A DNA stretch of 64,000 nucleotides from assembly GCA_016916535.1 (NCBI GenBank), contig CP070276.1, positions 1,488,001-1,552,000 on the forward strand, in the 5' to 3' direction. The position numbers and the translations under genes are program-made. Below are positions 1-64,000 of this stretch, piece after piece. Each line of letters starts with the position of its first letter. The first letter of the stretch is position 1. Origin of the DNA: Dysgonomonadaceae bacterium zrk40 (GTDB lineage Bacteria; Bacteroidota; Bacteroidia; Bacteroidales; Dysgonomonadaceae). The notes below the pieces were generated by a model. The model made no database searches. It was not told where the DNA came from and was given only the letters and a program-made list of their open reading frames with translations.

Positions 1-50
1 TGCCTACAGCCCGGTTGATGAAATCTGTTTGTGAATCAACTTGTAAGAAC

Positions 51-473
51 TTAACTGGATGCTTTTTGAATCTGCTTCAGTAAAAAATCCTTCTGCTTAA
101 TCCCCACAAATCGATCAATCTCCTTGCCGTTCTTGAACAGTACCATGGTAGGGATGCTGCGGATGTTGTGCTTTTGCGCAAGCGCCTGGTGCTGCTCTAT
201 ATTCACCTTTCCAACGTAGGCTTCACCCGAGAGCTCAGCGGCGACGCTGTTGAGCACCGGTGCCATCATGCGACAGGGTCCACACCATTCAGCCCAGAAA
301 TCGACCAGCACCACCCTGTTGCGTGTCTGTTGTCCAAAATTATTGCCGGAGAGGGTGAGAATCTTCTCATGGTCAGACACCAGCGGCATCTTCTTCATCT
401 TCCTGTGCATGACGATGAGGTACGCAACAAAAGCTACAACCGTGAACCCTACGATCAATAAAAATATCTTCAT
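51..473 (-). CDS. trxA: Thioredoxin, membrane-anchored
   Basis: 140 residues. An N-terminal hydrophobic helix (about residues 3-22) followed by a basic stretch (HRKMKK) suggests a single membrane anchor. The thioredoxin fold follows, with active site WCGPC (Cys64, Cys67) and the cis-proline loop SIPTM. The family reduces protein disulfides. The anchor makes it unlike cytosolic TrxA, and which face of the membrane the domain lies on is not certain; the positive-inside rule would leave the basic stretch, and so the domain, in the cytoplasm. The gene stands alone, reading away from the PorW gene, with a promoter-like element just upstream at 500-531. The family call is secure; membrane anchoring is inferred from hydrophobicity only. 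Confidence 0.9.
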
Positions 474-499
474 AATTTCCTGTATCTATATTTGAGGTG

Positions 500-531
500 C
501 AAAATTAGTGTTTGCTGAACATAAGAACAAG
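500..531 (-). promoter_or_regulatory. Bacteroidota-type promoter of the thioredoxin gene
   Basis: On the minus strand TAATTTTG (500-507) matches the -7 consensus TAnnTTTG. CTTG (528-531), 20 nt further upstream, is one base from the -33 consensus TTTG. The predicted start is about 20 nt before the thioredoxin ATG. Confidence 0.5.
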
Positions 532-761
532 CACTTCACATTCTATCCTGTCAATGCCCGGAATGAGATTTGACAACTATTTTGCTGAAAAAAATCATCT
601 TTGTTCGAACGCCTTGTTCAGGTAGTACAACGCGATGCCGCTGGCCATAAACCCTCAGGAAGGGGCCTGGTGCATGATGGTTGCATCTGTCTGACAAAGG
701 AAGACAATAAAAACTGAATTCCTCAGTTATATAGAGGAAAACAACAACCGAAAAGAGCAGG

Positions 762-2825
762 GTGAAACCAGGGATCATCAGCTACCGGGGCATACCATCT
801 GCCCTGATCGTGTTGTTCTTTCTCTGCACGGGATGCAGCACGGGGAAGAACACTGCCCTGACGCGTGCCTACCACGAGCTGACCACACGCTACAACGTGT
901 ACCACAACGCAGAGCAGGCTTATCAGGAAATACTGGAGGAGCAGTCGCGTAACTTTACAGATCGTTACGAGAGCCTTCTGCCCATCTACCCCCGGTTCAT
1001 ACCGGATGAGAAGCAGTTGCCGGGGGGACCATTTGACGGTGTGGTGGAGAAAGCATCAAAGGCGATCAGGGAACACTCTGTCACTGCTAAGCCTCGGCGC
1101 GACCCCACAAAAAGAGTCACAGTCGAAAAACGTCAGTGGCTGCAACAGGATGAGTTTAACCCCTTCCTGCACAATGCATGGATGCTCCTTGGAAAGGCAC
1201 ACCTGCAGAATGGAGACCTGGAGGAGGCATTGGCTGCCTTTACCCACATCAGTCGCATCTACCGTCATGATGAGATTGTCGTGCAGGAAGCAGCCATCCT
1301 GATGATGCGTTGTTATACGGAACAGAACCGACTCTATCAGGCAGAACAAAGTGCACGGGTGTTATTGTCCACAAATCTGCCGGGCAATTTGCAATCGCTC
1401 TTCGATGAGACCTACACTGGTTACCTGCTTAAAAAGGGGGATTACAATGCAGCCATACCGTGGCTTAAACGTGTGATCTCCAACGAAAAAGTGCAATCAC
1501 AAAAGAAAAGACTCCGCTACCTGTTGGGACAGCTGCTGCAACTCACCGGCGAACGGGAAGCAGCTTATCAGGCGTTCGGGGCGGTAAAAGGATTGTCAAC
1601 ACCTTTCGGTTTACAACTTCAGGCAACGATGAGTCAGCTTTCGCTTGCCCCACAAGCCAAACAGCATAAACTAAAAAAGGCTCTGGAAAAGATGAAAACC
1701 GGGGCCAATGAAGCTCAGTTGGCACGCATAGAAAAGAGTCTGGAGGGTATGGATCAAAGTACTATTGGAGCCTCATCACCGCTGGTAGAAACATCACAAA
1801 CTGCTTTCGAGGTTGATGACTCACTGCTCATTGTCGCCACGTTGCATGATTCTCTATACCAGAAGATTTATCATGCATTCATGAATGGAGATACTGCAAA
1901 GGTTAAAGCCGAGGCTACCCGGTTTATTGGTCAATTCCCTGAATCGGCATGGCTCCCGCAAATGAAACAGATGCTAGCGTTTGTATTGAGTGACAGGATG
2001 CCAGCGGAATCACCTCCCGGTGCGGCCTGGGAGAGTCTTTCAGAAAGGAAGAGCTCACAAGGAACGCAATATGAACCGCTCTACATTGCGGACCCATTGG
2101 CTGCACACCAGTTCCTGCTGGTCTATGAAAAGCCGAGCGCCGACCGAAACAGGCTGCTCTTTGCCACTGCTGCTTTTAACTTCTCCCGTTTCAGGTTGCG
2201 TACATACGAACTCACCTTTCTTCCACTTGGGGCCAGAGAAGCATTGGTTGTTTCCACTTTTCGTTCTTATGAGGATGCATATCGGTATGGACAGATGTTG
2301 TTGGCAGACAGCCTTTTCACGGCAACCATCCATTCCAATGTGATACCGTTGGTGATTTCGGAAGAGAACAGCGACAGGTTGCGTAGAAAAGGACTACTCG
2401 ACGAATACCTCGCTTTTGAAAAAAGCTATCAGACGAGTAATCACTTCCCGCCTCTTTCGCTAAAGGAAGAAGAAAATTTTATCAGTAGGGAAGAGCAGCA
2501 GAAAAAGATTGTACCTTTGGAAAGAGATCAATCGGTCTTTGGACAAACGGAAGATGCAACAGTAGCAGCACCGGCAGAGCGAACAGAACGGCTTGCTCCC
2601 GCTGAACTGCAACAGAAGCTGGAACAAAACGCACGTGAAGCAATGAAGCGATCGCAGGGACAGAACGACTCAAAAAGCAGGAAAGAGGAGCTCAAAGAGC
2701 GGAAGAAGTTGCGAGATAAACGCATTCGATTACGTGAGAAGGAGCTGAAGGAGCGTGCCCGCAGGCGAGAAGAGCTGCTGAGGAAGCGTGAAAAAGAAAG
2801 AGAACAGAAAATTAGAATGAGATGA
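762..2825 (+). CDS. porW: PorW/SprE-like type IX secretion lipoprotein (TPR)
   Basis: 687 residues from a GTG start, chosen because it gives a complete lipoprotein signal: hydrophobic core about residues 11-22, with lipid Cys25 in LCTGC. The motif right after it, [14 protein letters not shown], is characteristic of PorW/SprE, the periplasmic lipoprotein of the type IX secretion/gliding machinery. TPR-like helical repeats fill about residues 130-320. The last 60 or so residues are extremely rich in Arg/Lys/Glu and probably form a long charged helix. PorW/SprE proteins help link the T9SS motor to the outer-membrane translocon. The gene shares an ATGA overlap with the RdgB gene, so the two are co-translated. 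A possible -7 box (CATCTTTG, 596-603) lies about 160 nt upstream. Confidence 0.82.
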
Positions 2826-3406
2826 AGAAAATTGTTTTTGCCACCAACAACCAACATAAACTGGATGAGATACGTAAGATCACACAGGGAACACTCTCAA
2901 TTCTGAGCCTCTCCGACATCGGATGCAACGAGGAGATCGAAGAGACAGGAAGCACCCTCGATGAGAACGCCATGATCAAGGCTGCCTACGTGCAGGAACG
3001 GTATGGTTACGACTGTTTTGCCGATGACACCGGACTGGAGGTGGAAGCACTCAGGGGAGCACCCGGTGTCTATTCTGCACGCTATGCCGGGGAAAAATGC
3101 AGGCCAGACGACAACATGGCGAGATTGCTTGAAGAGATGAAGGAGATGGAGAACCGACAAGCACAATTTCGTACTGTTATTGCACTACGCTGTAATGGTA
3201 AAAACCACCTCTTTGAAGGTGTGATACGCGGGAGCATCATCCGTGAGAAGAGAGGCAGCGAAGGATTCGGGTACGACCCGATATTCATGCCTGAAGGGTA
3301 CGACAAAACCTTCGCTGAGCTGGGCAATGAAGTGAAAAACAAGATCAGTCACCGGGCAGTTGCAACCGGCAAACTGATGCATTTTCTAAGGGAGCGTTAT
3401 CAGTGA
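2822..3406 (+). CDS. rdgB: XTP/dITP diphosphatase (HAM1/RdgB family)
   Basis: 194 residues, the normal family length. It hydrolyses non-canonical purine nucleoside triphosphates (XTP, dITP) to monophosphates, keeping them out of DNA and RNA. Visible family motifs are [12 protein letters not shown] at the N-terminus (phosphate-binding S/TxNxxK loop), DDTGLEV with the metal-binding acidic residues (about 68-74), [12 protein letters not shown] and FGYDPIF near the C-terminus. The start codon overlaps the stop of the upstream PorW-like gene (ATGA), implying translational coupling although the functions look unrelated. Confidence 0.95.
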
Positions 3407-3479
3407 GACAAGTCTGTTGAAGAGAAACAGGATCACAAAAAAAAGAGTATCTTTGAATCTGAACGCAAAATAAAAGACT

Positions 3480-4541
3480 ATGTCAACAAACATTCGCACG
3501 GGCATCATCGGCTACGGACTCTCCGGACGTGTATTCCATGCCCCTTTTATCGATGTTGTGGAGGGATACGATCTGACCAAGATCAGCACCTCCCGCCCCG
3601 AAAGCATCGCCATGATCGAAGAGCGATACCCGCTTACCGCTGTCGTTCCCGACGGAAAGAGCATCATCGACGATCCGGAGATTGACCTCGTGATCGTCAC
3701 CTCACCCAACACTGAGCATTTCCGCTGGTCGCGCGAAGCGTTGCTCGCCGGTAAGCATGTGGTTGTAGAGAAGCCCTTCACTGTGACTGTGGAAGAAGCA
3801 GATGAATTGATTGAGATTGCCCACAGACAACATAAGATTCTGACGGTCTACCATAACCGCCGCTTCACAAGTGACACCCGCACCGTGAAAAAGCTCTTAG
3901 AGAGTGGACTGCTGGGTGAGATCGTCGATTATGAGTCACACTTCGACCGCTACCGCACCAATCCTCGCCCCAACGGTGCCTGGCGTGAACAACCGTTGCC
4001 CGGATCCGGAATCTTCTACGACCTGGGATCACACCTGATTGACCAGGCTCTCTGGTTCTTCGGCATGCCTCAGGCTGTAACAGCTGAGATAAACAACCAG
4101 CGCTCCTGGGCACTTACCGACGACCATTTCGATCTGCGACTCCACTACCCCACCTTCACCGCCACCCTCAAATCCGGTATGATCTGCCGCATACCCGGCC
4201 CAACCTACATGCTACACGGTACGAATGGTTCGTTTGTCAAGTACGGACTGGATGTCCAGGAGGCAGCCCTCGACAGGGGTGCCATTCCGCAAGGAAATGA
4301 CTGGGGAAGCGAGCCAGAGGGCATCTGGGGAACAATCAACGCCGAATACAAAGGAGTGAAAATACAGGGCAAGCTGGAGAGTGAGCAGGGTGATTACCGC
4401 GACTACTTCATCAACTTGCGCGATGCCATCAACGGAAAGACTATGCTGGCGGTGAAACCGGAGGAAGCACGCAATGTGATGCGAATCATCGAACTGGCTT
4501 TCCAAAGCAGCAGGGAAAAGAGAACCTTCGTCCTCTCCTGA
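3480..4541 (+). CDS. Gfo/Idh/MocA family oxidoreductase, cytoplasmic
   Basis: 353 residues, no signal peptide. The N-terminal Rossmann fold begins TGIIGYGLSGRVFHAPF, close to the E. coli YdgJ and Bacillus YvaA/IolW subgroup. The EKPFTVTVEEADELIEIA segment is the classic EKP motif in which Lys contacts cofactor and substrate. The C-terminal alpha/beta domain contains GSGIFYDLGSHLIDQAL. The family oxidises or reduces hydroxyls of sugars and inositols with NAD(P); members of this subgroup act on scyllo-inositol and similar polyols, but the substrate here cannot be read from sequence. It stands alone and converges with the EamA gene. Confidence 0.88.
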   Translation: MSTNIRTGIIGYGLSGRVFHAPFIDVVEGYDLTKISTSRPESIAMIEERYPLTAVVPDGKSIIDDPEIDLVIVTSPNTEHFRWSREALLAGKHVVVEKPFTVTVEEADELIEIAHRQHKILTVYHNRRFTSDTRTVKKLLESGLLGEIVDYESHFDRYRTNPRPNGAWREQPLPGSGIFYDLGSHLIDQALWFFGMPQAVTAEINNQRSWALTDDHFDLRLHYPTFTATLKSGMICRIPGPTYMLHGTNGSFVKYGLDVQEAALDRGAIPQGNDWGSEPEGIWGTINAEYKGVKIQGKLESEQGDYRDYFINLRDAINGKTMLAVKPEEARNVMRIIELAFQSSREKRTFVLS

Positions 4542-4548
4542 CAGAGGC

Positions 4549-5433
4549 CTAAAGGAAGAAGATGGTCGCACCGGCGATACTGATCACCGCCCCAATCACC
4601 TGTCGGGCAGTAATCTTTTCCTTGAACATGATGGCCGTGGGGAGGATGATAAAGATGGGTACCAGGGCCATCAATGCCGAAGCGATCCCCGTCTCGGTGT
4701 GCTGCACCGCGTAAAGCGAGAGGGAGACACCAATAAAGGGGCCGAAGATGGTACCGATCGTAATCGCCTTCATCCCCGTTTTATCTCCCAGGGCCATGAA
4801 GACCCGCCTCCAGCGACCGACAAAGGTGACCAACAAGGCAAATGCGATGAAGCCGAAGATGGCCCTGATCTGGGTGGCTGCCACCGGGTCATAATCACCC
4901 ATCCCCTTCTTGCTAAGAATAAGGCCCACCGCCTGTCCCAGTGCACCACCCAATGCATAGAGAAAGCCACGCAGGGGTACGTTCAGTTTTAGCTTCCTAC
5001 CGGCCACGGCAATCATGATGCCGGCAACACTTACCACGATACCCGCGATGCTCTTCAGCGAGAGGATCTCCTGCAGAAAGAACCAGCCGATGACGGCAGT
5101 AATCATCGGTGCAAGGCTCATCACCAACTGCGATGTACGGGAACCGATCAGGGTGTAGGACTTGAAGAGGAAGAGATCACCCAGGAAGAAACCAACGATA
5201 CCCGAGAGACCTAACCAAATCCAGTTGTAGGCGGTGGCATCCATCGGGAAGAACATCCCGCGGGTGAAGAGAGTGGTGATCCCCAGGAAGATGATCCCCA
5301 GAAAGATACGAATGATGTTTACCGTGAGGGAGCCGGTACGGCGTCCCGCCTTCTCGAAGAAGATGGCGCTGAGTGTCCAGCAGACGGCTGTGAAAAGTGA
5401 GGCTATCTCACCGATATGCGATTGAAACGGCAT
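4549..5433 (-). CDS. EamA-family (DMT) transporter
   Basis: 294 residues, almost entirely hydrophobic, with about ten predicted membrane helices arranged as two EamA repeats (roughly 10-140 and 150-293). Drug/metabolite transporters of this family export amino acids, nucleosides or other small metabolites; the substrate cannot be told. The gene ends 7 nt from the convergent Gfo/Idh/MocA gene. A -7-like TACATTTG lies on the minus strand at 5476-5483. Confidence 0.88.
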   Translation of the reverse strand: MPFQSHIGEIASLFTAVCWTLSAIFFEKAGRRTGSLTVNIIRIFLGIIFLGITTLFTRGMFFPMDATAYNWIWLGLSGIVGFFLGDLFLFKSYTLIGSRTSQLVMSLAPMITAVIGWFFLQEILSLKSIAGIVVSVAGIMIAVAGRKLKLNVPLRGFLYALGGALGQAVGLILSKKGMGDYDPVAATQIRAIFGFIAFALLVTFVGRWRRVFMALGDKTGMKAITIGTIFGPFIGVSLSLYAVQHTETGIASALMALVPIFIILPTAIMFKEKITARQVIGAVISIAGATIFFL

Positions 5434-5507
5434 GCAAATGATCCCTTAATGCTATAACCAGAAATAAAGTGGCAGCAAATGTACGGGATTTTTTTGAATA
5501 TGAAGGG

Positions 5508-6278
5508 TCAGCGAATCGCTTCCCTTAGTTTTTTTGCTGCCGCCTCCACAGAAGGTTCACTCTCCAGCAGAGAGATAAAGCGGCTGCCAATGATAGCACC
5601 GGCTGCCTCCCCGCAAGCTGCTTCGAATGTCTCCCTGTTGGAGATCCCGAAACCAATCAGTCGCGGGTTCTTCAGTCCCATCGCGTTCACGCGCCGGAAG
5701 TACGCCAGGTTCTGCTCTCCGAAACTCTTCCTTGCACCGGTGACAGACGCAGAGGAAACCATATAGATAAACCCGGATGTATGTTCATCGATCATCCGGA
5801 TCCGTTCTTCCGACGTCTCGGGGGTAATCAGCATGATCATATGGAGCCCATGGCGATCGGCTATCTGTTTATAATTCTCCAGGTATTCGACAAAAGGGAG
5901 ATCAGGGATGATCAACCCGTCTATGCCGCAGGAAGCCGCTCTCCGGCAGTATTCTTCGAACCCGAACTGAAGGATGGGATTCAAATAACCCATCAGTACC
6001 AGAGGGATAGATACCATGCCCCGCACATCTTCCATCTGATTGAAGAGCGTTTTCACGCTCATGCCATTGCGTAATGCCTGTGTGCCGGAAGCCTGGATCA
6101 CCGGCCCATCCGCCATCGGGTCGCTGAAGGGGACACCGATCTCCAGCATCTCCACTCCTTCCTTTTCCAACGCCTGCATCACCCGTACTGTATCATCCAG
6201 CTGAGGGTAGCCGGTAGTAAAATAGACCGATAAAATATTCGCTTTCTTCTGTTGAAACAATTGGTCAATCCTGTTCAT
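5508..6278 (-). CDS. trpA: Tryptophan synthase alpha subunit
   Basis: 256 residues from MNRIDQLFQQ. The open frame extends 23 codons further but reads into trpF, and this start gives the normal N-terminus. It cleaves indole-3-glycerol phosphate to indole and glyceraldehyde 3-phosphate in complex with TrpB. Motifs: LEIGVPFSDP with the catalytic Glu, GYLNPILQFG, and DLPFVEY with the catalytic Asp. Last gene of the trp operon; its start overlaps the end of trpF by 14 nt. Confidence 0.97.
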   Translation of the reverse strand: MNRIDQLFQQKKANILSVYFTTGYPQLDDTVRVMQALEKEGVEMLEIGVPFSDPMADGPVIQASGTQALRNGMSVKTLFNQMEDVRGMVSIPLVLMGYLNPILQFGFEEYCRRAASCGIDGLIIPDLPFVEYLENYKQIADRHGLHMIMLITPETSEERIRMIDEHTSGFIYMVSSASVTGARKSFGEQNLAYFRRVNAMGLKNPRLIGFGISNRETFEAACGEAAGAIIGSRFISLLESEPSVEAAAKKLREAIR

Positions 6279-6888
6279 ATCTGATTTTTTTGATAAAATT
6301 CTGTAATCTTGTGTACTCCTTAATTGCGGGAGCAGTCTCAAAGCCACTGTTAAGGTCTATCCCGATAAACTGCGGATGTGAAAATTCCCTGATGGCTGCA
6401 GCATCATCCGGACCGATCCCCCCGCTCAGCAGGAAGGGTGTCTCTCCCCTGTAGGATGAAAGCAGTTCCCAGCGAAACTTCTTCCCGGAACCACCATGTT
6501 GTACTGTCCGGGTATCGAAGATGAAGTAGTCGCAACTCCCTCTATATTGTTCCACCAAAGGGGCAGGAAACGGTTTATCACTCTCCATCCCGAATGCCTT
6601 CACCACCGTGAAACCGGCATCCTGAATGAAACGGCAGGTTTCGGGTGATTCACTGCCGTGTAACTGAATAATCTGCAACCGATTCTTTGATGCGATCTCC
6701 AGTACCCTCTCTTGTAATTCATTCACAAAAACCCCCACCCGTTTCACCTTCTCCGGGGCATAACTTAGCTTTTCTCCCACATACCGTGACGAGCCAGGAT
6801 AGAAGATAAATCCCATCCAGTCTACACCCAGCTGTTCCACAGCCCGGATGTTCTCTGCATCACGCATTCCACATATCTTGATGAGCAT
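6265..6888 (-). CDS. trpF: Phosphoribosylanthranilate isomerase
   Basis: 207 residues, a single TIM barrel. It performs the Amadori rearrangement of N-(5'-phosphoribosyl)anthranilate to CdRP, the fourth step of tryptophan synthesis. The N-terminal KICGMRD carries the catalytic Cys, FIFDTR supplies the catalytic Asp on a later strand, and the C-terminal phosphate-binding loops (LLSGGIGPDDA, GIDLNSGFE) are intact. It sits between trpC and trpA. The 92-nt gap after trpC is the second largest in the operon; I see no terminator in it. Confidence 0.97.
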   Translation of the reverse strand: MLIKICGMRDAENIRAVEQLGVDWMGFIFYPGSSRYVGEKLSYAPEKVKRVGVFVNELQERVLEIASKNRLQIIQLHGSESPETCRFIQDAGFTVVKAFGMESDKPFPAPLVEQYRGSCDYFIFDTRTVQHGGSGKKFRWELLSSYRGETPFLLSGGIGPDDAAAIREFSHPQFIGIDLNSGFETAPAIKEYTRLQNFIKKIRYEQD

Positions 6889-6980
6889 ACTTTTATTGCT
6901 TTCAGCTTTTTATTCCTTGTTTCTGGTTATTGGTTTATCATGCCAACATATTAACATTGAACATCGAACCTACAAACAAA

Positions 6981-7778
6981 CTAACCTGCAGACCTTTTTA
7001 TTTCTCCCAGGAATGCCCTCAGCGACTCTCCCGGTTCATCACATTTCATGAAGTTTTCACCAATCAGGAAGCCCCTGTAGCCTGCATCACGCAGTTCACG
7101 CACCACCTGCGGGTCGGAGATGCCACTCTCTGAGATCAGCAACGCCTCCCTCGGGAGCAGGTCGATCATCCGGAACGACTTCTGCACGTCGGTAACGAAG
7201 CTGCCCAGGTTGCGGTTGTTGATACCGATCAACCGGTTGTGCGGTGTGATGTATTCCGTCTCCCGCTCATCGTGCAGCTCCAGCAAAACCTCCAACTGCA
7301 GCTCTCCTGCCAGCTCGGTAAACCGTTTTGACTCCTCCTTGGTGATGGCGGCAGCAATCAGCAGAATCGCACTCGCCCCCGAGAGCTTCGCATCGTAGAT
7401 CTGGTACTCATCCACGATGAATTCCTTGCGCATCACCGGAATGGAAACGCTTTTGGTCGCTGTCCGAAGGTCGTCCAACGTCCCGCCGAAGTAGGGTTCA
7501 TCGGTCAGCACCGAAAGGGCCGCAGCACCGGCAGCCTCATAGGCTTGAACCACCGTTGTCGCCTCCGCCGATCGGTTAATCCATCCTTTACTGGGGGAGC
7601 GCCGCTTGAACTCGGCGATGATTCCGGTGGATGATTCTTCCAATGCAGTTTTCAGTGAATAAAAAGGAATCCTCTCGGCAGATAGTTTTTGCTCCAACAT
7701 TGATAAAGGGTGCTCCTTCATCTGTCGTGCCACCTCTCTTTTTTTGTGTGCGACGATCTCGCTCAGTACATCTTGCAT
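6981..7778 (-). CDS. trpC: Indole-3-glycerol phosphate synthase
   Basis: 265 residues. It closes the indole ring from CdRP with loss of CO2 and water. Signature segments are EFKRRSPSKGWI (catalytic Lys and phosphate contacts, about residues 56-67), RKEFIVDEYQ, IGINNRNLGSF and LISESGI. It is a stand-alone enzyme rather than a TrpC-TrpF fusion. It lies 58 nt downstream of trpD in the trp operon. Confidence 0.97.
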   Translation of the reverse strand: MQDVLSEIVAHKKREVARQMKEHPLSMLEQKLSAERIPFYSLKTALEESSTGIIAEFKRRSPSKGWINRSAEATTVVQAYEAAGAAALSVLTDEPYFGGTLDDLRTATKSVSIPVMRKEFIVDEYQIYDAKLSGASAILLIAAAITKEESKRFTELAGELQLEVLLELHDERETEYITPHNRLIGINNRNLGSFVTDVQKSFRMIDLLPREALLISESGISDPQVVRELRDAGYRGFLIGENFMKCDEPGESLRAFLGEIKRSAG

Positions 7779-7836
7779 GTTATTTAGCTTTTTAGCAACA
7801 AATCATAGCTATTAGCGATAGCTTATGACTTACAGC

Positions 7837-8841
7837 TTATTCCTGATTTACCTCAATGAATTTCTCCAAGGTGCGTAGAGCCTTCTTCCCGTAGAGAGCA
7901 TTCTTGGCCATCTCCAGGCATTCACCGACCGGTTTGGACTGTTCAACGGTCTGTATTCCGAAGGCAGCGTTGGCCAACACCGCGTTCATCTGGGCCTCCG
8001 TACCTTCGGCGGCCAGCACCCTTCGGAAGATCTGAGAGGCCTCTGCAGGTGTATCACCACCATAGAGTGCTTCCTGCGGTATGGCATCAAACCCGAGATC
8101 GGACGGAGAGAAGAGCTGCTCTCCACGATTGGAGACCACCTTGAATCGATCGGTGAGGGAGATTTCATCATATCCGTCGAGACTGTGTACAATGCTGAAA
8201 CGTTTGTTTTCCGCCTGATAGATGTAGCTGTAGAGCCTCGACATGGCGAGGTTGTAAACGCCCAGTATCTGGTAACGTGGCTGCACCGGGTTCACCAACG
8301 GTCCCAGCACATTGAAGAAGTTTCGCACCCCCAGGCTTCTACGCACCGGTGCTACCGCCTTAAGTGCGGGACTAAAGAGCGGGGCATGGAGGTATGCCAG
8401 TCCACAGGCATCAAGGCTGCGGCGTAGTTTGTCCTGGTCGGTGGTGAACCGCACGCCAAGACTTTCAATCACGTTGCTCGCACCGCTGATAGAGGTGGCG
8501 CCGTAGTTGCCGTGCTTCACCACCGGATAACCTGCACCGGCCACCACGAAGCAGGCAGTGGTGGAAATGTTGAAGGTGTTCTTGCCATCGCCACCGGTAC
8601 CCACGATATCGAGCGGGTCATAATCGGAGAGGTCCACCTGCACCCGCATCTCAAGGAGAGCGTCACGGAAGCCGAGGATCTCATCGACCGAGATGCTGCG
8701 CATCAGGAAGGAGGTGATCAGTGAGGCGATTTGTGTTTCGGGTACATCACCCTTCACAATAGTGAACAACACTTCACGTGCTTGCTCGCGGGAGAGGTAC
8801 TGATAGTCGAAAAGTTGGTATAAAATCTCTTTCATGCTCAT
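7837..8841 (-). CDS. trpD: Anthranilate phosphoribosyltransferase
   Basis: 334 residues. It transfers phosphoribose from PRPP to anthranilate. The glycine-rich PRPP site reads GTGGDGKNTFNIST (about residues 82-95), followed by KHGNYGATSISGASNVIE. Helical N-terminal domain and nucleoside-phosphorylase-like fold are complete. The ATG overlaps the trpG stop codon (ATGA), so the two are translationally coupled. TrpG and TrpD are separate proteins here, not fused as in enterobacteria. Confidence 0.97.
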   Translation of the reverse strand: MSMKEILYQLFDYQYLSREQAREVLFTIVKGDVPETQIASLITSFLMRSISVDEILGFRDALLEMRVQVDLSDYDPLDIVGTGGDGKNTFNISTTACFVVAGAGYPVVKHGNYGATSISGASNVIESLGVRFTTDQDKLRRSLDACGLAYLHAPLFSPALKAVAPVRRSLGVRNFFNVLGPLVNPVQPRYQILGVYNLAMSRLYSYIYQAENKRFSIVHSLDGYDEISLTDRFKVVSNRGEQLFSPSDLGFDAIPQEALYGGDTPAEASQIFRRVLAAEGTEAQMNAVLANAAFGIQTVEQSKPVGECLEMAKNALYGKKALRTLEKFIEVNQE

Positions 8842-9434
8842 TCACTTATAGATTTCGACAAAACAGGATGCTCGAGGAAGTTGCGGATGATAACTGTCCC
8901 TTCCGGGGTGAGGATTGATTCCGGATGAAACTGCACCCCGTGCAGGTCGAGCGTGCGGTGTCGCATCGCCATAATGGCTCCTGCGTTATCCAGGGCTGTG
9001 ACTTCCAGCTCAGCGGGAAAATTCTCACGGGCTACAATCCAGGAGTGGTACCTTCCCACCGCTATCTCCTCCGGAAGGCCGGTGAAGAGATAATCCTCCG
9101 CAACAATTTGCGCCGGGGTCTGCACCCCATGGAACACGAAGGGGATGTTCTCCAGCTTTGCACCGAACACCTGTCCAATCGCTTGGTGGCCGAGGCAGAC
9201 GCCCAAGATGCTCTTGCTGGTTGCGTATCGCTCGATAAGGGGCAGCAGCAATCCCGCCTCTTCCGGGAGACCGGGGCCGGGTGAAAGGATGATCTTGTCG
9301 TACCGTTCCACCTCTTCCAACGTCATCCTGTTGTTGCGAATCACATCCACATTGGTGTAGCCGAGAGACTGTACCGTGTGCAGCAGGTTGTAGGTGAAGG
9401 AATCGTAATTGTCGAATATCAAAATCTTTTTCAT
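8838..9434 (-). CDS. trpG: Anthranilate synthase glutamine amidotransferase subunit
   Basis: 198 residues from MKKILIFDNYDSFTYN, the conserved N-terminus; the frame is open 16 codons further but that part has no family similarity. Class I amidotransferase: nucleophile Cys80 in GVCLGHQAIG and the C-terminal VQFHPESI with the catalytic His/Glu. It delivers ammonia from glutamine to TrpE. It sits 10 nt after trpE and overlaps trpD by 4 nt. Confidence 0.97.
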   Translation of the reverse strand: MKKILIFDNYDSFTYNLLHTVQSLGYTNVDVIRNNRMTLEEVERYDKIILSPGPGLPEEAGLLLPLIERYATSKSILGVCLGHQAIGQVFGAKLENIPFVFHGVQTPAQIVAEDYLFTGLPEEIAVGRYHSWIVARENFPAELEVTALDNAGAIMAMRHRTLDLHGVQFHPESILTPEGTVIIRNFLEHPVLSKSISE

Positions 9435-9444
9435 CTGCTTGTCT

Positions 9445-10851
9445 TTAACTGTTGTAAAGGGTGGATGCCTTGTCAATGGCACGCTTCAGGGCTCCCAGCT
9501 TACTGTTCACCTCACGCAGTTCATACTCATCACTGCTCTGGGAGACGACACCGGCACCGGCCTGGTACCATAGCTCGTTGTTGCGACTCACGAAGGTGCG
9601 GATAGTGATCGCCTGGTTGATATCACCATTGAGTCCGATGAAACCGATGCAGCCACCGTAGGCACCGCGGTTGTGCGACTCTATCTCGGAGATCAGCTGC
9701 ATGGCCCTCACCTTTGGGGCACCCGAGAGGGTCCCGGCCGGGAAGGTGTCGATGAAAGCTTTGAGAGGATCGGCCGTGACGTTGAGGGTGCCGGTGACAC
9801 GTGACACCAAATGGATTACGTGCGAATAGAACTGTGGCTCCTTGAAAAAGGCCACCTCCACATCGTGCGCATTACGGCTCAAGTCGTTTCGTGCCAGGTC
9901 GACAAGCATCACATGTTCCGCGTTCTCCTTCGGGTCGTTCAGCAGGAACTCCACCGCTTTCATATCCTCCTGGTTGTCACCGGACCGTTTCGTTGTTCCC
10001 GCGATAGGGTCGATGCTGATCTGCCGGCCGCTGATTTTACAGTGGGTCTCGGGCGAGGAACCGAAGATACGGAATCCTCCGAAGTCGAAATAGAAGAGGT
10101 AGGGCGACGGGTTGATGGAGCGCAGTGCACGGTAGACTTTGAAGTCATCTCCCGTGAAGGGCTGTATGAAGCGGCGGGAAAGCACGATCTGGAAGACATC
10201 ACCCCGCAGGCAGTGCTGCACCCCACGGCGTACATACTCCTTGTACTCTTCATCGGTGATGGTGCTTCTCTCCTCTCCCTCGGGGAAGAAGTTGTAGGTT
10301 GCAAAGTTGCGCTGGTTGATGAGTGATTCCACCTTCACCATGTTGCTCACCTCCTGCTCGCCCTGCAATTCCAGCAGATGGATCTCATCGGTGAAGTGGT
10401 TGAACACCAGGAGGTACTTGAAGAGAATGTAGAGCATGTCGGGGGCATCGTTGCGCTCCTCCCTGCTTTCACGGATGGCGATCTGCTCGGTGTACTTCAC
10501 ACAGTTGAAGGTGGTGTACCCGAAGAGGCCACACTGGTTCAGCTCATCGCCATCCACCTCGAAGCGAGAGATGAAGCGGTTGAGCGCATCGGAGATGGTA
10601 AAGGTATCCGAGAGGTTCTCTTGCTCCTCCGTGCCATCGGGGAATAGTGAAGTGCAAACGGCACGGTTCACCTCGATGCGGGCAATCGGTTTCAGGCCAA
10701 GATAGGAGATGCTATTCTGTCCGGCATGAAAGTCAGAACTCTCCAACAGGGCCGACTGGGGAAAGCTGTCCCTCACCTTGAGATAGACGCTCACCGGAGT
10801 ATGAAGATCACCCATCAGCGTTTTTCGGTTAGTAGTATATTTGTATTGCAT
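9445..10851 (-). CDS. trpE: Anthranilate synthase component I
   Basis: 468 residues from MQYKYTTNRK; the upstream open frame runs back into trpB and is not used. It converts chorismate to anthranilate. LLES at residues 35-38 matches the motif that binds tryptophan for feedback inhibition. The chorismate-binding core includes DPIAGTTKRS, LVDLARNDLSR, GTLSGAPKVRAM and GAYGGCIGFIG. Second gene of the operon. Activity is thus probably controlled by both Trp inhibition and leader attenuation. Confidence 0.97.
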   Translation of the reverse strand: MQYKYTTNRKTLMGDLHTPVSVYLKVRDSFPQSALLESSDFHAGQNSISYLGLKPIARIEVNRAVCTSLFPDGTEEQENLSDTFTISDALNRFISRFEVDGDELNQCGLFGYTTFNCVKYTEQIAIRESREERNDAPDMLYILFKYLLVFNHFTDEIHLLELQGEQEVSNMVKVESLINQRNFATYNFFPEGEERSTITDEEYKEYVRRGVQHCLRGDVFQIVLSRRFIQPFTGDDFKVYRALRSINPSPYLFYFDFGGFRIFGSSPETHCKISGRQISIDPIAGTTKRSGDNQEDMKAVEFLLNDPKENAEHVMLVDLARNDLSRNAHDVEVAFFKEPQFYSHVIHLVSRVTGTLNVTADPLKAFIDTFPAGTLSGAPKVRAMQLISEIESHNRGAYGGCIGFIGLNGDINQAITIRTFVSRNNELWYQAGAGVVSQSSDEYELREVNSKLGALKRAIDKASTLYNS

Positions 10852-10879
10852 AGGATTTGTTTTTTTAGCTGTCAGTTCA

Positions 10880-12073
10880 TTAAAAATCATACTTGTCTTC
10901 ATACTTGAAGTAGGTCTCCAGATCCTTGTCACCGCGACCGGAGAGGGTGAGTACCACCAACTCACCGGGAGCGAAAGTCACCTTCTCCAATGCAGCCAGC
11001 GCGTGAGCTGACTCCAACGCGGGGATGATTCCCTCACGGTGGGTAAGTTCATAGGCAGCACGAAGCGCCTCATCGTCTGTAATGGCCACCACCTGAGCCC
11101 GTCCTGTCTCAACCAAGTGGGCATGGATGGGTCCGATGCCTGGATAATCCAGCCCCGCAGAGACAGAATAGGGCTCGGTAATCTGTCCGTCTTCCGTCTG
11201 CATCAGCAGTGTGCGGCAGCCGTGCAGTACACCCACACTCCCGAGATGGATGGTGGCGGCCGACTCACCGCTATCCACCCCTTTGCCGCCCGCTTCGGCC
11301 AGCAAGATCTGCACCTTCTCGTTGTCGAGGTACTCATAAATGGTTCCGGCGGCGTTGCTGCCTCCACCCACGCAAGCCACCAGCCGGTCGGGATAATCAC
11401 GCCCCTCCTTCTCCAGCAACTGCAATTTGATTTCCTTGCTGATCACAGACTGCAGACGGGCCACCAGATCAGGATAGGGATGAGGGCCGACGGTGGAGCC
11501 GATGATGTAGTGGGTGTCGGATGGATTGCTGCACCAGTCGCGAATCGCCTCGTTGGTAGCATCTTTCAGTGTCATGTTGCCCGAGGTGACCGGCACCACC
11601 GTGGCTCCCATCATTTCCATCTTTTTCACGTTCATTTGTTGCCGTTCCACATCGGTCTTCCCCATGTAGACGGTACAGGGCATCTGCATCAGGGCACAAA
11701 CGGTAGCGGTGGCCACGCCGTGCTGACCGGCACCAGTCTCTGCGATGATCCGCGTCTTGCCCATCTCGCGAGCGATCAGGATCTGCCCAATGGTGTTGTT
11801 AATCTTGTGCGCACCGGTATGATTGAGATCCTCCCGCTTCAGGTAGATCTTCGCCCCGAAACGTTCTGACAGCTGGTGGGAGTAGTAGAGCGGTGAAGGG
11901 CGTCCCACATAGTCGCGCAACAACTGATCGAAATCCTTTCGGAAGCGCTCACTCTCCATGATTCTAAGGTAGGCTTCGCGCAGATCAGTTACGCACCGGT
12001 GCAGGATCTCGGGGATATAGGCACCCCCAAACTGACCATAGTATCCATTCTCATTGACGTTGAATTGCTGCAT
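10880..12073 (-). CDS. trpB: Tryptophan synthase beta subunit
   Basis: 397 residues, the usual length of the TrpB1 type that partners TrpA. It condenses indole with serine using PLP. NHTGAHKINN holds the PLP lysine, GGGSNAAG binds the phosphate, and the start GYYGQFGGAYIPE is typical. It is the promoter-proximal gene in the order trpBEGDCFA, known in Bacteroidota. A transcription-attenuation leader (12125-12245) lies directly upstream. Confidence 0.97.
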   Translation of the reverse strand: MQQFNVNENGYYGQFGGAYIPEILHRCVTDLREAYLRIMESERFRKDFDQLLRDYVGRPSPLYYSHQLSERFGAKIYLKREDLNHTGAHKINNTIGQILIAREMGKTRIIAETGAGQHGVATATVCALMQMPCTVYMGKTDVERQQMNVKKMEMMGATVVPVTSGNMTLKDATNEAIRDWCSNPSDTHYIIGSTVGPHPYPDLVARLQSVISKEIKLQLLEKEGRDYPDRLVACVGGGSNAAGTIYEYLDNEKVQILLAEAGGKGVDSGESAATIHLGSVGVLHGCRTLLMQTEDGQITEPYSVSAGLDYPGIGPIHAHLVETGRAQVVAITDDEALRAAYELTHREGIIPALESAHALAALEKVTFAPGELVVLTLSGRGDKDLETYFKYEDKYDF

Positions 12074-12124
12074 AATCTTATGATGTTTATCTCTTTTAAT
12101 TCGATACCCCTGTTTCTAAAACTG

Positions 12125-12158
12125 AAAAAGCCCGTCGCAGGATTGCGACAGGCTTTTT
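12125..12158 (-). terminator. trp operon attenuator terminator
   Basis: On the minus strand a 15-bp stem (one G-U pair) with a 4-nt loop is followed by five U within the 3' arm; the GC-rich core pairs GTCGCA with TGCGAC. It lies between the leader peptide and trpB, so it acts inside the transcript. A competing structure is visible: the leader segment at 12198-12207 (GTCGTAAGGA) can pair with the terminator loop and 3' arm at 12134-12142 (TCCTGCGAC), about 9 bp with one bulge. In turn CTTAC (12218-12222), just after the Trp codons, can pair with GTAAG (12200-12204). This is the layout expected of ribosome-mediated attenuation. Confidence 0.85.
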
Positions 12159-12200
12159 TATAATTTTTAGTGATGAACTATAAATGCACGATGCTACTCC

Positions 12201-12245
12201 TTACGACCTTGTGAGTTGTAAGCAGCGCCACCAATATCCGTTCAT
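12201..12245 (-). CDS. trpL: trp operon leader peptide with tandem Trp codons
   Basis: A 14-codon frame, MNGYWWRCLQLTRS then TAA, with two adjacent UGG codons (12228-12233). It is about 45 nt upstream of the attenuator terminator and 130 nt upstream of trpB. A ribosome stalled at the Trp codons would cover the segment CGCTGCTTAC and free GTCGTAAGGA to disrupt the terminator. A ribosome that finishes at the UAA, which lies inside GTCGTAAGGA, would let the terminator form. A plausible promoter element (TATTTCTTTG, 12279-12288) lies about 35 nt upstream. It is short, so the call rests on the WW pair plus the RNA structures. Confidence 0.8.
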   Translation of the reverse strand: MNGYWWRCLQLTRS

Positions 12246-12332
12246 TAATAAATTTGTCATAATTCTTTCAATTGTCTGCAAAGAAATAGTATTTGAAATA
12301 AATTTGCAACTCTTTCTCTGTTTTTAACACAA

Positions 12333-12551
12333 TTATTTTCGATTAAGATCCGAATGATTCTCCTTTGTTCTTTCATTTTTACTTCTTCCATATCGTCCGA
12401 TACCGAAGCCGTATAAAAATGCACCAACTGAAAATCCGACCAACAGAAAGAAAATATACCTGTTCCATACAGATTTGGGGTTGAAATAAAGTACGATTGC
12501 ACCTACCAACCAAACGAGAATGGACAATATGAGTACTTTCCTGTTGATCAT
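12333..12551 (-). CDS. Small two-helix membrane protein
   Basis: 72 residues with two hydrophobic segments (about 6-23 and 33-50) and a basic hydrophilic tail. Family not recognised. The start overlaps the stop of the upstream metal-binding chaperone gene by 4 nt, which supports a real, co-translated gene and a possible link to metal handling at the membrane. It ends just upstream of the trp leader promoter region. Confidence 0.55.
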   Translation of the reverse strand: MINRKVLILSILVWLVGAIVLYFNPKSVWNRYIFFLLVGFSVGAFLYGFGIGRYGRSKNERTKENHSDLNRK

Positions 12552-12757
12552 ATTTCTTCCGCTTCAAAACCGGTACGTTTGATGGTTTTGACGATATCTC
12601 CCGCATCCAGCAGCTCTGTCTCCACTGTCAATATTTTATTGGGGTTGTCTATATCAACTCTCCACGACTGAATACCCTCTTTCCTGTCGAGAAAAGGAGT
12701 CACCTTAGCCAGGCAATTGCTGCAATTGATATTTGTTTTAAACTGTATCGTTTTCAT
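12548..12757 (-). CDS. Heavy-metal-associated (HMA) domain protein, copper-chaperone-like
   Basis: 69 residues from MKTIQFKTNINC; an in-frame ATG four codons upstream (12769) is an alternative. It has the beta-alpha-beta-beta-alpha-beta pattern of an HMA domain with the metal-binding CxxC as NCSNC (Cys12, Cys15). Such proteins carry Cu(I) or other soft metals to P-type ATPases. The CopA-type ATPase here is 4 kb away in its own unit, so partnership is only a guess. Overlaps the small membrane protein gene by 4 nt. Confidence 0.75.
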   Translation of the reverse strand: MKTIQFKTNINCSNCLAKVTPFLDRKEGIQSWRVDIDNPNKILTVETELLDAGDIVKTIKRTGFEAEEI

Positions 12758-12914
12758 AATTCTTTTCATTCATTCATCTGCTGGTTGAAGGTTGTTGGAT
12801 AACTGTTGCAACCGGCCTTTCATTAATTACAAATTTCAGGCTGTTTTGTTCATTTTAAGAATCTCCGAAATTGAACATAGCAAGGGAATAAGTGACCCAA
12901 CAGTGATAAATATT

Positions 12915-12928
12915 GGAAGATATCTTCC
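12915..12928. promoter_or_regulatory. 14-bp perfect palindrome upstream of the ADP-ribosylglycohydrolase gene
   Basis: GGAAGATATCTTCC is perfectly self-complementary and lies 62 nt before the ATG at 12990. It could be an operator for a dimeric regulator. Only the symmetry and position support this. Confidence 0.35.
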
Positions 12929-12989
12929 TGACGATCAATTATTTTTTTTAATTTTACAGGTGAATACAAAAGCCTTTCAATTAGATCAT

Positions 12990-14564
12990 ATGCTTGGAGC
13001 GATTCTTGGCGATATCGTGGGAAGCACCTACGAGTTTGCCAACACCAAAGATTACAATTTTGACCTTTTTCCTGCCGGAAGTATTTATACAGATGACACC
13101 GTGCTGACTGTTGCCGTGGCAGATGCTATTTTGAATAAATGCGATTACGGAGAAACGATTCGCAAATGGGCGCTTCGTTACCCACATCCCAAAGGCGCTT
13201 ACGGCAGTTCTTTCACACGTTGGATGCACGCAGATGAGATCAAGCCCTATGGCAGCTACGGCAATGGCTCGGCCATGCGTGTTAGCCCCGTAGGGTGGTT
13301 ATTTGATACGGAGCAGGTTGTGCTCGACGAGGCACGCAAGAGTGCTGCATGCACCCACAATCATCCCGAAGGTATCAAGGGAGCTCAGGCCACGGCTATC
13401 GCTCTCTATTTTGCCCGGAAAGGGAAAGAGAAACTGTTTATCAGGCAGTACATCGCTGCTGAATTCGGATACGATTTGCATAAAACGGTGGATGAGATCC
13501 GTAAGACATACCTCTATAATGAATCATGTCAGGGCACTGTGCCTGAAGCATTGATCTGCTTTTTAGAGAGTGATTCGTTTGAAGATGCCATACGAAAGGC
13601 GATCTCCATAGGAGGTGACAGCGATACCATCGGAGCAATCACAGGTGCCATTGCAGAAGCGTTCTATGATATCCCTGTTGAGTTGGCGAATAAAGCCAGG
13701 AGTTATTTGCCCAATGATATGCTGGATACCCTGAAACTATTTGGTGAGAAGGCGCATCCAATGGCGATAGATCTGAATGACGACACCAAGCAGTTACGTG
13801 AACGCTTTCGGAAACTGAAAAAGATATTTTCGGAGCTTTTCATGCAAAAGCAAAACATGTTGTTGCACGAACAACCGCTTTTAACAGCACTTTATCTGCA
13901 AAAAATCGGATCCATACAGTATAAATCCTATTGCCTGGAGGTGGAACTGGCACAACTGAAACAGCGGCTATCGCTGTTGCAGATTTTTGTTAACCGGAAT
14001 GAAAAACCAGATTTGAATGCGGTTGACAAAGAAATTGAAATTCGATTTTCTGAGTATCAACAAAAAATTGAATTCGACGCCAAACAACTGGCAGCTGCAC
14101 GTGATTTTTTGAAGGGATCGTTTCTTTCACCCGAAGAATCGAAGAGAATTAAAGAGGTCTACTATATCATTGTCAAACGTTTACACCCTGACATCAATCC
14201 CGATTCGGACGAAAGAATGAATGAGCTTTTTGTAAAAGCACAAACAGCTTACGAGTTGAGTGATCTGCCCACACTGCAACAAATTCTTGTTCTGCTCGAT
14301 AATAAAGAATCAGATCTTGAGGTTTTATTACCTGATCTGCAAATCAATGTAAACCGGCTGGCAGAAAACATCAGCACACTGGAGCATCAGATTGAACAGC
14401 TGTATCAATCATTTCCGTTTATTTACGAGGAAAAGTTACGGGACGAAGAATGGGTGAAGAACGAATGTGAAGAAATGAGCATAAAGATTGATACGATAAA
14501 ACAGGAAATTGAAAAATACAAAAAATACATCACATTGTTGGAAGAATGGAAACCGGTATCGTAA
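12990..14564 (+). CDS. ADP-ribosylglycohydrolase fused to a J-like domain and coiled coil
   Basis: 524 residues from MLGAILGDIVGSTYEF, the conserved N-terminus of the DraG/ARH fold; the frame is open 66 codons further but that part looks non-coding. Residues 1 to about 260 carry the metal-binding motifs DDT (35-37) and GGDSDT (Asp210, Asp212, Thr213), so hydrolysis of ADP-ribose linkages is likely. The C-terminal half is mostly charged helix. Residues about 385-430 resemble J-domain helices II and III with an HPD tripeptide (399-401), and the last 90 residues look coiled coil. The usual helix I of a J domain is unclear. The stop overlaps the HIRAN gene by 19 nt. Base composition is richer in A+T than the flanking genes, which hints at acquisition by transfer. 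Confidence 0.82.
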   Translation: MLGAILGDIVGSTYEFANTKDYNFDLFPAGSIYTDDTVLTVAVADAILNKCDYGETIRKWALRYPHPKGAYGSSFTRWMHADEIKPYGSYGNGSAMRVSPVGWLFDTEQVVLDEARKSAACTHNHPEGIKGAQATAIALYFARKGKEKLFIRQYIAAEFGYDLHKTVDEIRKTYLYNESCQGTVPEALICFLESDSFEDAIRKAISIGGDSDTIGAITGAIAEAFYDIPVELANKARSYLPNDMLDTLKLFGEKAHPMAIDLNDDTKQLRERFRKLKKIFSELFMQKQNMLLHEQPLLTALYLQKIGSIQYKSYCLEVELAQLKQRLSLLQIFVNRNEKPDLNAVDKEIEIRFSEYQQKIEFDAKQLAAARDFLKGSFLSPEESKRIKEVYYIIVKRLHPDINPDSDERMNELFVKAQTAYELSDLPTLQQILVLLDNKESDLEVLLPDLQINVNRLAENISTLEHQIEQLYQSFPFIYEEKLRDEEWVKNECEEMSIKIDTIKQEIEKYKKYITLLEEWKPVS

Positions 14565-14935
14565 AACTTACACCCGAATTGCTCGCACTTATCGGCACAG
14601 GCGGTGTGAAAGCCATTGCGCCATTTACACGCGAGATATTTTTACTGAATATCGTTGTCGCGGGAACAACATTCTGCGAACAAATGAATGAGCTGGAGCC
14701 GGATCTCGTCCCCGGGAGCGTACTGAAAATGATTCGACATCCCAAAAACGAATATGATGAACTTGCCATCGGCATCTATATCAACGACAATCGCATCGGA
14801 TGGGTTCCACAGGAGTTCAATGAAGTCATTTCCCGCCTGATGGATGCGGGAAAAGCATTTTTTTGCCGTGTAGAAAATACAAGACGAATAAACAAATGGC
14901 TGAAAATCGACGTTAAAATTTATATGGTTGAATAA
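14546..14935 (+). CDS. HIRAN-domain protein
   Basis: 129 residues. The segment from about 55 to 110 (VLKMIRHPKNEYDELAIGIY, then IGWVPQEFNEVISRLMDAG) matches the HIRAN pattern N-x-Y/D-x-x-AI ... IGY/WVP. HIRAN domains bind 3' DNA ends or unusual DNA and occur in HLTF-type remodelers and in free-standing bacterial proteins near nucleic-acid-processing genes. There is no other domain. It overlaps the upstream ADP-ribosylglycohydrolase-J gene by 19 nt, so the two are probably translated together. Confidence 0.78.
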   Translation: METGIVKLTPELLALIGTGGVKAIAPFTREIFLLNIVVAGTTFCEQMNELEPDLVPGSVLKMIRHPKNEYDELAIGIYINDNRIGWVPQEFNEVISRLMDAGKAFFCRVENTRRINKWLKIDVKIYMVE

Positions 14936-14966
14936 AAAACAGGAAGAACTAAATCATTTGTATCGC

Positions 14967-15383
14967 ATGAAAAAGTTATTTTTTTTATTCGCTGTCGTAT
15001 CATTCCTGGCAGCCTGCTCTGGTCCAAAGGGGATGGTCAAAATTGAACCGAATGGAAGAGAAGCGGCAGAGGAAGATTCTGTTGCATATGAACTGATTGT
15101 CTTCGATACAGGATTTGAGACCTGGTACTTGCTTCAAAACTCTCCGGCCAGATACCGCTCCCAACAGTATTATGAGAACTGGAACAGGCAGTATGTGTCA
15201 GAATGGAATCATCTGGCAACGCAGTCCAGCAGAAGATCATTTTTTCAGACCATTATGGGATATGAACCAGGTGTGGATTATGGATTTGAGCTGAATCACA
15301 AGCTGTTCTACTATTTCCAGTATGTTGAGCATGTGCTGCGGATACCTATTCTGCCTAACCCCCCTGTAGGGGTGGTTTATTAG
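14967..15383 (+). CDS. DUF6146-type lipoprotein
   Basis: 138 residues from MKKLFFLFAVV, chosen because it gives a clean lipoprotein signal (LAAC, lipid Cys17); an earlier in-frame ATG at 14928 lies inside the HIRAN gene. The conserved core (YELIVFDTGFETWYL, YYENWNRQYVSEWN) fits the DUF6146 family of Bacteroidota. The family has no known function. It follows the HIRAN gene by 31 nt and may share its transcript, though the role could be independent. Confidence 0.75.
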   Translation: MKKLFFLFAVVSFLAACSGPKGMVKIEPNGREAAEEDSVAYELIVFDTGFETWYLLQNSPARYRSQQYYENWNRQYVSEWNHLATQSSRRSFFQTIMGYEPGVDYGFELNHKLFYYFQYVEHVLRIPILPNPPVGVVY

Positions 15384-15462
15384 TTTACTGGTTAAAAATG
15401 CAACTTGTCGGTCGAAGTGAAATAACATTATCCCGTTTGATAGATAATAACTATTTTTGGCT

Positions 15463-16560
15463 ATGATTCAAACAGACAGGGAACATACTTCTTTGAAAAA
15501 ATCCAATAAGCAAAAATGGATACGCCTGATTGTTGTTGGCGGTATACTACTGGCAGTCATCTTTATCTTCAGCCGAAGCCCTATGCTTTCCGAGGCATAT
15601 ATGCGAAACGATTACCCCGCCATTGCGACACTCTTCTCCTTTATCTCAGGCATTTTTCCTTTTTCACTATACGACCTTTTTATCGTGGCGGCATTGATAT
15701 GGCTCACCGGTATGATCCTGCGGGTTATATTGCGTAAAATCACCCTCTCAACTTTCCTTTATTCAATGCTTAGATTCACGTTGATCGTTGTCGCCTGGTT
15801 CTATCTTGGTTGGGGAGTGGCCTACTTCCGGGGGGACTTCTACGCAAGAAGCGAAGTGACGAAAGCTACTTTCGACCGGGAGAAACTGATGAGGCTCACA
15901 GAGACAATCATTGAACAGGCTAATTACAACTACCTCGATTGCCGTTCGATGGACAAGGAGAAGGTACACCTGGAGATTGAACAATCGTATGCCGCTCTGC
16001 AGGACCCACTCCGCCTCTCCTATCCGAACGGTAAACGAAGGATGAAACCGATGCTCTTCGAACCAATCTATAGCGGAATGGGGGTATCAGGCTATTTCGG
16101 TCCCTTCTTCAACGAAATACACGTGAACCATTTCGGACTCCCTTTCACATACCCCTTCACGCTGGCACACGAGATGTCGCACCAGTTCGGCATCGCTGCC
16201 GAGTCGGAAGCAAACCTCTATGGCTTTGCAGCCTGCGTAAACAGCAACCACCCGATGGTACGCTACAGCGGTTACGCCTCACTACTGGGTTACCTGTTAG
16301 GCGATGCACGACGGTTGCTGCCCGATGTATATGATTCACTGGTACAATCAATACGTCCGGAGGTCCTTGCCGATCTGCAACGAAACAGTGCACACTGGAT
16401 GGCAGCAAGGAACAGCATCCTCTCCGGTGCACAGAACTGGATGTACGATGCCTACCTGAAGACCAACCGGGTGAGCTCGGGACGTGAAAATTACTCCGAG
16501 GTTGTAGGACTGCTGCTATCTTGTGATTTTGAACAAATCATCACTCAGAATGGTGAATAA
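15463..16560 (+). CDS. DUF3810 family membrane protein with HExxH motif
   Basis: 365 residues from the ATG; a TTG two codons upstream is less likely. Three predicted membrane helices in the first 130 residues (about 24-42, 60-90 and 100-120) are followed by an extracytoplasmic domain. That domain contains LAHEMSHQFG (His236, Glu237, His240) and then AESEANLYG, which resembles the HExxH...E zinc site of gluzincin peptidases. DUF3810 proteins are common in Bacteroidota and Firmicutes but uncharacterised; peptidase activity is inference from the motif. Confidence 0.82.
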   Translation: MIQTDREHTSLKKSNKQKWIRLIVVGGILLAVIFIFSRSPMLSEAYMRNDYPAIATLFSFISGIFPFSLYDLFIVAALIWLTGMILRVILRKITLSTFLYSMLRFTLIVVAWFYLGWGVAYFRGDFYARSEVTKATFDREKLMRLTETIIEQANYNYLDCRSMDKEKVHLEIEQSYAALQDPLRLSYPNGKRRMKPMLFEPIYSGMGVSGYFGPFFNEIHVNHFGLPFTYPFTLAHEMSHQFGIAAESEANLYGFAACVNSNHPMVRYSGYASLLGYLLGDARRLLPDVYDSLVQSIRPEVLADLQRNSAHWMAARNSILSGAQNWMYDAYLKTNRVSSGRENYSEVVGLLLSCDFEQIITQNGE

Positions 16561-16583
16561 CAGGATTGTTTAAACAAATCTGC

Positions 16584-19001
16584 TCAAAAGAAGTGTCGCT
16601 TCAGACGAAGGCTATTGGTCACAACACTGACCGAGCTCAGCGCCATGGCAGCACCGGCAATCATCGGGTTGAGCAGGAAGCCGGTGAAGGGAAAGAGCAC
16701 ACCCGCGGCGACGGGGATGCCGATCACGTTGTAGAAAAAGGCCCAGAAAAGATTCTGGCGGATGGTACGTACCGTGGCTTGTGAGAGTCGAATTGCACGG
16801 GGGATTCGTTTAAGGTCGGAGGAAATAATGGTCATGCTGGCCACATCCATCGCAATATCACTGCCGCTGCCCATGGCGATGCTCACATCGGCCTGTGCGA
16901 GCGCCCCGCTGTCGTTGATGCCATCTCCCACCATCGCCACCGTATGGCCCTGTTGTTGCAGTTTCTTCACCAACTCCACCTTCTCTTCAGGCAACACTCC
17001 CCCCCGGTAATCGGTGATTCCCAAGTCAGCTGCCAGGGCTGCAGCCACTTTTTCGTTGTCACCGGTATAGATCGCTACATCGATACCCATGCTGTGCAAC
17101 TGTGCGATCGCCTCTTTTGAGGTAGGCTTCATCTTGTCGGTGATACCAATCACACCCAGCGCTTTCTCTCTGTCGGAAAACAATGAAACAGTGTGCGCCG
17201 CATCCATCTCCAGGTAAGCCTGCTGCTTCAGGTCGGCAGGAATCACAACTCCTCTCGAAGCCAGGTAATCCATGTTACCGATGTAATAAGTCTCATCGTC
17301 GTAAGTCCCTTCGATTCCCTTACCGCTCACCTGTGAAACGGTCACATCGTCAAGAAGAGTGCTTACCTCCTTTAGTTCGGCAGTAATGGCATCTGCCAGT
17401 GGATGTTCAGAACGCTGTTCGATGCTGTAGAGGATATCGCGATGCAGGGGGGTGGCATCGAGCGACCAGGTGATGGAGGTCACCTGGGGTTTCCCCTCGG
17501 TAATGGTACCGGTCTTGTCGAGCACCACCACATCCACTTTTTTCGCTCTCTCCAGGCTTCCGGCATCCTTGATCAGGATACCCTCATCAGCACCTTTGCC
17601 AATACCTACCATGATGGCGGTGGGTGTAGCGAGACCCAATGCACAGGGACAGGCGATCACCAGCACCGTCACCATGGTCAGTAGGCCGTAGACAAATCCA
17701 TTCTCACCCCCAAAGAACAGCCATACCACGAAGCTGAGCAGCGCAATGCCGATCACCACAGGCACGAAGACCGCTGCGATGCGATCCACCAATCCCTGTA
17801 CGGGAGCCTTGCTGCCCTGTGCTTCATCCACCGTGCGGATGATCTGTGCAAGAAGTGTATCTTTCCCCACCTTGTCTGCCCGGAAGAGAAAGCTCCCCTT
17901 CTGGTTGATGGTTCCGGCAAACACTTTCGTGCCGTTTTTCTTCTCCACATGAAGCGGCTCTCCGGAGATCATGCTTTCATCCACAAACGAGCTTCCCTCT
18001 GTCACCTCTCCATCGACAGCGATCTTCTCGCCTGGTTTCACCATTACAATATCTCCCACCAACACATCGGCAATCGGAATCACACTGGGTTCTCCATCAC
18101 GAAGTACCGTCACTGTGGAGGGCTGTAGCCCCATAAGCTTGCGGATGGCATCGGAGGTGTGCCCTTTGGCACGCGCCTCCAACATCTTACCCAGAAGGAT
18201 GAAGGCGATAATCACGCCGGCCGCCTCAAAATAGACATGCGCTTCCAGTCCGCGGCTCTCCCAGAACTCCGGCCAGAGCATGTTGAAGAGGCTGAAAAGA
18301 TAGGCGATGCCGGTACTGAGTGCCACCAGCGTATCCATGTTGGCGGAGCGGTGGCGTGCCTGCTTCCAGGCGCCCACAAAAAAGCGGCGCCCGAAGAGGA
18401 AAAGTATCGGCGTAGCCAGGAGCCACATGACGATGTTGGCAAAGGGGGCGTGCATGAAGAACATGCCAACCACCACCAGCGGGATGGCCAGCGCCACGGC
18501 CAGAATGGTATGACGCCGTAGTGTTTTGTAGTTCTCCTTCTGCAGCTCCTCCACCTTTTCGAACGAGCTCTCCTCCTCTTCCATCAGCAGGTCATACCCC
18601 ATCTCCTGCAGCGCCTGCTTCATTGCATCAGGTGTGGCAATGCCGGGCAGATATTCGATTTGCCCCTTGCCGTTACCATAGTTCACCGAGGCATTTAACA
18701 CACCGGGCACGAAGGAGAGAATATTCTGCGAGCTGGAGGCACAGGCAGCACAGGTCATGTGCAACACGGGGTGAGTCGCTTTCTCGGTACGCACCTCCCC
18801 GCCGGCATGTCGGATGCGCTCCACCACCTCCTGCAGGATCTCCGCAGCGTCATCAACCCTGCGCTCATCGATGACAACAAGCAGCGTACCCTTTTGAGGA
18901 TCATGTTTTAGGGATGCCACTCCCTTTACTCCCCGCAATGCATCCTCAGACAGGGCTGCCTTCCCCCTGAGGTTTATCTGATAACTATTTGCTTTCTTCA
19001 T
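16584..19001 (-). CDS. copA: Copper-translocating P-type ATPase
   Basis: 805 residues from MKKANSYQIN; the frame is open further upstream into the promoter region. A first HMA-like region (about 1-70) has no CxxC. The second HMA domain has MTCAACASS (Cys84, Cys87). The ATPase core shows SGEP in the actuator, CPC (451-453) in the membrane path, the phosphorylated Asp495 in DKTGT, SEHPLADA, and MVGDGIND. The late helices carry YN and MALSSVSVVTNS, the Cu(I) site signature of type 1B-1 pumps. It exports cytoplasmic Cu(I). No copper-responsive regulator was seen beside it. It is divergent from the S9 peptidase gene. Confidence 0.93.
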   Translation of the reverse strand: MKKANSYQINLRGKAALSEDALRGVKGVASLKHDPQKGTLLVVIDERRVDDAAEILQEVVERIRHAGGEVRTEKATHPVLHMTCAACASSSQNILSFVPGVLNASVNYGNGKGQIEYLPGIATPDAMKQALQEMGYDLLMEEEESSFEKVEELQKENYKTLRRHTILAVALAIPLVVVGMFFMHAPFANIVMWLLATPILFLFGRRFFVGAWKQARHRSANMDTLVALSTGIAYLFSLFNMLWPEFWESRGLEAHVYFEAAGVIIAFILLGKMLEARAKGHTSDAIRKLMGLQPSTVTVLRDGEPSVIPIADVLVGDIVMVKPGEKIAVDGEVTEGSSFVDESMISGEPLHVEKKNGTKVFAGTINQKGSFLFRADKVGKDTLLAQIIRTVDEAQGSKAPVQGLVDRIAAVFVPVVIGIALLSFVVWLFFGGENGFVYGLLTMVTVLVIACPCALGLATPTAIMVGIGKGADEGILIKDAGSLERAKKVDVVVLDKTGTITEGKPQVTSITWSLDATPLHRDILYSIEQRSEHPLADAITAELKEVSTLLDDVTVSQVSGKGIEGTYDDETYYIGNMDYLASRGVVIPADLKQQAYLEMDAAHTVSLFSDREKALGVIGITDKMKPTSKEAIAQLHSMGIDVAIYTGDNEKVAAALAADLGITDYRGGVLPEEKVELVKKLQQQGHTVAMVGDGINDSGALAQADVSIAMGSGSDIAMDVASMTIISSDLKRIPRAIRLSQATVRTIRQNLFWAFFYNVIGIPVAAGVLFPFTGFLLNPMIAGAAMALSSVSVVTNSLRLKRHFF

Positions 19002-19076
19002 ACTGGTATAGGAACAATTGAGGGAAGGGGGATGTTCATAATGCTCTGTTCTGACGCATATTTTCAAAAAATTTAC

Positions 19077-19103
19077 TATTTTTGTTCCACCACATGTGGG
19101 AAC
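19077..19103 (+). promoter_or_regulatory. Candidate promoter and palindrome before the S9 peptidase gene
   Basis: TATTTTTG (19077-19084) fits the -7 consensus TAnnTTTG and lies about 60 nt before the peptidase ATG. No clear -33 TTTG is visible. Right after it is the perfect palindrome CCACATGTGG (19090-19099), flanked by GTTC and GAAC, at the expected transcription start. It could be an operator for either divergent gene. Confidence 0.4.
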
Positions 19104-19144
19104 CCGCACTGCGGTGATCTCCACTTAACAGAAAAATATACATT

Positions 19145-21916
19145 ATGCAACGATCCTTTTCGCTAACCTTCGTCGGCATCCTCTTTGCCTTCTCACTCTT
19201 CTCCCAGAGAAAACCCCTCGACCACTCGGTCTATGACAGCTGGGAGAGCCTCAGCGCTACCAGCCTCAGTAATGACGGGAGGATGATGGCGACCCTGATC
19301 GCACCCCAGGAGGGAGATAGCACCCTTTTTCTCAAAGACCTCACCAACAATCGTTCCCTCACGATGGAGAGGGTCACCCGCTTCACCCTCTCACCCGACG
19401 GTGCATGGACGGTGGGACTGCTCAGGGCTCCTTTTGCGGAGCGTCGGCAGGCCCGGATTGACAAGAAAAAAGCGGATGGGATGCCTGATGATTCTCTGTT
19501 GATCATTCACAACCATACGTTCGAGGTAATGAAAATTGCCAATGTGCGTTCATTCAAAACGGCAGAGAAGGCTGTGACGCATATCGCCTACACCACAACC
19601 CTGCCCGAAGACACGACAAAAGAAGGGGCAAAAAAGGAAAAAAAGAAAGAACTGGTGATCTTACGGAATCTTTTGTCACAGTCGGAAGATACCATCCTCA
19701 ACGCAAAAGAACACCTCTTCAGTAAATATGGGAATGCGTTTGCCGTTGTGATTCAACCGGAGAAAAAAGATAGCACCGATGCCCCGGGAGTGCTCTTTTT
19801 CGATCTGAACAAGCAGGCACAAAAAAGGATCTCCTGCGAAAAAAGAGAATATAAATCGCTTTCGTTCGATGAGGCGGGGACTCAATTGGTTTATCTTTCC
19901 ACGGGGGACACCTCTAAAGTGGAACAGAAGGTGTTCGACTTACGCTATTTTGAAAACGGGGCCGACTCGGCTCATCTCATTGCCGACAGGAACGCCGCCG
20001 GCCTGCCGGAGGGGTGGATCTTCAACGAACATGCATCCCCCACATTCAGCAGGAATGGCAGCAGGATCCTGATTGGGGCCGCTCCCAGGCAGGAGCCCAG
20101 GGACACGACGCTGGTCGACTTCGAGATGGCAGACCTTGATATCTGGCACTGGGAGGACCCACTCATTCAGCCGCAACAGCTGGCAGAGCTCAGTCGTAAA
20201 AAACGACACACCTACAGCGGCATCATCAATCCGCATCACCCCGGTCACTACCTTCCGGTAGCCACCGAAGAGATGCCTCATGCCAACATCGCCGACGAGG
20301 GCAACGGCCGCTACGCACTGCTCTGGTCCGATCTGCCCTATCAGCTGGAGAGTCAGTGGGACATCTCCTCCCGTTATGATGTCTGGGTGATGGACCTTCA
20401 GGAGCAGCGCCTGCACGAGGTTGGCTCCCCGATAGCGGGACGACCGATGCTCTCGCCTGCGGGCCATTACACGCTCTGGTGGGACGGAACAGAACAGCAG
20501 TGGTTCGCCTACGACAACCGGAAGCAGACCACCCGGAACCTCACCTGCGCGATACCGGTGAACTTCTGGAACGAAAAAAACGATGTTCCAATGGAACCGG
20601 GCCCTTATGGAATGGCAGCATGGGGTGATGAAGACGATTATCTTTTGCTCTACGATGCATTCGATATCTGGAAGGTAGACCCGAGCGGCAAGACAAAAGC
20701 GGTCAACCTAACCCGCGGTGTGGGCCGCAGCGACTCGATCACCTTCCGTTATGTGAACACCGACCGTGAGAAACGTTTCATCGAGGAGGAGGAGCAGCTG
20801 CTGCTCTCCGCCTTTGACAACAAAAGCAAGGAAAATGGCTGGTACACCCTGGCACAGAAGGGGAGGAAACCGTTGCAAAAGAAAGTGATGGAGGGGTATA
20901 CCTACAGCTCGTTGATCAAAGCGAAAGAGAAGGAACTCTACCTCTACCAGAAAAGCAACTTCCACACCACCCCGGACCTCTACGTCACTGCAGACCTCTG
21001 GAAAACGTCAGACAAACTGACCAATATCAACCCGCAGATGGAGCAGTACAACTGGGGAACAGCGGAGCTCTTCTCCTGGACATCCTTCAGTGGTGATCCA
21101 CTGCAGGGGATCCTCTACAAGCCGGAGGATTTTGATCCGGGTAAAAAATATCCGATGATGATCTACTTCTACGAGCAACACTCCGACGAACTCTACCGCT
21201 GGTTCACACCGGCACCCAGCCGTTCGGTGATCAACATACCCTTCTTCGTGAGCCGCGGCTACCTGGTCTTCACGCCTGATATCCGCTACAGCGTGGGACA
21301 ACCGGGAATGGATGCCTACAACGCCGTGGTCTCGGGTGCCGAGGCCCTTGCCAAAAACGATTGGGTGGATGCGAAGAGAATGGCGATACAGGGACAGAGC
21401 TGGGGCGGTTACCAGGTGGCTTACCTGGTGACGAAGACCAACCTTTTCAGGGCTGCAGGCGCCGGTGCTCCGGTATCGAACATGACCAGCGCCTACGGAG
21501 GTGTCCGCTGGAGCTCCGGACGCAGTCGCCAGTTTCAGTATGAGCAAACGCAGTCCCGCATAGGCGTACCGATGCTTGACTCACTGGATCTCTACATCGA
21601 CAACTCTCCCCTCTTCTTCGCCGACAAGGTGGAGACACCGCTGCTGATGATGCACAACGACAAGGATGGGGCGGTACCCTGGTACCAGGGCATCGAGTAC
21701 TTCATGATGCTGCGCCGCCTGGGCAAGCCTGTATGGTTGCTCCAGTACAACGGTGAGGACCACAACCTGACGCAGCGCCGCAACAGCAAGGACCTCTCCA
21801 TCCGCCTGCAACAGTTCTTCGACCACTACCTCAAGGGTGATCCTGCACCGGCATGGATGACAAAGGGTGTCCCAGCCATTGAAAAAGGGAAAAACTGGGG
21901 TTATGAGGTGGATTAG
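19145..21916 (+). CDS. Secreted S9 family (prolyl oligopeptidase-type) peptidase
   Basis: 923 residues with a signal peptide (about 1-20). A long N-terminal beta-propeller-like region (about 30-660) precedes an alpha/beta-hydrolase domain. Catalytic residues: Ser752 in GQSWGG, Asp841 in NDKDGAVPW and His873 in GEDHN. Family enzymes cleave short peptides, often dipeptides or proline-containing ones, in the periplasm. Bacteroidota commonly use them in protein fermentation. No partner genes adjoin; it is divergent from copA. Confidence 0.9.
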   Translation: MQRSFSLTFVGILFAFSLFSQRKPLDHSVYDSWESLSATSLSNDGRMMATLIAPQEGDSTLFLKDLTNNRSLTMERVTRFTLSPDGAWTVGLLRAPFAERRQARIDKKKADGMPDDSLLIIHNHTFEVMKIANVRSFKTAEKAVTHIAYTTTLPEDTTKEGAKKEKKKELVILRNLLSQSEDTILNAKEHLFSKYGNAFAVVIQPEKKDSTDAPGVLFFDLNKQAQKRISCEKREYKSLSFDEAGTQLVYLSTGDTSKVEQKVFDLRYFENGADSAHLIADRNAAGLPEGWIFNEHASPTFSRNGSRILIGAAPRQEPRDTTLVDFEMADLDIWHWEDPLIQPQQLAELSRKKRHTYSGIINPHHPGHYLPVATEEMPHANIADEGNGRYALLWSDLPYQLESQWDISSRYDVWVMDLQEQRLHEVGSPIAGRPMLSPAGHYTLWWDGTEQQWFAYDNRKQTTRNLTCAIPVNFWNEKNDVPMEPGPYGMAAWGDEDDYLLLYDAFDIWKVDPSGKTKAVNLTRGVGRSDSITFRYVNTDREKRFIEEEEQLLLSAFDNKSKENGWYTLAQKGRKPLQKKVMEGYTYSSLIKAKEKELYLYQKSNFHTTPDLYVTADLWKTSDKLTNINPQMEQYNWGTAELFSWTSFSGDPLQGILYKPEDFDPGKKYPMMIYFYEQHSDELYRWFTPAPSRSVINIPFFVSRGYLVFTPDIRYSVGQPGMDAYNAVVSGAEALAKNDWVDAKRMAIQGQSWGGYQVAYLVTKTNLFRAAGAGAPVSNMTSAYGGVRWSSGRSRQFQYEQTQSRIGVPMLDSLDLYIDNSPLFFADKVETPLLMMHNDKDGAVPWYQGIEYFMMLRRLGKPVWLLQYNGEDHNLTQRRNSKDLSIRLQQFFDHYLKGDPAPAWMTKGVPAIEKGKNWGYEVD

Positions 21917-21930
21917 TTGAAAGCTGACTT

Positions 21931-22716
21931 TTAAAATCCCCGCTGCCGCATCGCCTCAAAGGTGAGGATGGCGGTGGAAACAGAGACATTGAGCGAATCA
22001 ATTTTCCCGCGCATGGGGATTTTGATTCGCTTTGTGGCGTTGTGCAGCCAGAAATCAGTCAATCCTTCCGCTTCAGTACCCATCACGATGGCGGATGGTT
22101 TCCGGAAATCGATGTTCTGATAAAATTCAGCCGCCTGAAGCTCCGCGGCAAAAACATTGATGCCACGCTCTTTAAGCCACAGCAGCGCCTCTTCGGATCT
22201 GCTGACGGCCGTGGGCACGGTAAAGAGCCCCCCCACCCCGGAGCGGATCACGTTGGGGTTGTAGAGGTCGGTCAGCGGATCACAAACAATCACCGCATCG
22301 GCCGCCGCGGCATCAGCTGTACGGAGCACCGCCCCGAGGTTGCCGGGCTTTTCCACCGATTCGAGAATAATTAGGAAAGGGTTTTCACTGAGGGTAAGAT
22401 CCTCCAGCGCATGGGATTTGGGCTTAGCCAATGCCACCACGCCGTCGGAGTTCTCCCGGTAGGCTATTTTCGCAAATACTGCCGGGGAGATCTCAGTGAT
22501 GATTTCTGGGGGAAGGTTCTCCAGTACACCCGGGTACTTGCTCTGGGTGAACATCTCCGGGCAGAGATAAACTTCAGTGATCAGATACCCCGCCTGCAGG
22601 GCCAGCGACAGCTCGCGGGCGCCCTCCAGCACGAAGAGCTGTTGCTCGCGACGCTCCTTGCTTTTGGAGAGCTTCACGATCTGCTTGATGGAGGGGTTCT
22701 GCAGGCTGGTGATCAT
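21931..22716 (-). CDS. SpoU (TrmH) family RNA 2'-O-methyltransferase
   Basis: 261 residues. The three SPOUT motifs are visible in order: VEKPGNLGAVLRTADAA, VMGTEAEGL and IPMRGKIDSLNVSVSTAIL. An N-terminal substrate-binding domain precedes them. The family methylates ribose 2'-OH in rRNA or tRNA with SAM; RlmB-like or TsnR-like targets are possible, and the exact nucleotide cannot be told. It lies 9 nt after the secreted thioredoxin gene and probably shares its transcript. Confidence 0.9.
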   Translation of the reverse strand: MITSLQNPSIKQIVKLSKSKERREQQLFVLEGARELSLALQAGYLITEVYLCPEMFTQSKYPGVLENLPPEIITEISPAVFAKIAYRENSDGVVALAKPKSHALEDLTLSENPFLIILESVEKPGNLGAVLRTADAAAADAVIVCDPLTDLYNPNVIRSGVGGLFTVPTAVSRSEEALLWLKERGINVFAAELQAAEFYQNIDFRKPSAIVMGTEAEGLTDFWLHNATKRIKIPMRGKIDSLNVSVSTAILTFEAMRQRGF

Positions 22717-22725
22717 GAGAGGTTG

Positions 22726-23187
22726 TTACAAGGCTGTTTTCTCATCCTTCTTCAACAGGAAAGTGTCGATAGCTTCCCTGAATGATTCCTTCGGCAAGGC
22801 TCCCATTGCCACCTGTGGTTTCTCATTCATGGGAATGAAGAGAAACATGGGGATGCTTTGCACACCGAACATGGCAGCCAGTTCCGGTTCTTTATCCACG
22901 TCAATCTTGTAAACGTAGATCTCCTCACCATACTCGGCTGCGAGATCCTTCAAGATGGGTGAAGTGATGCGGCAGGGACCGCACCAGGTTGCATAGAAGT
23001 CGACGATGGCCGGCTTGTCTCCGTTGTATTTCCATTCCTGGGGGTTCTCCTCATAGTTGAACACTTTCTCCAGAAAAGCGGTTTTGTTTAGTTCGACCGG
23101 TTTGGCTTTTTCTTTGCCCTGAGGCTCAGCAGCAGCGACATGCATCAAAAAAAGAGCTGCCGCAAAAAGGGTAATTACTTTCTTCAT
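22726..23187 (-). CDS. Secreted thioredoxin-family protein
   Basis: 153 residues with a cleavable signal peptide (about 1-20, AAA|EP). Thioredoxin fold with WCGPC (Cys69, Cys72) and the cis-Pro loop QSIPMF. It likely acts on disulfides in the periplasm. It differs from the thioredoxin at 51-473, which keeps its hydrophobic N-terminus. First gene of a two-gene unit with the SpoU methyltransferase. Confidence 0.9.
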   Translation of the reverse strand: MKKVITLFAAALFLMHVAAAEPQGKEKAKPVELNKTAFLEKVFNYEENPQEWKYNGDKPAIVDFYATWCGPCRITSPILKDLAAEYGEEIYVYKIDVDKEPELAAMFGVQSIPMFLFIPMNEKPQVAMGALPKESFREAIDTFLLKKDEKTAL

Positions 23188-23279
23188 CTGAATCGAAAAA
23201 AAGTTGTGATTTTTAAATTGTATCTGTTACAACAGTGTGAGGGGGTAAAATGTTCCAAACGGGCAAACGGTGGATCGCA

Positions 23280-23783
23280 TCAGAATTGCTGCCGATCCTT
23301 GTACCTGACTGAATTTCTGCTGGGTACACCAAACTCCCGTGCCGAGAGATCCTCCACCTCTACCTTCCAGATCTTCACGTTCCGTACCGCGGGTGCGGAA
23401 TAACTGAAAGTATGCCCGGAGTACTGATGCATGGTGCTGTCGAGAGCCCTCACCTTCACTTCATCCTCCTCGACGAACTTCACCTTGCCACGACAAACGA
23501 TGCTGGCGGCCAACATCCGGTAGCTGCAGGCCACATCCTCATCCTGCCACACCAGCTTCGGGTCGGTGCAGAAGGTGATACATACTTTCGGGTTCTCCTC
23601 CAGGATCGATATGGAATGTCCCTCCTGGGCGGAGTGGAGCCAGATCACCCCCTCCTCGTACCCGAAGTTCATCGGCAGCACATAGGGATTCCCTTCCTTG
23701 TCCGCCATTCCCACGTAGCAAATCATGCAGGAGCGGATGATCTGTTCAATTCGCTCTTTCTCTTCTACCGGATAAGTTCTCAT
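23280..23783 (-). CDS. PPOX/NimA-like FMN-binding protein
   Basis: 167 residues from MRTYPVEEKERIEQII; a TTG ten codons upstream is an alternative. Split-barrel flavin-binding fold of the pyridoxamine-phosphate-oxidase-like superfamily, with VGMADKEGNPYVLPMNFGYE and IWLHSAQEGHSISILEENP as typical strands. NimA relatives reduce nitroimidazoles, but most family members have unknown substrates, and resistance should not be assumed. Preceded by a -7 box at 23848-23855. Confidence 0.82.
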   Translation of the reverse strand: MRTYPVEEKERIEQIIRSCMICYVGMADKEGNPYVLPMNFGYEEGVIWLHSAQEGHSISILEENPKVCITFCTDPKLVWQDEDVACSYRMLAASIVCRGKVKFVEEDEVKVRALDSTMHQYSGHTFSYSAPAVRNVKIWKVEVEDLSAREFGVPSRNSVRYKDRQQF

Positions 23784-23847
23784 ATCTCCTGGCCTTGATG
23801 TTTCGTTTGTCAATGAATATGCTGCCTGCTTGCAGAAAAAATTTGTA

Positions 23848-23855
23848 CAAAGATA
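23848..23855 (-). promoter_or_regulatory. -7 promoter element of the PPOX gene
   Basis: TATCTTTG on the minus strand fits TAnnTTTG, about 65 nt before the ATG. No well-placed -33 TTTG is visible. Confidence 0.4.
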
Positions 23856-23982
23856 AGCAGTTTCTCAAACAAGAAATGCATCTTGATTCAAAAGAGGGTT
23901 TATAGGCCTGTTTTTATGTGCGGTTTGTGCTATCAAAAAGTAAAACGAGACAGGGACTTTCATGGGTTCTGGAAAGCTCTAG

Positions 23983-24055
23983 CCTTATTGCACCCTTATT
24001 GCACCCTTATATCCACTCCCATAATTATTAGAGGGGATATTAGGATGCAATAAGG
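23983..24055. repeat. 11-bp tandem repeat with inverted copy, large hairpin
   Basis: CCTTATTGCAC occurs twice head to tail (23983-23993, 23994-24004), then a partial third copy (CCTTAT, 24005). The segment 23994-24013 has an inverted copy at 24036-24055 with two mismatches, and the stem continues inward through ATATCC/GGATAT. The whole can fold into a hairpin of about 25 bp. It lies downstream of yifB (before the IS insertion) and upstream of the PPOX gene. It has no U-run typical of a terminator. Confidence 0.8.
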
Positions 24056-24060
24056 TTATA

Positions 24061-25094
24061 ACGTGAGTTCGGGATAAGAAAAGCATAAAAAAAGTTGTGA
24101 TATAGGGAGATTATTTGTATATTTATAGCTGATAATCAAACAAATAACAAACATCAGCCCTATGATCACAACAGACAAAGTTATTGAAATATTTTGTATT
24201 GCCGACGATTTTTGTGCAGAATATGAGAATGAAATTCAGAATCATCAACTTCAAGCCGGGGGTACAACTAAAAGGAGAAACAGGAAAACGCAAATGTCCC
24301 AGAGCGAGATTATTGCCGTGATGGTCTGTTTCCACTGCGGAACCTTCCATAATTTCAAGAATTATTACCTGTTTTATATTTGCAAACACATGAAGAGCTA
24401 TTTTCCAAATGCCGTTTCCTACAACCGTTTTGTCGAGTTGCAACCCAGGGTGATTGTACCTTTCATGCTCTTGCTCAAACTCTTTGGATTTGGTGAATGC
24501 ACAGGCATTACATATGTGGATAGCACTCCCATTAAAGTATGTCATAACAAGCGTATACACTCGAATAAAGTATTCAGGGATCTGGCACAAAGAGGGAAAA
24601 GTACGATGGGCTGGTTTTTTGGATTCAAGCTTCATCTGGTCTGTAACGAAAAGGGTGAATTGCTGAATTTCTCTCTCACAAAAGGCAATGTCGACGATAG
24701 AAACCCTGACGTAATCAATGTTCTTACCAAAGATCTTTTCGGTAAACTATATGCAGACAAGGGTTACATCAGCACAAAGCTCTTCGAGATGCTGTTTGAC
24801 CAGGGTGTTCATTTAGTGACCGGTATACGCTCAAATATGAAAAATTCCCTGATGTCATTCCGCGACAAGATTCTCTTACGCAAAAGATCTGTAATTGAGT
24901 CCATCAATGATGAACTGAAGAATATCTGCCAGATAGAACATTCAAGGCATCGTTCCACACATAATTTCATCATGAACATAATTGCTGCATTGGTGGCATA
25001 TTGTTTCTTTCCCAAAAAGCCTTCAATCAAATTTGAAGTGGAAAAGTCAAGTCAATTAACCATTTGGGGATAATATGTTATCCCGAACTCACGT
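24061..25094 (+). mobile_element. IS982-family insertion sequence, complete
   Basis: About 1,034 bp with 17-bp perfect terminal inverted repeats, ACGTGAGTTCGGGATAA at 24061-24077 and its complement at 25078-25094, around one intact transposase gene. No target duplication is visible (left flank GGTTATA, right flank TAATAACC). Instead the flanks are inverted with respect to each other, as if the element entered the centre of a small palindrome. The right repeat supplies one base of the yifB stop codon. Confidence 0.92.
24162..25073 (+). CDS. IS982-family transposase
   Basis: 303 residues. DDE-type transposase with the N-terminal region typical of IS982 (SQSEIIAVMVCFHCG, YYLFYICKHMKSYFPN, SYNRFVELQ) and the catalytic acidic residues in TYVDSTPIKVCHNKR, YADKGYIS and KRSVIESINDELKN. 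The frame is uninterrupted and both ends of the element are present, so it may be active. It moves the element by cut-and-paste or a related route. Confidence 0.93.
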   Translation: MITTDKVIEIFCIADDFCAEYENEIQNHQLQAGGTTKRRNRKTQMSQSEIIAVMVCFHCGTFHNFKNYYLFYICKHMKSYFPNAVSYNRFVELQPRVIVPFMLLLKLFGFGECTGITYVDSTPIKVCHNKRIHSNKVFRDLAQRGKSTMGWFFGFKLHLVCNEKGELLNFSLTKGNVDDRNPDVINVLTKDLFGKLYADKGYISTKLFEMLFDQGVHLVTGIRSNMKNSLMSFRDKILLRKRSVIESINDELKNICQIEHSRHRSTHNFIMNIIAALVAYCFFPKKPSIKFEVEKSSQLTIWG

Positions 25095-26635
25095 TAATAA
25101 CCAATCCAGGATTCTCTGTCGAGACTGCGGTAACTGATCGCTTCCGCCAGGTGCGCTGCCCTGACTGACTCGCTGCCCGCCAGATCGGCAATGGTACGTG
25201 CCACTTTCAGAATGCGACTGTAGGCGCGAGCTGAAAGAGATAGCTGCTCCATGGCCACTTTTAACAGCCTCAGTCCCGTTTCATCAGGTTGTGCATAGCG
25301 ATGAAGCATCTTGTTACTCATTTGGGCGTTGCAATATATGCCATTAGTCTTTTTGAATCGTTCATGTTGTATCTCACGACCCTGTATTACCCTCTGGCGA
25401 ATAGTCTCACTCTTTTCGGTCACTCCGTTACCAGCCATTTTCTCGAATGGCACCGGCACAATCTCAATATGCATGTCGATACGGTCGAGCAACGGTCCCG
25501 AAATCCTGTTGAGGTAACGTTGTACGGCCCCGGGAGTGCATACACACTCTTTATCAGGATGGTTGTGATAGCCACATGGACAGGGGTTCATTGCTGCCAC
25601 CAACATGAAGTTGGCCGGATACTCCACGCAAGAACGGGCTCGTGAAATGATAATCTTGCGATCCTCCAACGGCTGACGCATCACCTCCAGCACGTTGCGG
25701 TTAAACTCGGGAAGTTCATCCAGAAAAAGAACACCGTTGTGGGCCAGGCTAATCTCTCCCGGTTGGGGCCAGGAACCACCTCCGACCATTGCCACATCGG
25801 AGATGGTGTGATGGGGAGAGCGAAAGGGGCGGCGGGCCATCAGTGACAGGTGTTGTCCCATCTTGCCGGCCACACTGTGTATCTTTGTTGTCTCAAGTGC
25901 CTCCTCCAGGGCGAAAGGTGGCAGGATGGAGGGCAACCTGCGGGCCATCATCGATTTTCCTGAACCGGGGGGACCTATCATGACCAGGTTGTGCCCACCC
26001 GTTGCAGCCACCTCCAATGCCCGTTTCACATTTTCCTGACCTTTCACATCAGAGAAATCATACTCAAAGGAGAGTCGTTCTTCCAGAAACAGATGCTCCA
26101 AGTCAACCTCAACTGGTTGTAAACTGTTCTCCTCATTGAAGAAGGATACCACTTGAAGAATGTTCTCCACGCCGTAGACAGATATCCCTTCCACTACGGC
26201 AGCTTCTTTGGCATTGGATGCCGGAAGTATCAGATTGCTGTAACCCTGCTCTTTTGCCATCACGGCAATGGAGAGGGCTCCTTTCAGGGGAAGGATCTTC
26301 CCGTCGAGTGACAACTCGCCCATCATCAATGAGTCTGCAAGGCGATCGCTGCTGATCGCACCGGAAGCAGCAAGCACTCCCACCGCCAGGGGAAGGTCGT
26401 ATGCCGATCCCTCCTTGCGGATGTCGGCGGGTGACATGTTGATGACAACTTGCTGACGGGGAAAATGGAGGCCATTCACCTCCAGTGCAGATACAATTCG
26501 TTCGTGGCTCTCCTTTACAGATGCATCAGGAAGTCCAACCAAGAGGAAGCGGATGCCGCGTGAGACATTCACCTCGATGGTAATAAGTGTGGCGTGAATA
26601 CCTTGTACAGCCGCTCCGAATACCTTGACCAGCAT
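25094..26635 (-). CDS. comM: YifB/ComM family Mg-chelatase-like AAA+ ATPase
   Basis: 513 residues. N-terminal Lon-protease-like domain (about 20-140), AAA+ core with Walker A GPPGSGKS (Lys227) and Walker B LFLDELPEF, the NPCPCGY...ECVCTPG cysteine motif, and a C-terminal Mg-chelatase domain ending SYRSLDRES. ComM is a hexameric helicase promoting branch migration when foreign DNA is integrated. The stop codon TAA is built from the last base of the IS982 repeat plus two flanking bases, so the last residues may be slightly altered, but the conserved C-terminus is intact. Confidence 0.93.
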   Translation of the reverse strand: MLVKVFGAAVQGIHATLITIEVNVSRGIRFLLVGLPDASVKESHERIVSALEVNGLHFPRQQVVINMSPADIRKEGSAYDLPLAVGVLAASGAISSDRLADSLMMGELSLDGKILPLKGALSIAVMAKEQGYSNLILPASNAKEAAVVEGISVYGVENILQVVSFFNEENSLQPVEVDLEHLFLEERLSFEYDFSDVKGQENVKRALEVAATGGHNLVMIGPPGSGKSMMARRLPSILPPFALEEALETTKIHSVAGKMGQHLSLMARRPFRSPHHTISDVAMVGGGSWPQPGEISLAHNGVLFLDELPEFNRNVLEVMRQPLEDRKIIISRARSCVEYPANFMLVAAMNPCPCGYHNHPDKECVCTPGAVQRYLNRISGPLLDRIDMHIEIVPVPFEKMAGNGVTEKSETIRQRVIQGREIQHERFKKTNGIYCNAQMSNKMLHRYAQPDETGLRLLKVAMEQLSLSARAYSRILKVARTIADLAGSESVRAAHLAEAISYRSLDRESWIGY

Positions 26636-26657
26636 GTAACCGGGTTTTGAATGAAAC

Positions 26658-27776
26658 TTACTCTCCGGAAGCCTCCTTGATTACTTCCGCGATACCATGA
26701 GCAGGGATGTTACGCACTTTGATAATCCCGTCGGGGTCAATCAGAATGTTGTAGGGTATGTACTGTACGTTGTAACTTTCCACGATATCTGCTCCCCAGC
26801 CTCTCTTCTCGGGAATGGTAATCCAGGCAAGGGAGTCACTCTCGCTATAACCCACCGGATAAACGTCAGAGTCGATGTAGATGGTGATAAATGCAACCTC
26901 TTCCTCATCCATCTGAGTATACTCCTCCTTCAAAAGTTCTATCATTTCACGGGAATCATCACCGGCAGTTGAGACAAATGACAACAACAGATATTTCCCT
27001 CTGAAATCGTGCGATCGGATCTCCTCACCCTCCTCATCTTTCAACGTGAAGTAGGGCATCCTGGCACCCTCAGCCGAACGATTAATCATTTCGGAATATG
27101 CTTTTAGTTTCAGGGCCAGCTCACTTTGCATTATTTCTCCCTGCATGTAACCAAGCACACGTTCAAGAACCGTGGGATTGTCGCTTTGAACAAAGAAACT
27201 GTTGATCAAAATGAGGCTTGACAATTTAGCAGGATTGGCTTTGATGGTTTCTTCCGCCCTTAATGCCAATTCATGATTGAGCACATTCAGTTTCAACAAC
27301 TCTTCCTGTCGGGAACGTGAATGGCTATTACCTGTATCGAGTTCACTGCTTAGCCGTAGATTTGCGAGCAACAGTTCGCGTTGTTTGAGCAGATCCTCAT
27401 TTTCTGATTTAAAAAGAGTCAGCGCATCGTTCACTTCGTTACCCCTGACTTTGATCAGATCGGGCAATTGTGCAACACCGTTCACCCTGATGCGGTCATC
27501 CTTGTCAGCAAATACCACTACTGCACTTTCATAATGATCGAGATAGAGTGAATAAGCGGTAAGGGTATCGGGGTTGACCGCATAGTTAAAACGTCCTTTA
27601 CCGTCAACCGCAATGGTATCAATCGCCAGTGAATCGGACGACAGATAGGTAGCAAGAATGTAGGTTGAGTCCAGATGCCCAATTTTACCCTTGATAATGG
27701 TTCCCTCACGGCTGCCACAGGAGAGCGCCATCCAAAGGGTGACAAGAAAAAAAAGTATGCCTGAACTTTTTGTCAT
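26658..27776 (-). CDS. DUF4369/thioredoxin-fold lipoprotein lacking CxxC
   Basis: 372 residues from MTKSSGILFF, chosen because it gives a lipoprotein signal (ALSC); an ATG 12 codons upstream is also open. The N-terminal DUF4369-like beta domain (about 25-120), a helical middle and a C-terminal thioredoxin fold (about 235-370) match the ResA/TlpA-like lipoproteins of Bacteroidota. The place where CxxC should stand reads SFVSTAGDDSREM, so there is no redox cysteine pair and disulfide reductase activity is unlikely. A close-to-consensus promoter lies upstream at 27859-27889. Confidence 0.82.
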   Translation of the reverse strand: MTKSSGILFFLVTLWMALSCGSREGTIIKGKIGHLDSTYILATYLSSDSLAIDTIAVDGKGRFNYAVNPDTLTAYSLYLDHYESAVVVFADKDDRIRVNGVAQLPDLIKVRGNEVNDALTLFKSENEDLLKQRELLLANLRLSSELDTGNSHSRSRQEELLKLNVLNHELALRAEETIKANPAKLSSLILINSFFVQSDNPTVLERVLGYMQGEIMQSELALKLKAYSEMINRSAEGARMPYFTLKDEEGEEIRSHDFRGKYLLLSFVSTAGDDSREMIELLKEEYTQMDEEEVAFITIYIDSDVYPVGYSESDSLAWITIPEKRGWGADIVESYNVQYIPYNILIDPDGIIKVRNIPAHGIAEVIKEASGE

Positions 27777-27858
27777 AGATAACCACAGTTTTTTCAGAAC
27801 TGTTATTTTCAATTCGAAATGCTTTTAAGCGTAGCAACAGCCCAATCTTCCAATTAGA

Positions 27859-27889
27859 CAAAGGTAGTGTCTTTTTTTAAATATTCAAA
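27859..27889 (-). promoter_or_regulatory. Consensus Bacteroidota promoter
   Basis: On the minus strand TTTG (27886-27889), 19 nt, then TACCTTTG (27859-27866) match TTTG-N19/20-TAnnTTTG exactly. It drives the DUF4369/thioredoxin-fold lipoprotein gene. Confidence 0.65.
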
Positions 27890-28001
27890 CATTTTCACAT
27901 TTATTTTGTTTTATTTTTTATCTCAACTCCGAATCCTCCAAAGCACTATCAGAATATGGATGAAATTCATTAGATTTGCATCACCAAATTGCTGTCAGCC
28001 T

Positions 28002-28991
28002 ATGTATTTTTCTATTGTGATCCCCCTTTATAATCGTCCTGATGAATTGGATGAGTTGTTGGAAAGTCTCTGCAAACAGAATTATGATAATTTTGAAGTG
28101 ATTGTAGCAGAAGATGGCTCAACTATAAAAGGAGACCGGGTGGTGAGGAAATATACGGATCGGCTCAAGATCAACTACTTTGAAAAGAAGAACAGCGGCC
28201 CAGGACTCACCCGCAATGCCGGGGCGAGCAGGGCCAGCGGCGACTATCTCATTTTTTTCGATTCCGACTGCATCATACCTCCACACTATTTAAATACGGT
28301 CTCTGCATTTCTTGAAACAAATCAAGCAGATGCATTCGGTGGTCCTGATGCTGCCCTCCCAACCTTCAGCCCTATACAGAAAGCTATCAACTATGCAATG
28401 ACCTCCTTCTTTACCACGGGTGGCATTCGAGGCGGCAAGCGATCAATGGAAAAATTCCACCCGCGGAGTTTTAACCTTGGGGTATCGAGAGATGTATTCA
28501 ACCACTTAGGAGGGTATGGCACCATGCGTTTTGGGGAAGATATCGATTTCAGTCTGCGACTCATAGAAGCAGGATTCCGTACTGCTCTCATCCGTGAAGC
28601 CTATGTCTATCACAAGCGACGCTCCACTTTCCGCCAGTTTTTCAAACAAGTCTACAACTCAGGCATTGCCAGGATAAACCTCCATTTGCTTCATCCCGGC
28701 TCCCTCAGGCTGGTACACATGCTTCCCGCCCTCTTTGTCGCAGGCATGGGGATCGTGCTAGTTGCCTCATTTCTGCTGCCTGCACTTCTTTTATTCCCGC
28801 TGCTCTATTGCCTGCTGGTTTTCCTGGATTCAGCACGCATCAACCGCTCGGCAAAAGTAGCACTATACAGTATCGCAGCCGCCTGGATACAACTCACCGG
28901 TTACGGCAGCGGCTTTCTTGCGGCTGTCTGGAAACGTTTGATCCTGAAAAAGGGTGAGTTCAGGGCGTTTGAAAAGAAATTTTACGATTAG
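28002..28991 (+). CDS. Family 2 glycosyltransferase with C-terminal membrane segments
   Basis: 329 residues from MYFSIVIPLYNRPDEL, the conserved GT2 start; the frame is open 45 codons upstream but that is promoter sequence (TAGATTTG at 27971-27978). The GT-A domain shows the DxD-like FDSDC and the acceptor-site acidic pair in RFGEDIDFSLR. Residues about 235-310 contain hydrophobic stretches that anchor the protein. It probably transfers a sugar from a nucleotide sugar to a membrane-linked acceptor; donor and acceptor are unknown. No glycan-assembly genes adjoin. The end overlaps the upp stop by 4 nt (convergent). Confidence 0.88.
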   Translation: MYFSIVIPLYNRPDELDELLESLCKQNYDNFEVIVAEDGSTIKGDRVVRKYTDRLKINYFEKKNSGPGLTRNAGASRASGDYLIFFDSDCIIPPHYLNTVSAFLETNQADAFGGPDAALPTFSPIQKAINYAMTSFFTTGGIRGGKRSMEKFHPRSFNLGVSRDVFNHLGGYGTMRFGEDIDFSLRLIEAGFRTALIREAYVYHKRRSTFRQFFKQVYNSGIARINLHLLHPGSLRLVHMLPALFVAGMGIVLVASFLLPALLLFPLLYCLLVFLDSARINRSAKVALYSIAAAWIQLTGYGSGFLAAVWKRLILKKGEFRAFEKKFYD

Positions 28992-29647
28992 TCCTTTTGA
29001 CCGTAAGCAAGGTCACCCGCATCACCAATGCCAGGTACGATGTAAGAAGAGTCATTTAGTTCGGGGTCAATGGCTGCAGCCCAAATGGTTGTTTTCTCTT
29101 CCGGGAAATTCTTGATGCAATAGTCAATGGCTTGCTGACTGGCAATGATGGTGGCAATGTGAATGTGTGAAGGATTTCCCTTGGTGAGCAGTGCCCGGTA
29201 GGTAAGTTCCATGCTGCCTCCCGTGGCCAGCATCGGGTCGGTCAGGATGAGCGTCTTTCCCTCAATCGAGGGAGAGGCTATATACTCAATATGGATGTCA
29301 AAGGTCTTGTGACCTGTCTCCTTGTATTTCCGGTATGCCGACACAAAAGCATTCTCAGCACCATCGAAATAGTTGAGTACACCGTGATGGTAAGGAAGTC
29401 CCGCACGCAATATGGTGGCAATCACAATTTCCTCATCCGGCACGCTCACCTCCGCCACATCGAGCGGTGTATTAACCTGAATAGTTTTGTAATGAAGCTC
29501 CTTACTGATCTCGTAGGCCATGATCTCACCCAGCCGTTCAATGTTGCGACGAAAACGAAGCCTGTCGCCCTGGATGGTGACATCGCGAATTTCACGAACA
29601 AAGGAGTTAAGTAAGGAGTTGGTTTCCGAAAAATTGGTTACTTTCAT
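28988..29647 (-). CDS. upp: Uracil phosphoribosyltransferase
   Basis: 219 residues. It salvages uracil to UMP using PRPP. The PRPP loop is LTDPMLATGGSM, with ATILRAGLPYHHG upstream and the uracil-binding end DSSYIVPGIGDAGDLAYG at the C-terminus. Stand-alone gene, convergent with the glycosyltransferase gene and divergent from pckA, with its own promoter element at 29686-29693. Confidence 0.95.
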   Translation of the reverse strand: MKVTNFSETNSLLNSFVREIRDVTIQGDRLRFRRNIERLGEIMAYEISKELHYKTIQVNTPLDVAEVSVPDEEIVIATILRAGLPYHHGVLNYFDGAENAFVSAYRKYKETGHKTFDIHIEYIASPSIEGKTLILTDPMLATGGSMELTYRALLTKGNPSHIHIATIIASQQAIDYCIKNFPEEKTTIWAAAIDPELNDSSYIVPGIGDAGDLAYGQKD

Positions 29648-29685
29648 GCTAGCGGTTCTATAGTGATCAATGATTTTTCGGAAAA

Positions 29686-29719
29686 CAAAGGTAGTGATTT
29701 TCGGCTCTTAGGTAAACAA
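29686..29719 (-). promoter_or_regulatory. Promoter of upp
   Basis: TACCTTTG on the minus strand (29686-29693) fits the -7 consensus. A TTG at 29717-29719 lies 23 nt upstream, slightly too far for the -33 box. Confidence 0.45.
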
Positions 29720-29768
29720 TTGCCCGTTTTTTTTGTTGAAATAGAAGTTTTTCTGCGAAAAAACAGAT

Positions 29769-29825
29769 AATTAAAGAAAATTTTCTTTAATTCCTTTCCT
29801 GTTTCAGGTAAAAACACTATATTTG
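29769..29825 (+). promoter_or_regulatory. pckA promoter with upstream 24-bp palindrome
   Basis: A perfect 24-bp palindrome (half site AATTAAAGAAAA, 29769-29792) lies directly upstream of TTTC (29795-29798), 19 nt, then TATATTTG (29818-29825), a near-consensus promoter. The ATG follows about 70 nt later. A dimeric factor bound just upstream of the -33 box would suit activation of a gluconeogenic gene. The regulator is unknown. Confidence 0.55.
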
Positions 29826-29895
29826 TATCGTTGTTTTAAGGTTCATCAAAACTGAGTTTAATTCAAACATACATAACAACCCAAAATTAATCAAG

Positions 29896-31488
29896 ATGGC
29901 AAATTTAGATTTAAGCAAGTATGGCATTGTGGGAGATTTCGAAGTCCTTCACAATCCTTCCTACGAGACACTTTTCCAGGATGAAATGAATCCTGCCAAC
30001 GAAGGCTTTGAAAAAGCCAAACTAACAAAAACAGGCGCTACAGCTGTATACACCGGAAAGTTTACCGGTCGTTCACCCAAAGACAAATTCATCGTTGAAG
30101 ATGATGTAACAAGAGACACCCTCTGGTGGGACGGCACCATCAACCGTCCTTGCACCACAGATGCATTCAACTATTGCAAGGATCTTGTCACCAATCAGCT
30201 CAGCACAGCAAAGAAAATATATGTGGTGGACACCTTCTGTGGTACCAACGAAGATACCCGCATGAAAGTGCGTTTCGTAATGGAGGTAGCATGGCAGGCT
30301 CACTTTGTGACCAACATGTTCATCCGTCCCTCGCACTACGAACTGGCTAACTACGGTGAACCCGATTTCGTTAGTCTGAATGGATCGAAAGTTGTCAATG
30401 ACAAGTGGCAGGAGCAAGGCCTCCACTCTGAGAACTTCACCCTGTTCAACCTGACAGACAAGATGCAGGTAATTGGTGGCACCTGGTATGGTGGTGAGAT
30501 GAAGAAGGGTATCTTCGCCCTGATGAACTACTACCTGCCGCTGCGCGGTGTTGCTTCCATGCACTGCTCTGCCAACGTGGGCAAGGATGGCGACGTGGCC
30601 ATCTTCTTTGGTCTCTCCGGTACCGGTAAGACCACCCTCTCTGCCGACCCGAAACGTTACCTGATTGGTGACGACGAGCATGGCTGGGACGACAACGGTG
30701 TCTTCAACTTCGAAGGTGGCTGCTACGCCAAGACCATCAACCTCACAGAGGAAAACGAACCTGATATCTGGAGAGCAATCCGTCGTGACGCCCTTCTCGA
30801 GAACGTGGCTGTGGATGATGAAGGTAACATTGACTTCACCGATATCTCCGCTACCGAGAACACACGTGTCTCCTATCCGATCCATCATATCAGCAAGATC
30901 GTGCTCCCTTCTCGTGCCGGTCACGCCAAGAAGATCATCTATCTTTCTGCCGATGCCTTCGGTGTGCTGCCTCCGGTTTCCATTCTGGACGACAACCAGG
31001 CTCAGTACCACTTCCTCTGCGGATTCACCTCCAAGCTGGCAGGTACCGAGAGAGGGGTAACCACACCACAGCCCTCCTTCTCACCCGCCTTTGGCGAAGC
31101 GTTTCTGACGCTGCACCCCACCATGTACGCACAGCGTCTGGTAGAGAAGATGAACCAGCATGGTGCCAAGGCTTACCTGGTGAACACCGGCTGGAACGGC
31201 ACCGGCAAGCGTATCTCACTGAAGGATACCCGCGCCATCATCGATGCCATCATCACCGGCTCGATCGAAGAAGCTGAAACTTTCCACGTGCCCATCATGA
31301 ACCTGACCGCTCCGGTGAAACTGGAAGGGGTATCTGACATCCTCGACCCGCGTAACACTTACGCCGACAAGAGCGAATGGGAAGCCAAAGCCAAGAAGCT
31401 GGCCGGTATGTACATCGAGAACTTCAAACAGTATTGCGACAATGATGCAGCCATCGCGCTGATCCCCTCGGGACCGCAGGTTGACTAA
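29896..31488 (+). CDS. pckA: Phosphoenolpyruvate carboxykinase (ATP)
   Basis: 530 residues, normal for the ATP-dependent type. It interconverts oxaloacetate + ATP and PEP + CO2 + ADP. In fermenting Bacteroidota it often runs in the carboxylating direction toward succinate. Visible: GLSGTGKTT with Lys245, [22 protein letters not shown] with the metal-binding Asp residues, and [11 protein letters not shown] near the C-terminus. Transcribed alone between a promoter with an upstream palindrome and a strong terminator. Confidence 0.97.
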
Positions 31489-31515
31489 ACGCAATCTTTT
31501 CGATATCCAATATGC

Positions 31516-31552
31516 AGAGAGGCTGTCCATCGGGACAGCCTCTCTCTTTTTT
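31516..31552 (+). terminator. Rho-independent terminator of pckA
   Basis: A 13-bp perfect stem (AGAGAGGCTGTCC) with a 4-nt loop, followed by CTTTTTT, starting 27 nt after the pckA stop. Confidence 0.92.
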
Positions 31553-31587
31553 GTGCTATTGATCTCTCAAGCTTCCTGCAGGTAAGT

Positions 31588-32373
31588 TTACTCCAGAATC
31601 ATCAGCTCCACCTTCCGGAAGTCAATGGGATGACTTTCGCTTTGAAGAGAGATAGTTCCCTTGTGCAGCATCTTGTCCCCATGATTGAGGTCGAACAACA
31701 GGGGATAAGTGGCATCCCGCTCGTCCAGCTGCGGCTGGTTGTATTGCAACACGGTATCGCCGTTCACCACATGATAAAGCACCTCATTGCCCCTCACCTC
31801 CAACTCTGCTGTCACCCACTCCTCTCCGAAGAAGAACTCCGATGTTGAACTGATGCAGTGATCCAAGATCAACTCGTCCCCCATCACGATGTTGGTGCCG
31901 GGGGTACAGACATTCATGTTGGTGCGTTCCACCAGTGAATCGCTGCCAAGCAACTGCACCTCCACCGAGGTGGGAAAATCCTGGTCGAGTGTCATCGTCT
32001 CCGGACGCTGACCATGTACCATGATGCCGGAGTTGCGGTAGGCCCACCCCTCGCCGCCGGGACATTGCTCACCCACGAAACGATATTCCACCCGCAACTT
32101 GTAGTGCGACAGCTCATCCTTGTAGAAAAGGTGACCGAACCGATTGTTAAAAGCATCATACTGATCATAGCGCACCTTGAGCAAACCATCCTCCACACGG
32201 AAGGTGTTGCCATAGTTGTCACCGGCCTCATAGCCGGTGATCTTGGGCGTCCAACCGGTCAGGTCCTCCCCGTTGAAGAGTGAGATCCACTCATTCTGCT
32301 CGCTTTTCTGCTGACATGAACCCAGCAACAGTAAAATCAGGAAAGGGGTCGTCCAAAAAAGAATCTTCTTCAT
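31588..32373 (-). CDS. DUF1080 (3-keto-disaccharide hydrolase-type) lipoprotein
   Basis: 261 residues, lipoprotein signal with Cys20 (LLGSC). A single DUF1080 jelly-roll domain: WISLFNGEDLTGWTPKITG at the start, YRNSGIMVHGQ in the middle. Relatives in Bacteroides act with Gfo/Idh/MocA oxidoreductases on 3-keto sugars, cleaving the glycosidic bond by hydrolysis or elimination. No oxidoreductase gene adjoins this copy; the tandem-domain relative at 36627-37979 has one. A -7 box lies at 32417-32424. Confidence 0.88.
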   Translation of the reverse strand: MKKILFWTTPFLILLLLGSCQQKSEQNEWISLFNGEDLTGWTPKITGYEAGDNYGNTFRVEDGLLKVRYDQYDAFNNRFGHLFYKDELSHYKLRVEYRFVGEQCPGGEGWAYRNSGIMVHGQRPETMTLDQDFPTSVEVQLLGSDSLVERTNMNVCTPGTNIVMGDELILDHCISSTSEFFFGEEWVTAELEVRGNEVLYHVVNGDTVLQYNQPQLDERDATYPLLFDLNHGDKMLHKGTISLQSESHPIDFRKVELMILE

Positions 32374-32416
32374 CGTTTCAATATTTAAAGGTTATTTGTA
32401 GTTACGAGCGTTTAGG

Positions 32417-32424
32417 CAAAGATA
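32417..32424 (-). promoter_or_regulatory. -7 promoter element of the DUF1080 gene
   Basis: TATCTTTG on the minus strand, about 45 nt before the ATG. The -33 box is not clear. Confidence 0.4.
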
Positions 32425-32439
32425 CAAAACAATTGCAAT

Positions 32440-32471
32440 AAAAAAATCCCGCCTCTGGGTGAAGCGGGATT
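32440..32471 (-). terminator. Terminator of the peroxiredoxin gene
   Basis: On the minus strand AATCCCGC and GCGGGATT pair around a short loop and are followed by a run of seven T. It starts about 25 nt after the peroxiredoxin stop codon. Confidence 0.85.
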
Positions 32472-32496
32472 CAATCGTACGGTTCAGACAAGGGGA

Positions 32497-33216
32497 TTAG
32501 CCTCTCAGCAACGCATTGTCAATTGCCTCCTTCGAAAGCTTCTTCGTGCAGAAGAACCAGTCGTAGCAGTGCATATCTTCCTCTTTGGTCTCCATCCGCT
32601 CTTTGGCTACACCACAGGATCCGGCAGTAGGTACGATCACCTCGTCACCCGGACGCCAGTCGGCAGGAGTGGCCACTCCAAACTCATCGGCTGTCTGAAG
32701 GCCGATCAGGACGCGCATCAGTTCGTCGAAGTTGCGTCCCAGCGAGAGCGGGTAATAGATGATGGTGCGGATGATGTTCTTCGGGTCTACGAAAAAGACC
32801 GCGCGCACCGCCTGGGTGGAGTTCTCGTTGGGCTGGATCATGCCATACTTCTTGGCCACCTCCATGGTGATGTCCTCGATGAGCGGGAAGGTTACCTCCA
32901 CATCCTTCATCCCCTTGTATTCAATCTTCTCCTTGATGGTGCGCAGCCAGGCAATGTGGCTGTAGAGGCCATCAACCGAGAGGCCCACCAGCTGACAGTT
33001 GAGTGCTTCAAACTCAGGTTGCATGCTCGCAAAGGTCATGAACTCTGAGGTACATACCGGCGTGAAGTCGGCCGGGTGACTGAAAAGGATCTTCCATTTG
33101 CCTTCAAACCCTTCCGGGAAGTTGATGATACCCTGTGTTGTCTTGGCGGTGAAGGAGGGTGCCTTGTCACCGATTCTCGGCATTGCCGGATTGTTGTTTT
33201 CCTGATTTGTTTCCAT
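32497..33216 (-). CDS. Peroxiredoxin, archaeal-type Prx6
   Basis: 239 residues. The peroxidatic Cys55 lies in HPADFTPVCTSEF. The long C-terminal arm holds two further cysteines (Cys217, Cys223) in HCYDWFFCTKKL, the arrangement of archaeal Prx6 thiol peroxidases, where the arm cysteines form the disulfide. It reduces H2O2 and alkyl peroxides. It lies downstream of the CoA-disulfide-reductase gene on the same strand, but a 268-nt gap with a repeat array separates them. It has its own terminator. Confidence 0.93.
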   Translation of the reverse strand: METNQENNNPAMPRIGDKAPSFTAKTTQGIINFPEGFEGKWKILFSHPADFTPVCTSEFMTFASMQPEFEALNCQLVGLSVDGLYSHIAWLRTIKEKIEYKGMKDVEVTFPLIEDITMEVAKKYGMIQPNENSTQAVRAVFFVDPKNIIRTIIYYPLSLGRNFDELMRVLIGLQTADEFGVATPADWRPGDEVIVPTAGSCGVAKERMETKEEDMHCYDWFFCTKKLSKEAIDNALLRG

Positions 33217-33289
33217 AGTTCGTTTTTTTTGATGATTTTTGAAATGTTTATTAAAAGGTCTACACAGTCATTTTTTTCGGATGTCGCTC

Positions 33290-33387
33290 GGATCTGGTTC
33301 TAATCTCGTTCTAATCTCGTTCTAATCTCGTTCTAATATGGTTCTAATATGGTTCTAATATGGTTCTAATAGATTCGAACGAGATTA
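33290..33387. repeat. Array of 11-bp tandem repeats ending in an inverted copy
   Basis: A partial unit GGATCTGGTTC (33290-33300), three perfect copies of TAATCTCGTTC (33301-33333), three perfect copies of TAATATGGTTC (33334-33366), TAATAGATTC, and then GAACGAGATTA (33377-33387), the exact reverse complement of the first unit type. Any of the first three units can pair with the final one. It lies between the stop of the CoADR-rhodanese gene and the start of the peroxiredoxin gene, like the similar element at 23983-24055. Confidence 0.92.
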
Positions 33388-33484
33388 GAGTGATATACGA
33401 CCAAATTAAAATGAAAAACCATCCCATATGAAGCCTTTTATAGGGATTAAAATTAAAAACTGATACCTCTCAGCCATCAATCAG

Positions 33485-35179
33485 TCACTTCTCCCTTGCA
33501 TAGGGCCAGGCGGCGATACCACCCTCGAGCACCTTCACGTTGGTGTACCCATTGGCCTGCAGGATAAGTGCTGCTTCATAACCGCGAAGCGAGATCTTGC
33601 ACCAGGTGATAATCTCAGTATCCTTCTGCTCAGGGAGCTCACCCAGGCGGTTACGCAGCTGTCCCAGCGGGATAAGCCGTTCACCGATACCAAGACGCAT
33701 AACCTCGAATTCATTGGGGTTCCGCACATCGATCAGCAGCAAATTCTCTTTGGTCTTCAACCGTTCTTTCAGCTTGTCGGCAGTGATCCCGTGGAGGTAG
33801 CCGTCGAGCTTATTCTGCATGATGTGGGCGGTGGCGATGCTGTGGTCGATGGCCAGCGAGAAAGGAGGCGCATAGGGAAGATCAGCGTTCGCCATCTCAT
33901 CGACAGTCAGCCTTCCCTTGATGGCCATGGCCCAGATAGCCACCTGTTTGCTCACATCGCCCGGGCCGATCACCTGGGCACCCAATATGCGGCGGCTCTC
34001 CTTGTCGGCAACCAGCTTCGTGATCAGCAGTTTGCCGTTCATGAATCCGGGTTTATCCAGGCTGGCATTGACAACTGTTTCGATGCCGGTAACCCCTACC
34101 TTGAGGGCGTGTTGTTCGGAGAGGCCCGTTGAGCCAACACCATAGTCGAACACCTTGCAGATACCGGTTTGGATGGTACCGGGAAATTGCACCCTGTTCC
34201 CCTTGATGATATTTTCACCAATCGCCCTACCCTGCAGGTTTGCCAGGTCACCGAACGGTGCATGTACCGGCTTCCCGGTGATCAGGTGGGAAATTTCAAC
34301 ACAGTCTCCAGCGGCGTAGATATCGGGATCGGAGGTCTGCATGTAGCCGTTAACTTTGATGCCTCCGGTTTCTCCGATTTCCAGTCCCGCTTCCCGCGCC
34401 AGCCTGGTATTAGGGGTGACGCCGATTGCTACCACTGCAAGGTCGCACGGTATCTCTGTTCCATCCTGCAGCTTCACCGCAGTCAGCTTGCCGTTCTGAC
34501 CCAGGAACGAGGCCACACCATTGCGCAGGATCACATTGACCTTGGTCTGCACATAGGCTTCCACAAGACGGGCCATCTGCTTGTCGAGAAAGGTGAGCAG
34601 TTGTGGCAGCAACTCTACCAGGGTGATCTCGATACCTGCCAAGTGAAGAGCTTCCACTGTTTCAATGCCGATCAGACCGCCACCGATCACAACAGCTCTT
34701 TTAATCACACCCTCATCCCTGATCTTACGTAGGTAGTCGGCATCGGCTATTGACTGGAGAGTGGTGATGCCTTCCAGTTCCACACCCGGCACAGGAGGCT
34801 TGCGGGCAGTTGCACCGGTGGCAATGACAAGCTTATCGTAAGGTGCCATAGCTGTTTCACCGGTAGTGAGATCTGTATAGGTGATCTGTTTCTTCTCCCG
34901 GTCAATGCTGTTGACCTCTGTCAGCACCTTCGTGGTGATTTTCTTGGCATTCCAGAAGAAGCGAGAGTCGCGTACCACGCCTGCAGGAGAGCAGAGCAAC
35001 TGGCTTCGATCGTCAAAGAAGCCACCCACGTAATAGGGATACCCACAGGAGGCCATTGAGAGGTCGGAGCCTTTCTGGTAGACGGTAATCTCTGCGTTCT
35101 CGTCCATGCGACGCGCTTTTGAGGCGGTCTTGGGGCCGGCAGCGGAGCCACCGATGACAATGATTCGTTTCTTTTCCAT
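33485..35179 (-). CDS. CoA-disulfide reductase-rhodanese fusion
   Basis: 564 residues from MEKKRIIVIGG; a TTG four codons upstream is unlikely. FAD/NAD(P)-binding core (GGSAAGPKTASKARR; GGGLIGIETVEALH; YAAGDCVEI) with the single redox cysteine Cys45 in SMASCGYPYY, typical of CoA-disulfide reductases. The C-terminal 100 residues are a rhodanese domain with catalytic Cys527 in TWCKISLRGY. Such fusions reduce CoA disulfide or persulfide/polysulfide with NAD(P)H. The nearby peroxiredoxin suggests thiol or peroxide defence. Confidence 0.9.
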   Translation of the reverse strand: MEKKRIIVIGGSAAGPKTASKARRMDENAEITVYQKGSDLSMASCGYPYYVGGFFDDRSQLLCSPAGVVRDSRFFWNAKKITTKVLTEVNSIDREKKQITYTDLTTGETAMAPYDKLVIATGATARKPPVPGVELEGITTLQSIADADYLRKIRDEGVIKRAVVIGGGLIGIETVEALHLAGIEITLVELLPQLLTFLDKQMARLVEAYVQTKVNVILRNGVASFLGQNGKLTAVKLQDGTEIPCDLAVVAIGVTPNTRLAREAGLEIGETGGIKVNGYMQTSDPDIYAAGDCVEISHLITGKPVHAPFGDLANLQGRAIGENIIKGNRVQFPGTIQTGICKVFDYGVGSTGLSEQHALKVGVTGIETVVNASLDKPGFMNGKLLITKLVADKESRRILGAQVIGPGDVSKQVAIWAMAIKGRLTVDEMANADLPYAPPFSLAIDHSIATAHIMQNKLDGYLHGITADKLKERLKTKENLLLIDVRNPNEFEVMRLGIGERLIPLGQLRNRLGELPEQKDTEIITWCKISLRGYEAALILQANGYTNVKVLEGGIAAWPYAREK

Positions 35180-35218
35180 CGAAAAATTCAAGTTGTTAGA
35201 AAGTGGTTAAATATCGGG

Positions 35219-35635
35219 TTATTTCTGATCCGTTTGAATGGGAATCAATTCATCGCTGTCCGGGAAATCACAGTCGTTGCAATGGTGGTGGTTTTCGAGT
35301 CCACCAACCAACTTAAAACAGCGCCGGCAGCGGTACCACTCTTTATCGAACTGTACATTCCCCCCTTCAATGTTAATCATCTTACCCTCCACCATCGCCT
35401 TGGCAATGGTCTGTCGTGCCTTCTCATAGATGCGCGTGAGGGTGGGTCTGGAGACATTCATAACCACGGCAGCCTGCTCCTGGGTCATGCCTTTGTAGTC
35501 AAGCAGCCTGATGGCTTCATACTCTTCAAAAAGCAGTGTGACCGATCGGAGCATCTTCCGGGGAATGCCGAAGGGTTTAAAACCCTGCATCAACGGAGGA
35601 TGTTCCATTTTCCTATTGTGTTTGGGACGGGGCAT
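35219..35635 (-). CDS. DUF134 family helix-turn-helix protein
   Basis: 138 residues from MPRPKHNRK; a TTG just upstream is unlikely. The N-terminal HTH (EYEAIRLLDYKGMTQEQAAVVMNVSRPTLTRIY region, about 40-72) resembles sigma-region-4-type HTHs. A C-terminal Cys-rich tail (CRRCFKLVGG, HHHCNDCDF) may bind metal. DUF134 proteins are putative DNA-binding regulators. It lies 39 nt upstream of the CoADR-rhodanese gene on the same strand, so it may be co-transcribed with it or regulate it. Confidence 0.88.
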   Translation of the reverse strand: MPRPKHNRKMEHPPLMQGFKPFGIPRKMLRSVTLLFEEYEAIRLLDYKGMTQEQAAVVMNVSRPTLTRIYEKARQTIAKAMVEGKMINIEGGNVQFDKEWYRCRRCFKLVGGLENHHHCNDCDFPDSDELIPIQTDQK

Positions 35636-35787
35636 AAGCAGCAAATAAGTGGATGATCAGAATTTGATTTATTTTCAAAGATAATAAAATTATGAACGTA
35701 TGATCAATTAGCCATGTAATTTATCTACAAATAATTTCATGCATCTTGTTTTTACAAGGAGTATGGGCGTGAAGGCCTTCATTGAAA

Positions 35788-35812
35788 CAGCCGATGAGGA
35801 TCTCACCGGCTG
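35788..35812 (-). terminator. Probable terminator after tRNA-Arg
   Basis: On the minus strand an 11-bp stem (CAGCCGGTGAG, one G-U pair) with a 3-nt loop begins 14 nt after the tRNA and is followed by TTTC. The U-run is short. Confidence 0.55.
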
Positions 35813-35826
35813 ATGTCTGCTTGAAG

Positions 35827-35898
35827 TAGCACGGCAGGGAATCGAACCCTGATCTAAAGTTTAGGAAACTTCTATTCTATCCATTGAACTACCGCGCC
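35827..35898 (-). tRNA. tRNA-Arg (anticodon CCT)
   Basis: 72 nt. Acceptor GGCGCGG pairs with CCGTGCT (two G-U pairs). The anticodon arm is GAAGT-TTCCTAA-ACTTT with anticodon CCT, and the T arm is CAGGG-TTCGATT-CCCTG. No CCA is encoded. It reads the AGG codon. The rest of the 397-nt space between the DUF134 and flavodoxin genes holds only the hairpin at 35788-35812. Confidence 0.95.
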
Positions 35899-36032
35899 AT
35901 ACGGAACTGCAAAAATAGCTTTTTTTTGATTCCTGACAAAAGAATTGCCACACTCCCTCTCACTTTCAACAAACAATTTCGCAAAAGAGATGTTTAACAT
36001 CTGTAAGAATCACAACAAAATATCGCAACAGA

Positions 36033-36533
36033 ATGAATAAAATAGCCATACTTTACGGCAGCTCGGGTGGAAACGCTGAATCGGTTGCCAGGCAGGTACA
36101 GGATCTCTTTGAAGGAGAGGCCGACCTCTACAACGTACGTGAGGTGACCCTGGATGAGATCAGGGATTATCCCTACTATATCATCGGGACCTCTACTACC
36201 GGCATCGGTGACCTGCAGGATGACTGGGAAGGTTTTCTTCCATCGTTTATCAGGCTGGATCTCTCCGGCAAGAAGGTCGCCATCTTCGCACTGGGCGACA
36301 GTGCCTCCTACTCTTCCAGCTTCGCCGAATCGATGAAGGTGGTTTACGATGAGATCGCCGATAGAACCACTATCGTGGGGCAGATGCCTGATGAAGGCTA
36401 TACCTACGATGACTCGATGGCGGTAATCGACGGGATGTTCGTGGGGTTGCCCATTGACGAGGATAACGAGTATGACATGACAGGAGAACGGTTGGCCGCC
36501 TGGGTAGAAAAACTGAAAAACGAGTTTGTATAG
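36033..36533 (+). CDS. fldA: Flavodoxin
   Basis: 166 residues, long-chain type. FMN phosphate loop LYGSSGGNAESVA at the N-terminus, then GTSTTGIGDLQDDWEGFLP and ALGDSASYSSSF. One-electron carrier that can replace ferredoxin under iron limitation. Alone, with a strong bidirectional terminator 27 nt downstream. No clear iron-responsive site was seen. Confidence 0.95.
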   Translation: MNKIAILYGSSGGNAESVARQVQDLFEGEADLYNVREVTLDEIRDYPYYIIGTSTTGIGDLQDDWEGFLPSFIRLDLSGKKVAIFALGDSASYSSSFAESMKVVYDEIADRTTIVGQMPDEGYTYDDSMAVIDGMFVGLPIDEDNEYDMTGERLAAWVEKLKNEFV

Positions 36534-36560
36534 CTCTTGCTCCTCATTCACATCGAAATG

Positions 36561-36600
36561 AAAAAAAGCATACTCTCTTTACCGAGAGTATGCTTTTTTT
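36561..36600. terminator. Bidirectional terminator between flavodoxin and the uronate operon
   Basis: A perfect 17-bp stem (AAAAAAAGCATACTCTC and its complement) with a 6-nt loop, with A-run and T-run on both sides. It ends the flavodoxin transcript on the plus strand and the long leftward operon on the minus strand. Confidence 0.92.
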
Positions 36601-36626
36601 ATATGATTCATATAGATGGAGTTTCC

Positions 36627-37979
36627 TTAAAGCTCCTTGATCTTGATATTCTGAAACCAGACCTCATCGCCATGGTCTTGTAACAGGAGCAATCCCTCTT
36701 CCGCATTTCCGAAGTTGGGCCAATCCTTGTACTTGCTGGTCTTTACAAGCTGGTTCCACTCCTCGTTGTTGCGTTCATATTCAACAATTTTCACCCCGTT
36801 AAGCCAGTGCTCCACATGGTTTCCCTCCACCACCACCATGGCAGTGTTGAAAAATCCGTTGCGGAAGGGCTTGTCAGCGGGAGCAGGAATTAGGTCGTAG
36901 AGTGATCCCAGTGTCCGGTTTCCATCCTTACCCATTTTTGCATCGGGGTGACGTCTGTCATCCAGTATCTGGTATTCACAACCGATGGCCGATCCTTGAC
37001 CCTTGTTCAGATTGGTATCCACAAAATATTTAATGCCGCTGTTGGCTCCCTCGGTGATCCGGAAATCGACCTTCAGCATGAAATTCTTATAGGGTTTTGT
37101 GGTCACAATGTCACCTCCGTTGGTGGACTCTCCCCCATCGCTCTTGTGTACCTTGAGGATGCCCTCCTCCATGGACCATCCCTTTTCGGGGAAGCCATCC
37201 AGTTTGGCACCCCGCCAACCTTCGCTGCTGCTGCCATCCCAGAGGAGTTTCCACCCTTCGGCAGCCTCTTTTTCAGAGATGGTGTTGGCAATCTGGTTGA
37301 TCTGTTTCACTTCGCTGTTTTCCGGCATTTTGTATTGCTCCAGCTCATCGGTAAGGATACGGATGTTGCGCCATGCCACCGTTTTCCCCTCCTGTTCGGC
37401 ACTTCCTATGGAATGTACCTGCAATGCGATAAAGCCTGAAGCGGTGGTGTTGTCGAGCAGGTCGGTGCAAGGAACGTCGTTTACCCAGGTACGAATGGTG
37501 TTACCAATGGCCTCGACACGCGCCTTGTTCCACTCACCGTTTTTGAATGCTTTTTGCCCTTCGGGGTTGTAATTCAACGAGTAGAGCCATCCGCGGCGCG
37601 CTTCGTCGTAAACACCACCGGTCCAGGCTCGTTCTGAGGGATCGATCTCGAACTGATAACCGTGTACCCTTCCCTCGTGAAATTCCGGCAGACTGTTGCT
37701 GCGAAACTGCACACCTGAGTTGAGGCCATCGTCCACTTTGAATTCAAATTCGAGGATAAAATCGTCATACACTTCATTGGTTGCAAGGAAGGTATTGGGG
37801 GTGTTCAGTTGGGAAATGCCCACGATGGCACCATCCTCCACCTTGTATTCGGCGGTACCGTTTAACTTTTCCCATCCTTCCAGGTTCTCTCCGTTAAACA
37901 GATCCTGCCATTGCGGCCCCTGAGCACAGGAGGTGAGCAATGCGACAATTGTGATCAGCAGTAAACTTCTCTTTTTCAT
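36627..37979 (-). CDS. Tandem DUF1080 lipoprotein
   Basis: 450 residues, lipoprotein signal with Cys18 (LLTSC). Two DUF1080 domains: about 25-215 ([15 protein letters not shown] ... SGVQFRSN) and about 240-450 ([15 protein letters not shown] ... [10 protein letters not shown]). The family includes secreted 3-keto-glycoside-cleaving enzymes. It is the last gene of the leftward operon, 64 nt after a Tat-signal Gfo/Idh/MocA oxidoreductase that could make the 3-keto substrate. The duplication may give a second active or a binding domain. Confidence 0.87.
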
Positions 37980-38043
37980 TGTTCCTTATCTTTAAGTTTA
38001 AAAAAACTCTGTTTCAATTTTTCAAGATTCAACGTCCCAGATC

Positions 38044-39465
38044 TTAGATCCGGTAGAAATCTTCCCATCCTTTCCTGGGAGGTTCACCCGTCAGGAAGGC
38101 ATCGGCAAAGGCATCGTTGGTCACCCGCTTGGTTTCCCTGTCGAACACTATCTTTCGGTTGAGACGCTGTGCGGCAACCCCCATACTGAATACCTGGCTA
38201 AGCGGAGCCGCGATTTCAAACGGTGAACGGGTCTTCTCTTTGCCCTGGCAGGCCAGCAGGAAGTTCGCAAAGTGGTTTGAGGGGCTTTCCGGCACCTCCG
38301 GCAGATGTTTTTCCATCTCTTTTGCCTTCTCATCGGGGATGATGCTGAGGGTGCTGCCATGTGAGCCACCCTTGAAGGTCAGTTCCTTGCTATAGATCTC
38401 CTTGCCCGGGTTCAGCTTGGCAGGTTGTATCTTCCCTCCTGCAACGGAAGGAATGTTGGGATCAATCTCCGAAACACCATACCCATCCGGTACAGCGGGG
38501 ATATTGTCCAGTCCGTCGTACCAGGTAATCACCAGCGGCGGCATCTCACCACGGGCGGGGAACTTGAACTCGATGGTACTCGACATAGGGAAGAAATAGT
38601 CGTTGTGACCACTCAATCGCAGCGGATTCACCTCTTCTGGCAACCCCAGGTCGAGGAACTGATGGGCGGTATCGATGATATGTGCTCCCCAGTCGCCCAG
38701 GGCTCCCATCCCGAAATCATACCAGCAGCGCCACTGACCGTAGTGAAAATCCTTGTTATAGGAGTGGTGATCACGAGACATCAGCCAGAGATCCCAATCC
38801 AGTGTTTCGGGAATTGCTTCGGCTGGTGGAAACTGTTTGATGTTGGGATCCCAGCCGTGCCAGCGACGCGGGTTGTTCATATGGGCAGTGATGGCGGTCA
38901 CATCCTTGATGATGCCTGCCTCTTTCCACGCCTTGAACTGGAAGTAGTTGGCCTCGGAGTGTCCCTGGTTCCCCATCTGGGTTACCACGTTGGGATATTT
39001 CCTTGCAGCCTTGAGCAGCAGCTCCGACTCGTGAAAAGTACGGGTAAGCGGCTTCTCCACGTAGACATGTTTTCCCTCTGCCATCGACATCATCACGGCG
39101 GGAAAGTGGGCGAAATCGGGGGTGGCGATGGCCACTGCCTCAATCTCGTTACCCATCTTGTCGAACATCTCCCGGAAATCTTTAAATCTTTTCGCGTTGG
39201 GGAACTTTGCCAAAGCTTTCTGGGTATGCTCTGCACCGAGGTCCACGTCACAAAGGGCCACCACGTTTGCCAGACCGGTCCTGTCGAAATCGTTGATGAT
39301 CTCCCATCCCCGGTTGCCGATGCCGATTTGTGCCAGGTTCACTTTCTTGTTGGCACCATGCACCCTGTTAAAACTGGCGGCACTGGTATGCGTGTGGACT
39401 CCACCCAATGCAAGTCCTGCTGAGGCCAATGCAGCCTTTCTTAGAAAATCTCTTCTTGTTGTCAT
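38044..39465 (-). CDS. Tat-exported Gfo/Idh/MocA family oxidoreductase
   Basis: 473 residues. The N-terminus TTRRDFLRKAALASAGLAL is a twin-arginine signal, so the protein is exported already folded with its NAD(P) cofactor. The Rossmann part (VNLAQIGIGNRGWEI), EKPLTRTFHESELL, and the long C-terminal domain with WYDFGMGALGDWGAHI are all present. Related Bacteroides proteins oxidise C3 hydroxyls of sugars bound in glycosides. The next gene encodes a DUF1080 protein, which would cleave the keto sugar. Substrate unknown; pectin-derived glycosides are likely from context. Confidence 0.88.
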   Translation of the reverse strand: MTTRRDFLRKAALASAGLALGGVHTHTSAASFNRVHGANKKVNLAQIGIGNRGWEIINDFDRTGLANVVALCDVDLGAEHTQKALAKFPNAKRFKDFREMFDKMGNEIEAVAIATPDFAHFPAVMMSMAEGKHVYVEKPLTRTFHESELLLKAARKYPNVVTQMGNQGHSEANYFQFKAWKEAGIIKDVTAITAHMNNPRRWHGWDPNIKQFPPAEAIPETLDWDLWLMSRDHHSYNKDFHYGQWRCWYDFGMGALGDWGAHIIDTAHQFLDLGLPEEVNPLRLSGHNDYFFPMSSTIEFKFPARGEMPPLVITWYDGLDNIPAVPDGYGVSEIDPNIPSVAGGKIQPAKLNPGKEIYSKELTFKGGSHGSTLSIIPDEKAKEMEKHLPEVPESPSNHFANFLLACQGKEKTRSPFEIAAPLSQVFSMGVAAQRLNRKIVFDRETKRVTNDAFADAFLTGEPPRKGWEDFYRI

Positions 39466-39497
39466 GTAAATATGATTTGTTGTTACACAATGACATT

Positions 39498-40781
39498 TTA
39501 CTCAAAACGATCTTTGTATGCCCATAAACCCAGGGCCGGACTGGAGATGTAATAGAACTCCTCACCATCGGGAAGGGTGTTGAACCCTTCGCTGAGCTGT
39601 GAAGGATCGTAGCGTTGCATCATGCGATCGATGTCATCCCATTGAAAACCTACACTTTCGATCTCCTCGCGGGTAAGGTTTTCAACTCCTTTCCCGGGAC
39701 AGTAAGTGACCGAAAAGCGCCCCTCCGAGGAGCCGTGAATCAAGTGGGCAGCTGCTCCCAGGTTATCCCGCAGCTCGCCGTTCTCCTCCACCGCCTTCAG
39801 GGTGTGGGGGGTACCGAAATAGCCATATTTGCGGATCAATCGATCGATGGTCTTGTCCTCACCGAATTCCTTGAGTGCAGGAGCCAGGACAATCAGTTCG
39901 CCTCCGTCGGCAATAGCCATGCGGGTACGGTAAATCGACTTGTTTCCCAGCCAGGTGCTCTTGAACTCGGTGGGATCGAGCCAGACCACCACTTTATGAA
40001 GCGGTTTCTCAACCATTACGAAGTTCACCTCCAAAGAGAGCCTGGCAGCCCGGTCGAACACATCAAAGTCGTCACCCACAAAGAGTCCGTAGGTCTGCTG
40101 CTCACCATTCCCATTCACTCCCACCACCGTCAACACGTAGATGATGGGCAGATGGTTGGCAAAGTGGTCGGTGGCGTAATTAAAGACACGGCGTACCGGC
40201 GTATCTGCACGCCCCATCATCCGCTCCATCCCGTAGACAGCACCGATGTAATGGCTTTTGTTGATCCCTTCACTACCACCGGTACCTACGAAGATGTTCT
40301 TGTTGTAGTTGGCCATCCCCACCACTTCGTGGGGCACCACCTGTCCAATGGAAAGAATCAGGTCAAACTCACCTTCCACCAGCAATCGGTTTACCTGGGC
40401 CGGCCATGAGAAATTGACCTTCCCCTCCGAAACCTCATGAATATAGCTCTCAGGTACCACGCCCAGGGTTACCACATCGTTGCGCCAGTCATGCTCCCGA
40501 AAGAGTGTTTTAGGTGTCCGCCCGAACATATGGCTGATCTGCGGTTCTGTCATGGGGGTATGGGTACCCAGTGCCGGTAGGATATCGGTAAGCTTCTCCC
40601 CGTAATACTCCCAGGTCATCTCTGTTAGCTCGCCTGCCCTGCTGGGCAGACGGGTGTAATCGGGCGGAACGGCCAGTACTTTCTGCCGTTCGCCCAATTT
40701 ATCCAATGCTTCATTGAGACCTTTCTTCAGATCATCGCGCGACAGCGCAGTGTCAGAAGAACCTTTCTCGTAATAAATCAT
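39498..40781 (-). CDS. LarA-family nickel-dependent racemase/epimerase
   Basis: 427 residues, no signal peptide. Residues that in LarA hold the nickel-pincer cofactor are present with the same spacing: Asp41 and Arg44 in PPDYTRLP, His74 in GTHTP, His151 in VPHEVVG, Lys161 in NYNKNIF (the cofactor-attachment lysine) and His177 in NKSHYIG. LarA homologues act on many 2-hydroxy acids, including lactate, malate and D-gluconate. Its place between gnd and the oxidoreductase, in a hexuronate operon, favours a sugar acid. Gluconate/mannonate C2 epimerisation is my preferred guess. The cofactor genes larB, larC and larE are not in the window. Confidence 0.85.
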   Translation of the reverse strand: MIYYEKGSSDTALSRDDLKKGLNEALDKLGERQKVLAVPPDYTRLPSRAGELTEMTWEYYGEKLTDILPALGTHTPMTEPQISHMFGRTPKTLFREHDWRNDVVTLGVVPESYIHEVSEGKVNFSWPAQVNRLLVEGEFDLILSIGQVVPHEVVGMANYNKNIFVGTGGSEGINKSHYIGAVYGMERMMGRADTPVRRVFNYATDHFANHLPIIYVLTVVGVNGNGEQQTYGLFVGDDFDVFDRAARLSLEVNFVMVEKPLHKVVVWLDPTEFKSTWLGNKSIYRTRMAIADGGELIVLAPALKEFGEDKTIDRLIRKYGYFGTPHTLKAVEENGELRDNLGAAAHLIHGSSEGRFSVTYCPGKGVENLTREEIESVGFQWDDIDRMMQRYDPSQLSEGFNTLPDGEEFYYISSPALGLWAYKDRFE

Positions 40782-40871
40782 CCTATTTTTGATTTAAGAT
40801 ATAAGATGTTGGATTTCACTAACAATCAACGAATTCTCCAATCCGCAAATCAGCAAATCACCACATCATCA

Positions 40872-42326
40872 CTACACATCATAGGTGGTGGAGGCAGTGT
40901 CACCTCCGTGTCCTGTCCAGTTGGTATGGAAGAACTCACCTCTGTTTCTGTCCACCCGCTCATACTGGTGGGCGCCGAAATAGTCACGTTGTGCCTGTAG
41001 CAGGTTTGCCGGAAGGCGTTCGCTACGGAAACCATCGAAGTAACTGAGTGCCGAGGTGAGTGCCGGAACCGGTATGCCGTTCATCAGGGCGGTTGCACAA
41101 ACCCTACGCCAGCTATCCTGAGCATCTTCCACCGCCTCTTTAAAGAAGGGATCGAGCAACAGGTTCTCCAACGATGGGTTCTTGTCGAAAGCCTTCTTGA
41201 TATCACCCAGGAAGCGGGAACGGATGATGCATCCACCACGCCACATCAAGGCAATACCACCATAATTGAGGTTCCAGCCATGCTCCCTTGCCGCTTCCAT
41301 CATCAGGTCATACCCCTGGGCGTAGGAGATGATTTTGGCTCCGTAGATTGCTTTTTCCAGGTCGTTGACAAACTGCTTCTTATCTCCCTCGAACGAGGCT
41401 TTTTTGCCGTTGAGCACTTTCGATGCCTTTACGCGCAAATCTTTTTGTGCAGAGAGACAGCGCGAGAAGACAGACTCACCGATAAGCGTGAGGGGTATGC
41501 CCAGATCGAGTGCCGAGACAGCGGTCCACTTGCCGGTACCCTTTTGTCCCGCGGTATCGAGAATTTTTTCCACCAAAGGAGATCCATCTTCGTCACGATA
41601 GGCCATGATATCGGTGGTGATTTCAATCAGATAGGAATCGAGGACGCCCTGGTTCCACTTCTTGAACACCTCGTGCTGCTCGAAAGCATCCATGCCCAAT
41701 AAATCTTTCATCAAATGATACGCTTCGTTGATGATCTGCATGTCACCATACTCAATGCCATTGTGTACCATCTTCACGAAGTGGCCGGCACCGTTTTCAC
41801 CCACCCAGTCGCAACAAGGCACACCACCGTCGACCTTGGCCGAGACTGCCTGGAAGATCTCCTTCACATGGGGCCATGCATCGGGGGAACCGCCCGGCAT
41901 CATGGAGGGCCCTTTCAGGGCTCCCTCTTCACCGCCCGACACTCCGGTGCCCACATAGAGCAAGCCTTTGCTTTCCACATATTTCGTGCGACGGATGGTG
42001 TCGGGGAAGTGGCTATTGCCACCATCGATGATGATGTCTCCCGGCTCCAGCAGAGGGAGCAACAACTCGATGAAATCATCCACCGGCTTACCGGCTTTCA
42101 CCAGCATCATCACCTTGCGAGGACGTTCAATGGATGCCACAAACTCTTCCAATGAGCGGGCACCGATGAAATTCTTCCCCTTCCCTCTACCGTCCAGGAA
42201 TTGATCCACCTTTGCGACCGTTCTGTTGTAGACGGCTACGGTGTATCCTTTACTCTCCATGTTCAGGACCAGATTCTCTCCCATGACGGCGAGACCGATC
42301 AACCCAATATCTGCTTTTTCTTTCAT
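40872..42326 (-). CDS. gnd: 6-phosphogluconate dehydrogenase, decarboxylating
   Basis: 484 residues, full-length type. NADP motif GLAVMGENLVLNM, then YNRT, GTGVSGGEEGALKGPSMMPGG, and the catalytic region HFVKMVHNGIEYGDMQ (Lys) are intact. It converts 6-phosphogluconate to ribulose 5-phosphate and CO2. Unusually, it has no zwf or pgl beside it. Instead it follows a sugar-acid kinase by 24 nt in a hexuronate operon, which suggests that its substrate here comes from gluconate. Confidence 0.95.
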   Translation of the reverse strand: MKEKADIGLIGLAVMGENLVLNMESKGYTVAVYNRTVAKVDQFLDGRGKGKNFIGARSLEEFVASIERPRKVMMLVKAGKPVDDFIELLLPLLEPGDIIIDGGNSHFPDTIRRTKYVESKGLLYVGTGVSGGEEGALKGPSMMPGGSPDAWPHVKEIFQAVSAKVDGGVPCCDWVGENGAGHFVKMVHNGIEYGDMQIINEAYHLMKDLLGMDAFEQHEVFKKWNQGVLDSYLIEITTDIMAYRDEDGSPLVEKILDTAGQKGTGKWTAVSALDLGIPLTLIGESVFSRCLSAQKDLRVKASKVLNGKKASFEGDKKQFVNDLEKAIYGAKIISYAQGYDLMMEAAREHGWNLNYGGIALMWRGGCIIRSRFLGDIKKAFDKNPSLENLLLDPFFKEAVEDAQDSWRRVCATALMNGIPVPALTSALSYFDGFRSERLPANLLQAQRDYFGAHQYERVDRNRGEFFHTNWTGHGGDTASTTYDV

Positions 42327-42350
42327 TATTATCAGTTGTTTATTTGAAAC

Positions 42351-43430
42351 TTATCTCTTCACACGGGCATTACCCTTCCAGATGCTCCAGATCACCTCCT
42401 CATCGGCCGGTTGTGCATAATCGGTAAGGAAGGTTGTGGCCAGTGCACCGCTGGCCCAGGCAAACTGGATCCACCTGGCAGGATCCATCTGGCGGAGGAT
42501 GCTGTAAAGCAAGCCTCCCACAAAACCATCACCGCCACCGATACGGTCCATGACGTTGATCTTACGCAGGGGTGCTTCATGCCAGTTCCCGTTCTCATAA
42601 ACAATGGCGCCCCAGAGATGTTCGTTGGCACTGATCACCTCCCGCAAAGTGTTGGCAAAGACAGAGACATTGGGGAAAGACTTCCCGGCGTTAAGGATCA
42701 TCCCCTTGAATGCATCAAAGGTGTCACCGATATTTTCACCACCCGCTTTGGGACCTTCAATTCCGAGACAGAGCTGGAAATCCTCCTCGTTGCCGATCAG
42801 AATATCAGAGAGCGAGGCTATCTCAGAGAAAGCTACTCTCAACTCTTTTTCTCTTCCTTTCCAGAATGTTGCCCGATAGTTGAGATCGAATGAGATGAGA
42901 GTGCCATGCTTCTTGGCAAAACGGGCAATTTCCAGGCAGAAATGACTTGTATCGGGCGACAGGGCTGCGATTAGACCTGAGAGATGCACGATCTGCACAC
43001 CCTCTTTCCCGAAGATGCGTTCCAGATCGAAGTCTTTCACGTTGAGTGTCCTGCCCACCTCTCCGGCACGGTCGTTCTGTACGCGGGGACCGCGCAATCC
43101 GAAGCCACTGTCTGCAATGTTGAACTGATGGCGGTAGCCCCAGGGATCCCCCTGCGGCACCTCGGGACCCTCATATTCCATGTGCCGTGCCCGCAGATCA
43201 GATTTGATGAAAGCAGCTATGGGGCTGTCTTTCACAAAGGTGGTGAGCACTTTTACGGGCAGACCGAGGTAGGAAGAGATGCTTGCCACGTTGGTTTCAG
43301 CACTGGTAGCCTGCATCTGGAACATATTCGAACTCGGCACCGGCTGTGCGTTCACCGGTGTGATGCGGACTCCCATGCTGGTAGGTACCAGCAATGCATA
43401 TTTATAATCTTTTTTTAGTTCAAGTGACAT
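42351..43430 (-). CDS. kdgK: PfkB-family sugar-acid kinase (KDG kinase or gluconokinase)
   Basis: 359 residues of the ribokinase/PfkB fold. FDLNYRATFWKG is typical of 2-keto-3-deoxygluconate kinases. The C-terminal anion-hole motif reads GGGDGF with catalytic Asp301, instead of the common GAGD. Standard annotation would be KDG kinase, which fits a hexuronate operon. Its neighbours (gnd 24 nt downstream, an SDR upstream) also allow phosphorylation of gluconate. Sequence alone does not decide. Confidence 0.8.
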   Translation of the reverse strand: MSLELKKDYKYALLVPTSMGVRITPVNAQPVPSSNMFQMQATSAETNVASISSYLGLPVKVLTTFVKDSPIAAFIKSDLRARHMEYEGPEVPQGDPWGYRHQFNIADSGFGLRGPRVQNDRAGEVGRTLNVKDFDLERIFGKEGVQIVHLSGLIAALSPDTSHFCLEIARFAKKHGTLISFDLNYRATFWKGREKELRVAFSEIASLSDILIGNEEDFQLCLGIEGPKAGGENIGDTFDAFKGMILNAGKSFPNVSVFANTLREVISANEHLWGAIVYENGNWHEAPLRKINVMDRIGGGDGFVGGLLYSILRQMDPARWIQFAWASGALATTFLTDYAQPADEEVIWSIWKGNARVKR

Positions 43431-43468
43431 ATTGTTGATTTGTTGATTTGTTCAAGGATGAAAGCTTT

Positions 43469-44281
43469 TCAAATACTAAACGAATCGAAACCACCATCGA
43501 CGATTGCAACCGTACCGGTGACAAATCGGGATGCATCGCTGACCAGGTAATGGAGCGTTCCGAGCAAATCCTCCGGATCACCGAAGCGGCGGAAAGGTGT
43601 GTGGGCAATGATTGTGTTGCCTCTGTCGGAGTAGGAACCGTCGGGGTTGGTAAGCAGTGCCCTGTTCTGTTCAGTGATGAAGAATCCCGGACAGAGTGCA
43701 TTGACGCGAAAACTCTCACCGAACTTGATAGCGAGCTCGCCGGCAAGGTACTTGGTGAAGTTGGTCACGGCTGCCTTGGCGGCTCCATAACCGGCCACGC
43801 GAGTCAAGGGTCGCAGAGCAGAAGCCGAGGAGACATTGATGATGTTACCCTTTTTCTGCTCAACCATATACTCAGCAAATACCACGGAAGGGATCACGGT
43901 CCCCATCAGGTTCAGATCGACCACCTTGCGGAAGTCATCCATCTTCAGGTCGAAGATGTTGTTGTTGGGTCCGATGGTGGCTCCGGGCATGTTGCCCCCG
44001 GCACCGTTGATCAGCACATCGATCTTTCCGTATGCAGCCACGATATCACGTGCGTTCTGCTTCAACACGGCCTCGTCAGAGACATCTGTCTGCAGGAACA
44101 TCGCCTCACCACCGGCAGCTTTCACTTTTGCTGTCAGTTGATCACCTTTCTCCTTGTTTCTGGCCAGTACAGCCACCTTGGCACCATGTGCCGCCAGGTA
44201 CTCCACCATGGAAGTACCGAGCACGCCGGTACCTCCGGTGATGACGATCACCTTATCCTTTATGTTAAATAATTCGTACAT
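43469..44281 (-). CDS. SDR-family fructuronate/mannonate oxidoreductase
   Basis: 270 residues. Short-chain dehydrogenase: cofactor loop TGGTGVLGTSM, NGAGGN, catalytic Ser in NVSSASALRP and the YGAAK pair. SDRs of this type replace classical UxuB in many Bacteroidota and reduce D-fructuronate to D-mannonate with NAD(P)H. Context, right after uxaC-uxaE, supports this. A -7-like TAAATTTG at 44304-44311 in the 107-nt gap before it suggests an internal promoter. Confidence 0.83.
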   Translation of the reverse strand: MYELFNIKDKVIVITGGTGVLGTSMVEYLAAHGAKVAVLARNKEKGDQLTAKVKAAGGEAMFLQTDVSDEAVLKQNARDIVAAYGKIDVLINGAGGNMPGATIGPNNNIFDLKMDDFRKVVDLNLMGTVIPSVVFAEYMVEQKKGNIINVSSASALRPLTRVAGYGAAKAAVTNFTKYLAGELAIKFGESFRVNALCPGFFITEQNRALLTNPDGSYSDRGNTIIAHTPFRRFGDPEDLLGTLHYLVSDASRFVTGTVAIVDGGFDSFSI

Positions 44282-44388
44282 TTTTACATCAGTTTAGTTT
44301 GGTCAAATTTACAACAGCAATTCACCGCAAGAAAGGGATTTTACGTAAATCTCACTTCAAATAACGCTAAATTGAATTACGCCGTATA

Positions 44389-45636
44389 TTAAATGGTGAA
44401 CAATCTTCTCAGGTGGCGCTCGTAGATGTTCTCTTCCACGCAGGAACCGACCACATCGGCATATTTCTCCAACATGGAGGTGTAGGTAGTCCCCATCTCA
44501 GCAGCCACCTTGTAAGCCACGTGGATCAACTGCCGGAAGTTTGCATTGTAGTCGGGGTGTCCCGGGATATGACGCAATGTGTTGGCGTACTTCTCACTGC
44601 TCCAGCCGTTCACCTCTTCTACCGAGGGCAGCTTTGAGCCGTCGATGTCAATCACATCGGCATAGGGACCACAAAGTTCTTCCTGACGGTTGTATGAGCT
44701 CTCGTAAATCTTCTTAGCCAGTTCAAGACCTTCACCTCCGGCGACAGCCAGTCCGATTACCTCTTCAAGCCAGGTGGTACCTGCTGTTTTCAGGTGCAAT
44801 CCCTTGTCGTAGCGCAGAATGATATCAGCCATGATGGGGTAGATGGAGAACTTGTCGCTGCCCGAGTGGACACTGAGCTTCAGTTCCTGTGGCAATCCAA
44901 ATTCGCGAACGGCATAGTCGATCACCAGCACATCTTCTTCGAACTCTTTCTCAAACTGTTCCAGGTCACCCACATAGTCGACACCCTTGTTGAAGCGGCC
45001 GGTGAATTTGGGAGCGATTGTCTGTGCAGGAACGCCCTTGTCGGCCAGCATCTTCAGGATAAAGAGCAATTCAACCGGTGTTTGAGGCGATTCGACTTCA
45101 TCCATGGAGACCTCCGTGATGAAGTTACCTTCTCCCTTCTCTTTTTTCAAAAATGCGTAAATTTCCGAAGCATGTTGTGTAGCTGCCAAAAACTTGGAGG
45201 CGATTGACTCAAGCAGTTCTTTGGTTACCTGTAAAGGAGCTTCCATGCCGGGGATATTCAATTCTCCCATGTACGCGGCACAAGAGTCAACAAATGCATC
45301 CACATCTTCTTTGCTGCTTTCCTTACCAATGAAGGAGGCCACGTCGAGGGTGAAGAAATCAGAAACCTCCACATATTTGGCAACTGTTGTGAGGTTGATA
45401 TGATCGGCGTCCACGAAGTAAAGCCCCTTGAATCCGAGTGCCTTTACTGCCTCATCGGCCTCCTTGCGGGTGTCGGCCGGAGCTGTACCTACGTAGATAT
45501 GCTCACGGTTTGATTTATTCCAAACAGGGCTAATATCCAGTCCCTTTTCATTCGCTTTCATGATGGCTTTCAACTGTGCCTTGCCCTGGTAGGTGAAACG
45601 GTCACCCACACCGATACTGTATTTACCTAATTTCAT
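44389..45636 (-). CDS. uxaE: Tagaturonate epimerase
   Basis: 415 residues. Sequence features such as GKYSIGVGDRFTYQGKAQL, LYFVDADHINL and SVHSGSDKFSIYPIM fit the UxaE family, metal-dependent epimerases that convert D-tagaturonate to D-fructuronate and so merge galacturonate with the glucuronate route. It lies 12 nt after uxaC. With UxaE, galacturonate breakdown needs no altronate enzymes (UxaA, UxaB), and none are present here. Confidence 0.88.
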   Translation of the reverse strand: MKLGKYSIGVGDRFTYQGKAQLKAIMKANEKGLDISPVWNKSNREHIYVGTAPADTRKEADEAVKALGFKGLYFVDADHINLTTVAKYVEVSDFFTLDVASFIGKESSKEDVDAFVDSCAAYMGELNIPGMEAPLQVTKELLESIASKFLAATQHASEIYAFLKKEKGEGNFITEVSMDEVESPQTPVELLFILKMLADKGVPAQTIAPKFTGRFNKGVDYVGDLEQFEKEFEEDVLVIDYAVREFGLPQELKLSVHSGSDKFSIYPIMADIILRYDKGLHLKTAGTTWLEEVIGLAVAGGEGLELAKKIYESSYNRQEELCGPYADVIDIDGSKLPSVEEVNGWSSEKYANTLRHIPGHPDYNANFRQLIHVAYKVAAEMGTTYTSMLEKYADVVGSCVEENIYERHLRRLFTI

Positions 45637-45648
45637 CTTATCTAAATA

Positions 45649-47055
45649 TTAAAAGTTAAAAAAATTGTTTGCGTTGTGGTAGGAGATGTTTTCTACCATC
45701 TCACCGAGAAAGGCCATTTCAGAGGCAGGGAGCAATCCTTTTTCCAAATCATCACCAATCAGGTTGCAGAGAATCCTGCGGAAATACTCGTGTCGCGGAT
45801 AGGAGAGGAAGCTGCGCGAGTCGGTAAGCATCCCCACAAAACGACTCAACAGCCCCAGGTTGGAGAGTGAGTTCATTTGAGCTTCCATGCCTGTCTTTTG
45901 ATCAAGGAACCACCAACCCGATCCAAACTGTATCTTTCCGGCAACGGAGCCATCCTGGAAATTACCGATCATGGTCGCTATCATATCATTGTCACGCGGA
46001 TTGAGATTGTAAATAATGGTCTTTGCCAGTTTGTTGTCTGTGTCGAGCTTGTCGAAGAAGCGGCTCATGGCCTTGGCTACGGTGAAGTCACCTATTGAGT
46101 CAAAGCCTGTATCGGGGCCCAGCTTGTTAAAGAGGCGTGTGTTGTTGTTACGGATAGCACCGTAGTGGAACTGTTGGGTCCATCCTTTCTCCCAGTCCAT
46201 AAGGGCACCTTCGTGCAACATGGCCGATTTAAATTTTCTGATCTCCTCTCCTGTCAGCTCATTTCCGCCATATACCTTGTCAAAGATCGCTTCGATCTCT
46301 TTTCCTGTATATTCTTCGGCATAAAACTCTTCAATCCCGTGATCGGAAAGCTTGCAACCCACCGAAGCAAAGAAGTCGTGCCGGTTACGCAGTGCTTCAA
46401 TCAGATCGCTGAATTTGCTGATGGTGACACCGGACACTTCTGATAATTTCTCAAGATAGGCCCGGTAATCCTTGACGTTCTCCACCGCCATTGCCTTGTC
46501 GGGACGCCAGGTGGGCAATACCTTGATGGCAAACCCCTCCTCTTTTAAAGAGAGATGATGCTCCAGCGAGTCTACAGGATCATCGGTGGTGCACACCACC
46601 TTCACGTTGAACATCTTCATCAGACCCCTGGCAGAGTATTCAGGAGTTCTCAGCTGTTCCGTACAACGATCATAGATCTCCCGGGCGGTAGTGGGGTTCA
46701 ATAGTTTCTCCACGCCAAATGCGGACTTCAGCTCGAGGTGTGTCCAATGATACAATGGGTTTCGCATGGTGTAAGGCACCGTTTCCGCCCACTTCTCAAA
46801 TTTCTCCCAGTCGCTGGTATTCTTTCCGGTACAGTATTTTTCATCCACACCGTTGGTACGCATGGCACGCCACTTGTAATGATCGCCTTCGAGCCAGATC
46901 TGACCAAGGTTGTCGAACCGGTGATCTTCTGCGATATAGGCAGGGTTCAAATGACAATGGTAGTCAATGATGGGCTGTTTTGCCGCGTGCTCATGATAGA
47001 GCTGACGTGCAGCATCACTTTGCAATAAAAAATCTTCGTGAATAAATGGTTTCAT
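45649..47055 (-). CDS. uxaC: Uronate isomerase
   Basis: 468 residues from MKPFIHEDFLLQSDAARQL; the frame is open 34 codons further, through the promoter box, and that part is rejected. It isomerises D-galacturonate to D-tagaturonate and D-glucuronate to D-fructuronate. PIIDYHCHLNP supplies the metal-ligand His pair; LTDSRSFLSYPRHEYFRR near the C-terminus is a family hallmark. First gene of the leftward operon, preceded by TATCTTTG at 47146-47153. It lies directly downstream of the hybrid sensor gene. Confidence 0.95.
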   Translation of the reverse strand: MKPFIHEDFLLQSDAARQLYHEHAAKQPIIDYHCHLNPAYIAEDHRFDNLGQIWLEGDHYKWRAMRTNGVDEKYCTGKNTSDWEKFEKWAETVPYTMRNPLYHWTHLELKSAFGVEKLLNPTTAREIYDRCTEQLRTPEYSARGLMKMFNVKVVCTTDDPVDSLEHHLSLKEEGFAIKVLPTWRPDKAMAVENVKDYRAYLEKLSEVSGVTISKFSDLIEALRNRHDFFASVGCKLSDHGIEEFYAEEYTGKEIEAIFDKVYGGNELTGEEIRKFKSAMLHEGALMDWEKGWTQQFHYGAIRNNNTRLFNKLGPDTGFDSIGDFTVAKAMSRFFDKLDTDNKLAKTIIYNLNPRDNDMIATMIGNFQDGSVAGKIQFGSGWWFLDQKTGMEAQMNSLSNLGLLSRFVGMLTDSRSFLSYPRHEYFRRILCNLIGDDLEKGLLPASEMAFLGEMVENISYHNANNFFNF

Positions 47056-47145
47056 ATCATCTGCTTTTTGTGAATTTAATTTCCGTATCAGAAACAGGGA
47101 GTATTTGGTCAAATCTCTTTGCGATTGGAAGGAATCTCTGAATCT

Positions 47146-47153
47146 CAAAGATA
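47146..47153 (-). promoter_or_regulatory. -7 promoter element of the uxaC operon
   Basis: TATCTTTG on the minus strand fits TAnnTTTG, about 90 nt before the uxaC ATG, in the 119-nt gap after the hybrid sensor gene. The -33 box is not clear. It allows expression apart from the sensor. Confidence 0.45.
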
Positions 47154-47174
47154 ACAATTTCTAATTTAACTTTT

Positions 47175-50100
47175 TCACCCCAATTCATTTTCTTGAGTTG
47201 CCGATACCGGAATAACGTTCATCTTCCTGTATTCTGTTGGCGTCATCCGGTATTTATTCTTGAAACATCTGGAAAAGTACTTGGCATCGTTCATACCCAC
47301 CATGTAAGAGATCTCCTTGATGGTTAAATCTTCCTGTATCAGCAACACGGCAGCATGTTGCATCAACACATCCCGCACATACTCCACCGGTGCCAGACCG
47401 GTGAGCCCTTTCACCTTCTTGAAAAAAACGGAGCGGCTCATACCCATCTCCATTGCCAGGTCTTCAATCACATAATCATTATTACCCAGGCGCTCTTCAA
47501 TGAACCTGTTGATTGATTGAATAAACGTCAGATCCTTGTCGTTGACAGCTGTTTCGTTTTTGCTGATCTCTTCCGATATCGTTCCGGGTGAGCGGTAGAC
47601 CCTGTTGCGGTAAAAATTCTGCAATTCATTTCTCCTTTGCAACAGACTTTTCACTCTCGCCTTGAAGAATGTAACGCTGAAGGGTTTGGAAATGTACTCA
47701 TCAGCCCCCTGCTCAAATCCCTCCAGCTTACTCTCTAATGTTGTTTTGGCCGTGAGTAGCAAAAAAAGAATGTGACTGGTCTGGACGTTCTTACGAATAT
47801 TCTCCAACAATTGCATGCCATCTGCTTCAGGCATCATGATATCACTGACAATGAAATCGGGCATCAGCTCCTGTGCTTTCTCAAATCCCTCCAAGCCATT
47901 CGATGCTTCATGCACTTCGTAATCCTCTTCCAGGATGGAACGAATAAACTGACGCAGATCCTCATCATCTTCCACAACCAACACCAGGGGATGTTCATTC
48001 ATACGGGTGTACACCTCACAGTGAGCCGTTGTACTATTTTGTGCCTCCTCAATCTCTGTTTCTCTCCCACTGAACGTAGTTTCATCGATGGTAACCTCAG
48101 GCCCGAAATGTGCAATCCCCTTTTTGAAGAAGAGGGTAAAGCAGCTGCCCTGGTTCACTTCGCTCTCCACTACGATGCGTGCCATATGTTTGTCGGCCAG
48201 CTCCTTCACGATGGAGAGGCCTATGCCGGTACTGGGTTTGCTCTTGTCTTCGTTGAACGATTCAAAACGCCTGAACAACCGTGCCTGCTTCTCCTTTGAG
48301 ATGCCTGACCCGGTATCCCTGATCTCAACAGACAACTCGTTGTCTTGGTTGTAGAGGGTGAGGGTGATTGAACGGCCCGCCGGGGTGTACTTGAACGCAT
48401 TTGAAAGTAGGTTCAGGATGATCTTCTCCAAAGCTTCACCATCGGCCCAGATAATTGCATCGCCGGCACGGTTCACGAACCGGTAGTCAATCTTTCTGAT
48501 CTCCGCATTTTTGACATACCCCTCGAAAAGATTCTCAATAAACGGGGCAATCTCAATCCTGTGCACGGTAAGTGGCAACTGTGACATCTTCTGGAAATCG
48601 AGGATCTGGTTGACCATGTCCAGCAACCGGTTGGTGTTCTTGGAGACCAACTTGAGCTGATTCTTCACAAGCGAAGGAGTACTGCTGCTGGAGAGGAGAT
48701 TCTCTATTGGCGAAACAATCATGGTGAGCGGAGTCCGGATCTCGTGAGAGATATTGGTGAAGAATCGTGTCTTGATCTCTGATTCCCGTTTCTCCAGGAT
48801 GATCTTGTTACGCATCCTGTAAAAGGTATAGAGTATCTTAAAGGTAATATACAGTATCAACAACAGCAATAACACGTAGATTAAATAAGCCCATCCGGTT
48901 GCCCAGAAAGGAGGCATCACTTCGATGGCCAGGAGTCGCTCATTCTCTGCCCACACACCGTCGCTGTTAGTCGACTTAACACGGAACAGATACTTTCCAG
49001 GGGAGAGATTGGTATAGTTGGCTATTCTCTGATTGCCGGAAAAATTCCACTCCTTGTCGAACCCATCCAACTTATAGGCGTAAAAGATATTCTCAGGATC
49101 GATGTAATCGAGTGCTGCAAACTCAATACTGAAAAAATTCTGGTTGTGCTTCAGATGCAACCTGTCAGTCAGATGAATGTCACGTTTCAGCGGACCATCA
49201 GGCGTGATGGGTACGGAACGGTTGAATAGCCTGAACTGCACCAATGCCAGGTAGGGATTAAAAGTGTTGTTCCTCACCTGATCGGGATCAAAAAGAATCA
49301 TTCCGTGTGAGTACCCGAATAGCATTCTCCCGTCACGCAGCCGGCACCTGGAGTCTTCAGAGAAATTGTTTCGTTTCAACAGCCGTTTCATCTCACTGAA
49401 GTTCTCAAATGTCTCATCGCTACGGTTGAATTTGGTCAGCCCACCTTCGCTGCCAACCCAGATGTTACCGAGCCGGTCCTCCTGTAAAGAAAGAATGATG
49501 TTGGAGGGGAGTCCATGGTTGCTATCGTATGTCTCGAATAGAATCGGGAATCCCATACTATCGGTTTCCGACACCCGGCTGATCCCCCCCCCGAAGCTAC
49601 CGATGAAAGTCTCTCCATCCTCAGTGGTACAAATGTCGATGATATCATTGGCACCCACAGTGCCGGGATCATCGCTGTTGTGAACGTAGGTCTTGTAAGA
49701 GATCGCATCGGCGCTTCTGAAATCGGGGTCAAACATAATCAAGCCTAAAGTTGTTCCCACACAAATATTCCCGTAGCGGTCCTCGTTGATGATTCGCACC
49801 TGATCACCCAGGCTGAAGGGATAGCCATTTAGTCCGTTTCCATGGTGTAGCACCCTCTCACCGCCGGTACCGTGGAGTATCAGGTTGATTCCACCTCCAA
49901 ATGTCCCAACCCAGATATTCCCATTCTTGTCTTCATAGATGGAGTAAACGTGGTTGTCACTCAGCGAGTGGATATCTCCCGGGGTATGTTGTATCCGGTG
50001 GATCGCATAGGTCTCACCACCCTCATCCGGTGTCAGCCGGTAAATACCTTCTCCCTTGGTGCCGATCCATATGTTTTGTTGGGAATCTTCTGTGATGCAA

Positions 50101-51605
50101 TAGGCGATGCCTCTCAGCGGATTGCCCTTGCCGATTGTACCCTTCTCGGTGAGAATACCCTTTTCCTTTAGTGAAGCATCGTAGAGATGGATCATCCCAT
50201 CTTTGGTGGCAGCCCATATGGTGCCTTGTGAATCCTCGAAGATGGGACGAACATCATTGCTGATGGTAGAATGGATATTGTCGTTCAGTAATATAGACCG
50301 AAACTGACTGTCATCAAAGAAGATCACCTTTTCCAGTCCGTGTGACCGGGTACACATCCAGAGGTTTCCTTGCCTGTCGGAGTAGGCTGAGTGCATCATG
50401 TTGGAAAACAACCAGGAAGGAGAGAACGGTTCGTTGTAGAAGGGGATCAGATGGTCAGTCTCCGGGTCATAAAGTGAGAATCCCCCCCCCCGGGGATGAA
50501 TCCAAAGACGATCCTCAATGTCTTCAAAGATAAAAAAGTTGGGGGGAAATACACTCGTTTCAGTACTCTCAATGAATGGCTCGTAATTACGATATTGACG
50601 AGAATAAGGAATGAACCTTGCGACCCCGAGGTGATCTGTTTCGAACCACAGATTCCTGTTTTTGTCCAGGTAATAGGAAAAGATCTGAGCAGAAGTCATT
50701 TCAGGGAGAGTTTGCCGGTTATAAATCTCCACGCTGCCATCGTGAGTGTTGTATATAACGAAACCGCTATGAGATGAGATCACTGCAATCTTATCTGTTG
50801 AGATTTCATCGATGGCAATCACATCGGTGGTCAAACCTGTGTGCAATGGATGAAAGCTCCCTTTCTTCTTGTCGTAACGCCAGATGACACCTTTATCAGC
50901 ACCAAACCAAATCTCCTCGTTCAGTTCTAAGACGCAGAAAAAGGAAAACTCATCGGAAAAAGGTGTATTGGTCGCCGGATGGAAGTAAAAAATGGGCACA
51001 CTGCTTCCGGCCTCAAGGAAAGTAAGACCTCTGCCGGTAAGGAACCAGCAATTCCCCTCACTGTCTTCATGCACCCCGTTCACCCGGTTGTCGGTAAGAT
51101 TGTGATTGCGCGTATGATACTGATTGGCATGAAACAGTGAGTCCGTGACAACGATGCATCCATCTTCTTCAGACAGAAGCCAGACATTCCCATTTGATGA
51201 AGAAATGATACCGGATGCAGCAAAGGGATGACCCTCGAGACCCGAAATAGCTCCTGTACCGGTAAAGGTCTCCGTGCGGACATCAAAACGATAAGCATGG
51301 TTGTCGTATGTCAGGGTCCAGATGTTACGGTAACGATCCTCAAAGAGGTGATCAATCCTACTGCTCTGTGATGCAATATCAGTGCTACCGGGCAGGTGGT
51401 AGGTTTTGAAGGTATAACCATCGAACCTGCTCAGGCCATCCCAGGTGCTGAACCACATGAATCCGCTCCGATCTTGCAGGATATCGGTGATGGTGTGTTG
51501 CGGGAGTCCATCCTCTGGACCGTAATGAACAAAGTAAGCCTCCGGTTGTGCCTTGAGGGGAACAACAACCACGAGAATAAAAAACAGCAGAATTTTTATG
51601 TTCAT
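47175..51605 (-). CDS. Hybrid two-component system sensor/regulator (HTCS)
   Basis: 1,476 residues from MNIKILLFFIL, chosen for its signal peptide. Order: periplasmic two-component-propeller repeats (about 20-810, many DxxGxxWxGTxGGG-type units), Y_Y_Y domain (about 815-895), membrane helix (about 902-925), histidine kinase with phospho-His954 in NISHEIRTPL and ATPase domain, receiver with phospho-Asp1255 in VSDIMMP, and C-terminal AraC-type HTH (about 1375-1470). HTCSs sense oligosaccharides released from a polysaccharide and activate the adjacent utilisation locus, here pectin-related. Within the propeller, runs of 10 G (50482-50491) and 9 G (49584-49592) encode Gly triplets and could slip. 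A -7 box (TATATTTG, 51628-51635) lies just upstream. Confidence 0.95.
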   Translation of the reverse strand: MNIKILLFFILVVVVPLKAQPEAYFVHYGPEDGLPQHTITDILQDRSGFMWFSTWDGLSRFDGYTFKTYHLPGSTDIASQSSRIDHLFEDRYRNIWTLTYDNHAYRFDVRTETFTGTGAISGLEGHPFAASGIISSSNGNVWLLSEEDGCIVVTDSLFHANQYHTRNHNLTDNRVNGVHEDSEGNCWFLTGRGLTFLEAGSSVPIFYFHPATNTPFSDEFSFFCVLELNEEIWFGADKGVIWRYDKKKGSFHPLHTGLTTDVIAIDEISTDKIAVISSHSGFVIYNTHDGSVEIYNRQTLPEMTSAQIFSYYLDKNRNLWFETDHLGVARFIPYSRQYRNYEPFIESTETSVFPPNFFIFEDIEDRLWIHPRGGGFSLYDPETDHLIPFYNEPFSPSWLFSNMMHSAYSDRQGNLWMCTRSHGLEKVIFFDDSQFRSILLNDNIHSTISNDVRPIFEDSQGTIWAATKDGMIHLYDASLKEKGILTEKGTIGKGNPLRGIAYCITEDSQQNIWIGTKGEGIYRLTPDEGGETYAIHRIQHTPGDIHSLSDNHVYSIYEDKNGNIWVGTFGGGINLILHGTGGERVLHHGNGLNGYPFSLGDQVRIINEDRYGNICVGTTLGLIMFDPDFRSADAISYKTYVHNSDDPGTVGANDIIDICTTEDGETFIGSFGGGISRVSETDSMGFPILFETYDSNHGLPSNIILSLQEDRLGNIWVGSEGGLTKFNRSDETFENFSEMKRLLKRNNFSEDSRCRLRDGRMLFGYSHGMILFDPDQVRNNTFNPYLALVQFRLFNRSVPITPDGPLKRDIHLTDRLHLKHNQNFFSIEFAALDYIDPENIFYAYKLDGFDKEWNFSGNQRIANYTNLSPGKYLFRVKSTNSDGVWAENERLLAIEVMPPFWATGWAYLIYVLLLLLILYITFKILYTFYRMRNKIILEKRESEIKTRFFTNISHEIRTPLTMIVSPIENLLSSSSTPSLVKNQLKLVSKNTNRLLDMVNQILDFQKMSQLPLTVHRIEIAPFIENLFEGYVKNAEIRKIDYRFVNRAGDAIIWADGEALEKIILNLLSNAFKYTPAGRSITLTLYNQDNELSVEIRDTGSGISKEKQARLFRRFESFNEDKSKPSTGIGLSIVKELADKHMARIVVESEVNQGSCFTLFFKKGIAHFGPEVTIDETTFSGRETEIEEAQNSTTAHCEVYTRMNEHPLVLVVEDDEDLRQFIRSILEEDYEVHEASNGLEGFEKAQELMPDFIVSDIMMPEADGMQLLENIRKNVQTSHILFLLLTAKTTLESKLEGFEQGADEYISKPFSVTFFKARVKSLLQRRNELQNFYRNRVYRSPGTISEEISKNETAVNDKDLTFIQSINRFIEERLGNNDYVIEDLAMEMGMSRSVFFKKVKGLTGLAPVEYVRDVLMQHAAVLLIQEDLTIKEISYMVGMNDAKYFSRCFKNKYRMTPTEYRKMNVIPVSATQENELG

Positions 51606-51627
51606 TACACTTATATTTTGCTTCCTA

Positions 51628-51635
51628 CAAATATA
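51628..51635 (-). promoter_or_regulatory. -7 promoter element of the HTCS gene
   Basis: TATATTTG on the minus strand, 22 nt before the ATG; no clear -33. The remaining 341-nt intergenic space toward SusC holds ATACA-N7-TGTAT (51726-51742) and a small stem-loop (GATGGA/TCCATC, 51887-51904). I see no convincing promoter for SusC; TATCATTG (51732-51739) is one base off. Confidence 0.45.
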
Positions 51636-51946
51636 CATTTATTTGCTCTTTCCCTTCAGCATTTTCGATCTTATAACAATATATCACCCCTTAAAAACCA
51701 ATTTATCACCTCCAGTTCCATTCGAATACATTATCATTGTATGTAGAAAATGCCAAATCGCTGGATAAGAACTATTATGTCAGCGATAAAAGCAAAAACA
51801 AATGAATGTTAACGATTTAATCAGTAAGCAACACTTAAATTGAAACTCGATACGCATGAAAAAAAATGTACCTTAAAAAAGAGAGAGATGGATGAGCCTC
51901 CATCTTATATGATGAACAGTTATTTACTCACTTATTTTTAATAAAC

Positions 51947-54900
51947 ATGACAAATATGAATGAAACAGGAATGAAAAGAAAAGTAACCATCGGTTTACTA
52001 CTCCTACTTCTCTTTTCAATGGGTATTTCAGCCCAGGAGAGAACGATTCGTGGGGTTGTGAAAGACTCCAACGGTGAACCAATTATTGGAGCCAATGTGA
52101 TGGTGAAAGGTACGAGCATCGGTGCTGCCACCGATCTGGAGGGGAACTACACAATCTCCGTTCCCACATCAGCAACTACACTCTACGTAACCTACATCGG
52201 CATGAAGGAAGCAGAAGCACCCATCACCGGTAACGTAGTCAATTTCACCCTCGAAGAAGATGTTTCCAGTCTTGACGAGGTAGTGGTAATCGGTTATGGA
52301 ACGATGCGAAAACGAGACCTTACCGGATCTGTGTCCTCGGTGAATGCCGAGACACTGGCTGCAGTACCGGTAGCCTCCGCCGTAGAGGCTATAACCGGTA
52401 AGATGGCCGGGGTGCAGGTACTCACCACAGAGGGTTCACCCGATGCCGAGATGCGCATTCGTGTTCGTGGTGGAGGCTCCATCACGCAGAGTAACGATCC
52501 TCTCTTCATTGTAGATGGTTTCCCCGTAAGTACCATCTCTGACATTCCGCCTACCGACATCGAATCGATTGATGTACTGAAAGATGCTTCCTCGACCGCC
52601 ATTTACGGATCACGCGGTGCCAACGGGGTTGTGATCGTAACAACTAAGTCGGGACAAGCTGGCAAGCTTCGGCTAAGCTACAATGCATATTTCGGTGTGA
52701 AGCAGATCGCGAAAACAATGGAAGTGCTCTCCCCCTATGATTATGCTTCCTGGCAATATGAACTGGCAGCCCTCAAAGGCAACGATGCCATCGAGAACTA
52801 CAACTCCTTCTTCGGCAACTACCAGGACATCGATCTCTACCGCAATATACCTCACAACGATTGGCAGGATCTCACTTTCGGACGTCCCGGCAGCTCCATG
52901 AACCACAGCCTGAGCCTCAACGGCGGAAGTGACAAGATGACCTACGCGTTCAACTTCTCACATCTCTCCGACAAGGCGATCATGGAAGATTCCGACTATC
53001 GGCGCAACAGCATGAGCCTGAAGCTAAACAACAAGGCTACAGACCGTATCGCACTCGATTTCTCGGTACGTTACACCGACACCAAAATCAACGGGGGCGG
53101 TGCCAATGATGCCAACAGTACGCTCGATACCGACAAGCGGTTAAAATACTCAGTGATCTACACCCCCATACCGCTGAAGAACCTCGATGCTTCTGCCGGT
53201 AGTGCCGACGACGACCTGGGGAATCTGTACAACCCACTGGTATCCATCAGCGACAACGCTCGTGAGAAGACTCAGAAACGTCTCAACATGGCAGGAAGTG
53301 CCACCTGGGAGATGGTAGACAACCTGAAGCTTCGCTCGGAGGTGGGAATGGACCACCAGGACGACGGAGACCAACGCTACTGGGGTCTCACTACATATTA
53401 CATCAAGAACTACCCCTCGGTCGACAACCAGGGTAAGCCCGCCATCCGTCTGGTTAACCGGGAACGGCAGGCATTGCGAAACACCAACACCATCAATTAC
53501 GATTTCAAGAATCATCTTGGAGAGGACCACAGCCTGAACATGATGGCAGGTCACGAGTACATCATACGCAAAGGAATCACGCTTACCGACGAGGTTCACG
53601 GCTTCCCCGCAACCTTTACTGCCAAGGATGCCTGGCGTCTCTCCTCGCAGGGGGTACCCTACACCATCGACAACTACTACAACGAGGATGACAAGCTACT
53701 TTCCTATTTCGGTCGTATAAATTACGATTACATGAGCAAGTACCTGGTGAGCGCCACCTTCCGTGCCGATGCCTCCTCCAAGTTCAGCAAAGAAAACAGA
53801 TGGGGTTATTTCCCCTCAGCTGCCGCTGCCTGGCGCATCTCCTCCGAACCATTCATGGAGGGAACCAAGGGATGGCTTGAGGACCTGAAACTGCGCGCCA
53901 GCTTCGGTACCGCCGGTAACAATAACATCCCTTCCGGACAGCTGGTTCAGATGTTTGAATCGAAGGCCACCTCTTGGATCAACGGCTTCTCAAGTTATTG
54001 GGCACCTTCAAAGGTGATGGCCAATCCAGACCTGAAATGGGAGACCACCATCACCCGTAACTTAGGACTCGATTTCACTCTGTTGGGAGGACGTTTGAGT
54101 GGTACGGTAGAAGCTTATCGCAATACCACCAGCGACCTGCTGATTGAGTTCCCCGTTGCGGGTACCGGTTACGACACACAGTACCGCAACATGGGTGAGA
54201 ACCAAAACCAGGGGATTGAAGCAACACTCAACTGGTACGCCGTAAACAGGAAGAACTTCACACTCAGCTTCAGTGGCAACATTGGTTTCAACAAAACTGA
54301 AATCCAGAGCCTGGGCATCATGAACGACTTTGGATATGAGACCTATTGGGCTTCCTCAGAGATTGGCTATGACTACTGGATTGCCAAGGGAGGTGCCGTG
54401 GGCCAGATGTTCGGATATCATTCCGACGGTCGATATGAGGTGGATGACTTCACCGATTATAACGAAACGACAAACCGTTGGAACCTCAAGGAAGGGGTTG
54501 CAGACGCCTCCGGCGTGGTGGGTACCATACGACCGGGATCGATGAAACTGAAAGATCTCGACGGTGACGACATCATCAGCGTAGAAGACCGTGAGATCAT
54601 CGGCGACGCAAACCCAGTACACACCGGCGGATTCACTCTCAACTCCACTTTTTACGGCTTTGACCTCGCTGCTGCCTTTAACTGGAGCTACGGCAATGAC
54701 ATCTACAATGCCAACAAGATTGAGTTCTCCCACACAGGGAAATATCAATACCGAAACATGATCACCACCATGGAGCCGGGCAAGCGTTGGACCAACCTGC
54801 GCGAAGATGGCACCATCAGCAATGATCCCGCAGAACTGGCGACCATGAATGCCAACACCACGATGTGGTCGCCCTACACCTCTCGTATGATCTTCAGCGA

Positions 54901-55162
54901 CTGGGCGGTTGAAGACGGCAGTTTCCTCCGGCTCAATACACTCACATTGGGTTATACCCTCCCGAAACACCTGTTAGCCAAGGCGAAGATCGAGAACCTT
55001 CGATTCTACGTGACCGGCTACAACGTGGCACTCTGGACCAACTACAGTGGTTATGATCCCGAAGTATCCACAATCAGAAGGACCAACCTCTCACCGGGTG
55101 TCGACTACTCAGCCTATCCGAGAAGCCGTCAACTTGTATTTGGTGTGAACCTTAATTTTTAA
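51947..55162 (+). CDS. susC: SusC-family TonB-linked outer-membrane transporter
   Basis: 1,071 residues; the ATG at 51971 (MKRKVTIGLL) would give a shorter signal peptide and is an alternative. Signal peptide ends near SAQ. A carboxypeptidase-regulatory-like domain (TIRGVVKDSNGEPIIGANV) is followed by the SusC signature SLDEVVVIGYGTMRKRDLTG, plug, and a 22-strand barrel ending in Phe (VFGVNLNF). With SusD it imports oligosaccharides, here most likely oligogalacturonides. First gene of the rightward pectin operon. Confidence 0.96.
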   Translation: MTNMNETGMKRKVTIGLLLLLLFSMGISAQERTIRGVVKDSNGEPIIGANVMVKGTSIGAATDLEGNYTISVPTSATTLYVTYIGMKEAEAPITGNVVNFTLEEDVSSLDEVVVIGYGTMRKRDLTGSVSSVNAETLAAVPVASAVEAITGKMAGVQVLTTEGSPDAEMRIRVRGGGSITQSNDPLFIVDGFPVSTISDIPPTDIESIDVLKDASSTAIYGSRGANGVVIVTTKSGQAGKLRLSYNAYFGVKQIAKTMEVLSPYDYASWQYELAALKGNDAIENYNSFFGNYQDIDLYRNIPHNDWQDLTFGRPGSSMNHSLSLNGGSDKMTYAFNFSHLSDKAIMEDSDYRRNSMSLKLNNKATDRIALDFSVRYTDTKINGGGANDANSTLDTDKRLKYSVIYTPIPLKNLDASAGSADDDLGNLYNPLVSISDNAREKTQKRLNMAGSATWEMVDNLKLRSEVGMDHQDDGDQRYWGLTTYYIKNYPSVDNQGKPAIRLVNRERQALRNTNTINYDFKNHLGEDHSLNMMAGHEYIIRKGITLTDEVHGFPATFTAKDAWRLSSQGVPYTIDNYYNEDDKLLSYFGRINYDYMSKYLVSATFRADASSKFSKENRWGYFPSAAAAWRISSEPFMEGTKGWLEDLKLRASFGTAGNNNIPSGQLVQMFESKATSWINGFSSYWAPSKVMANPDLKWETTITRNLGLDFTLLGGRLSGTVEAYRNTTSDLLIEFPVAGTGYDTQYRNMGENQNQGIEATLNWYAVNRKNFTLSFSGNIGFNKTEIQSLGIMNDFGYETYWASSEIGYDYWIAKGGAVGQMFGYHSDGRYEVDDFTDYNETTNRWNLKEGVADASGVVGTIRPGSMKLKDLDGDDIISVEDREIIGDANPVHTGGFTLNSTFYGFDLAAAFNWSYGNDIYNANKIEFSHTGKYQYRNMITTMEPGKRWTNLREDGTISNDPAELATMNANTTMWSPYTSRMIFSDWAVEDGSFLRLNTLTLGYTLPKHLLAKAKIENLRFYVTGYNVALWTNYSGYDPEVSTIRRTNLSPGVDYSAYPRSRQLVFGVNLNF

Positions 55163-55180
55163 CCCTCAAAGATTAACTGT

Positions 55181-56947
55181 ATGAAAAAATATATCAATAT
55201 CTGTCTGATTCTTCTGACATTCGGACTTTTCTTCAGCTCCTGCGACCTGGATGCACCATCACAGTCGGCAGCCGAAGGATCGGTCGTCCTCTCCATTGAG
55301 GCACTGGCCGAAGGAGCGGTAATGGGCATCCACCAGTCGTTCGGGGAGACCAACTCCTACCGCGGACGTTTTTTACCCTACTACGGCATCAACAGCGATG
55401 TGGAGTGGATCAACGGCATCAACCCCACCCAATTAAACGATGCAGGCAAGTACGAACTCTCTACCTACGCCGCCTCCCCCGGAAACACGCAGATGAACAC
55501 AGACAACAATGCCTGGGCCAAGTTCTATGAAGGAATTGAACGAGCCAACAAAGCTATCGAAGGGCTGCGCGACTTCGGCAACGTGGAGGAAAACCCACGT
55601 ATGGCACAACTGCTTGGTGAAGCACTCACTTTACGGGCAGTGATTTATCTCGACCTGGTGAAAGCATGGGGTGATGTACCGGCACGCTTTGAGCCGATCA
55701 CCACTGAGACACTCTACCTCCCGCGAAGTGACCGCGATGTCATTTACAAACAGCTGTTGGCTGACCTGGATGAGGCAGAAGAGCTAGTGGCATGGCCGAA
55801 CGAAACCAACATCACTGCCAGTACTGAGCGAGTCAACAAGGCGTTCGTGAAAGGACTGATGGCACGCGTCGCCCTCTATGCCGGCGGATACTCACAGCGA
55901 GCCGATGGTGTGCGCCGCAGCACAGACCCCGAGCTGAGTGTCGATAAGATGTATGCTCTCGCAAAAGAAAAAACCATCGAGGTGATTCAACAGGGATCCA
56001 ACACACTGGGATCCTTCGAACAGAACTTCCGTCTGCTATGCCAGGATGATGTGACCGCCGGAAAGGAGTCACTCTGGGAAATTCCCTTCTCCGCAGGCCG
56101 CGGACGAGTGCTCTTCACCCTGGGTGTGCAACACAGGGCTGCTGACCAGTATACCGCTCAAAACAGGGGCGGCACCAACGGTCCCCTGCCTTACCTTTTC
56201 TACGACTACGACGTAGAGGACTTGCGGCGTGACGTTACCTGCGTACCCTACGAGTGGTCTAACTCAAATCCGAGTCACCAGCAGCTCAGGAGCATCGACA
56301 ACTGGTGCTTCGGCAAACTGCGCTATGAATGGATGAATCGCAGAGTAACCTCCACCAACGACGACGGCATTAACTGGCAATACATGCGCCTGGCTGATGT
56401 CTACCTGATGGCTGCCGAAGCGATCAATGAGCTGGAGGGTCCCGCTGCAGCGGCACCCTACCTGAAGTCAATCCTCGACAGGGCACTGCCGGCAGAGAAG
56501 GTGACCGCCTACATGTCGCAGGCTACCGCCAGCAAGGATTCCTTCTTCAATGCGATCGTCGACCAGCGCGCCCTGGAGTTTGCAGGCGAAAGTCTTCGCA
56601 AGGCAGACCTGATTCGCTGGAACATGCTCAAAACAAAGCTTGATGAGGCCAAGATGAAGATGACACAGCTTATCAACCGAGAAGGGCCCTACGCTGATCT
56701 ACCCGAGAAGCTCTATTTCAAGACTGCAGACGACAACGAGACTCTGATCATCTACGGACTGAACCACGGAGACAGCGATGAAATCGGAGCCAGCCTCGGT
56801 TACGAGGGCAGCACCACCTGGTTCGACACTGACGATCTGACACCGGAACTGATCAATGCGCTCTACCAGAACGATCCTGATCAGAACCAATTCTGGCCCA
56901 TCTGGCAGACATTCATCGACAGTAGTAACGGACAATTAACGAACTAA
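55181..56947 (+). CDS. susD: SusD/RagB-family surface glycan-binding lipoprotein
   Basis: 588 residues, lipoprotein signal with Cys21 (FFSSC). Helical TPR scaffold with the family segments ERANKAIEGL, LGEALTLRAVIYLDLVKAWGDVPAR and DVYLMAAEAINEL, and a C-terminal RALEFAGESLRKADLIRWN. It caps the SusC barrel and delivers glycan to it. It lies 18 nt after susC. The bound glycan cannot be read from sequence; pectin is inferred from the enzymes downstream. Confidence 0.95.
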   Translation: MKKYINICLILLTFGLFFSSCDLDAPSQSAAEGSVVLSIEALAEGAVMGIHQSFGETNSYRGRFLPYYGINSDVEWINGINPTQLNDAGKYELSTYAASPGNTQMNTDNNAWAKFYEGIERANKAIEGLRDFGNVEENPRMAQLLGEALTLRAVIYLDLVKAWGDVPARFEPITTETLYLPRSDRDVIYKQLLADLDEAEELVAWPNETNITASTERVNKAFVKGLMARVALYAGGYSQRADGVRRSTDPELSVDKMYALAKEKTIEVIQQGSNTLGSFEQNFRLLCQDDVTAGKESLWEIPFSAGRGRVLFTLGVQHRAADQYTAQNRGGTNGPLPYLFYDYDVEDLRRDVTCVPYEWSNSNPSHQQLRSIDNWCFGKLRYEWMNRRVTSTNDDGINWQYMRLADVYLMAAEAINELEGPAAAAPYLKSILDRALPAEKVTAYMSQATASKDSFFNAIVDQRALEFAGESLRKADLIRWNMLKTKLDEAKMKMTQLINREGPYADLPEKLYFKTADDNETLIIYGLNHGDSDEIGASLGYEGSTTWFDTDDLTPELINALYQNDPDQNQFWPIWQTFIDSSNGQLTN

Positions 56948-56952
56948 TCATT

Positions 56953-58509
56953 ATGGAAAGAAAACAGAAATACAGTATCGCACTACTCGCCTTCCTGGCA
57001 GCAGCGTTGTTCAATTTCAGCTGTACCGATGACAGAGCTGAGGAGCTTTCATCGATCGATTACGAGAGACTCTTCTCTCCCATCAAGATTGAAGCGTTCG
57101 TGATCAACCGCACCGACGCACGGCTGAGCTGGACACTCAACTCGAATGTAGAGTCTTACTCGCTGGAAGTTTTTGCCGACGACAGCCTCACTTTTGCCGG
57201 CACACCGGTGAGGACCTACAACGATGTGACTGGTGATCAGCTCCCCTATTACATTCGCGAACTCGACGGCGAGACGCAGTACTCGGTGCGGATCAAATCA
57301 GTGGCTGCCGGCAAGACTGAATCTAAATGGAGTGGCGTGTCTTTCAAGACCGGTACGGAGAATATCTTCCTTCCTTTCCAGGATGGTGATGTGAAAGCTA
57401 CTTCGGCAACCCTTCGCTGGACACCGGGCAAAACGCTCACCACAATCATGCTCGAGCCGGGAGGCATCCAGCATACGGTGACTGCCGGTGAGATTGCTGC
57501 CGGCATCGCTACCATCGAAGGCTTAACAGCTGAGACAACCTACACGGCGACCCTGAAGAACGGGGCAAAAACAAGGGGTATCGTAGAGTTCATGACACTG
57601 GTGGATATCGGCAACGCTATTGCCGTTTATCCGGAAGATGACCTACTTGCCCTGCTGGCCGCCGCCAACGACGGAGATGCATTCGCCCTCTTCCCCGGCA
57701 GCTACGGCGCAGGTGACATGTTTGTGGTGAACAAAACCATTGAGATCAAGGGTGTCTATCCTTACGACAAGCCAGTACTGAACGGCTACATCTCGTTGGA
57801 AGATGGAGCAGGCCTGCTGCTCAAAGATGTGACACTCGACGGTGGTGCATCACAGGGACAAAGCATTGTCTTCAACACCGGTGAAGTTACCTACAACGCC
57901 CTTACCGTGGAAGGATGCGAGATCAGGAACTTTGTGAAAGGGGTTTATTACCTGAACGTTGCATCCCTGGTGGAATCAATCACCTATCACAACAACCTCA
58001 TTTATAACATTGTCTGTGACGGAGGCGACTTTATGGATTCCCGTAAGGGTGCATTCAACAGCCTGACCTTGACCAACAACACCATTTACAACAGTGCAAC
58101 GGGACGTGATCTGATTCGCTATGACGATGCTTCAGGCAGCTTCCCGGGAATGACTTCTACCATCCTGGTGGATCACAACACCTTGCATGGTGTCTGCAAC
58201 AGTTCATCCAAGCGGTTGTTCTACGTACGATTCAAGGAGAATAAGATTACCTTCACCAACAACATTGTGGCAGAAACAGCTGCCATCTTCACCAATCAGA
58301 ACAACACCGATCCTTCTCCCACCTTCGGCGGAAACAACTTCTTCAATGCCCCGAACCTCTTCTCGGCATCAGGAAGCTCATCGAAATTTTATGATGACTC
58401 TGCCGACAGCGAAGATCCGGGCTTTGTAAATGCGGCCAACGGAGACTTCACCGTCACCAATGAATTGCTGAAAGCGAAAGGGACCGGTGACCCCCGCTGG
58501 ATAAACTAA
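56953..58509 (+). CDS. FnIII and beta-helix lipoprotein (DUF4957/DUF5123 type)
   Basis: 518 residues, lipoprotein signal with Cys24 (FNFSC). Two fibronectin-III-like domains (about 40-130 and 140-210) lead into a right-handed parallel beta-helix (about 230-515) with runs like NNLIYNIVCDGG and NNTIYNSATGRD. Such proteins follow SusD in pectin loci and are thought to bind pectin at the surface. The fold also resembles polysaccharide lyases, but I cannot identify catalytic residues. Confidence 0.8.
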   Translation: MERKQKYSIALLAFLAAALFNFSCTDDRAEELSSIDYERLFSPIKIEAFVINRTDARLSWTLNSNVESYSLEVFADDSLTFAGTPVRTYNDVTGDQLPYYIRELDGETQYSVRIKSVAAGKTESKWSGVSFKTGTENIFLPFQDGDVKATSATLRWTPGKTLTTIMLEPGGIQHTVTAGEIAAGIATIEGLTAETTYTATLKNGAKTRGIVEFMTLVDIGNAIAVYPEDDLLALLAAANDGDAFALFPGSYGAGDMFVVNKTIEIKGVYPYDKPVLNGYISLEDGAGLLLKDVTLDGGASQGQSIVFNTGEVTYNALTVEGCEIRNFVKGVYYLNVASLVESITYHNNLIYNIVCDGGDFMDSRKGAFNSLTLTNNTIYNSATGRDLIRYDDASGSFPGMTSTILVDHNTLHGVCNSSSKRLFYVRFKENKITFTNNIVAETAAIFTNQNNTDPSPTFGGNNFFNAPNLFSASGSSSKFYDDSADSEDPGFVNAANGDFTVTNELLKAKGTGDPRWIN

Positions 58510-58520
58510 CCCAAGACCCT

Positions 58521-58567
58521 ATACCAGTTTACGTGACTCTTTTTTAAAGAGTTACGCAAACTGGTAT
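58521..58567 (+). promoter_or_regulatory. 22-bp intra-operon stem-loop
   Basis: 58521-58542 and 58546-58567 pair over 22 positions (one mismatch, one G-U) with a 3-nt loop. It lies between the beta-helix lipoprotein stop and the GH28 start. No T-run follows, so it is not a classic terminator. It may stabilise the susCD part of the mRNA or mark a processing site. Confidence 0.7.
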
Positions 58568-58595
58568 TGTGACTAAAACTGTAACAACTGAAAGA

Positions 58596-60272
58596 ATGAA
58601 GAATTATTTTTCGATTCTCCTGCTGATTTCCCTTCTGATTTCCTGCAAGGAAAATGCTCCGGACAATCGTACCTACCCTTATACTCATCTCTATGATGGG
58701 CTCCCTTTCGAAATGCCACAGGTCGAAATCCCAACCTTTCCCGAAAACCATGTCAGTGTGGCCGACCATGGTGGCAAACCTGACGGCATCACCCTCAACA
58801 CCAAAGCCTTTGAAGATGCCATGCAGGCACTCTCAGAGAAAGGAGGTGGTACACTGACCGTACCGAAAGGGGTCTGGTTCACCGGGCCTATCGTCTTCCG
58901 CTCGAACATCAACATGCATCTTGAAAAAGGAGCACTGATTCTTTTCTCCCCCGACAAGGATCTATACCCGCTGGTGGAGACCGTCTTCGAAGGTCTCGAC
59001 ACCCGCCGCTGCCAATCGCCCATCTCAGGACGTAACCTTGAAAACATCGCCATCACAGGTGAAGGATCCATCAACGGTTCGGGTGAGGCATGGCGACCCC
59101 TAAAAAGAGAGAAGGTGACTGAGAGCCACTGGAAAAAGGTGGTTCAATCTGGTGGTGTGGTGCAGAACGACAATTACTGGTTTCCTTCAACCGCCTCGTT
59201 AAAAGGCCATGAGATGAGCGACATGAACGTACCGCGACAAGATCTCACAGAGGAGCAGTGGCAGGAGATCAAAGATTTCCTGCGCCCCGTGATGGTCAGC
59301 TTCATGGAGTGTAAGAACGTATACTTGCAGGGGGTTCTGTTTGAAAACTCCCCGGCATGGAACATCCACCCGCTGATGTGCGAGAATGTGATCGTGGATG
59401 GCATCCTGGTGCGTAACCCCAGCTACTCACAGAATGGCGATGGCATCGATCTGGAGTCATGTGTCAATTCTCTTATCGTAAACTCGGTGTTTGATGTGGG
59501 CGATGACGCCATCTGCATCAAGTCGGGAAAGGATGAGGACGGAAGGCGGCGCGGGCGCCCCACCGAAAACCTGATTGTGGACAACTGCAAGGTATTCAAC
59601 GGTCACGGCGGCTTCATCGTGGGCAGTGAGATGTCAGGAGGTGTGCGCAACATTTCAGTGAGCAACTGTCAGTTCCTGGGTACCGACGTAGGACTGCGCT
59701 TCAAGAGCAACCGTGGACGTGGAGGCGTGGTGGAGAACATTTACATCTCCGACATCTACATGTTCGACATTGCGACCGACTCGTTTCTCTTCGATCTCTA
59801 CTATGGTGGCAAGTCGGCATCTGAATCTCTTGCAGACGGGGATACCACGCCGACCGATCAACCTACCTTCCCCGTTACCGAGGAGACTCCTGTATTCCGA
59901 AACATCTTCGTGAAGGACCTGGTATCACGCAATGCCCGCAGGGCAATGTTCTTCAACGGTCTGCCAGAGATGAACATCGAAAACATAAACCTGGAGAATG
60001 CCTTTGTAACAGCTCGTTACGGCGCTGAGTTCTCAGAGTCGAAAGATATAACCTTTAGAAATGTGACCGTGATCCCGCAAGAAGGCCCGGCCTACATGTT
60101 TCACAACGTAAAAAACTTCAAAACGGAAAATCTATCATACGAAATCGGTGAAAGACAAAAGGCAGCAGTGATCACCGGACGTGAGACATCAGGACTTCAA
60201 CTCTCCGGCCTGCAGGAAGAGCTTGCTGAGATCGCACCGGAAGTGGAGAGCGACAAGGTTGTCTTCAAATAA
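58596..60272 (+). CDS. GH28 polygalacturonase-family glycoside hydrolase
   Basis: 558 residues from MKNYFSILLL; a GTG nine codons earlier sits just after the stem-loop. Lipoprotein-type signal (LISC). Parallel beta-helix with the four GH28 motifs in order: NGDG (Asn280, Asp282), GDDA (Asp303, Asp304), GHGG (His337) and RFK (Arg368, Lys370). It hydrolyses alpha-1,4-galacturonide or rhamnogalacturonan bonds in pectin. Endo or exo action cannot be told. Part of the SusC-to-PL1 run. Confidence 0.93.
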   Translation: MKNYFSILLLISLLISCKENAPDNRTYPYTHLYDGLPFEMPQVEIPTFPENHVSVADHGGKPDGITLNTKAFEDAMQALSEKGGGTLTVPKGVWFTGPIVFRSNINMHLEKGALILFSPDKDLYPLVETVFEGLDTRRCQSPISGRNLENIAITGEGSINGSGEAWRPLKREKVTESHWKKVVQSGGVVQNDNYWFPSTASLKGHEMSDMNVPRQDLTEEQWQEIKDFLRPVMVSFMECKNVYLQGVLFENSPAWNIHPLMCENVIVDGILVRNPSYSQNGDGIDLESCVNSLIVNSVFDVGDDAICIKSGKDEDGRRRGRPTENLIVDNCKVFNGHGGFIVGSEMSGGVRNISVSNCQFLGTDVGLRFKSNRGRGGVVENIYISDIYMFDIATDSFLFDLYYGGKSASESLADGDTTPTDQPTFPVTEETPVFRNIFVKDLVSRNARRAMFFNGLPEMNIENINLENAFVTARYGAEFSESKDITFRNVTVIPQEGPAYMFHNVKNFKTENLSYEIGERQKAAVITGRETSGLQLSGLQEELAEIAPEVESDKVVFK

Positions 60273-60287
60273 AAAGCAGAGGTAGTG

Positions 60288-61079
60288 ATGAAAATAACAA
60301 TGAAACCTGTAATACTCCTCTTATTGCTGTCTTTATCTTTGTCGTTGGGGTGCACAGGACCCAAGCCGGCAAAGATACTGATGGCAGGCGACTCTACCAT
60401 GGCAGACAAGCCGCTGTCCAAACAGCTAGTGGATAGCCTGACCGGGGAGTCGACAGAAGAGGCGTTTCTGGAAAGAGGCTGGGGGCAATTATTACCTGAG
60501 ATGATTTCCGATATGGGGAGAGTCCTCAATTATGCCCGTAATGGCCGCAGCACACGCACCTTCGTGGAAGAGGGACTTTGGGGTGAATTGTTCGATCAGA
60601 TCGCACCGGGTGATGTGGTCATCATCCAGTTCGGTCATAATGATGGGGTAATCACCAAGAGAAGTTACACCAATCCGGCTCAGTTCAGGCTGAACTTTGT
60701 GGCGTTCGTCAACGAAGTGAATGCCAGGGGAGCCTACCCTATCCTCTGCACCCCGGTCGCCCGTCGCAGGTTCGATGAAAAGGGAGTACTACAACCAACT
60801 CATGGGGAGTATCCCGATATCATTCGCTCAGTGGCCACTCAGGAGAAGGTGCCCCTCATCGACATGGAAGTACTCACCTCAAAATGGTTACAAGATGCCG
60901 GCATGGAGGGATCAAAACAGTTTTTCCACAAGCTCCCTCCCGGTGTCAGCAAGCTCTATCCTGAAGGGATTGACGACAACACCCACTTCAACGAGCAGGG
61001 AGCCAGGGAGGTAGCCCGAATGTTTGTCGACGCGGTCAAAAAACAGAATGTTGAACCACTGACTCATTTACTTAAATAA
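60288..61079 (+). CDS. CE12-type rhamnogalacturonan acetylesterase
   Basis: 263 residues from the ATG; a GTG directly upstream is also open. Lipoprotein signal with Cys22. SGNH/GDSL hydrolase: catalytic Ser36 in AGDSTMADK, oxyanion Asn in QFGHNDG, and the Asp-His pair in DNTHFNEQGA. It removes acetyl groups from rhamnogalacturonan so hydrolases and lyases can act. It lies 15 nt after the GH28 gene. Confidence 0.92.
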   Translation: MKITMKPVILLLLLSLSLSLGCTGPKPAKILMAGDSTMADKPLSKQLVDSLTGESTEEAFLERGWGQLLPEMISDMGRVLNYARNGRSTRTFVEEGLWGELFDQIAPGDVVIIQFGHNDGVITKRSYTNPAQFRLNFVAFVNEVNARGAYPILCTPVARRRFDEKGVLQPTHGEYPDIIRSVATQEKVPLIDMEVLTSKWLQDAGMEGSKQFFHKLPPGVSKLYPEGIDDNTHFNEQGAREVARMFVDAVKKQNVEPLTHLLK

Positions 61080-61088
61080 CAAATCCCG

Positions 61089-62270
61089 ATGAAAAAATTA
61101 TTCACATTCCTTTTCCCATTCATCTCTTTGTTGCTTAGTTGCACGGGAGAGAAAGAGGTAACAGCAGATCCCTATTACCTGAGGATGGCCGAGTCGGAAA
61201 TGCAACGTTACCCTGAGAGCTGGATGGTAGACTTCTCAGAGAAAATCAAATGGAACTACACCCATGGACTGGAGCTGCAAGCAATGATACAGGTATCGGA
61301 GAAAAGTGGCGATGAAAAATACTTCCGTTATGCCGAAGCCTATGCCGATACGATGGTCAATGAAGATGGGACCATCAAGACCTATGTACTTGAAAAATAC
61401 AACATCGACCACATTAACCCCGGTAAGATGCTCTTTCCAATCTATGAGAAGACGCAAAACCCCAAGTACCTGAAAGCCCTTCAGCTACTCAGAAGCCAGA
61501 TGGAAACCCACCCGCGCATCTCCAACGGTGGCTTCTGGCACAAGCAGATCTACCCCCACCAGGTATGGCTCGACGGTCTTTACATGGCAGGCCCCTTTTT
61601 GGCGGAATACGGCAAACGATTCAATGAACCGGAACTGTTCGATGAGGTGACACTTCAACTCACCACCGCCTGGGACGACCTGATTGACGAGGAGAGCGGT
61701 CTGCTCTACCACGGTTGGGATGAGAGCCGCGAACAGCGGTGGGCCGACCCGGTCACCGGGCGCTCACCTCACTTCTGGTCACGAAGTATCGGTTGGTACA
61801 TGATGGCAATGGTCGATGTGCTGGACTTCTTGCCGGAAGACCATCACCAGAGGGCTGAAATCATCGAACAACTGAACCATATTGCTACTGCCATAGAAAA
61901 ATATCGTGACCCTGTAACGGGAATGTGGTATCAGGTAACCGACCTGGGCGAAAGAGAGGGCAACTACCTGGAATCGTCCGGCTCCATCATGTTTATCTAC
62001 AGCTGGGTGAAAGGCGCACAAAAAGGCTACCTTCCTGATGCTTTCCTGCAAAAGGGTACAGAGGCATATGATCAATTCCTGGAACAGTTTATCCGTGAAA
62101 ACGAAGACGGCACCATCTCGGTCACCGACGTCTGCTCCGTAGCCGGCCTGGGGGGTGAGAAGCGGTACCGCGATGGCAGTTTCGAATATTACATCTCGGA
62201 ACCGATACGGGATGACGATCCCAAAGCCATTGGTCCGTTCATCATGACAAGCATATTGTTGGAGCGGTAA
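61089..62270 (+). CDS. GH105 unsaturated rhamnogalacturonyl/galacturonyl hydrolase
   Basis: 393 residues with a lipoprotein-type signal (LLSC), so it works outside the cytoplasm. (alpha/alpha)6 barrel with YPHQVWLDGLYM (catalytic Asp162, as in YteR/YesR), WNYTHGLELQAM and HGWDESREQRWADP. It removes the unsaturated uronic acid left at the non-reducing end by pectate or rhamnogalacturonan lyases. The PL1 lyase encoded next would make such ends. Gap of 9 nt from the esterase gene. Confidence 0.93.
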   Translation: MKKLFTFLFPFISLLLSCTGEKEVTADPYYLRMAESEMQRYPESWMVDFSEKIKWNYTHGLELQAMIQVSEKSGDEKYFRYAEAYADTMVNEDGTIKTYVLEKYNIDHINPGKMLFPIYEKTQNPKYLKALQLLRSQMETHPRISNGGFWHKQIYPHQVWLDGLYMAGPFLAEYGKRFNEPELFDEVTLQLTTAWDDLIDEESGLLYHGWDESREQRWADPVTGRSPHFWSRSIGWYMMAMVDVLDFLPEDHHQRAEIIEQLNHIATAIEKYRDPVTGMWYQVTDLGEREGNYLESSGSIMFIYSWVKGAQKGYLPDAFLQKGTEAYDQFLEQFIRENEDGTISVTDVCSVAGLGGEKRYRDGSFEYYISEPIRDDDPKAIGPFIMTSILLER

Positions 62271-62293
62271 TAAAAAAAATATAACTTTGACTC

Positions 62294-64000
62294 ATGACGC
62301 ACAATCCAACCATCCTACTGATAATCTCAGTTTTGTTATCTACTGCCAACTGGGTGGCGGCACAGACACCAGCCTTTCCCGGCGCCGGGGGTGCCGGCAT
62401 GTTCACAACCGGTGGGCGTGGAGGAGAAGTGCTCTATGTCACCTCCCTCGATGACTCCGAAGAGCCTGGCACACTACGTTGGGCCATACGTAAGAAAGGT
62501 CCCCGTATCATCTTATTCAAGGTGTCCGGGGAGATACGTCTTAATAGCCCGCTGAAGATCAACAACGGCGACTTGACCATCGCCGGCCAATCGGCTCCTG
62601 GTGATGGCATCTGCATCAGCAACCACGAGACGGTGATCAGTGCCGACAACGTAGTCATCCGCTTCATCCGCTTCCGGCTGGGAGACAGGGCTCAGAAGGC
62701 GGTTGATGCGTTATCAGGGTTCAGGAACGAGAACATCATCATCGACCACTGTAGCATGAGCTGGGGAGTAGATGAACTCTCCTCTTTTTACGACAACCGT
62801 AACTTCACCATGCAATGGTGCTTCATCACCGAAAGTCTCAGAAACTCGGTACATACCAAGGGAAGACATGGCTACGGCGGCATATGGGGCGGCCAGAACG
62901 CATCGTTCCACCACAATCTGCTTGCTCACAACGACAGCCGCAATCCGCGCTTCTGTGGCAGCCGTTACTCCAACCAACCCGATCTGGAGAAGGTGGATTT
63001 TCGCAATAACTTGATTTACAACTGGGGAGCTAACAACATCTACGCCGGTGAAGGTGGCGAATACAACCTGGTAGGGAATTATTTCAAGCCGGGGCCTGCC
63101 ACCGGGAACAGTGCCTCTAAACGAATCCTGAACCCCGATGCGGACAACGGCAAAAACAACCAGCCGTCTGGCATCCATGGTCGATTCTATCTCGAGGGGA
63201 ATATCCTGGAGGGTAATGAGTCGGTCAGCAACGACAACACGCTTGGAGTGGAAATGGGAAGTACTTTTGCTCAATTTGCCCCACAGGTAAAGCGAGAGAA
63301 TATTATTGCTACGGAGCCCTTTCCAATGGTCCCGATCACTACCGATGAAGCAGCGCAAGCCTACGAAAAGGTGCTGCGCTTCGGTGGCTGTTCACTGGTG
63401 AGAGATCTTCATGACGAACGGTATGTAGAGGATGTGAAAGCTGGTTCCTACACCTTTGAGGGCTCTGGTGGCAGCACCGGGGGACTGATCGACAGTCAGG
63501 AGGATGTGGGAGGATGGCCCGAGTACCGGACTTTCAATTCATATCTGGACGGAGATGAGGATGGTATTCCCGATGGATGGCTGGAGCAGCACTTTCCCGG
63601 TAAAAAGGCGGATGAGTTGAATGAGGAGGGATACACCTACCTGGAGCTCTATCTCCACAGCCTGGTAGCCCATCTGATGGGAAACGAGACTGGTGAAACT
63701 GCTAAAAGCGTCCGCCAAACACCCGGTGCCACCAAAAAATTTGTTGTGGACCAACAGGGAGATGGTGACTTTCGTTCGCTTCAGGAGGCAATTGATGCGG
63801 TAAGGGCGTTTGACCCTGATTACACCACTGTGATCTATCTGAAAGAGGGAACCTACTATGAAAAGGTGGTGATTCCCGATCATGTGCGAAACCTCAAGAT
63901 AGTGGGAGAGAACAGGGAGAAGACCATCATCTCCTACAACGACCATGCCCTGTTGAACAATATGGGGACCTTTCAAACCTACACTCTGTTAATCAGGGGT
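62294..64000 (+). CDS. PL1 pectate lyase-CE8 pectin methylesterase fusion (partial, runs off the window)
   Basis: 569 codons without a stop up to the last base. Signal peptide ends near VAAQ. A PL1 beta-helix domain (about 22-400) shows GGRGGEVLYVTSLDD, IDHCSMSWGVDE and GRHGYGGIWGG. A short segment with calcium-loop character, DGDEDGIPDGW (about residues 419-429), links it to a CE8 domain that begins FVVDQQGDGDFRSLQEAID and is cut at LLIRG; its catalytic Asp residues would lie outside the window. PL1 cleaves de-esterified homogalacturonan by beta-elimination, and CE8 removes methyl esters first, so the fusion joins successive steps. Confidence 0.92.
   Translation, partial: MTHNPTILLIISVLLSTANWVAAQTPAFPGAGGAGMFTTGGRGGEVLYVTSLDDSEEPGTLRWAIRKKGPRIILFKVSGEIRLNSPLKINNGDLTIAGQSAPGDGICISNHETVISADNVVIRFIRFRLGDRAQKAVDALSGFRNENIIIDHCSMSWGVDELSSFYDNRNFTMQWCFITESLRNSVHTKGRHGYGGIWGGQNASFHHNLLAHNDSRNPRFCGSRYSNQPDLEKVDFRNNLIYNWGANNIYAGEGGEYNLVGNYFKPGPATGNSASKRILNPDADNGKNNQPSGIHGRFYLEGNILEGNESVSNDNTLGVEMGSTFAQFAPQVKRENIIATEPFPMVPITTDEAAQAYEKVLRFGGCSLVRDLHDERYVEDVKAGSYTFEGSGGSTGGLIDSQEDVGGWPEYRTFNSYLDGDEDGIPDGWLEQHFPGKKADELNEEGYTYLELYLHSLVAHLMGNETGETAKSVRQTPGATKKFVVDQQGDGDFRSLQEAIDAVRAFDPDYTTVIYLKEGTYYEKVVIPDHVRNLKIVGENREKTIISYNDHALLNNMGTFQTYTLLIRG

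Follow-up and report, generated by a model that had tools for sequence, protein, structure and literature searches.

The window, a stretch of 64,000 nucleotides from Dysgonomonadaceae bacterium zrk40 (contig CP070276.1), carries an eight-gene hexuronate operon that, as we propose, drains hexuronates from a neighboring pectin locus to ribulose 5-phosphate, a reading to which we assign a probability of about three in four. The predicted route, from fructuronate via mannonate, gluconate, and 6-phosphogluconate to ribulose 5-phosphate, is well supported by comparison with related genomes. As an idea it is not new: a UxaE–GntE–gluconate kinase branch was proposed for Thermotoga maritima by Rodionova in 2012, according to the available passages of PMC7583248 and PMC6978723, and NCBIfam already names the LarA homolog a putative hexonate epimerase. 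The new elements are the PfkB-family protein as a predicted gluconate kinase, the presence of PdxB in many operons of this kind, and a gap in the supply of the cofactor. Should the route operate, pectin-feeding Bacteroidota would own a second hexuronate drain, into pentose phosphates, apart from the textbook KDPG route, and the operon predicts that the PfkB family includes a gluconate kinase and that PdxB has a function next to Gnd.

According to the open reading frame list and profile matches, all eight genes lie on the minus strand (positions 36627 to 47055), which bears out the one-direction run from uxaC to the DUF1080 gene given in a preliminary description of this DNA. The uxaC gene (45649 to 47055; PF02614, 682 bits; NF002794, 664 over 387), which starts with an ATG at 47055 and whose frame the list prolongs to a TTG at 47157, encodes uronate isomerase, an enzyme that converts galacturonate to tagaturonate and glucuronate to fructuronate. 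It is followed by uxaE for tagaturonate epimerase, acting from tagaturonate to fructuronate (44389 to 45636; PF16257, 189 bits over 27.1), and by genes for an SDR fructuronate reductase/D-mannonate oxidoreductase (43469 to 44281; NF006132, 370 over 281), a PfkB-family kinase predicted to act on gluconate, with mannonate or KDG as possible substrates (42351 to 43430; PF00294), the decarboxylating 6-phosphogluconate dehydrogenase Gnd (40872 to 42326; TIGR00873, 757 over 427), and the LarA homolog, a predicted D-mannonate/D-gluconate 2-epimerase (39498 to 40781; NF052594, 659.3 bits over a curated cut-off of 500). Two accessory genes complete the operon, one for an exported Gfo/Idh/MocA oxidoreductase (38044 to 39465; PF01408, PF19051, and a Tat-signal match to TIGR01409) and one for a DUF1080/3-keto-disaccharide hydrolase (36627 to 37979; PF06439, 306 bits in two stretches). 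Neither uxuA nor eda was found within the operon locus, as had been noted before. Between the operon and the pectin utilization locus lies the gene for a hybrid two-component regulator of the HTCS type (47175 to 51638, minus strand; Reg_prop, Y_Y_Y, HisKA, HATPase_c, Response_reg, and HTH_18), and the pectin locus itself (51947 to 62270, plus strand) encodes, by Pfam matches, SusC-like and SusD-like proteins, a DUF4957/DUF5123 protein, a GH28 enzyme, and a GH88-family hydrolase.

In the proposed route, UxaC and UxaE together would take galacturonate to fructuronate, UxaC alone would take glucuronate to the same product, and the SDR would convert fructuronate to D-mannonate. The LarA homolog, as a hexonate epimerase, would then invert C2 of D-mannonate to give D-gluconate, PfkB would phosphorylate gluconate to 6-phosphogluconate, and Gnd would yield ribulose 5-phosphate, CO2, and NADPH. 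The steps from mannonate through gluconate to 6-phosphogluconate had been put forward in the preliminary description and stand in part: conserved synteny (44 of 44 relatives), a gene fusion, residues E152 and V153 (probably also A345 and H346), and near-complete genomes devoid of UxuA and Eda matches speak for them, whereas larBCE over cut-off were missing and the argument from zwf and pgl failed.

The core of the operon is conserved. PfkB, Gnd, and the SDR were encoded on the strand of LarA within 3.5 to 4.5 kb in all 44 close relatives whose sequence extended 5 kb or more to each side; these came from the top 80 of at least 555 and are not independent samples. Of 21 loci available from more distant Bacteroidota, 10 were fetched whole, and 8 of them showed the same three genes with LarA. 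An isolate that carries the operon is Proteiniphilum acetatigenes DSM 18083. Among the 44 relatives, UxaE was found near LarA in only 14 and UxaC in only 10, and the Gfo/Idh/MocA oxidoreductase (no more than 3 kb from LarA) and the DUF1080 protein (no more than 5 kb) in 11 each; at any distance within the fetched stretches, UxuA was found in 8 and Eda in 7. A match to the genome's own KdgK, present in 44 of 44, was dropped as evidence, as it reflects merely PfkB homology. On a plasmid of Saccharobesus litoralis a gluconokinase is joined to LarA in a GntK/IdnK–LarAH18 fusion of 589 aa (TIGR01313, 184.8 over 113.75; NF052594, 618.9 over 500), the LarA part of which shares 54% identity with the window LarA over residues 28 to 427, and LarE, LarB, UxaE, Gnd, and UxaC are encoded within 9 kb of it. 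The gene order in Catenovulum adriaticum is uxaC–TRAP–GntK–LarAH18–LarC–LarE–larB. Since the gluconokinase–LarA fusion exists, we infer that epimerization would precede phosphorylation. Against the route counts that the strain carrying the fusion, S. litoralis CCB-QB4, is described in the available part of PMC7953866 as not growing on saturated galacturonate.

By its score, the window LarA belongs to group LarAH18 of the LarA superfamily, the group that NCBIfam (NF052594) labels "nickel-dependent putative hexonate epimerase." The preliminary description had listed His74, His151, Lys161, and His177 as its nickel-pincer residues, and this proved correct. Mapped by alignment with GntE2 (4NAR), the cofactor and catalytic residues D41, R44, H74, H151, K161, H177, and K281 (D72, R75, H108, H174, K184, H200, and K298 in LarA Lp) are all kept and are invariant in 158 rows, 128 of them distinct. 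The signature of GntE consists of E, V, A, and H at LarA1 positions F175, F176, W358, and T359; E152 and V153 match its first half, and A345 and H346 would probably fit its second half, to judge from an alignment read by eye. When 44 LarA rows were used as a profile against the PDB, 4NAR was the sole match, so that LarA1 358/359 had no computed alignment. GntE2 was also the top fold match of the AF2 model (pLDDT 88; alignment of 44 of the 81 available rows). With the D-gluconate 2-epimerases GntE1 (LarAH19) and GntE2 (LarAH20), the window LarA has in common the NPN (nickel-pincer nucleotide) and catalytic residues, the loop E, and the fold, although it carries V153 where GntE2 has S156; the sequence comparison is with T. 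maritima GntE2 only (22 to 27% identity). The 13 LarAHs assayed in 2020 did not include LarAH18 (PMC7583248), the function of this group is published as a hypothesis only, and no LarAH18 assay was found in the accessible portions of the later literature. It also counts against the route that the KM values measured for GntEs with mannonate are high (120 mM and 17 mM), and the authors of the 2020 survey caution that gene context sometimes misleads on activity (PMC7583248).

We also placed the operon within the rest of the genome. Its gnd is the single PF00393 (6PGD) match genome-wide. The phrase "gnd without zwf or pgl," offered earlier in favor of the route, was dropped as an argument, as zwf with an adjoining pgl-like gene lies elsewhere in the genome and has no gnd at its side; one gnd must serve Zwf as well. 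The premise of the conventional alternative, that uxuA and eda would be found elsewhere in the genome, was confirmed, with UxuA, KdgK, and Eda all present. UxuA and Eda lie outside the operon locus, so that the classical isomerase (Ashwell) set of UxuA, KdgK, and Eda is not grouped with the operon. An UxuB-like SDR is likewise encoded elsewhere. A second UxuA, on contig C3, was discarded as host evidence, as its stretch looks foreign (GC 0.58 versus 0.50).

Two other routes would give the PfkB protein a different substrate. It might be a KDG kinase, with mannonate converted to KDG by UxuA from elsewhere, Eda acting last, and LarA and Gnd serving something else. The presence of UxuA and Eda in the genome agrees with this, as does the fact that the nearest solved relatives of the operon PfkB are KDG kinases in both sequence and fold. 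However, the own UxuA adjoins a GH67 alpha-glucuronidase at a distinct locus, and a KduI–KduD–KdgK–Eda cluster lies about 53 kb from the operon, its PfkB (the second of the genome) being a typical KdgK by its pocket residues; because of this separate cluster, the operon PfkB is unneeded as a KDG kinase. Moreover, operon-type PfkB proteins carry invariant S43, N104, and N119 (alignment of 43 of the 68 available rows) where G, Y, and Y stand in 10 of 12 KdgK-type rows, at positions that we take to be the KDG-contacting sites of KdgK. Among 25 near-complete family genomes with LarAH18, 5 had no UxuA and no Eda match, 4 of these carrying the window type and an intact core, and 16 had both, the counts covering, among mannonate dehydratases and aldolases, PF03786 and PF01081 only. 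UxuA was found in 26 of 53 family genomes with LarAH18 versus 34 of 46 without it (relatedness ignored). We consider a KDG kinase role very unlikely. Alternatively, the kinase might act first, PfkB forming 6-phosphomannonate that LarA would epimerize to 6-phosphogluconate for Gnd. In the galacturonate–phosphoketolase route of Lactobacillus suebicus, galacturonate likewise passes through 6-phosphogluconate to ribulose 5-phosphate via 6-phosphogluconate dehydrogenase, and phosphorylation in extracts precedes epimerization, the opposite of the order proposed here, with genes not assigned (PMC6978723, in the part available). That the operon PfkB reaches no known equivalog cut-off in profile searches leaves room for such a role; its best scores against the KdgK equivalog models were 162 of 700 and 100 of 440, a weak test since the own KdgK reaches just 495 of 700 and 211 of 440. 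Set against this are the marine relatives, in which LarAH18 is joined to a GntK/IdnK gluconokinase or encoded next to one, the use of unphosphorylated mannonate by LarAH groups 19 and 20 (PMC7583248), and E. coli GntK, cited in the available part of PMC6978723 as unable to use mannonate. We consider this order very unlikely as well and retain gluconate as the predicted substrate. The operon kinase belongs to the PfkB family and is not a P-loop GntK/IdnK of the TIGR01313 type; if it does make 6-phosphogluconate, it would be a non-homologous replacement of GntK/IdnK.

The supply of the cofactor speaks against the route. The absence of larBCE had been named in advance as counting against it, and a profile search of the genome indeed found no larB, larC, or larE over cut-off. 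Of 101 genomes across the family, none had LarC and 3 had LarB and LarE matches that passed the cut-offs, both of the latter missing from 50 of the 53 genomes with LarAH18; a phylum sample searched for LarC and LarE lacked both in 15 of 22 LarAH18 genomes. Either NPN is made or acquired otherwise, or LarA works without it. On the latter account, which we judge unlikely, the conserved residues would hold another cofactor or metal or catalyze a different sugar-acid reaction; the counts above favor it, but the NPN-linking Lys, the Ni-ligand His, both catalytic His, D41, R44, and K281 are invariant (158 of 158 rows), and no alignment column splits the LarAH18 proteins of genomes with LarC/LarE (7) from those of genomes without (20). 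Diverged LarB, LarC, and LarE could also have escaped detection, since HMM searches can overlook very diverged proteins, and the genome does hold weak matches to LarB (55.7 bits) and to LarE (34.8 bits). These lie, however, in frames of 170 aa (the size of PurE) and 537 aa, and the phylum-sample scores are bimodal (LarE, 219 to 334 bits or at most 46; LarC, 389 to 482 bits or nothing), with LarC and LarE always occurring together, in 14 of 41 genomes, which makes this quite unlikely. As LarA keeps every known NPN and catalytic residue, its cofactor is most likely still NPN or a close analog, and NPN, if used, must come by a route other than recognizable LarB, LarC, and LarE. No alternative NPN gene was seen near LarA among the 45 largest ORF clusters.

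The absence of larBCE is not fatal to the route, because the cofactor residues are invariant and because, in one relative (G040), the window-type larA is a decayed remnant and the operon slot between PfkB and Gnd is taken by a larA–larE–larB cassette that encodes a 45%-identical LarAH18. With somewhat better than even confidence, we see here a large Bacteroidota LarA group that works in a hexuronate operon with the conserved set SDR–PfkB–LarA–Gnd, that would use a cofactor not made by LarB/LarC/LarE (NPN from another biosynthesis or import route, or a different cofactor to which the active site has adapted), and whose PfkB neighbors would form a new lineage of gluconate kinases. The available literature on LarAH18 does not mention the lack of larBCE in this group. 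The T. maritima branch, so far as its description is available, follows the same predicted logic, a LarA homolog converting mannonate to gluconate on the way to 6-phosphogluconate. It differs in that its GntE2 (LarAH20) shares about 27% identity with the window LarA, in that a gluconate kinase is named there in place of PfkB, and in that T. maritima has LarC, which served as the positive control of the LarC search.

Clustering of the ORFs around LarA (1327 ORFs, 89 loci) further showed a PdxB-like protein in 41, a LacI-type regulator in 49, and an MFS-like transporter in 21 of the 89 loci. PdxB recurs in another relative (G437), where a LarA of a more distant subfamily occupies a similar operon, SDR–Gnd–PdxB–LarA–PfkB–UxaC–UxaE; counting against the gluconate route, its kinase is KdgK-like and 37% identical to the own KdgK.

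The operon at 36627-47055 consists of eight genes, all on the minus strand, and their identities (uxaC, uxaE, an SDR, a PfkB kinase, gnd, a LarA homologue, a Gfo/Idh oxidoreductase and a DUF1080 protein) agree with the preliminary description. A gene for a hybrid two-component regulator (47175-51638) lies upstream, followed by a plus-strand locus for pectin utilisation that encodes SusC-like and SusD-like proteins, a GH28 and a GH88-family hydrolase; a pectinesterase gene is found beyond this locus, directly outside the window. The own genome (3.47 Mb, three contigs, 99.9% complete), which its named relatives suggest is a Proteiniphilum-like member of the Bacteroidota, has one LarA, a member of group LarAH18. 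The SDR, LarA, PfkB and Gnd would account for exactly the steps from fructuronate, via mannonate, gluconate and 6-phosphogluconate, to ribulose 5-phosphate, and we regard this hexuronate route as probably correct, with a probability of about 0.75. As an idea it is not new, since a mannonate-to-gluconate drain was proposed in 2012 for Thermotoga, a member of another phylum (as cited in the accessible text of PMC7583248 and PMC6978723). According to the same portion of PMC7583248, LarAs of groups 19 and 20 epimerise D-mannonate, while for group 18, which was outside the 13 assayed, a hexonate substrate was proposed; LarAH15 was later added as a GntE (PMC11770544, accessible text).

LarA relatives numbered at least 555, of which the best 80 were kept; 44 of these have flanks of 5 kb or more on either side. 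Every one of the 44 encodes PfkB, Gnd and an SDR on the strand of LarA, within 3.5 to 4.5 kb. UxaE lies close by on LarA's strand in 14 of them, as does UxaC in 10, and the fetched stretch contains UxuA somewhere in eight and Eda in seven. From 21 Bacteroidota loci at greater distance, ten were selected; eight of these had PfkB, Gnd and an SDR, the exceptions being genome G114, with neither PfkB nor Gnd near LarA, and genome G139, with neither PfkB nor the SDR.

The conventional drain through UxuA, KdgK and Eda had been put forward as the alternative, with uxuA and eda elsewhere in the genome, and both were indeed present outside the operon. One of the two UxuA matches, accompanied by a UxuB-like SDR, adjoins a GH67 alpha-glucuronidase; the other is on a contig (C3, stretch L130; local GC 0.58 versus 0.50) that looks like foreign or contaminant DNA. 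The single Eda match, about 53 kb from the operon, clusters with KduI, a KduD-like SDR and a second PfkB, which we took as KdgK. The description of gnd as lacking zwf and pgl does not hold for the genome as a whole, which has one Zwf match and, adjoining it, a pgl-like gene (named by eye), with no gnd beside them; the gnd of the operon is the only 6-phosphogluconate dehydrogenase copy. LarAH18 exceeded its cut-off (NF052594, 500) in 53 of the 101 family genomes. In the 25 near-complete ones (completeness at least 95%, chosen by completeness alone), UxuA and Eda were both found in 16, Eda only in four, and neither in five (G040, G042, G049, G050 and G061). G040 has only a divergent LarA, described below. 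In the other four the SDR–PfkB–Gnd–LarA core is intact, so the operon persists where the UxuA and Eda families (PF03786 and PF01081; other dehydratases or aldolases are possible) were not found. UxaC is near the core in G061; neither UxaC nor UxaE was present in the 19 kb fetched from G042, G049 and G050. Overall, UxuA was found in 26 of the 53 LarAH18 genomes versus 34 of 46 others, with G086 and G097, which have contig-end fragments only, left out of both groups.

The operon PfkB reached no equivalog cut-off; among solved structures it is closest, by both sequence and fold, to KDG kinases and to a Listeria PfkB whose substrate is not stated. S43, N104 and N119, at positions that we take to be KDG contacts, were invariant in 43 window-type PfkB rows, while the 12 KdgK-type rows had G, Y, Y (ten) or G, N, Y (two); a second PfkB type (32-36% identical), from five other LarA operons, had G, V, Y. 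A gluconate kinase from the PfkB family would, to our knowledge, be without precedent. The kinase argument is weakened for the locus of G437, a genome with LarC and LarE (order SDR–Gnd–PdxB–LarA–PfkB–UxaC–UxaE; LarA 26% identical), as its PfkB is KdgK-like and 37% identical to the own-genome KdgK.

The G040 operon (contig C46) reads SDR, PfkB, divergent LarA, LarE, LarB, Gnd, a window-type larA remnant, Gfo/Idh and DUF1080. What is left of the window-type gene corresponds to residues about 18-82, ending in a short C-terminal tail, the middle being gone, and the divergent LarA, 45% identical to that of the window, is tightly packed with PfkB, LarE and LarB. The presence of this cassette and the decayed gene in one hexuronate operon (L124:7199-11927) suggests that both LarAs do the same job and that the newcomer arrived together with some of the genes for its cofactor. 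A tblastn search of plasmid records gave four matching records, two from Embleya (25-28% identity) and two from marine Alteromonadales. On a marine plasmid of Saccharobesus litoralis (NZ_CP026605.1, L193:8395-10164), a single 589-aa protein joins a GntK/IdnK gluconokinase domain to a LarAH18 domain, which points to gluconate as the LarA product; LarE, LarB, a permease-like gene, UxaE and Gnd follow, with UxaC close by. In Catenovulum adriaticum the row is uxaC, a TRAP transporter, GntK, LarAH18, LarC, LarE and an annotated larB. Our literature search found no paper joining gluconokinase with lactate racemase, and neither "gluconokinase" nor "racemase" occurs in the main text, as accessible, of the S. 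litoralis paper (PMC7953866). According to the same text, saturated galacturonate did not support growth of the strain, an argument against a functional route in that organism.

What was not expected is that most of the examined bearers lack the known genes for the nickel cofactor. The preliminary description had named an empty search for larB, larC and larE as refuting, and in the own genome none exceeded its cut-off: LarC had no match in the profile search, LarE reached 34.8 bits against 150, and LarB 55.7 against 175, in a PurE-sized frame. LarC was found in none of the 101 family genomes; LarE and LarB exceeded their cut-offs in the same three (G040, G053 and G084, without a LarC match even in the single-contig G053), where they adjoin the divergent LarAH18, and were absent from 50 of the 53 LarAH18 genomes. 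In a phylum sample of 395 genomes, 41 had any LarA match to the model and 22 had LarAH18 over cut-off. LarC and LarE coincided exactly, in the same 14 of the 41, so the models do work in Bacteroidota. Both were present in seven of the 22 LarAH18 genomes and neither in 15, the own genome included; of 15 other LarA genomes at 148 bits or more, six had both. The orphans include single-contig genomes (G041, G049, G050, G054, G224, G288 and G402).

Judged from its sequence, LarA shows no sign of decay: in an alignment of 158 rows, 128 of them distinct and the most divergent 26% identical to the window LarA, 23 residues are invariant, among them all seven NPN and catalytic ones. No alignment column separates LarC/LarE-bearing from LarC/LarE-free genomes (7 versus 20 rows). 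Since the two kinds are intermixed within LarAH18 in an unrooted tree of 39 rows, either loss or gain of the cofactor genes would have happened repeatedly, or LarA would have moved between such genomes. Any account of cofactor supply is less secure than the route itself. Genomes with larBCE but no larA have been described (PMC11796402, accessible text); the literature searched, from which subscription journals were mostly absent, gave no report of the reverse. A second orphan-LarA group (family f39; stretches L195 and L199) has a different gene context and adjoins a 298-aa dehydrogenase-like protein.

At 41 of 89 loci, one cluster of PdxB-like proteins (4-phosphoerythronate dehydrogenase; L038:11823-12950, L197:10024-11175 and L198:7936-9090, among others) is encoded on LarA's strand at a median distance of 1.1 kb; it is absent from the window operon. 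The one member scanned is PdxB (NF001309, 465 bits over 434), and two more distant proteins, from G437 and G220, fell slightly below the cut-off (424 and 417 bits). The PdxB substrate 4-phosphoerythronate inhibits 6-phosphogluconate dehydrogenase (PMC6449344, accessible text), and we infer that PdxB may protect Gnd at high pentose-phosphate flux. Elsewhere in the window, a DDE transposase gene (PF13612) is located at 24162-25073, and 31588-32373 holds another gene for a 3-keto-disaccharide hydrolase (DUF1080) that is not part of the operon.
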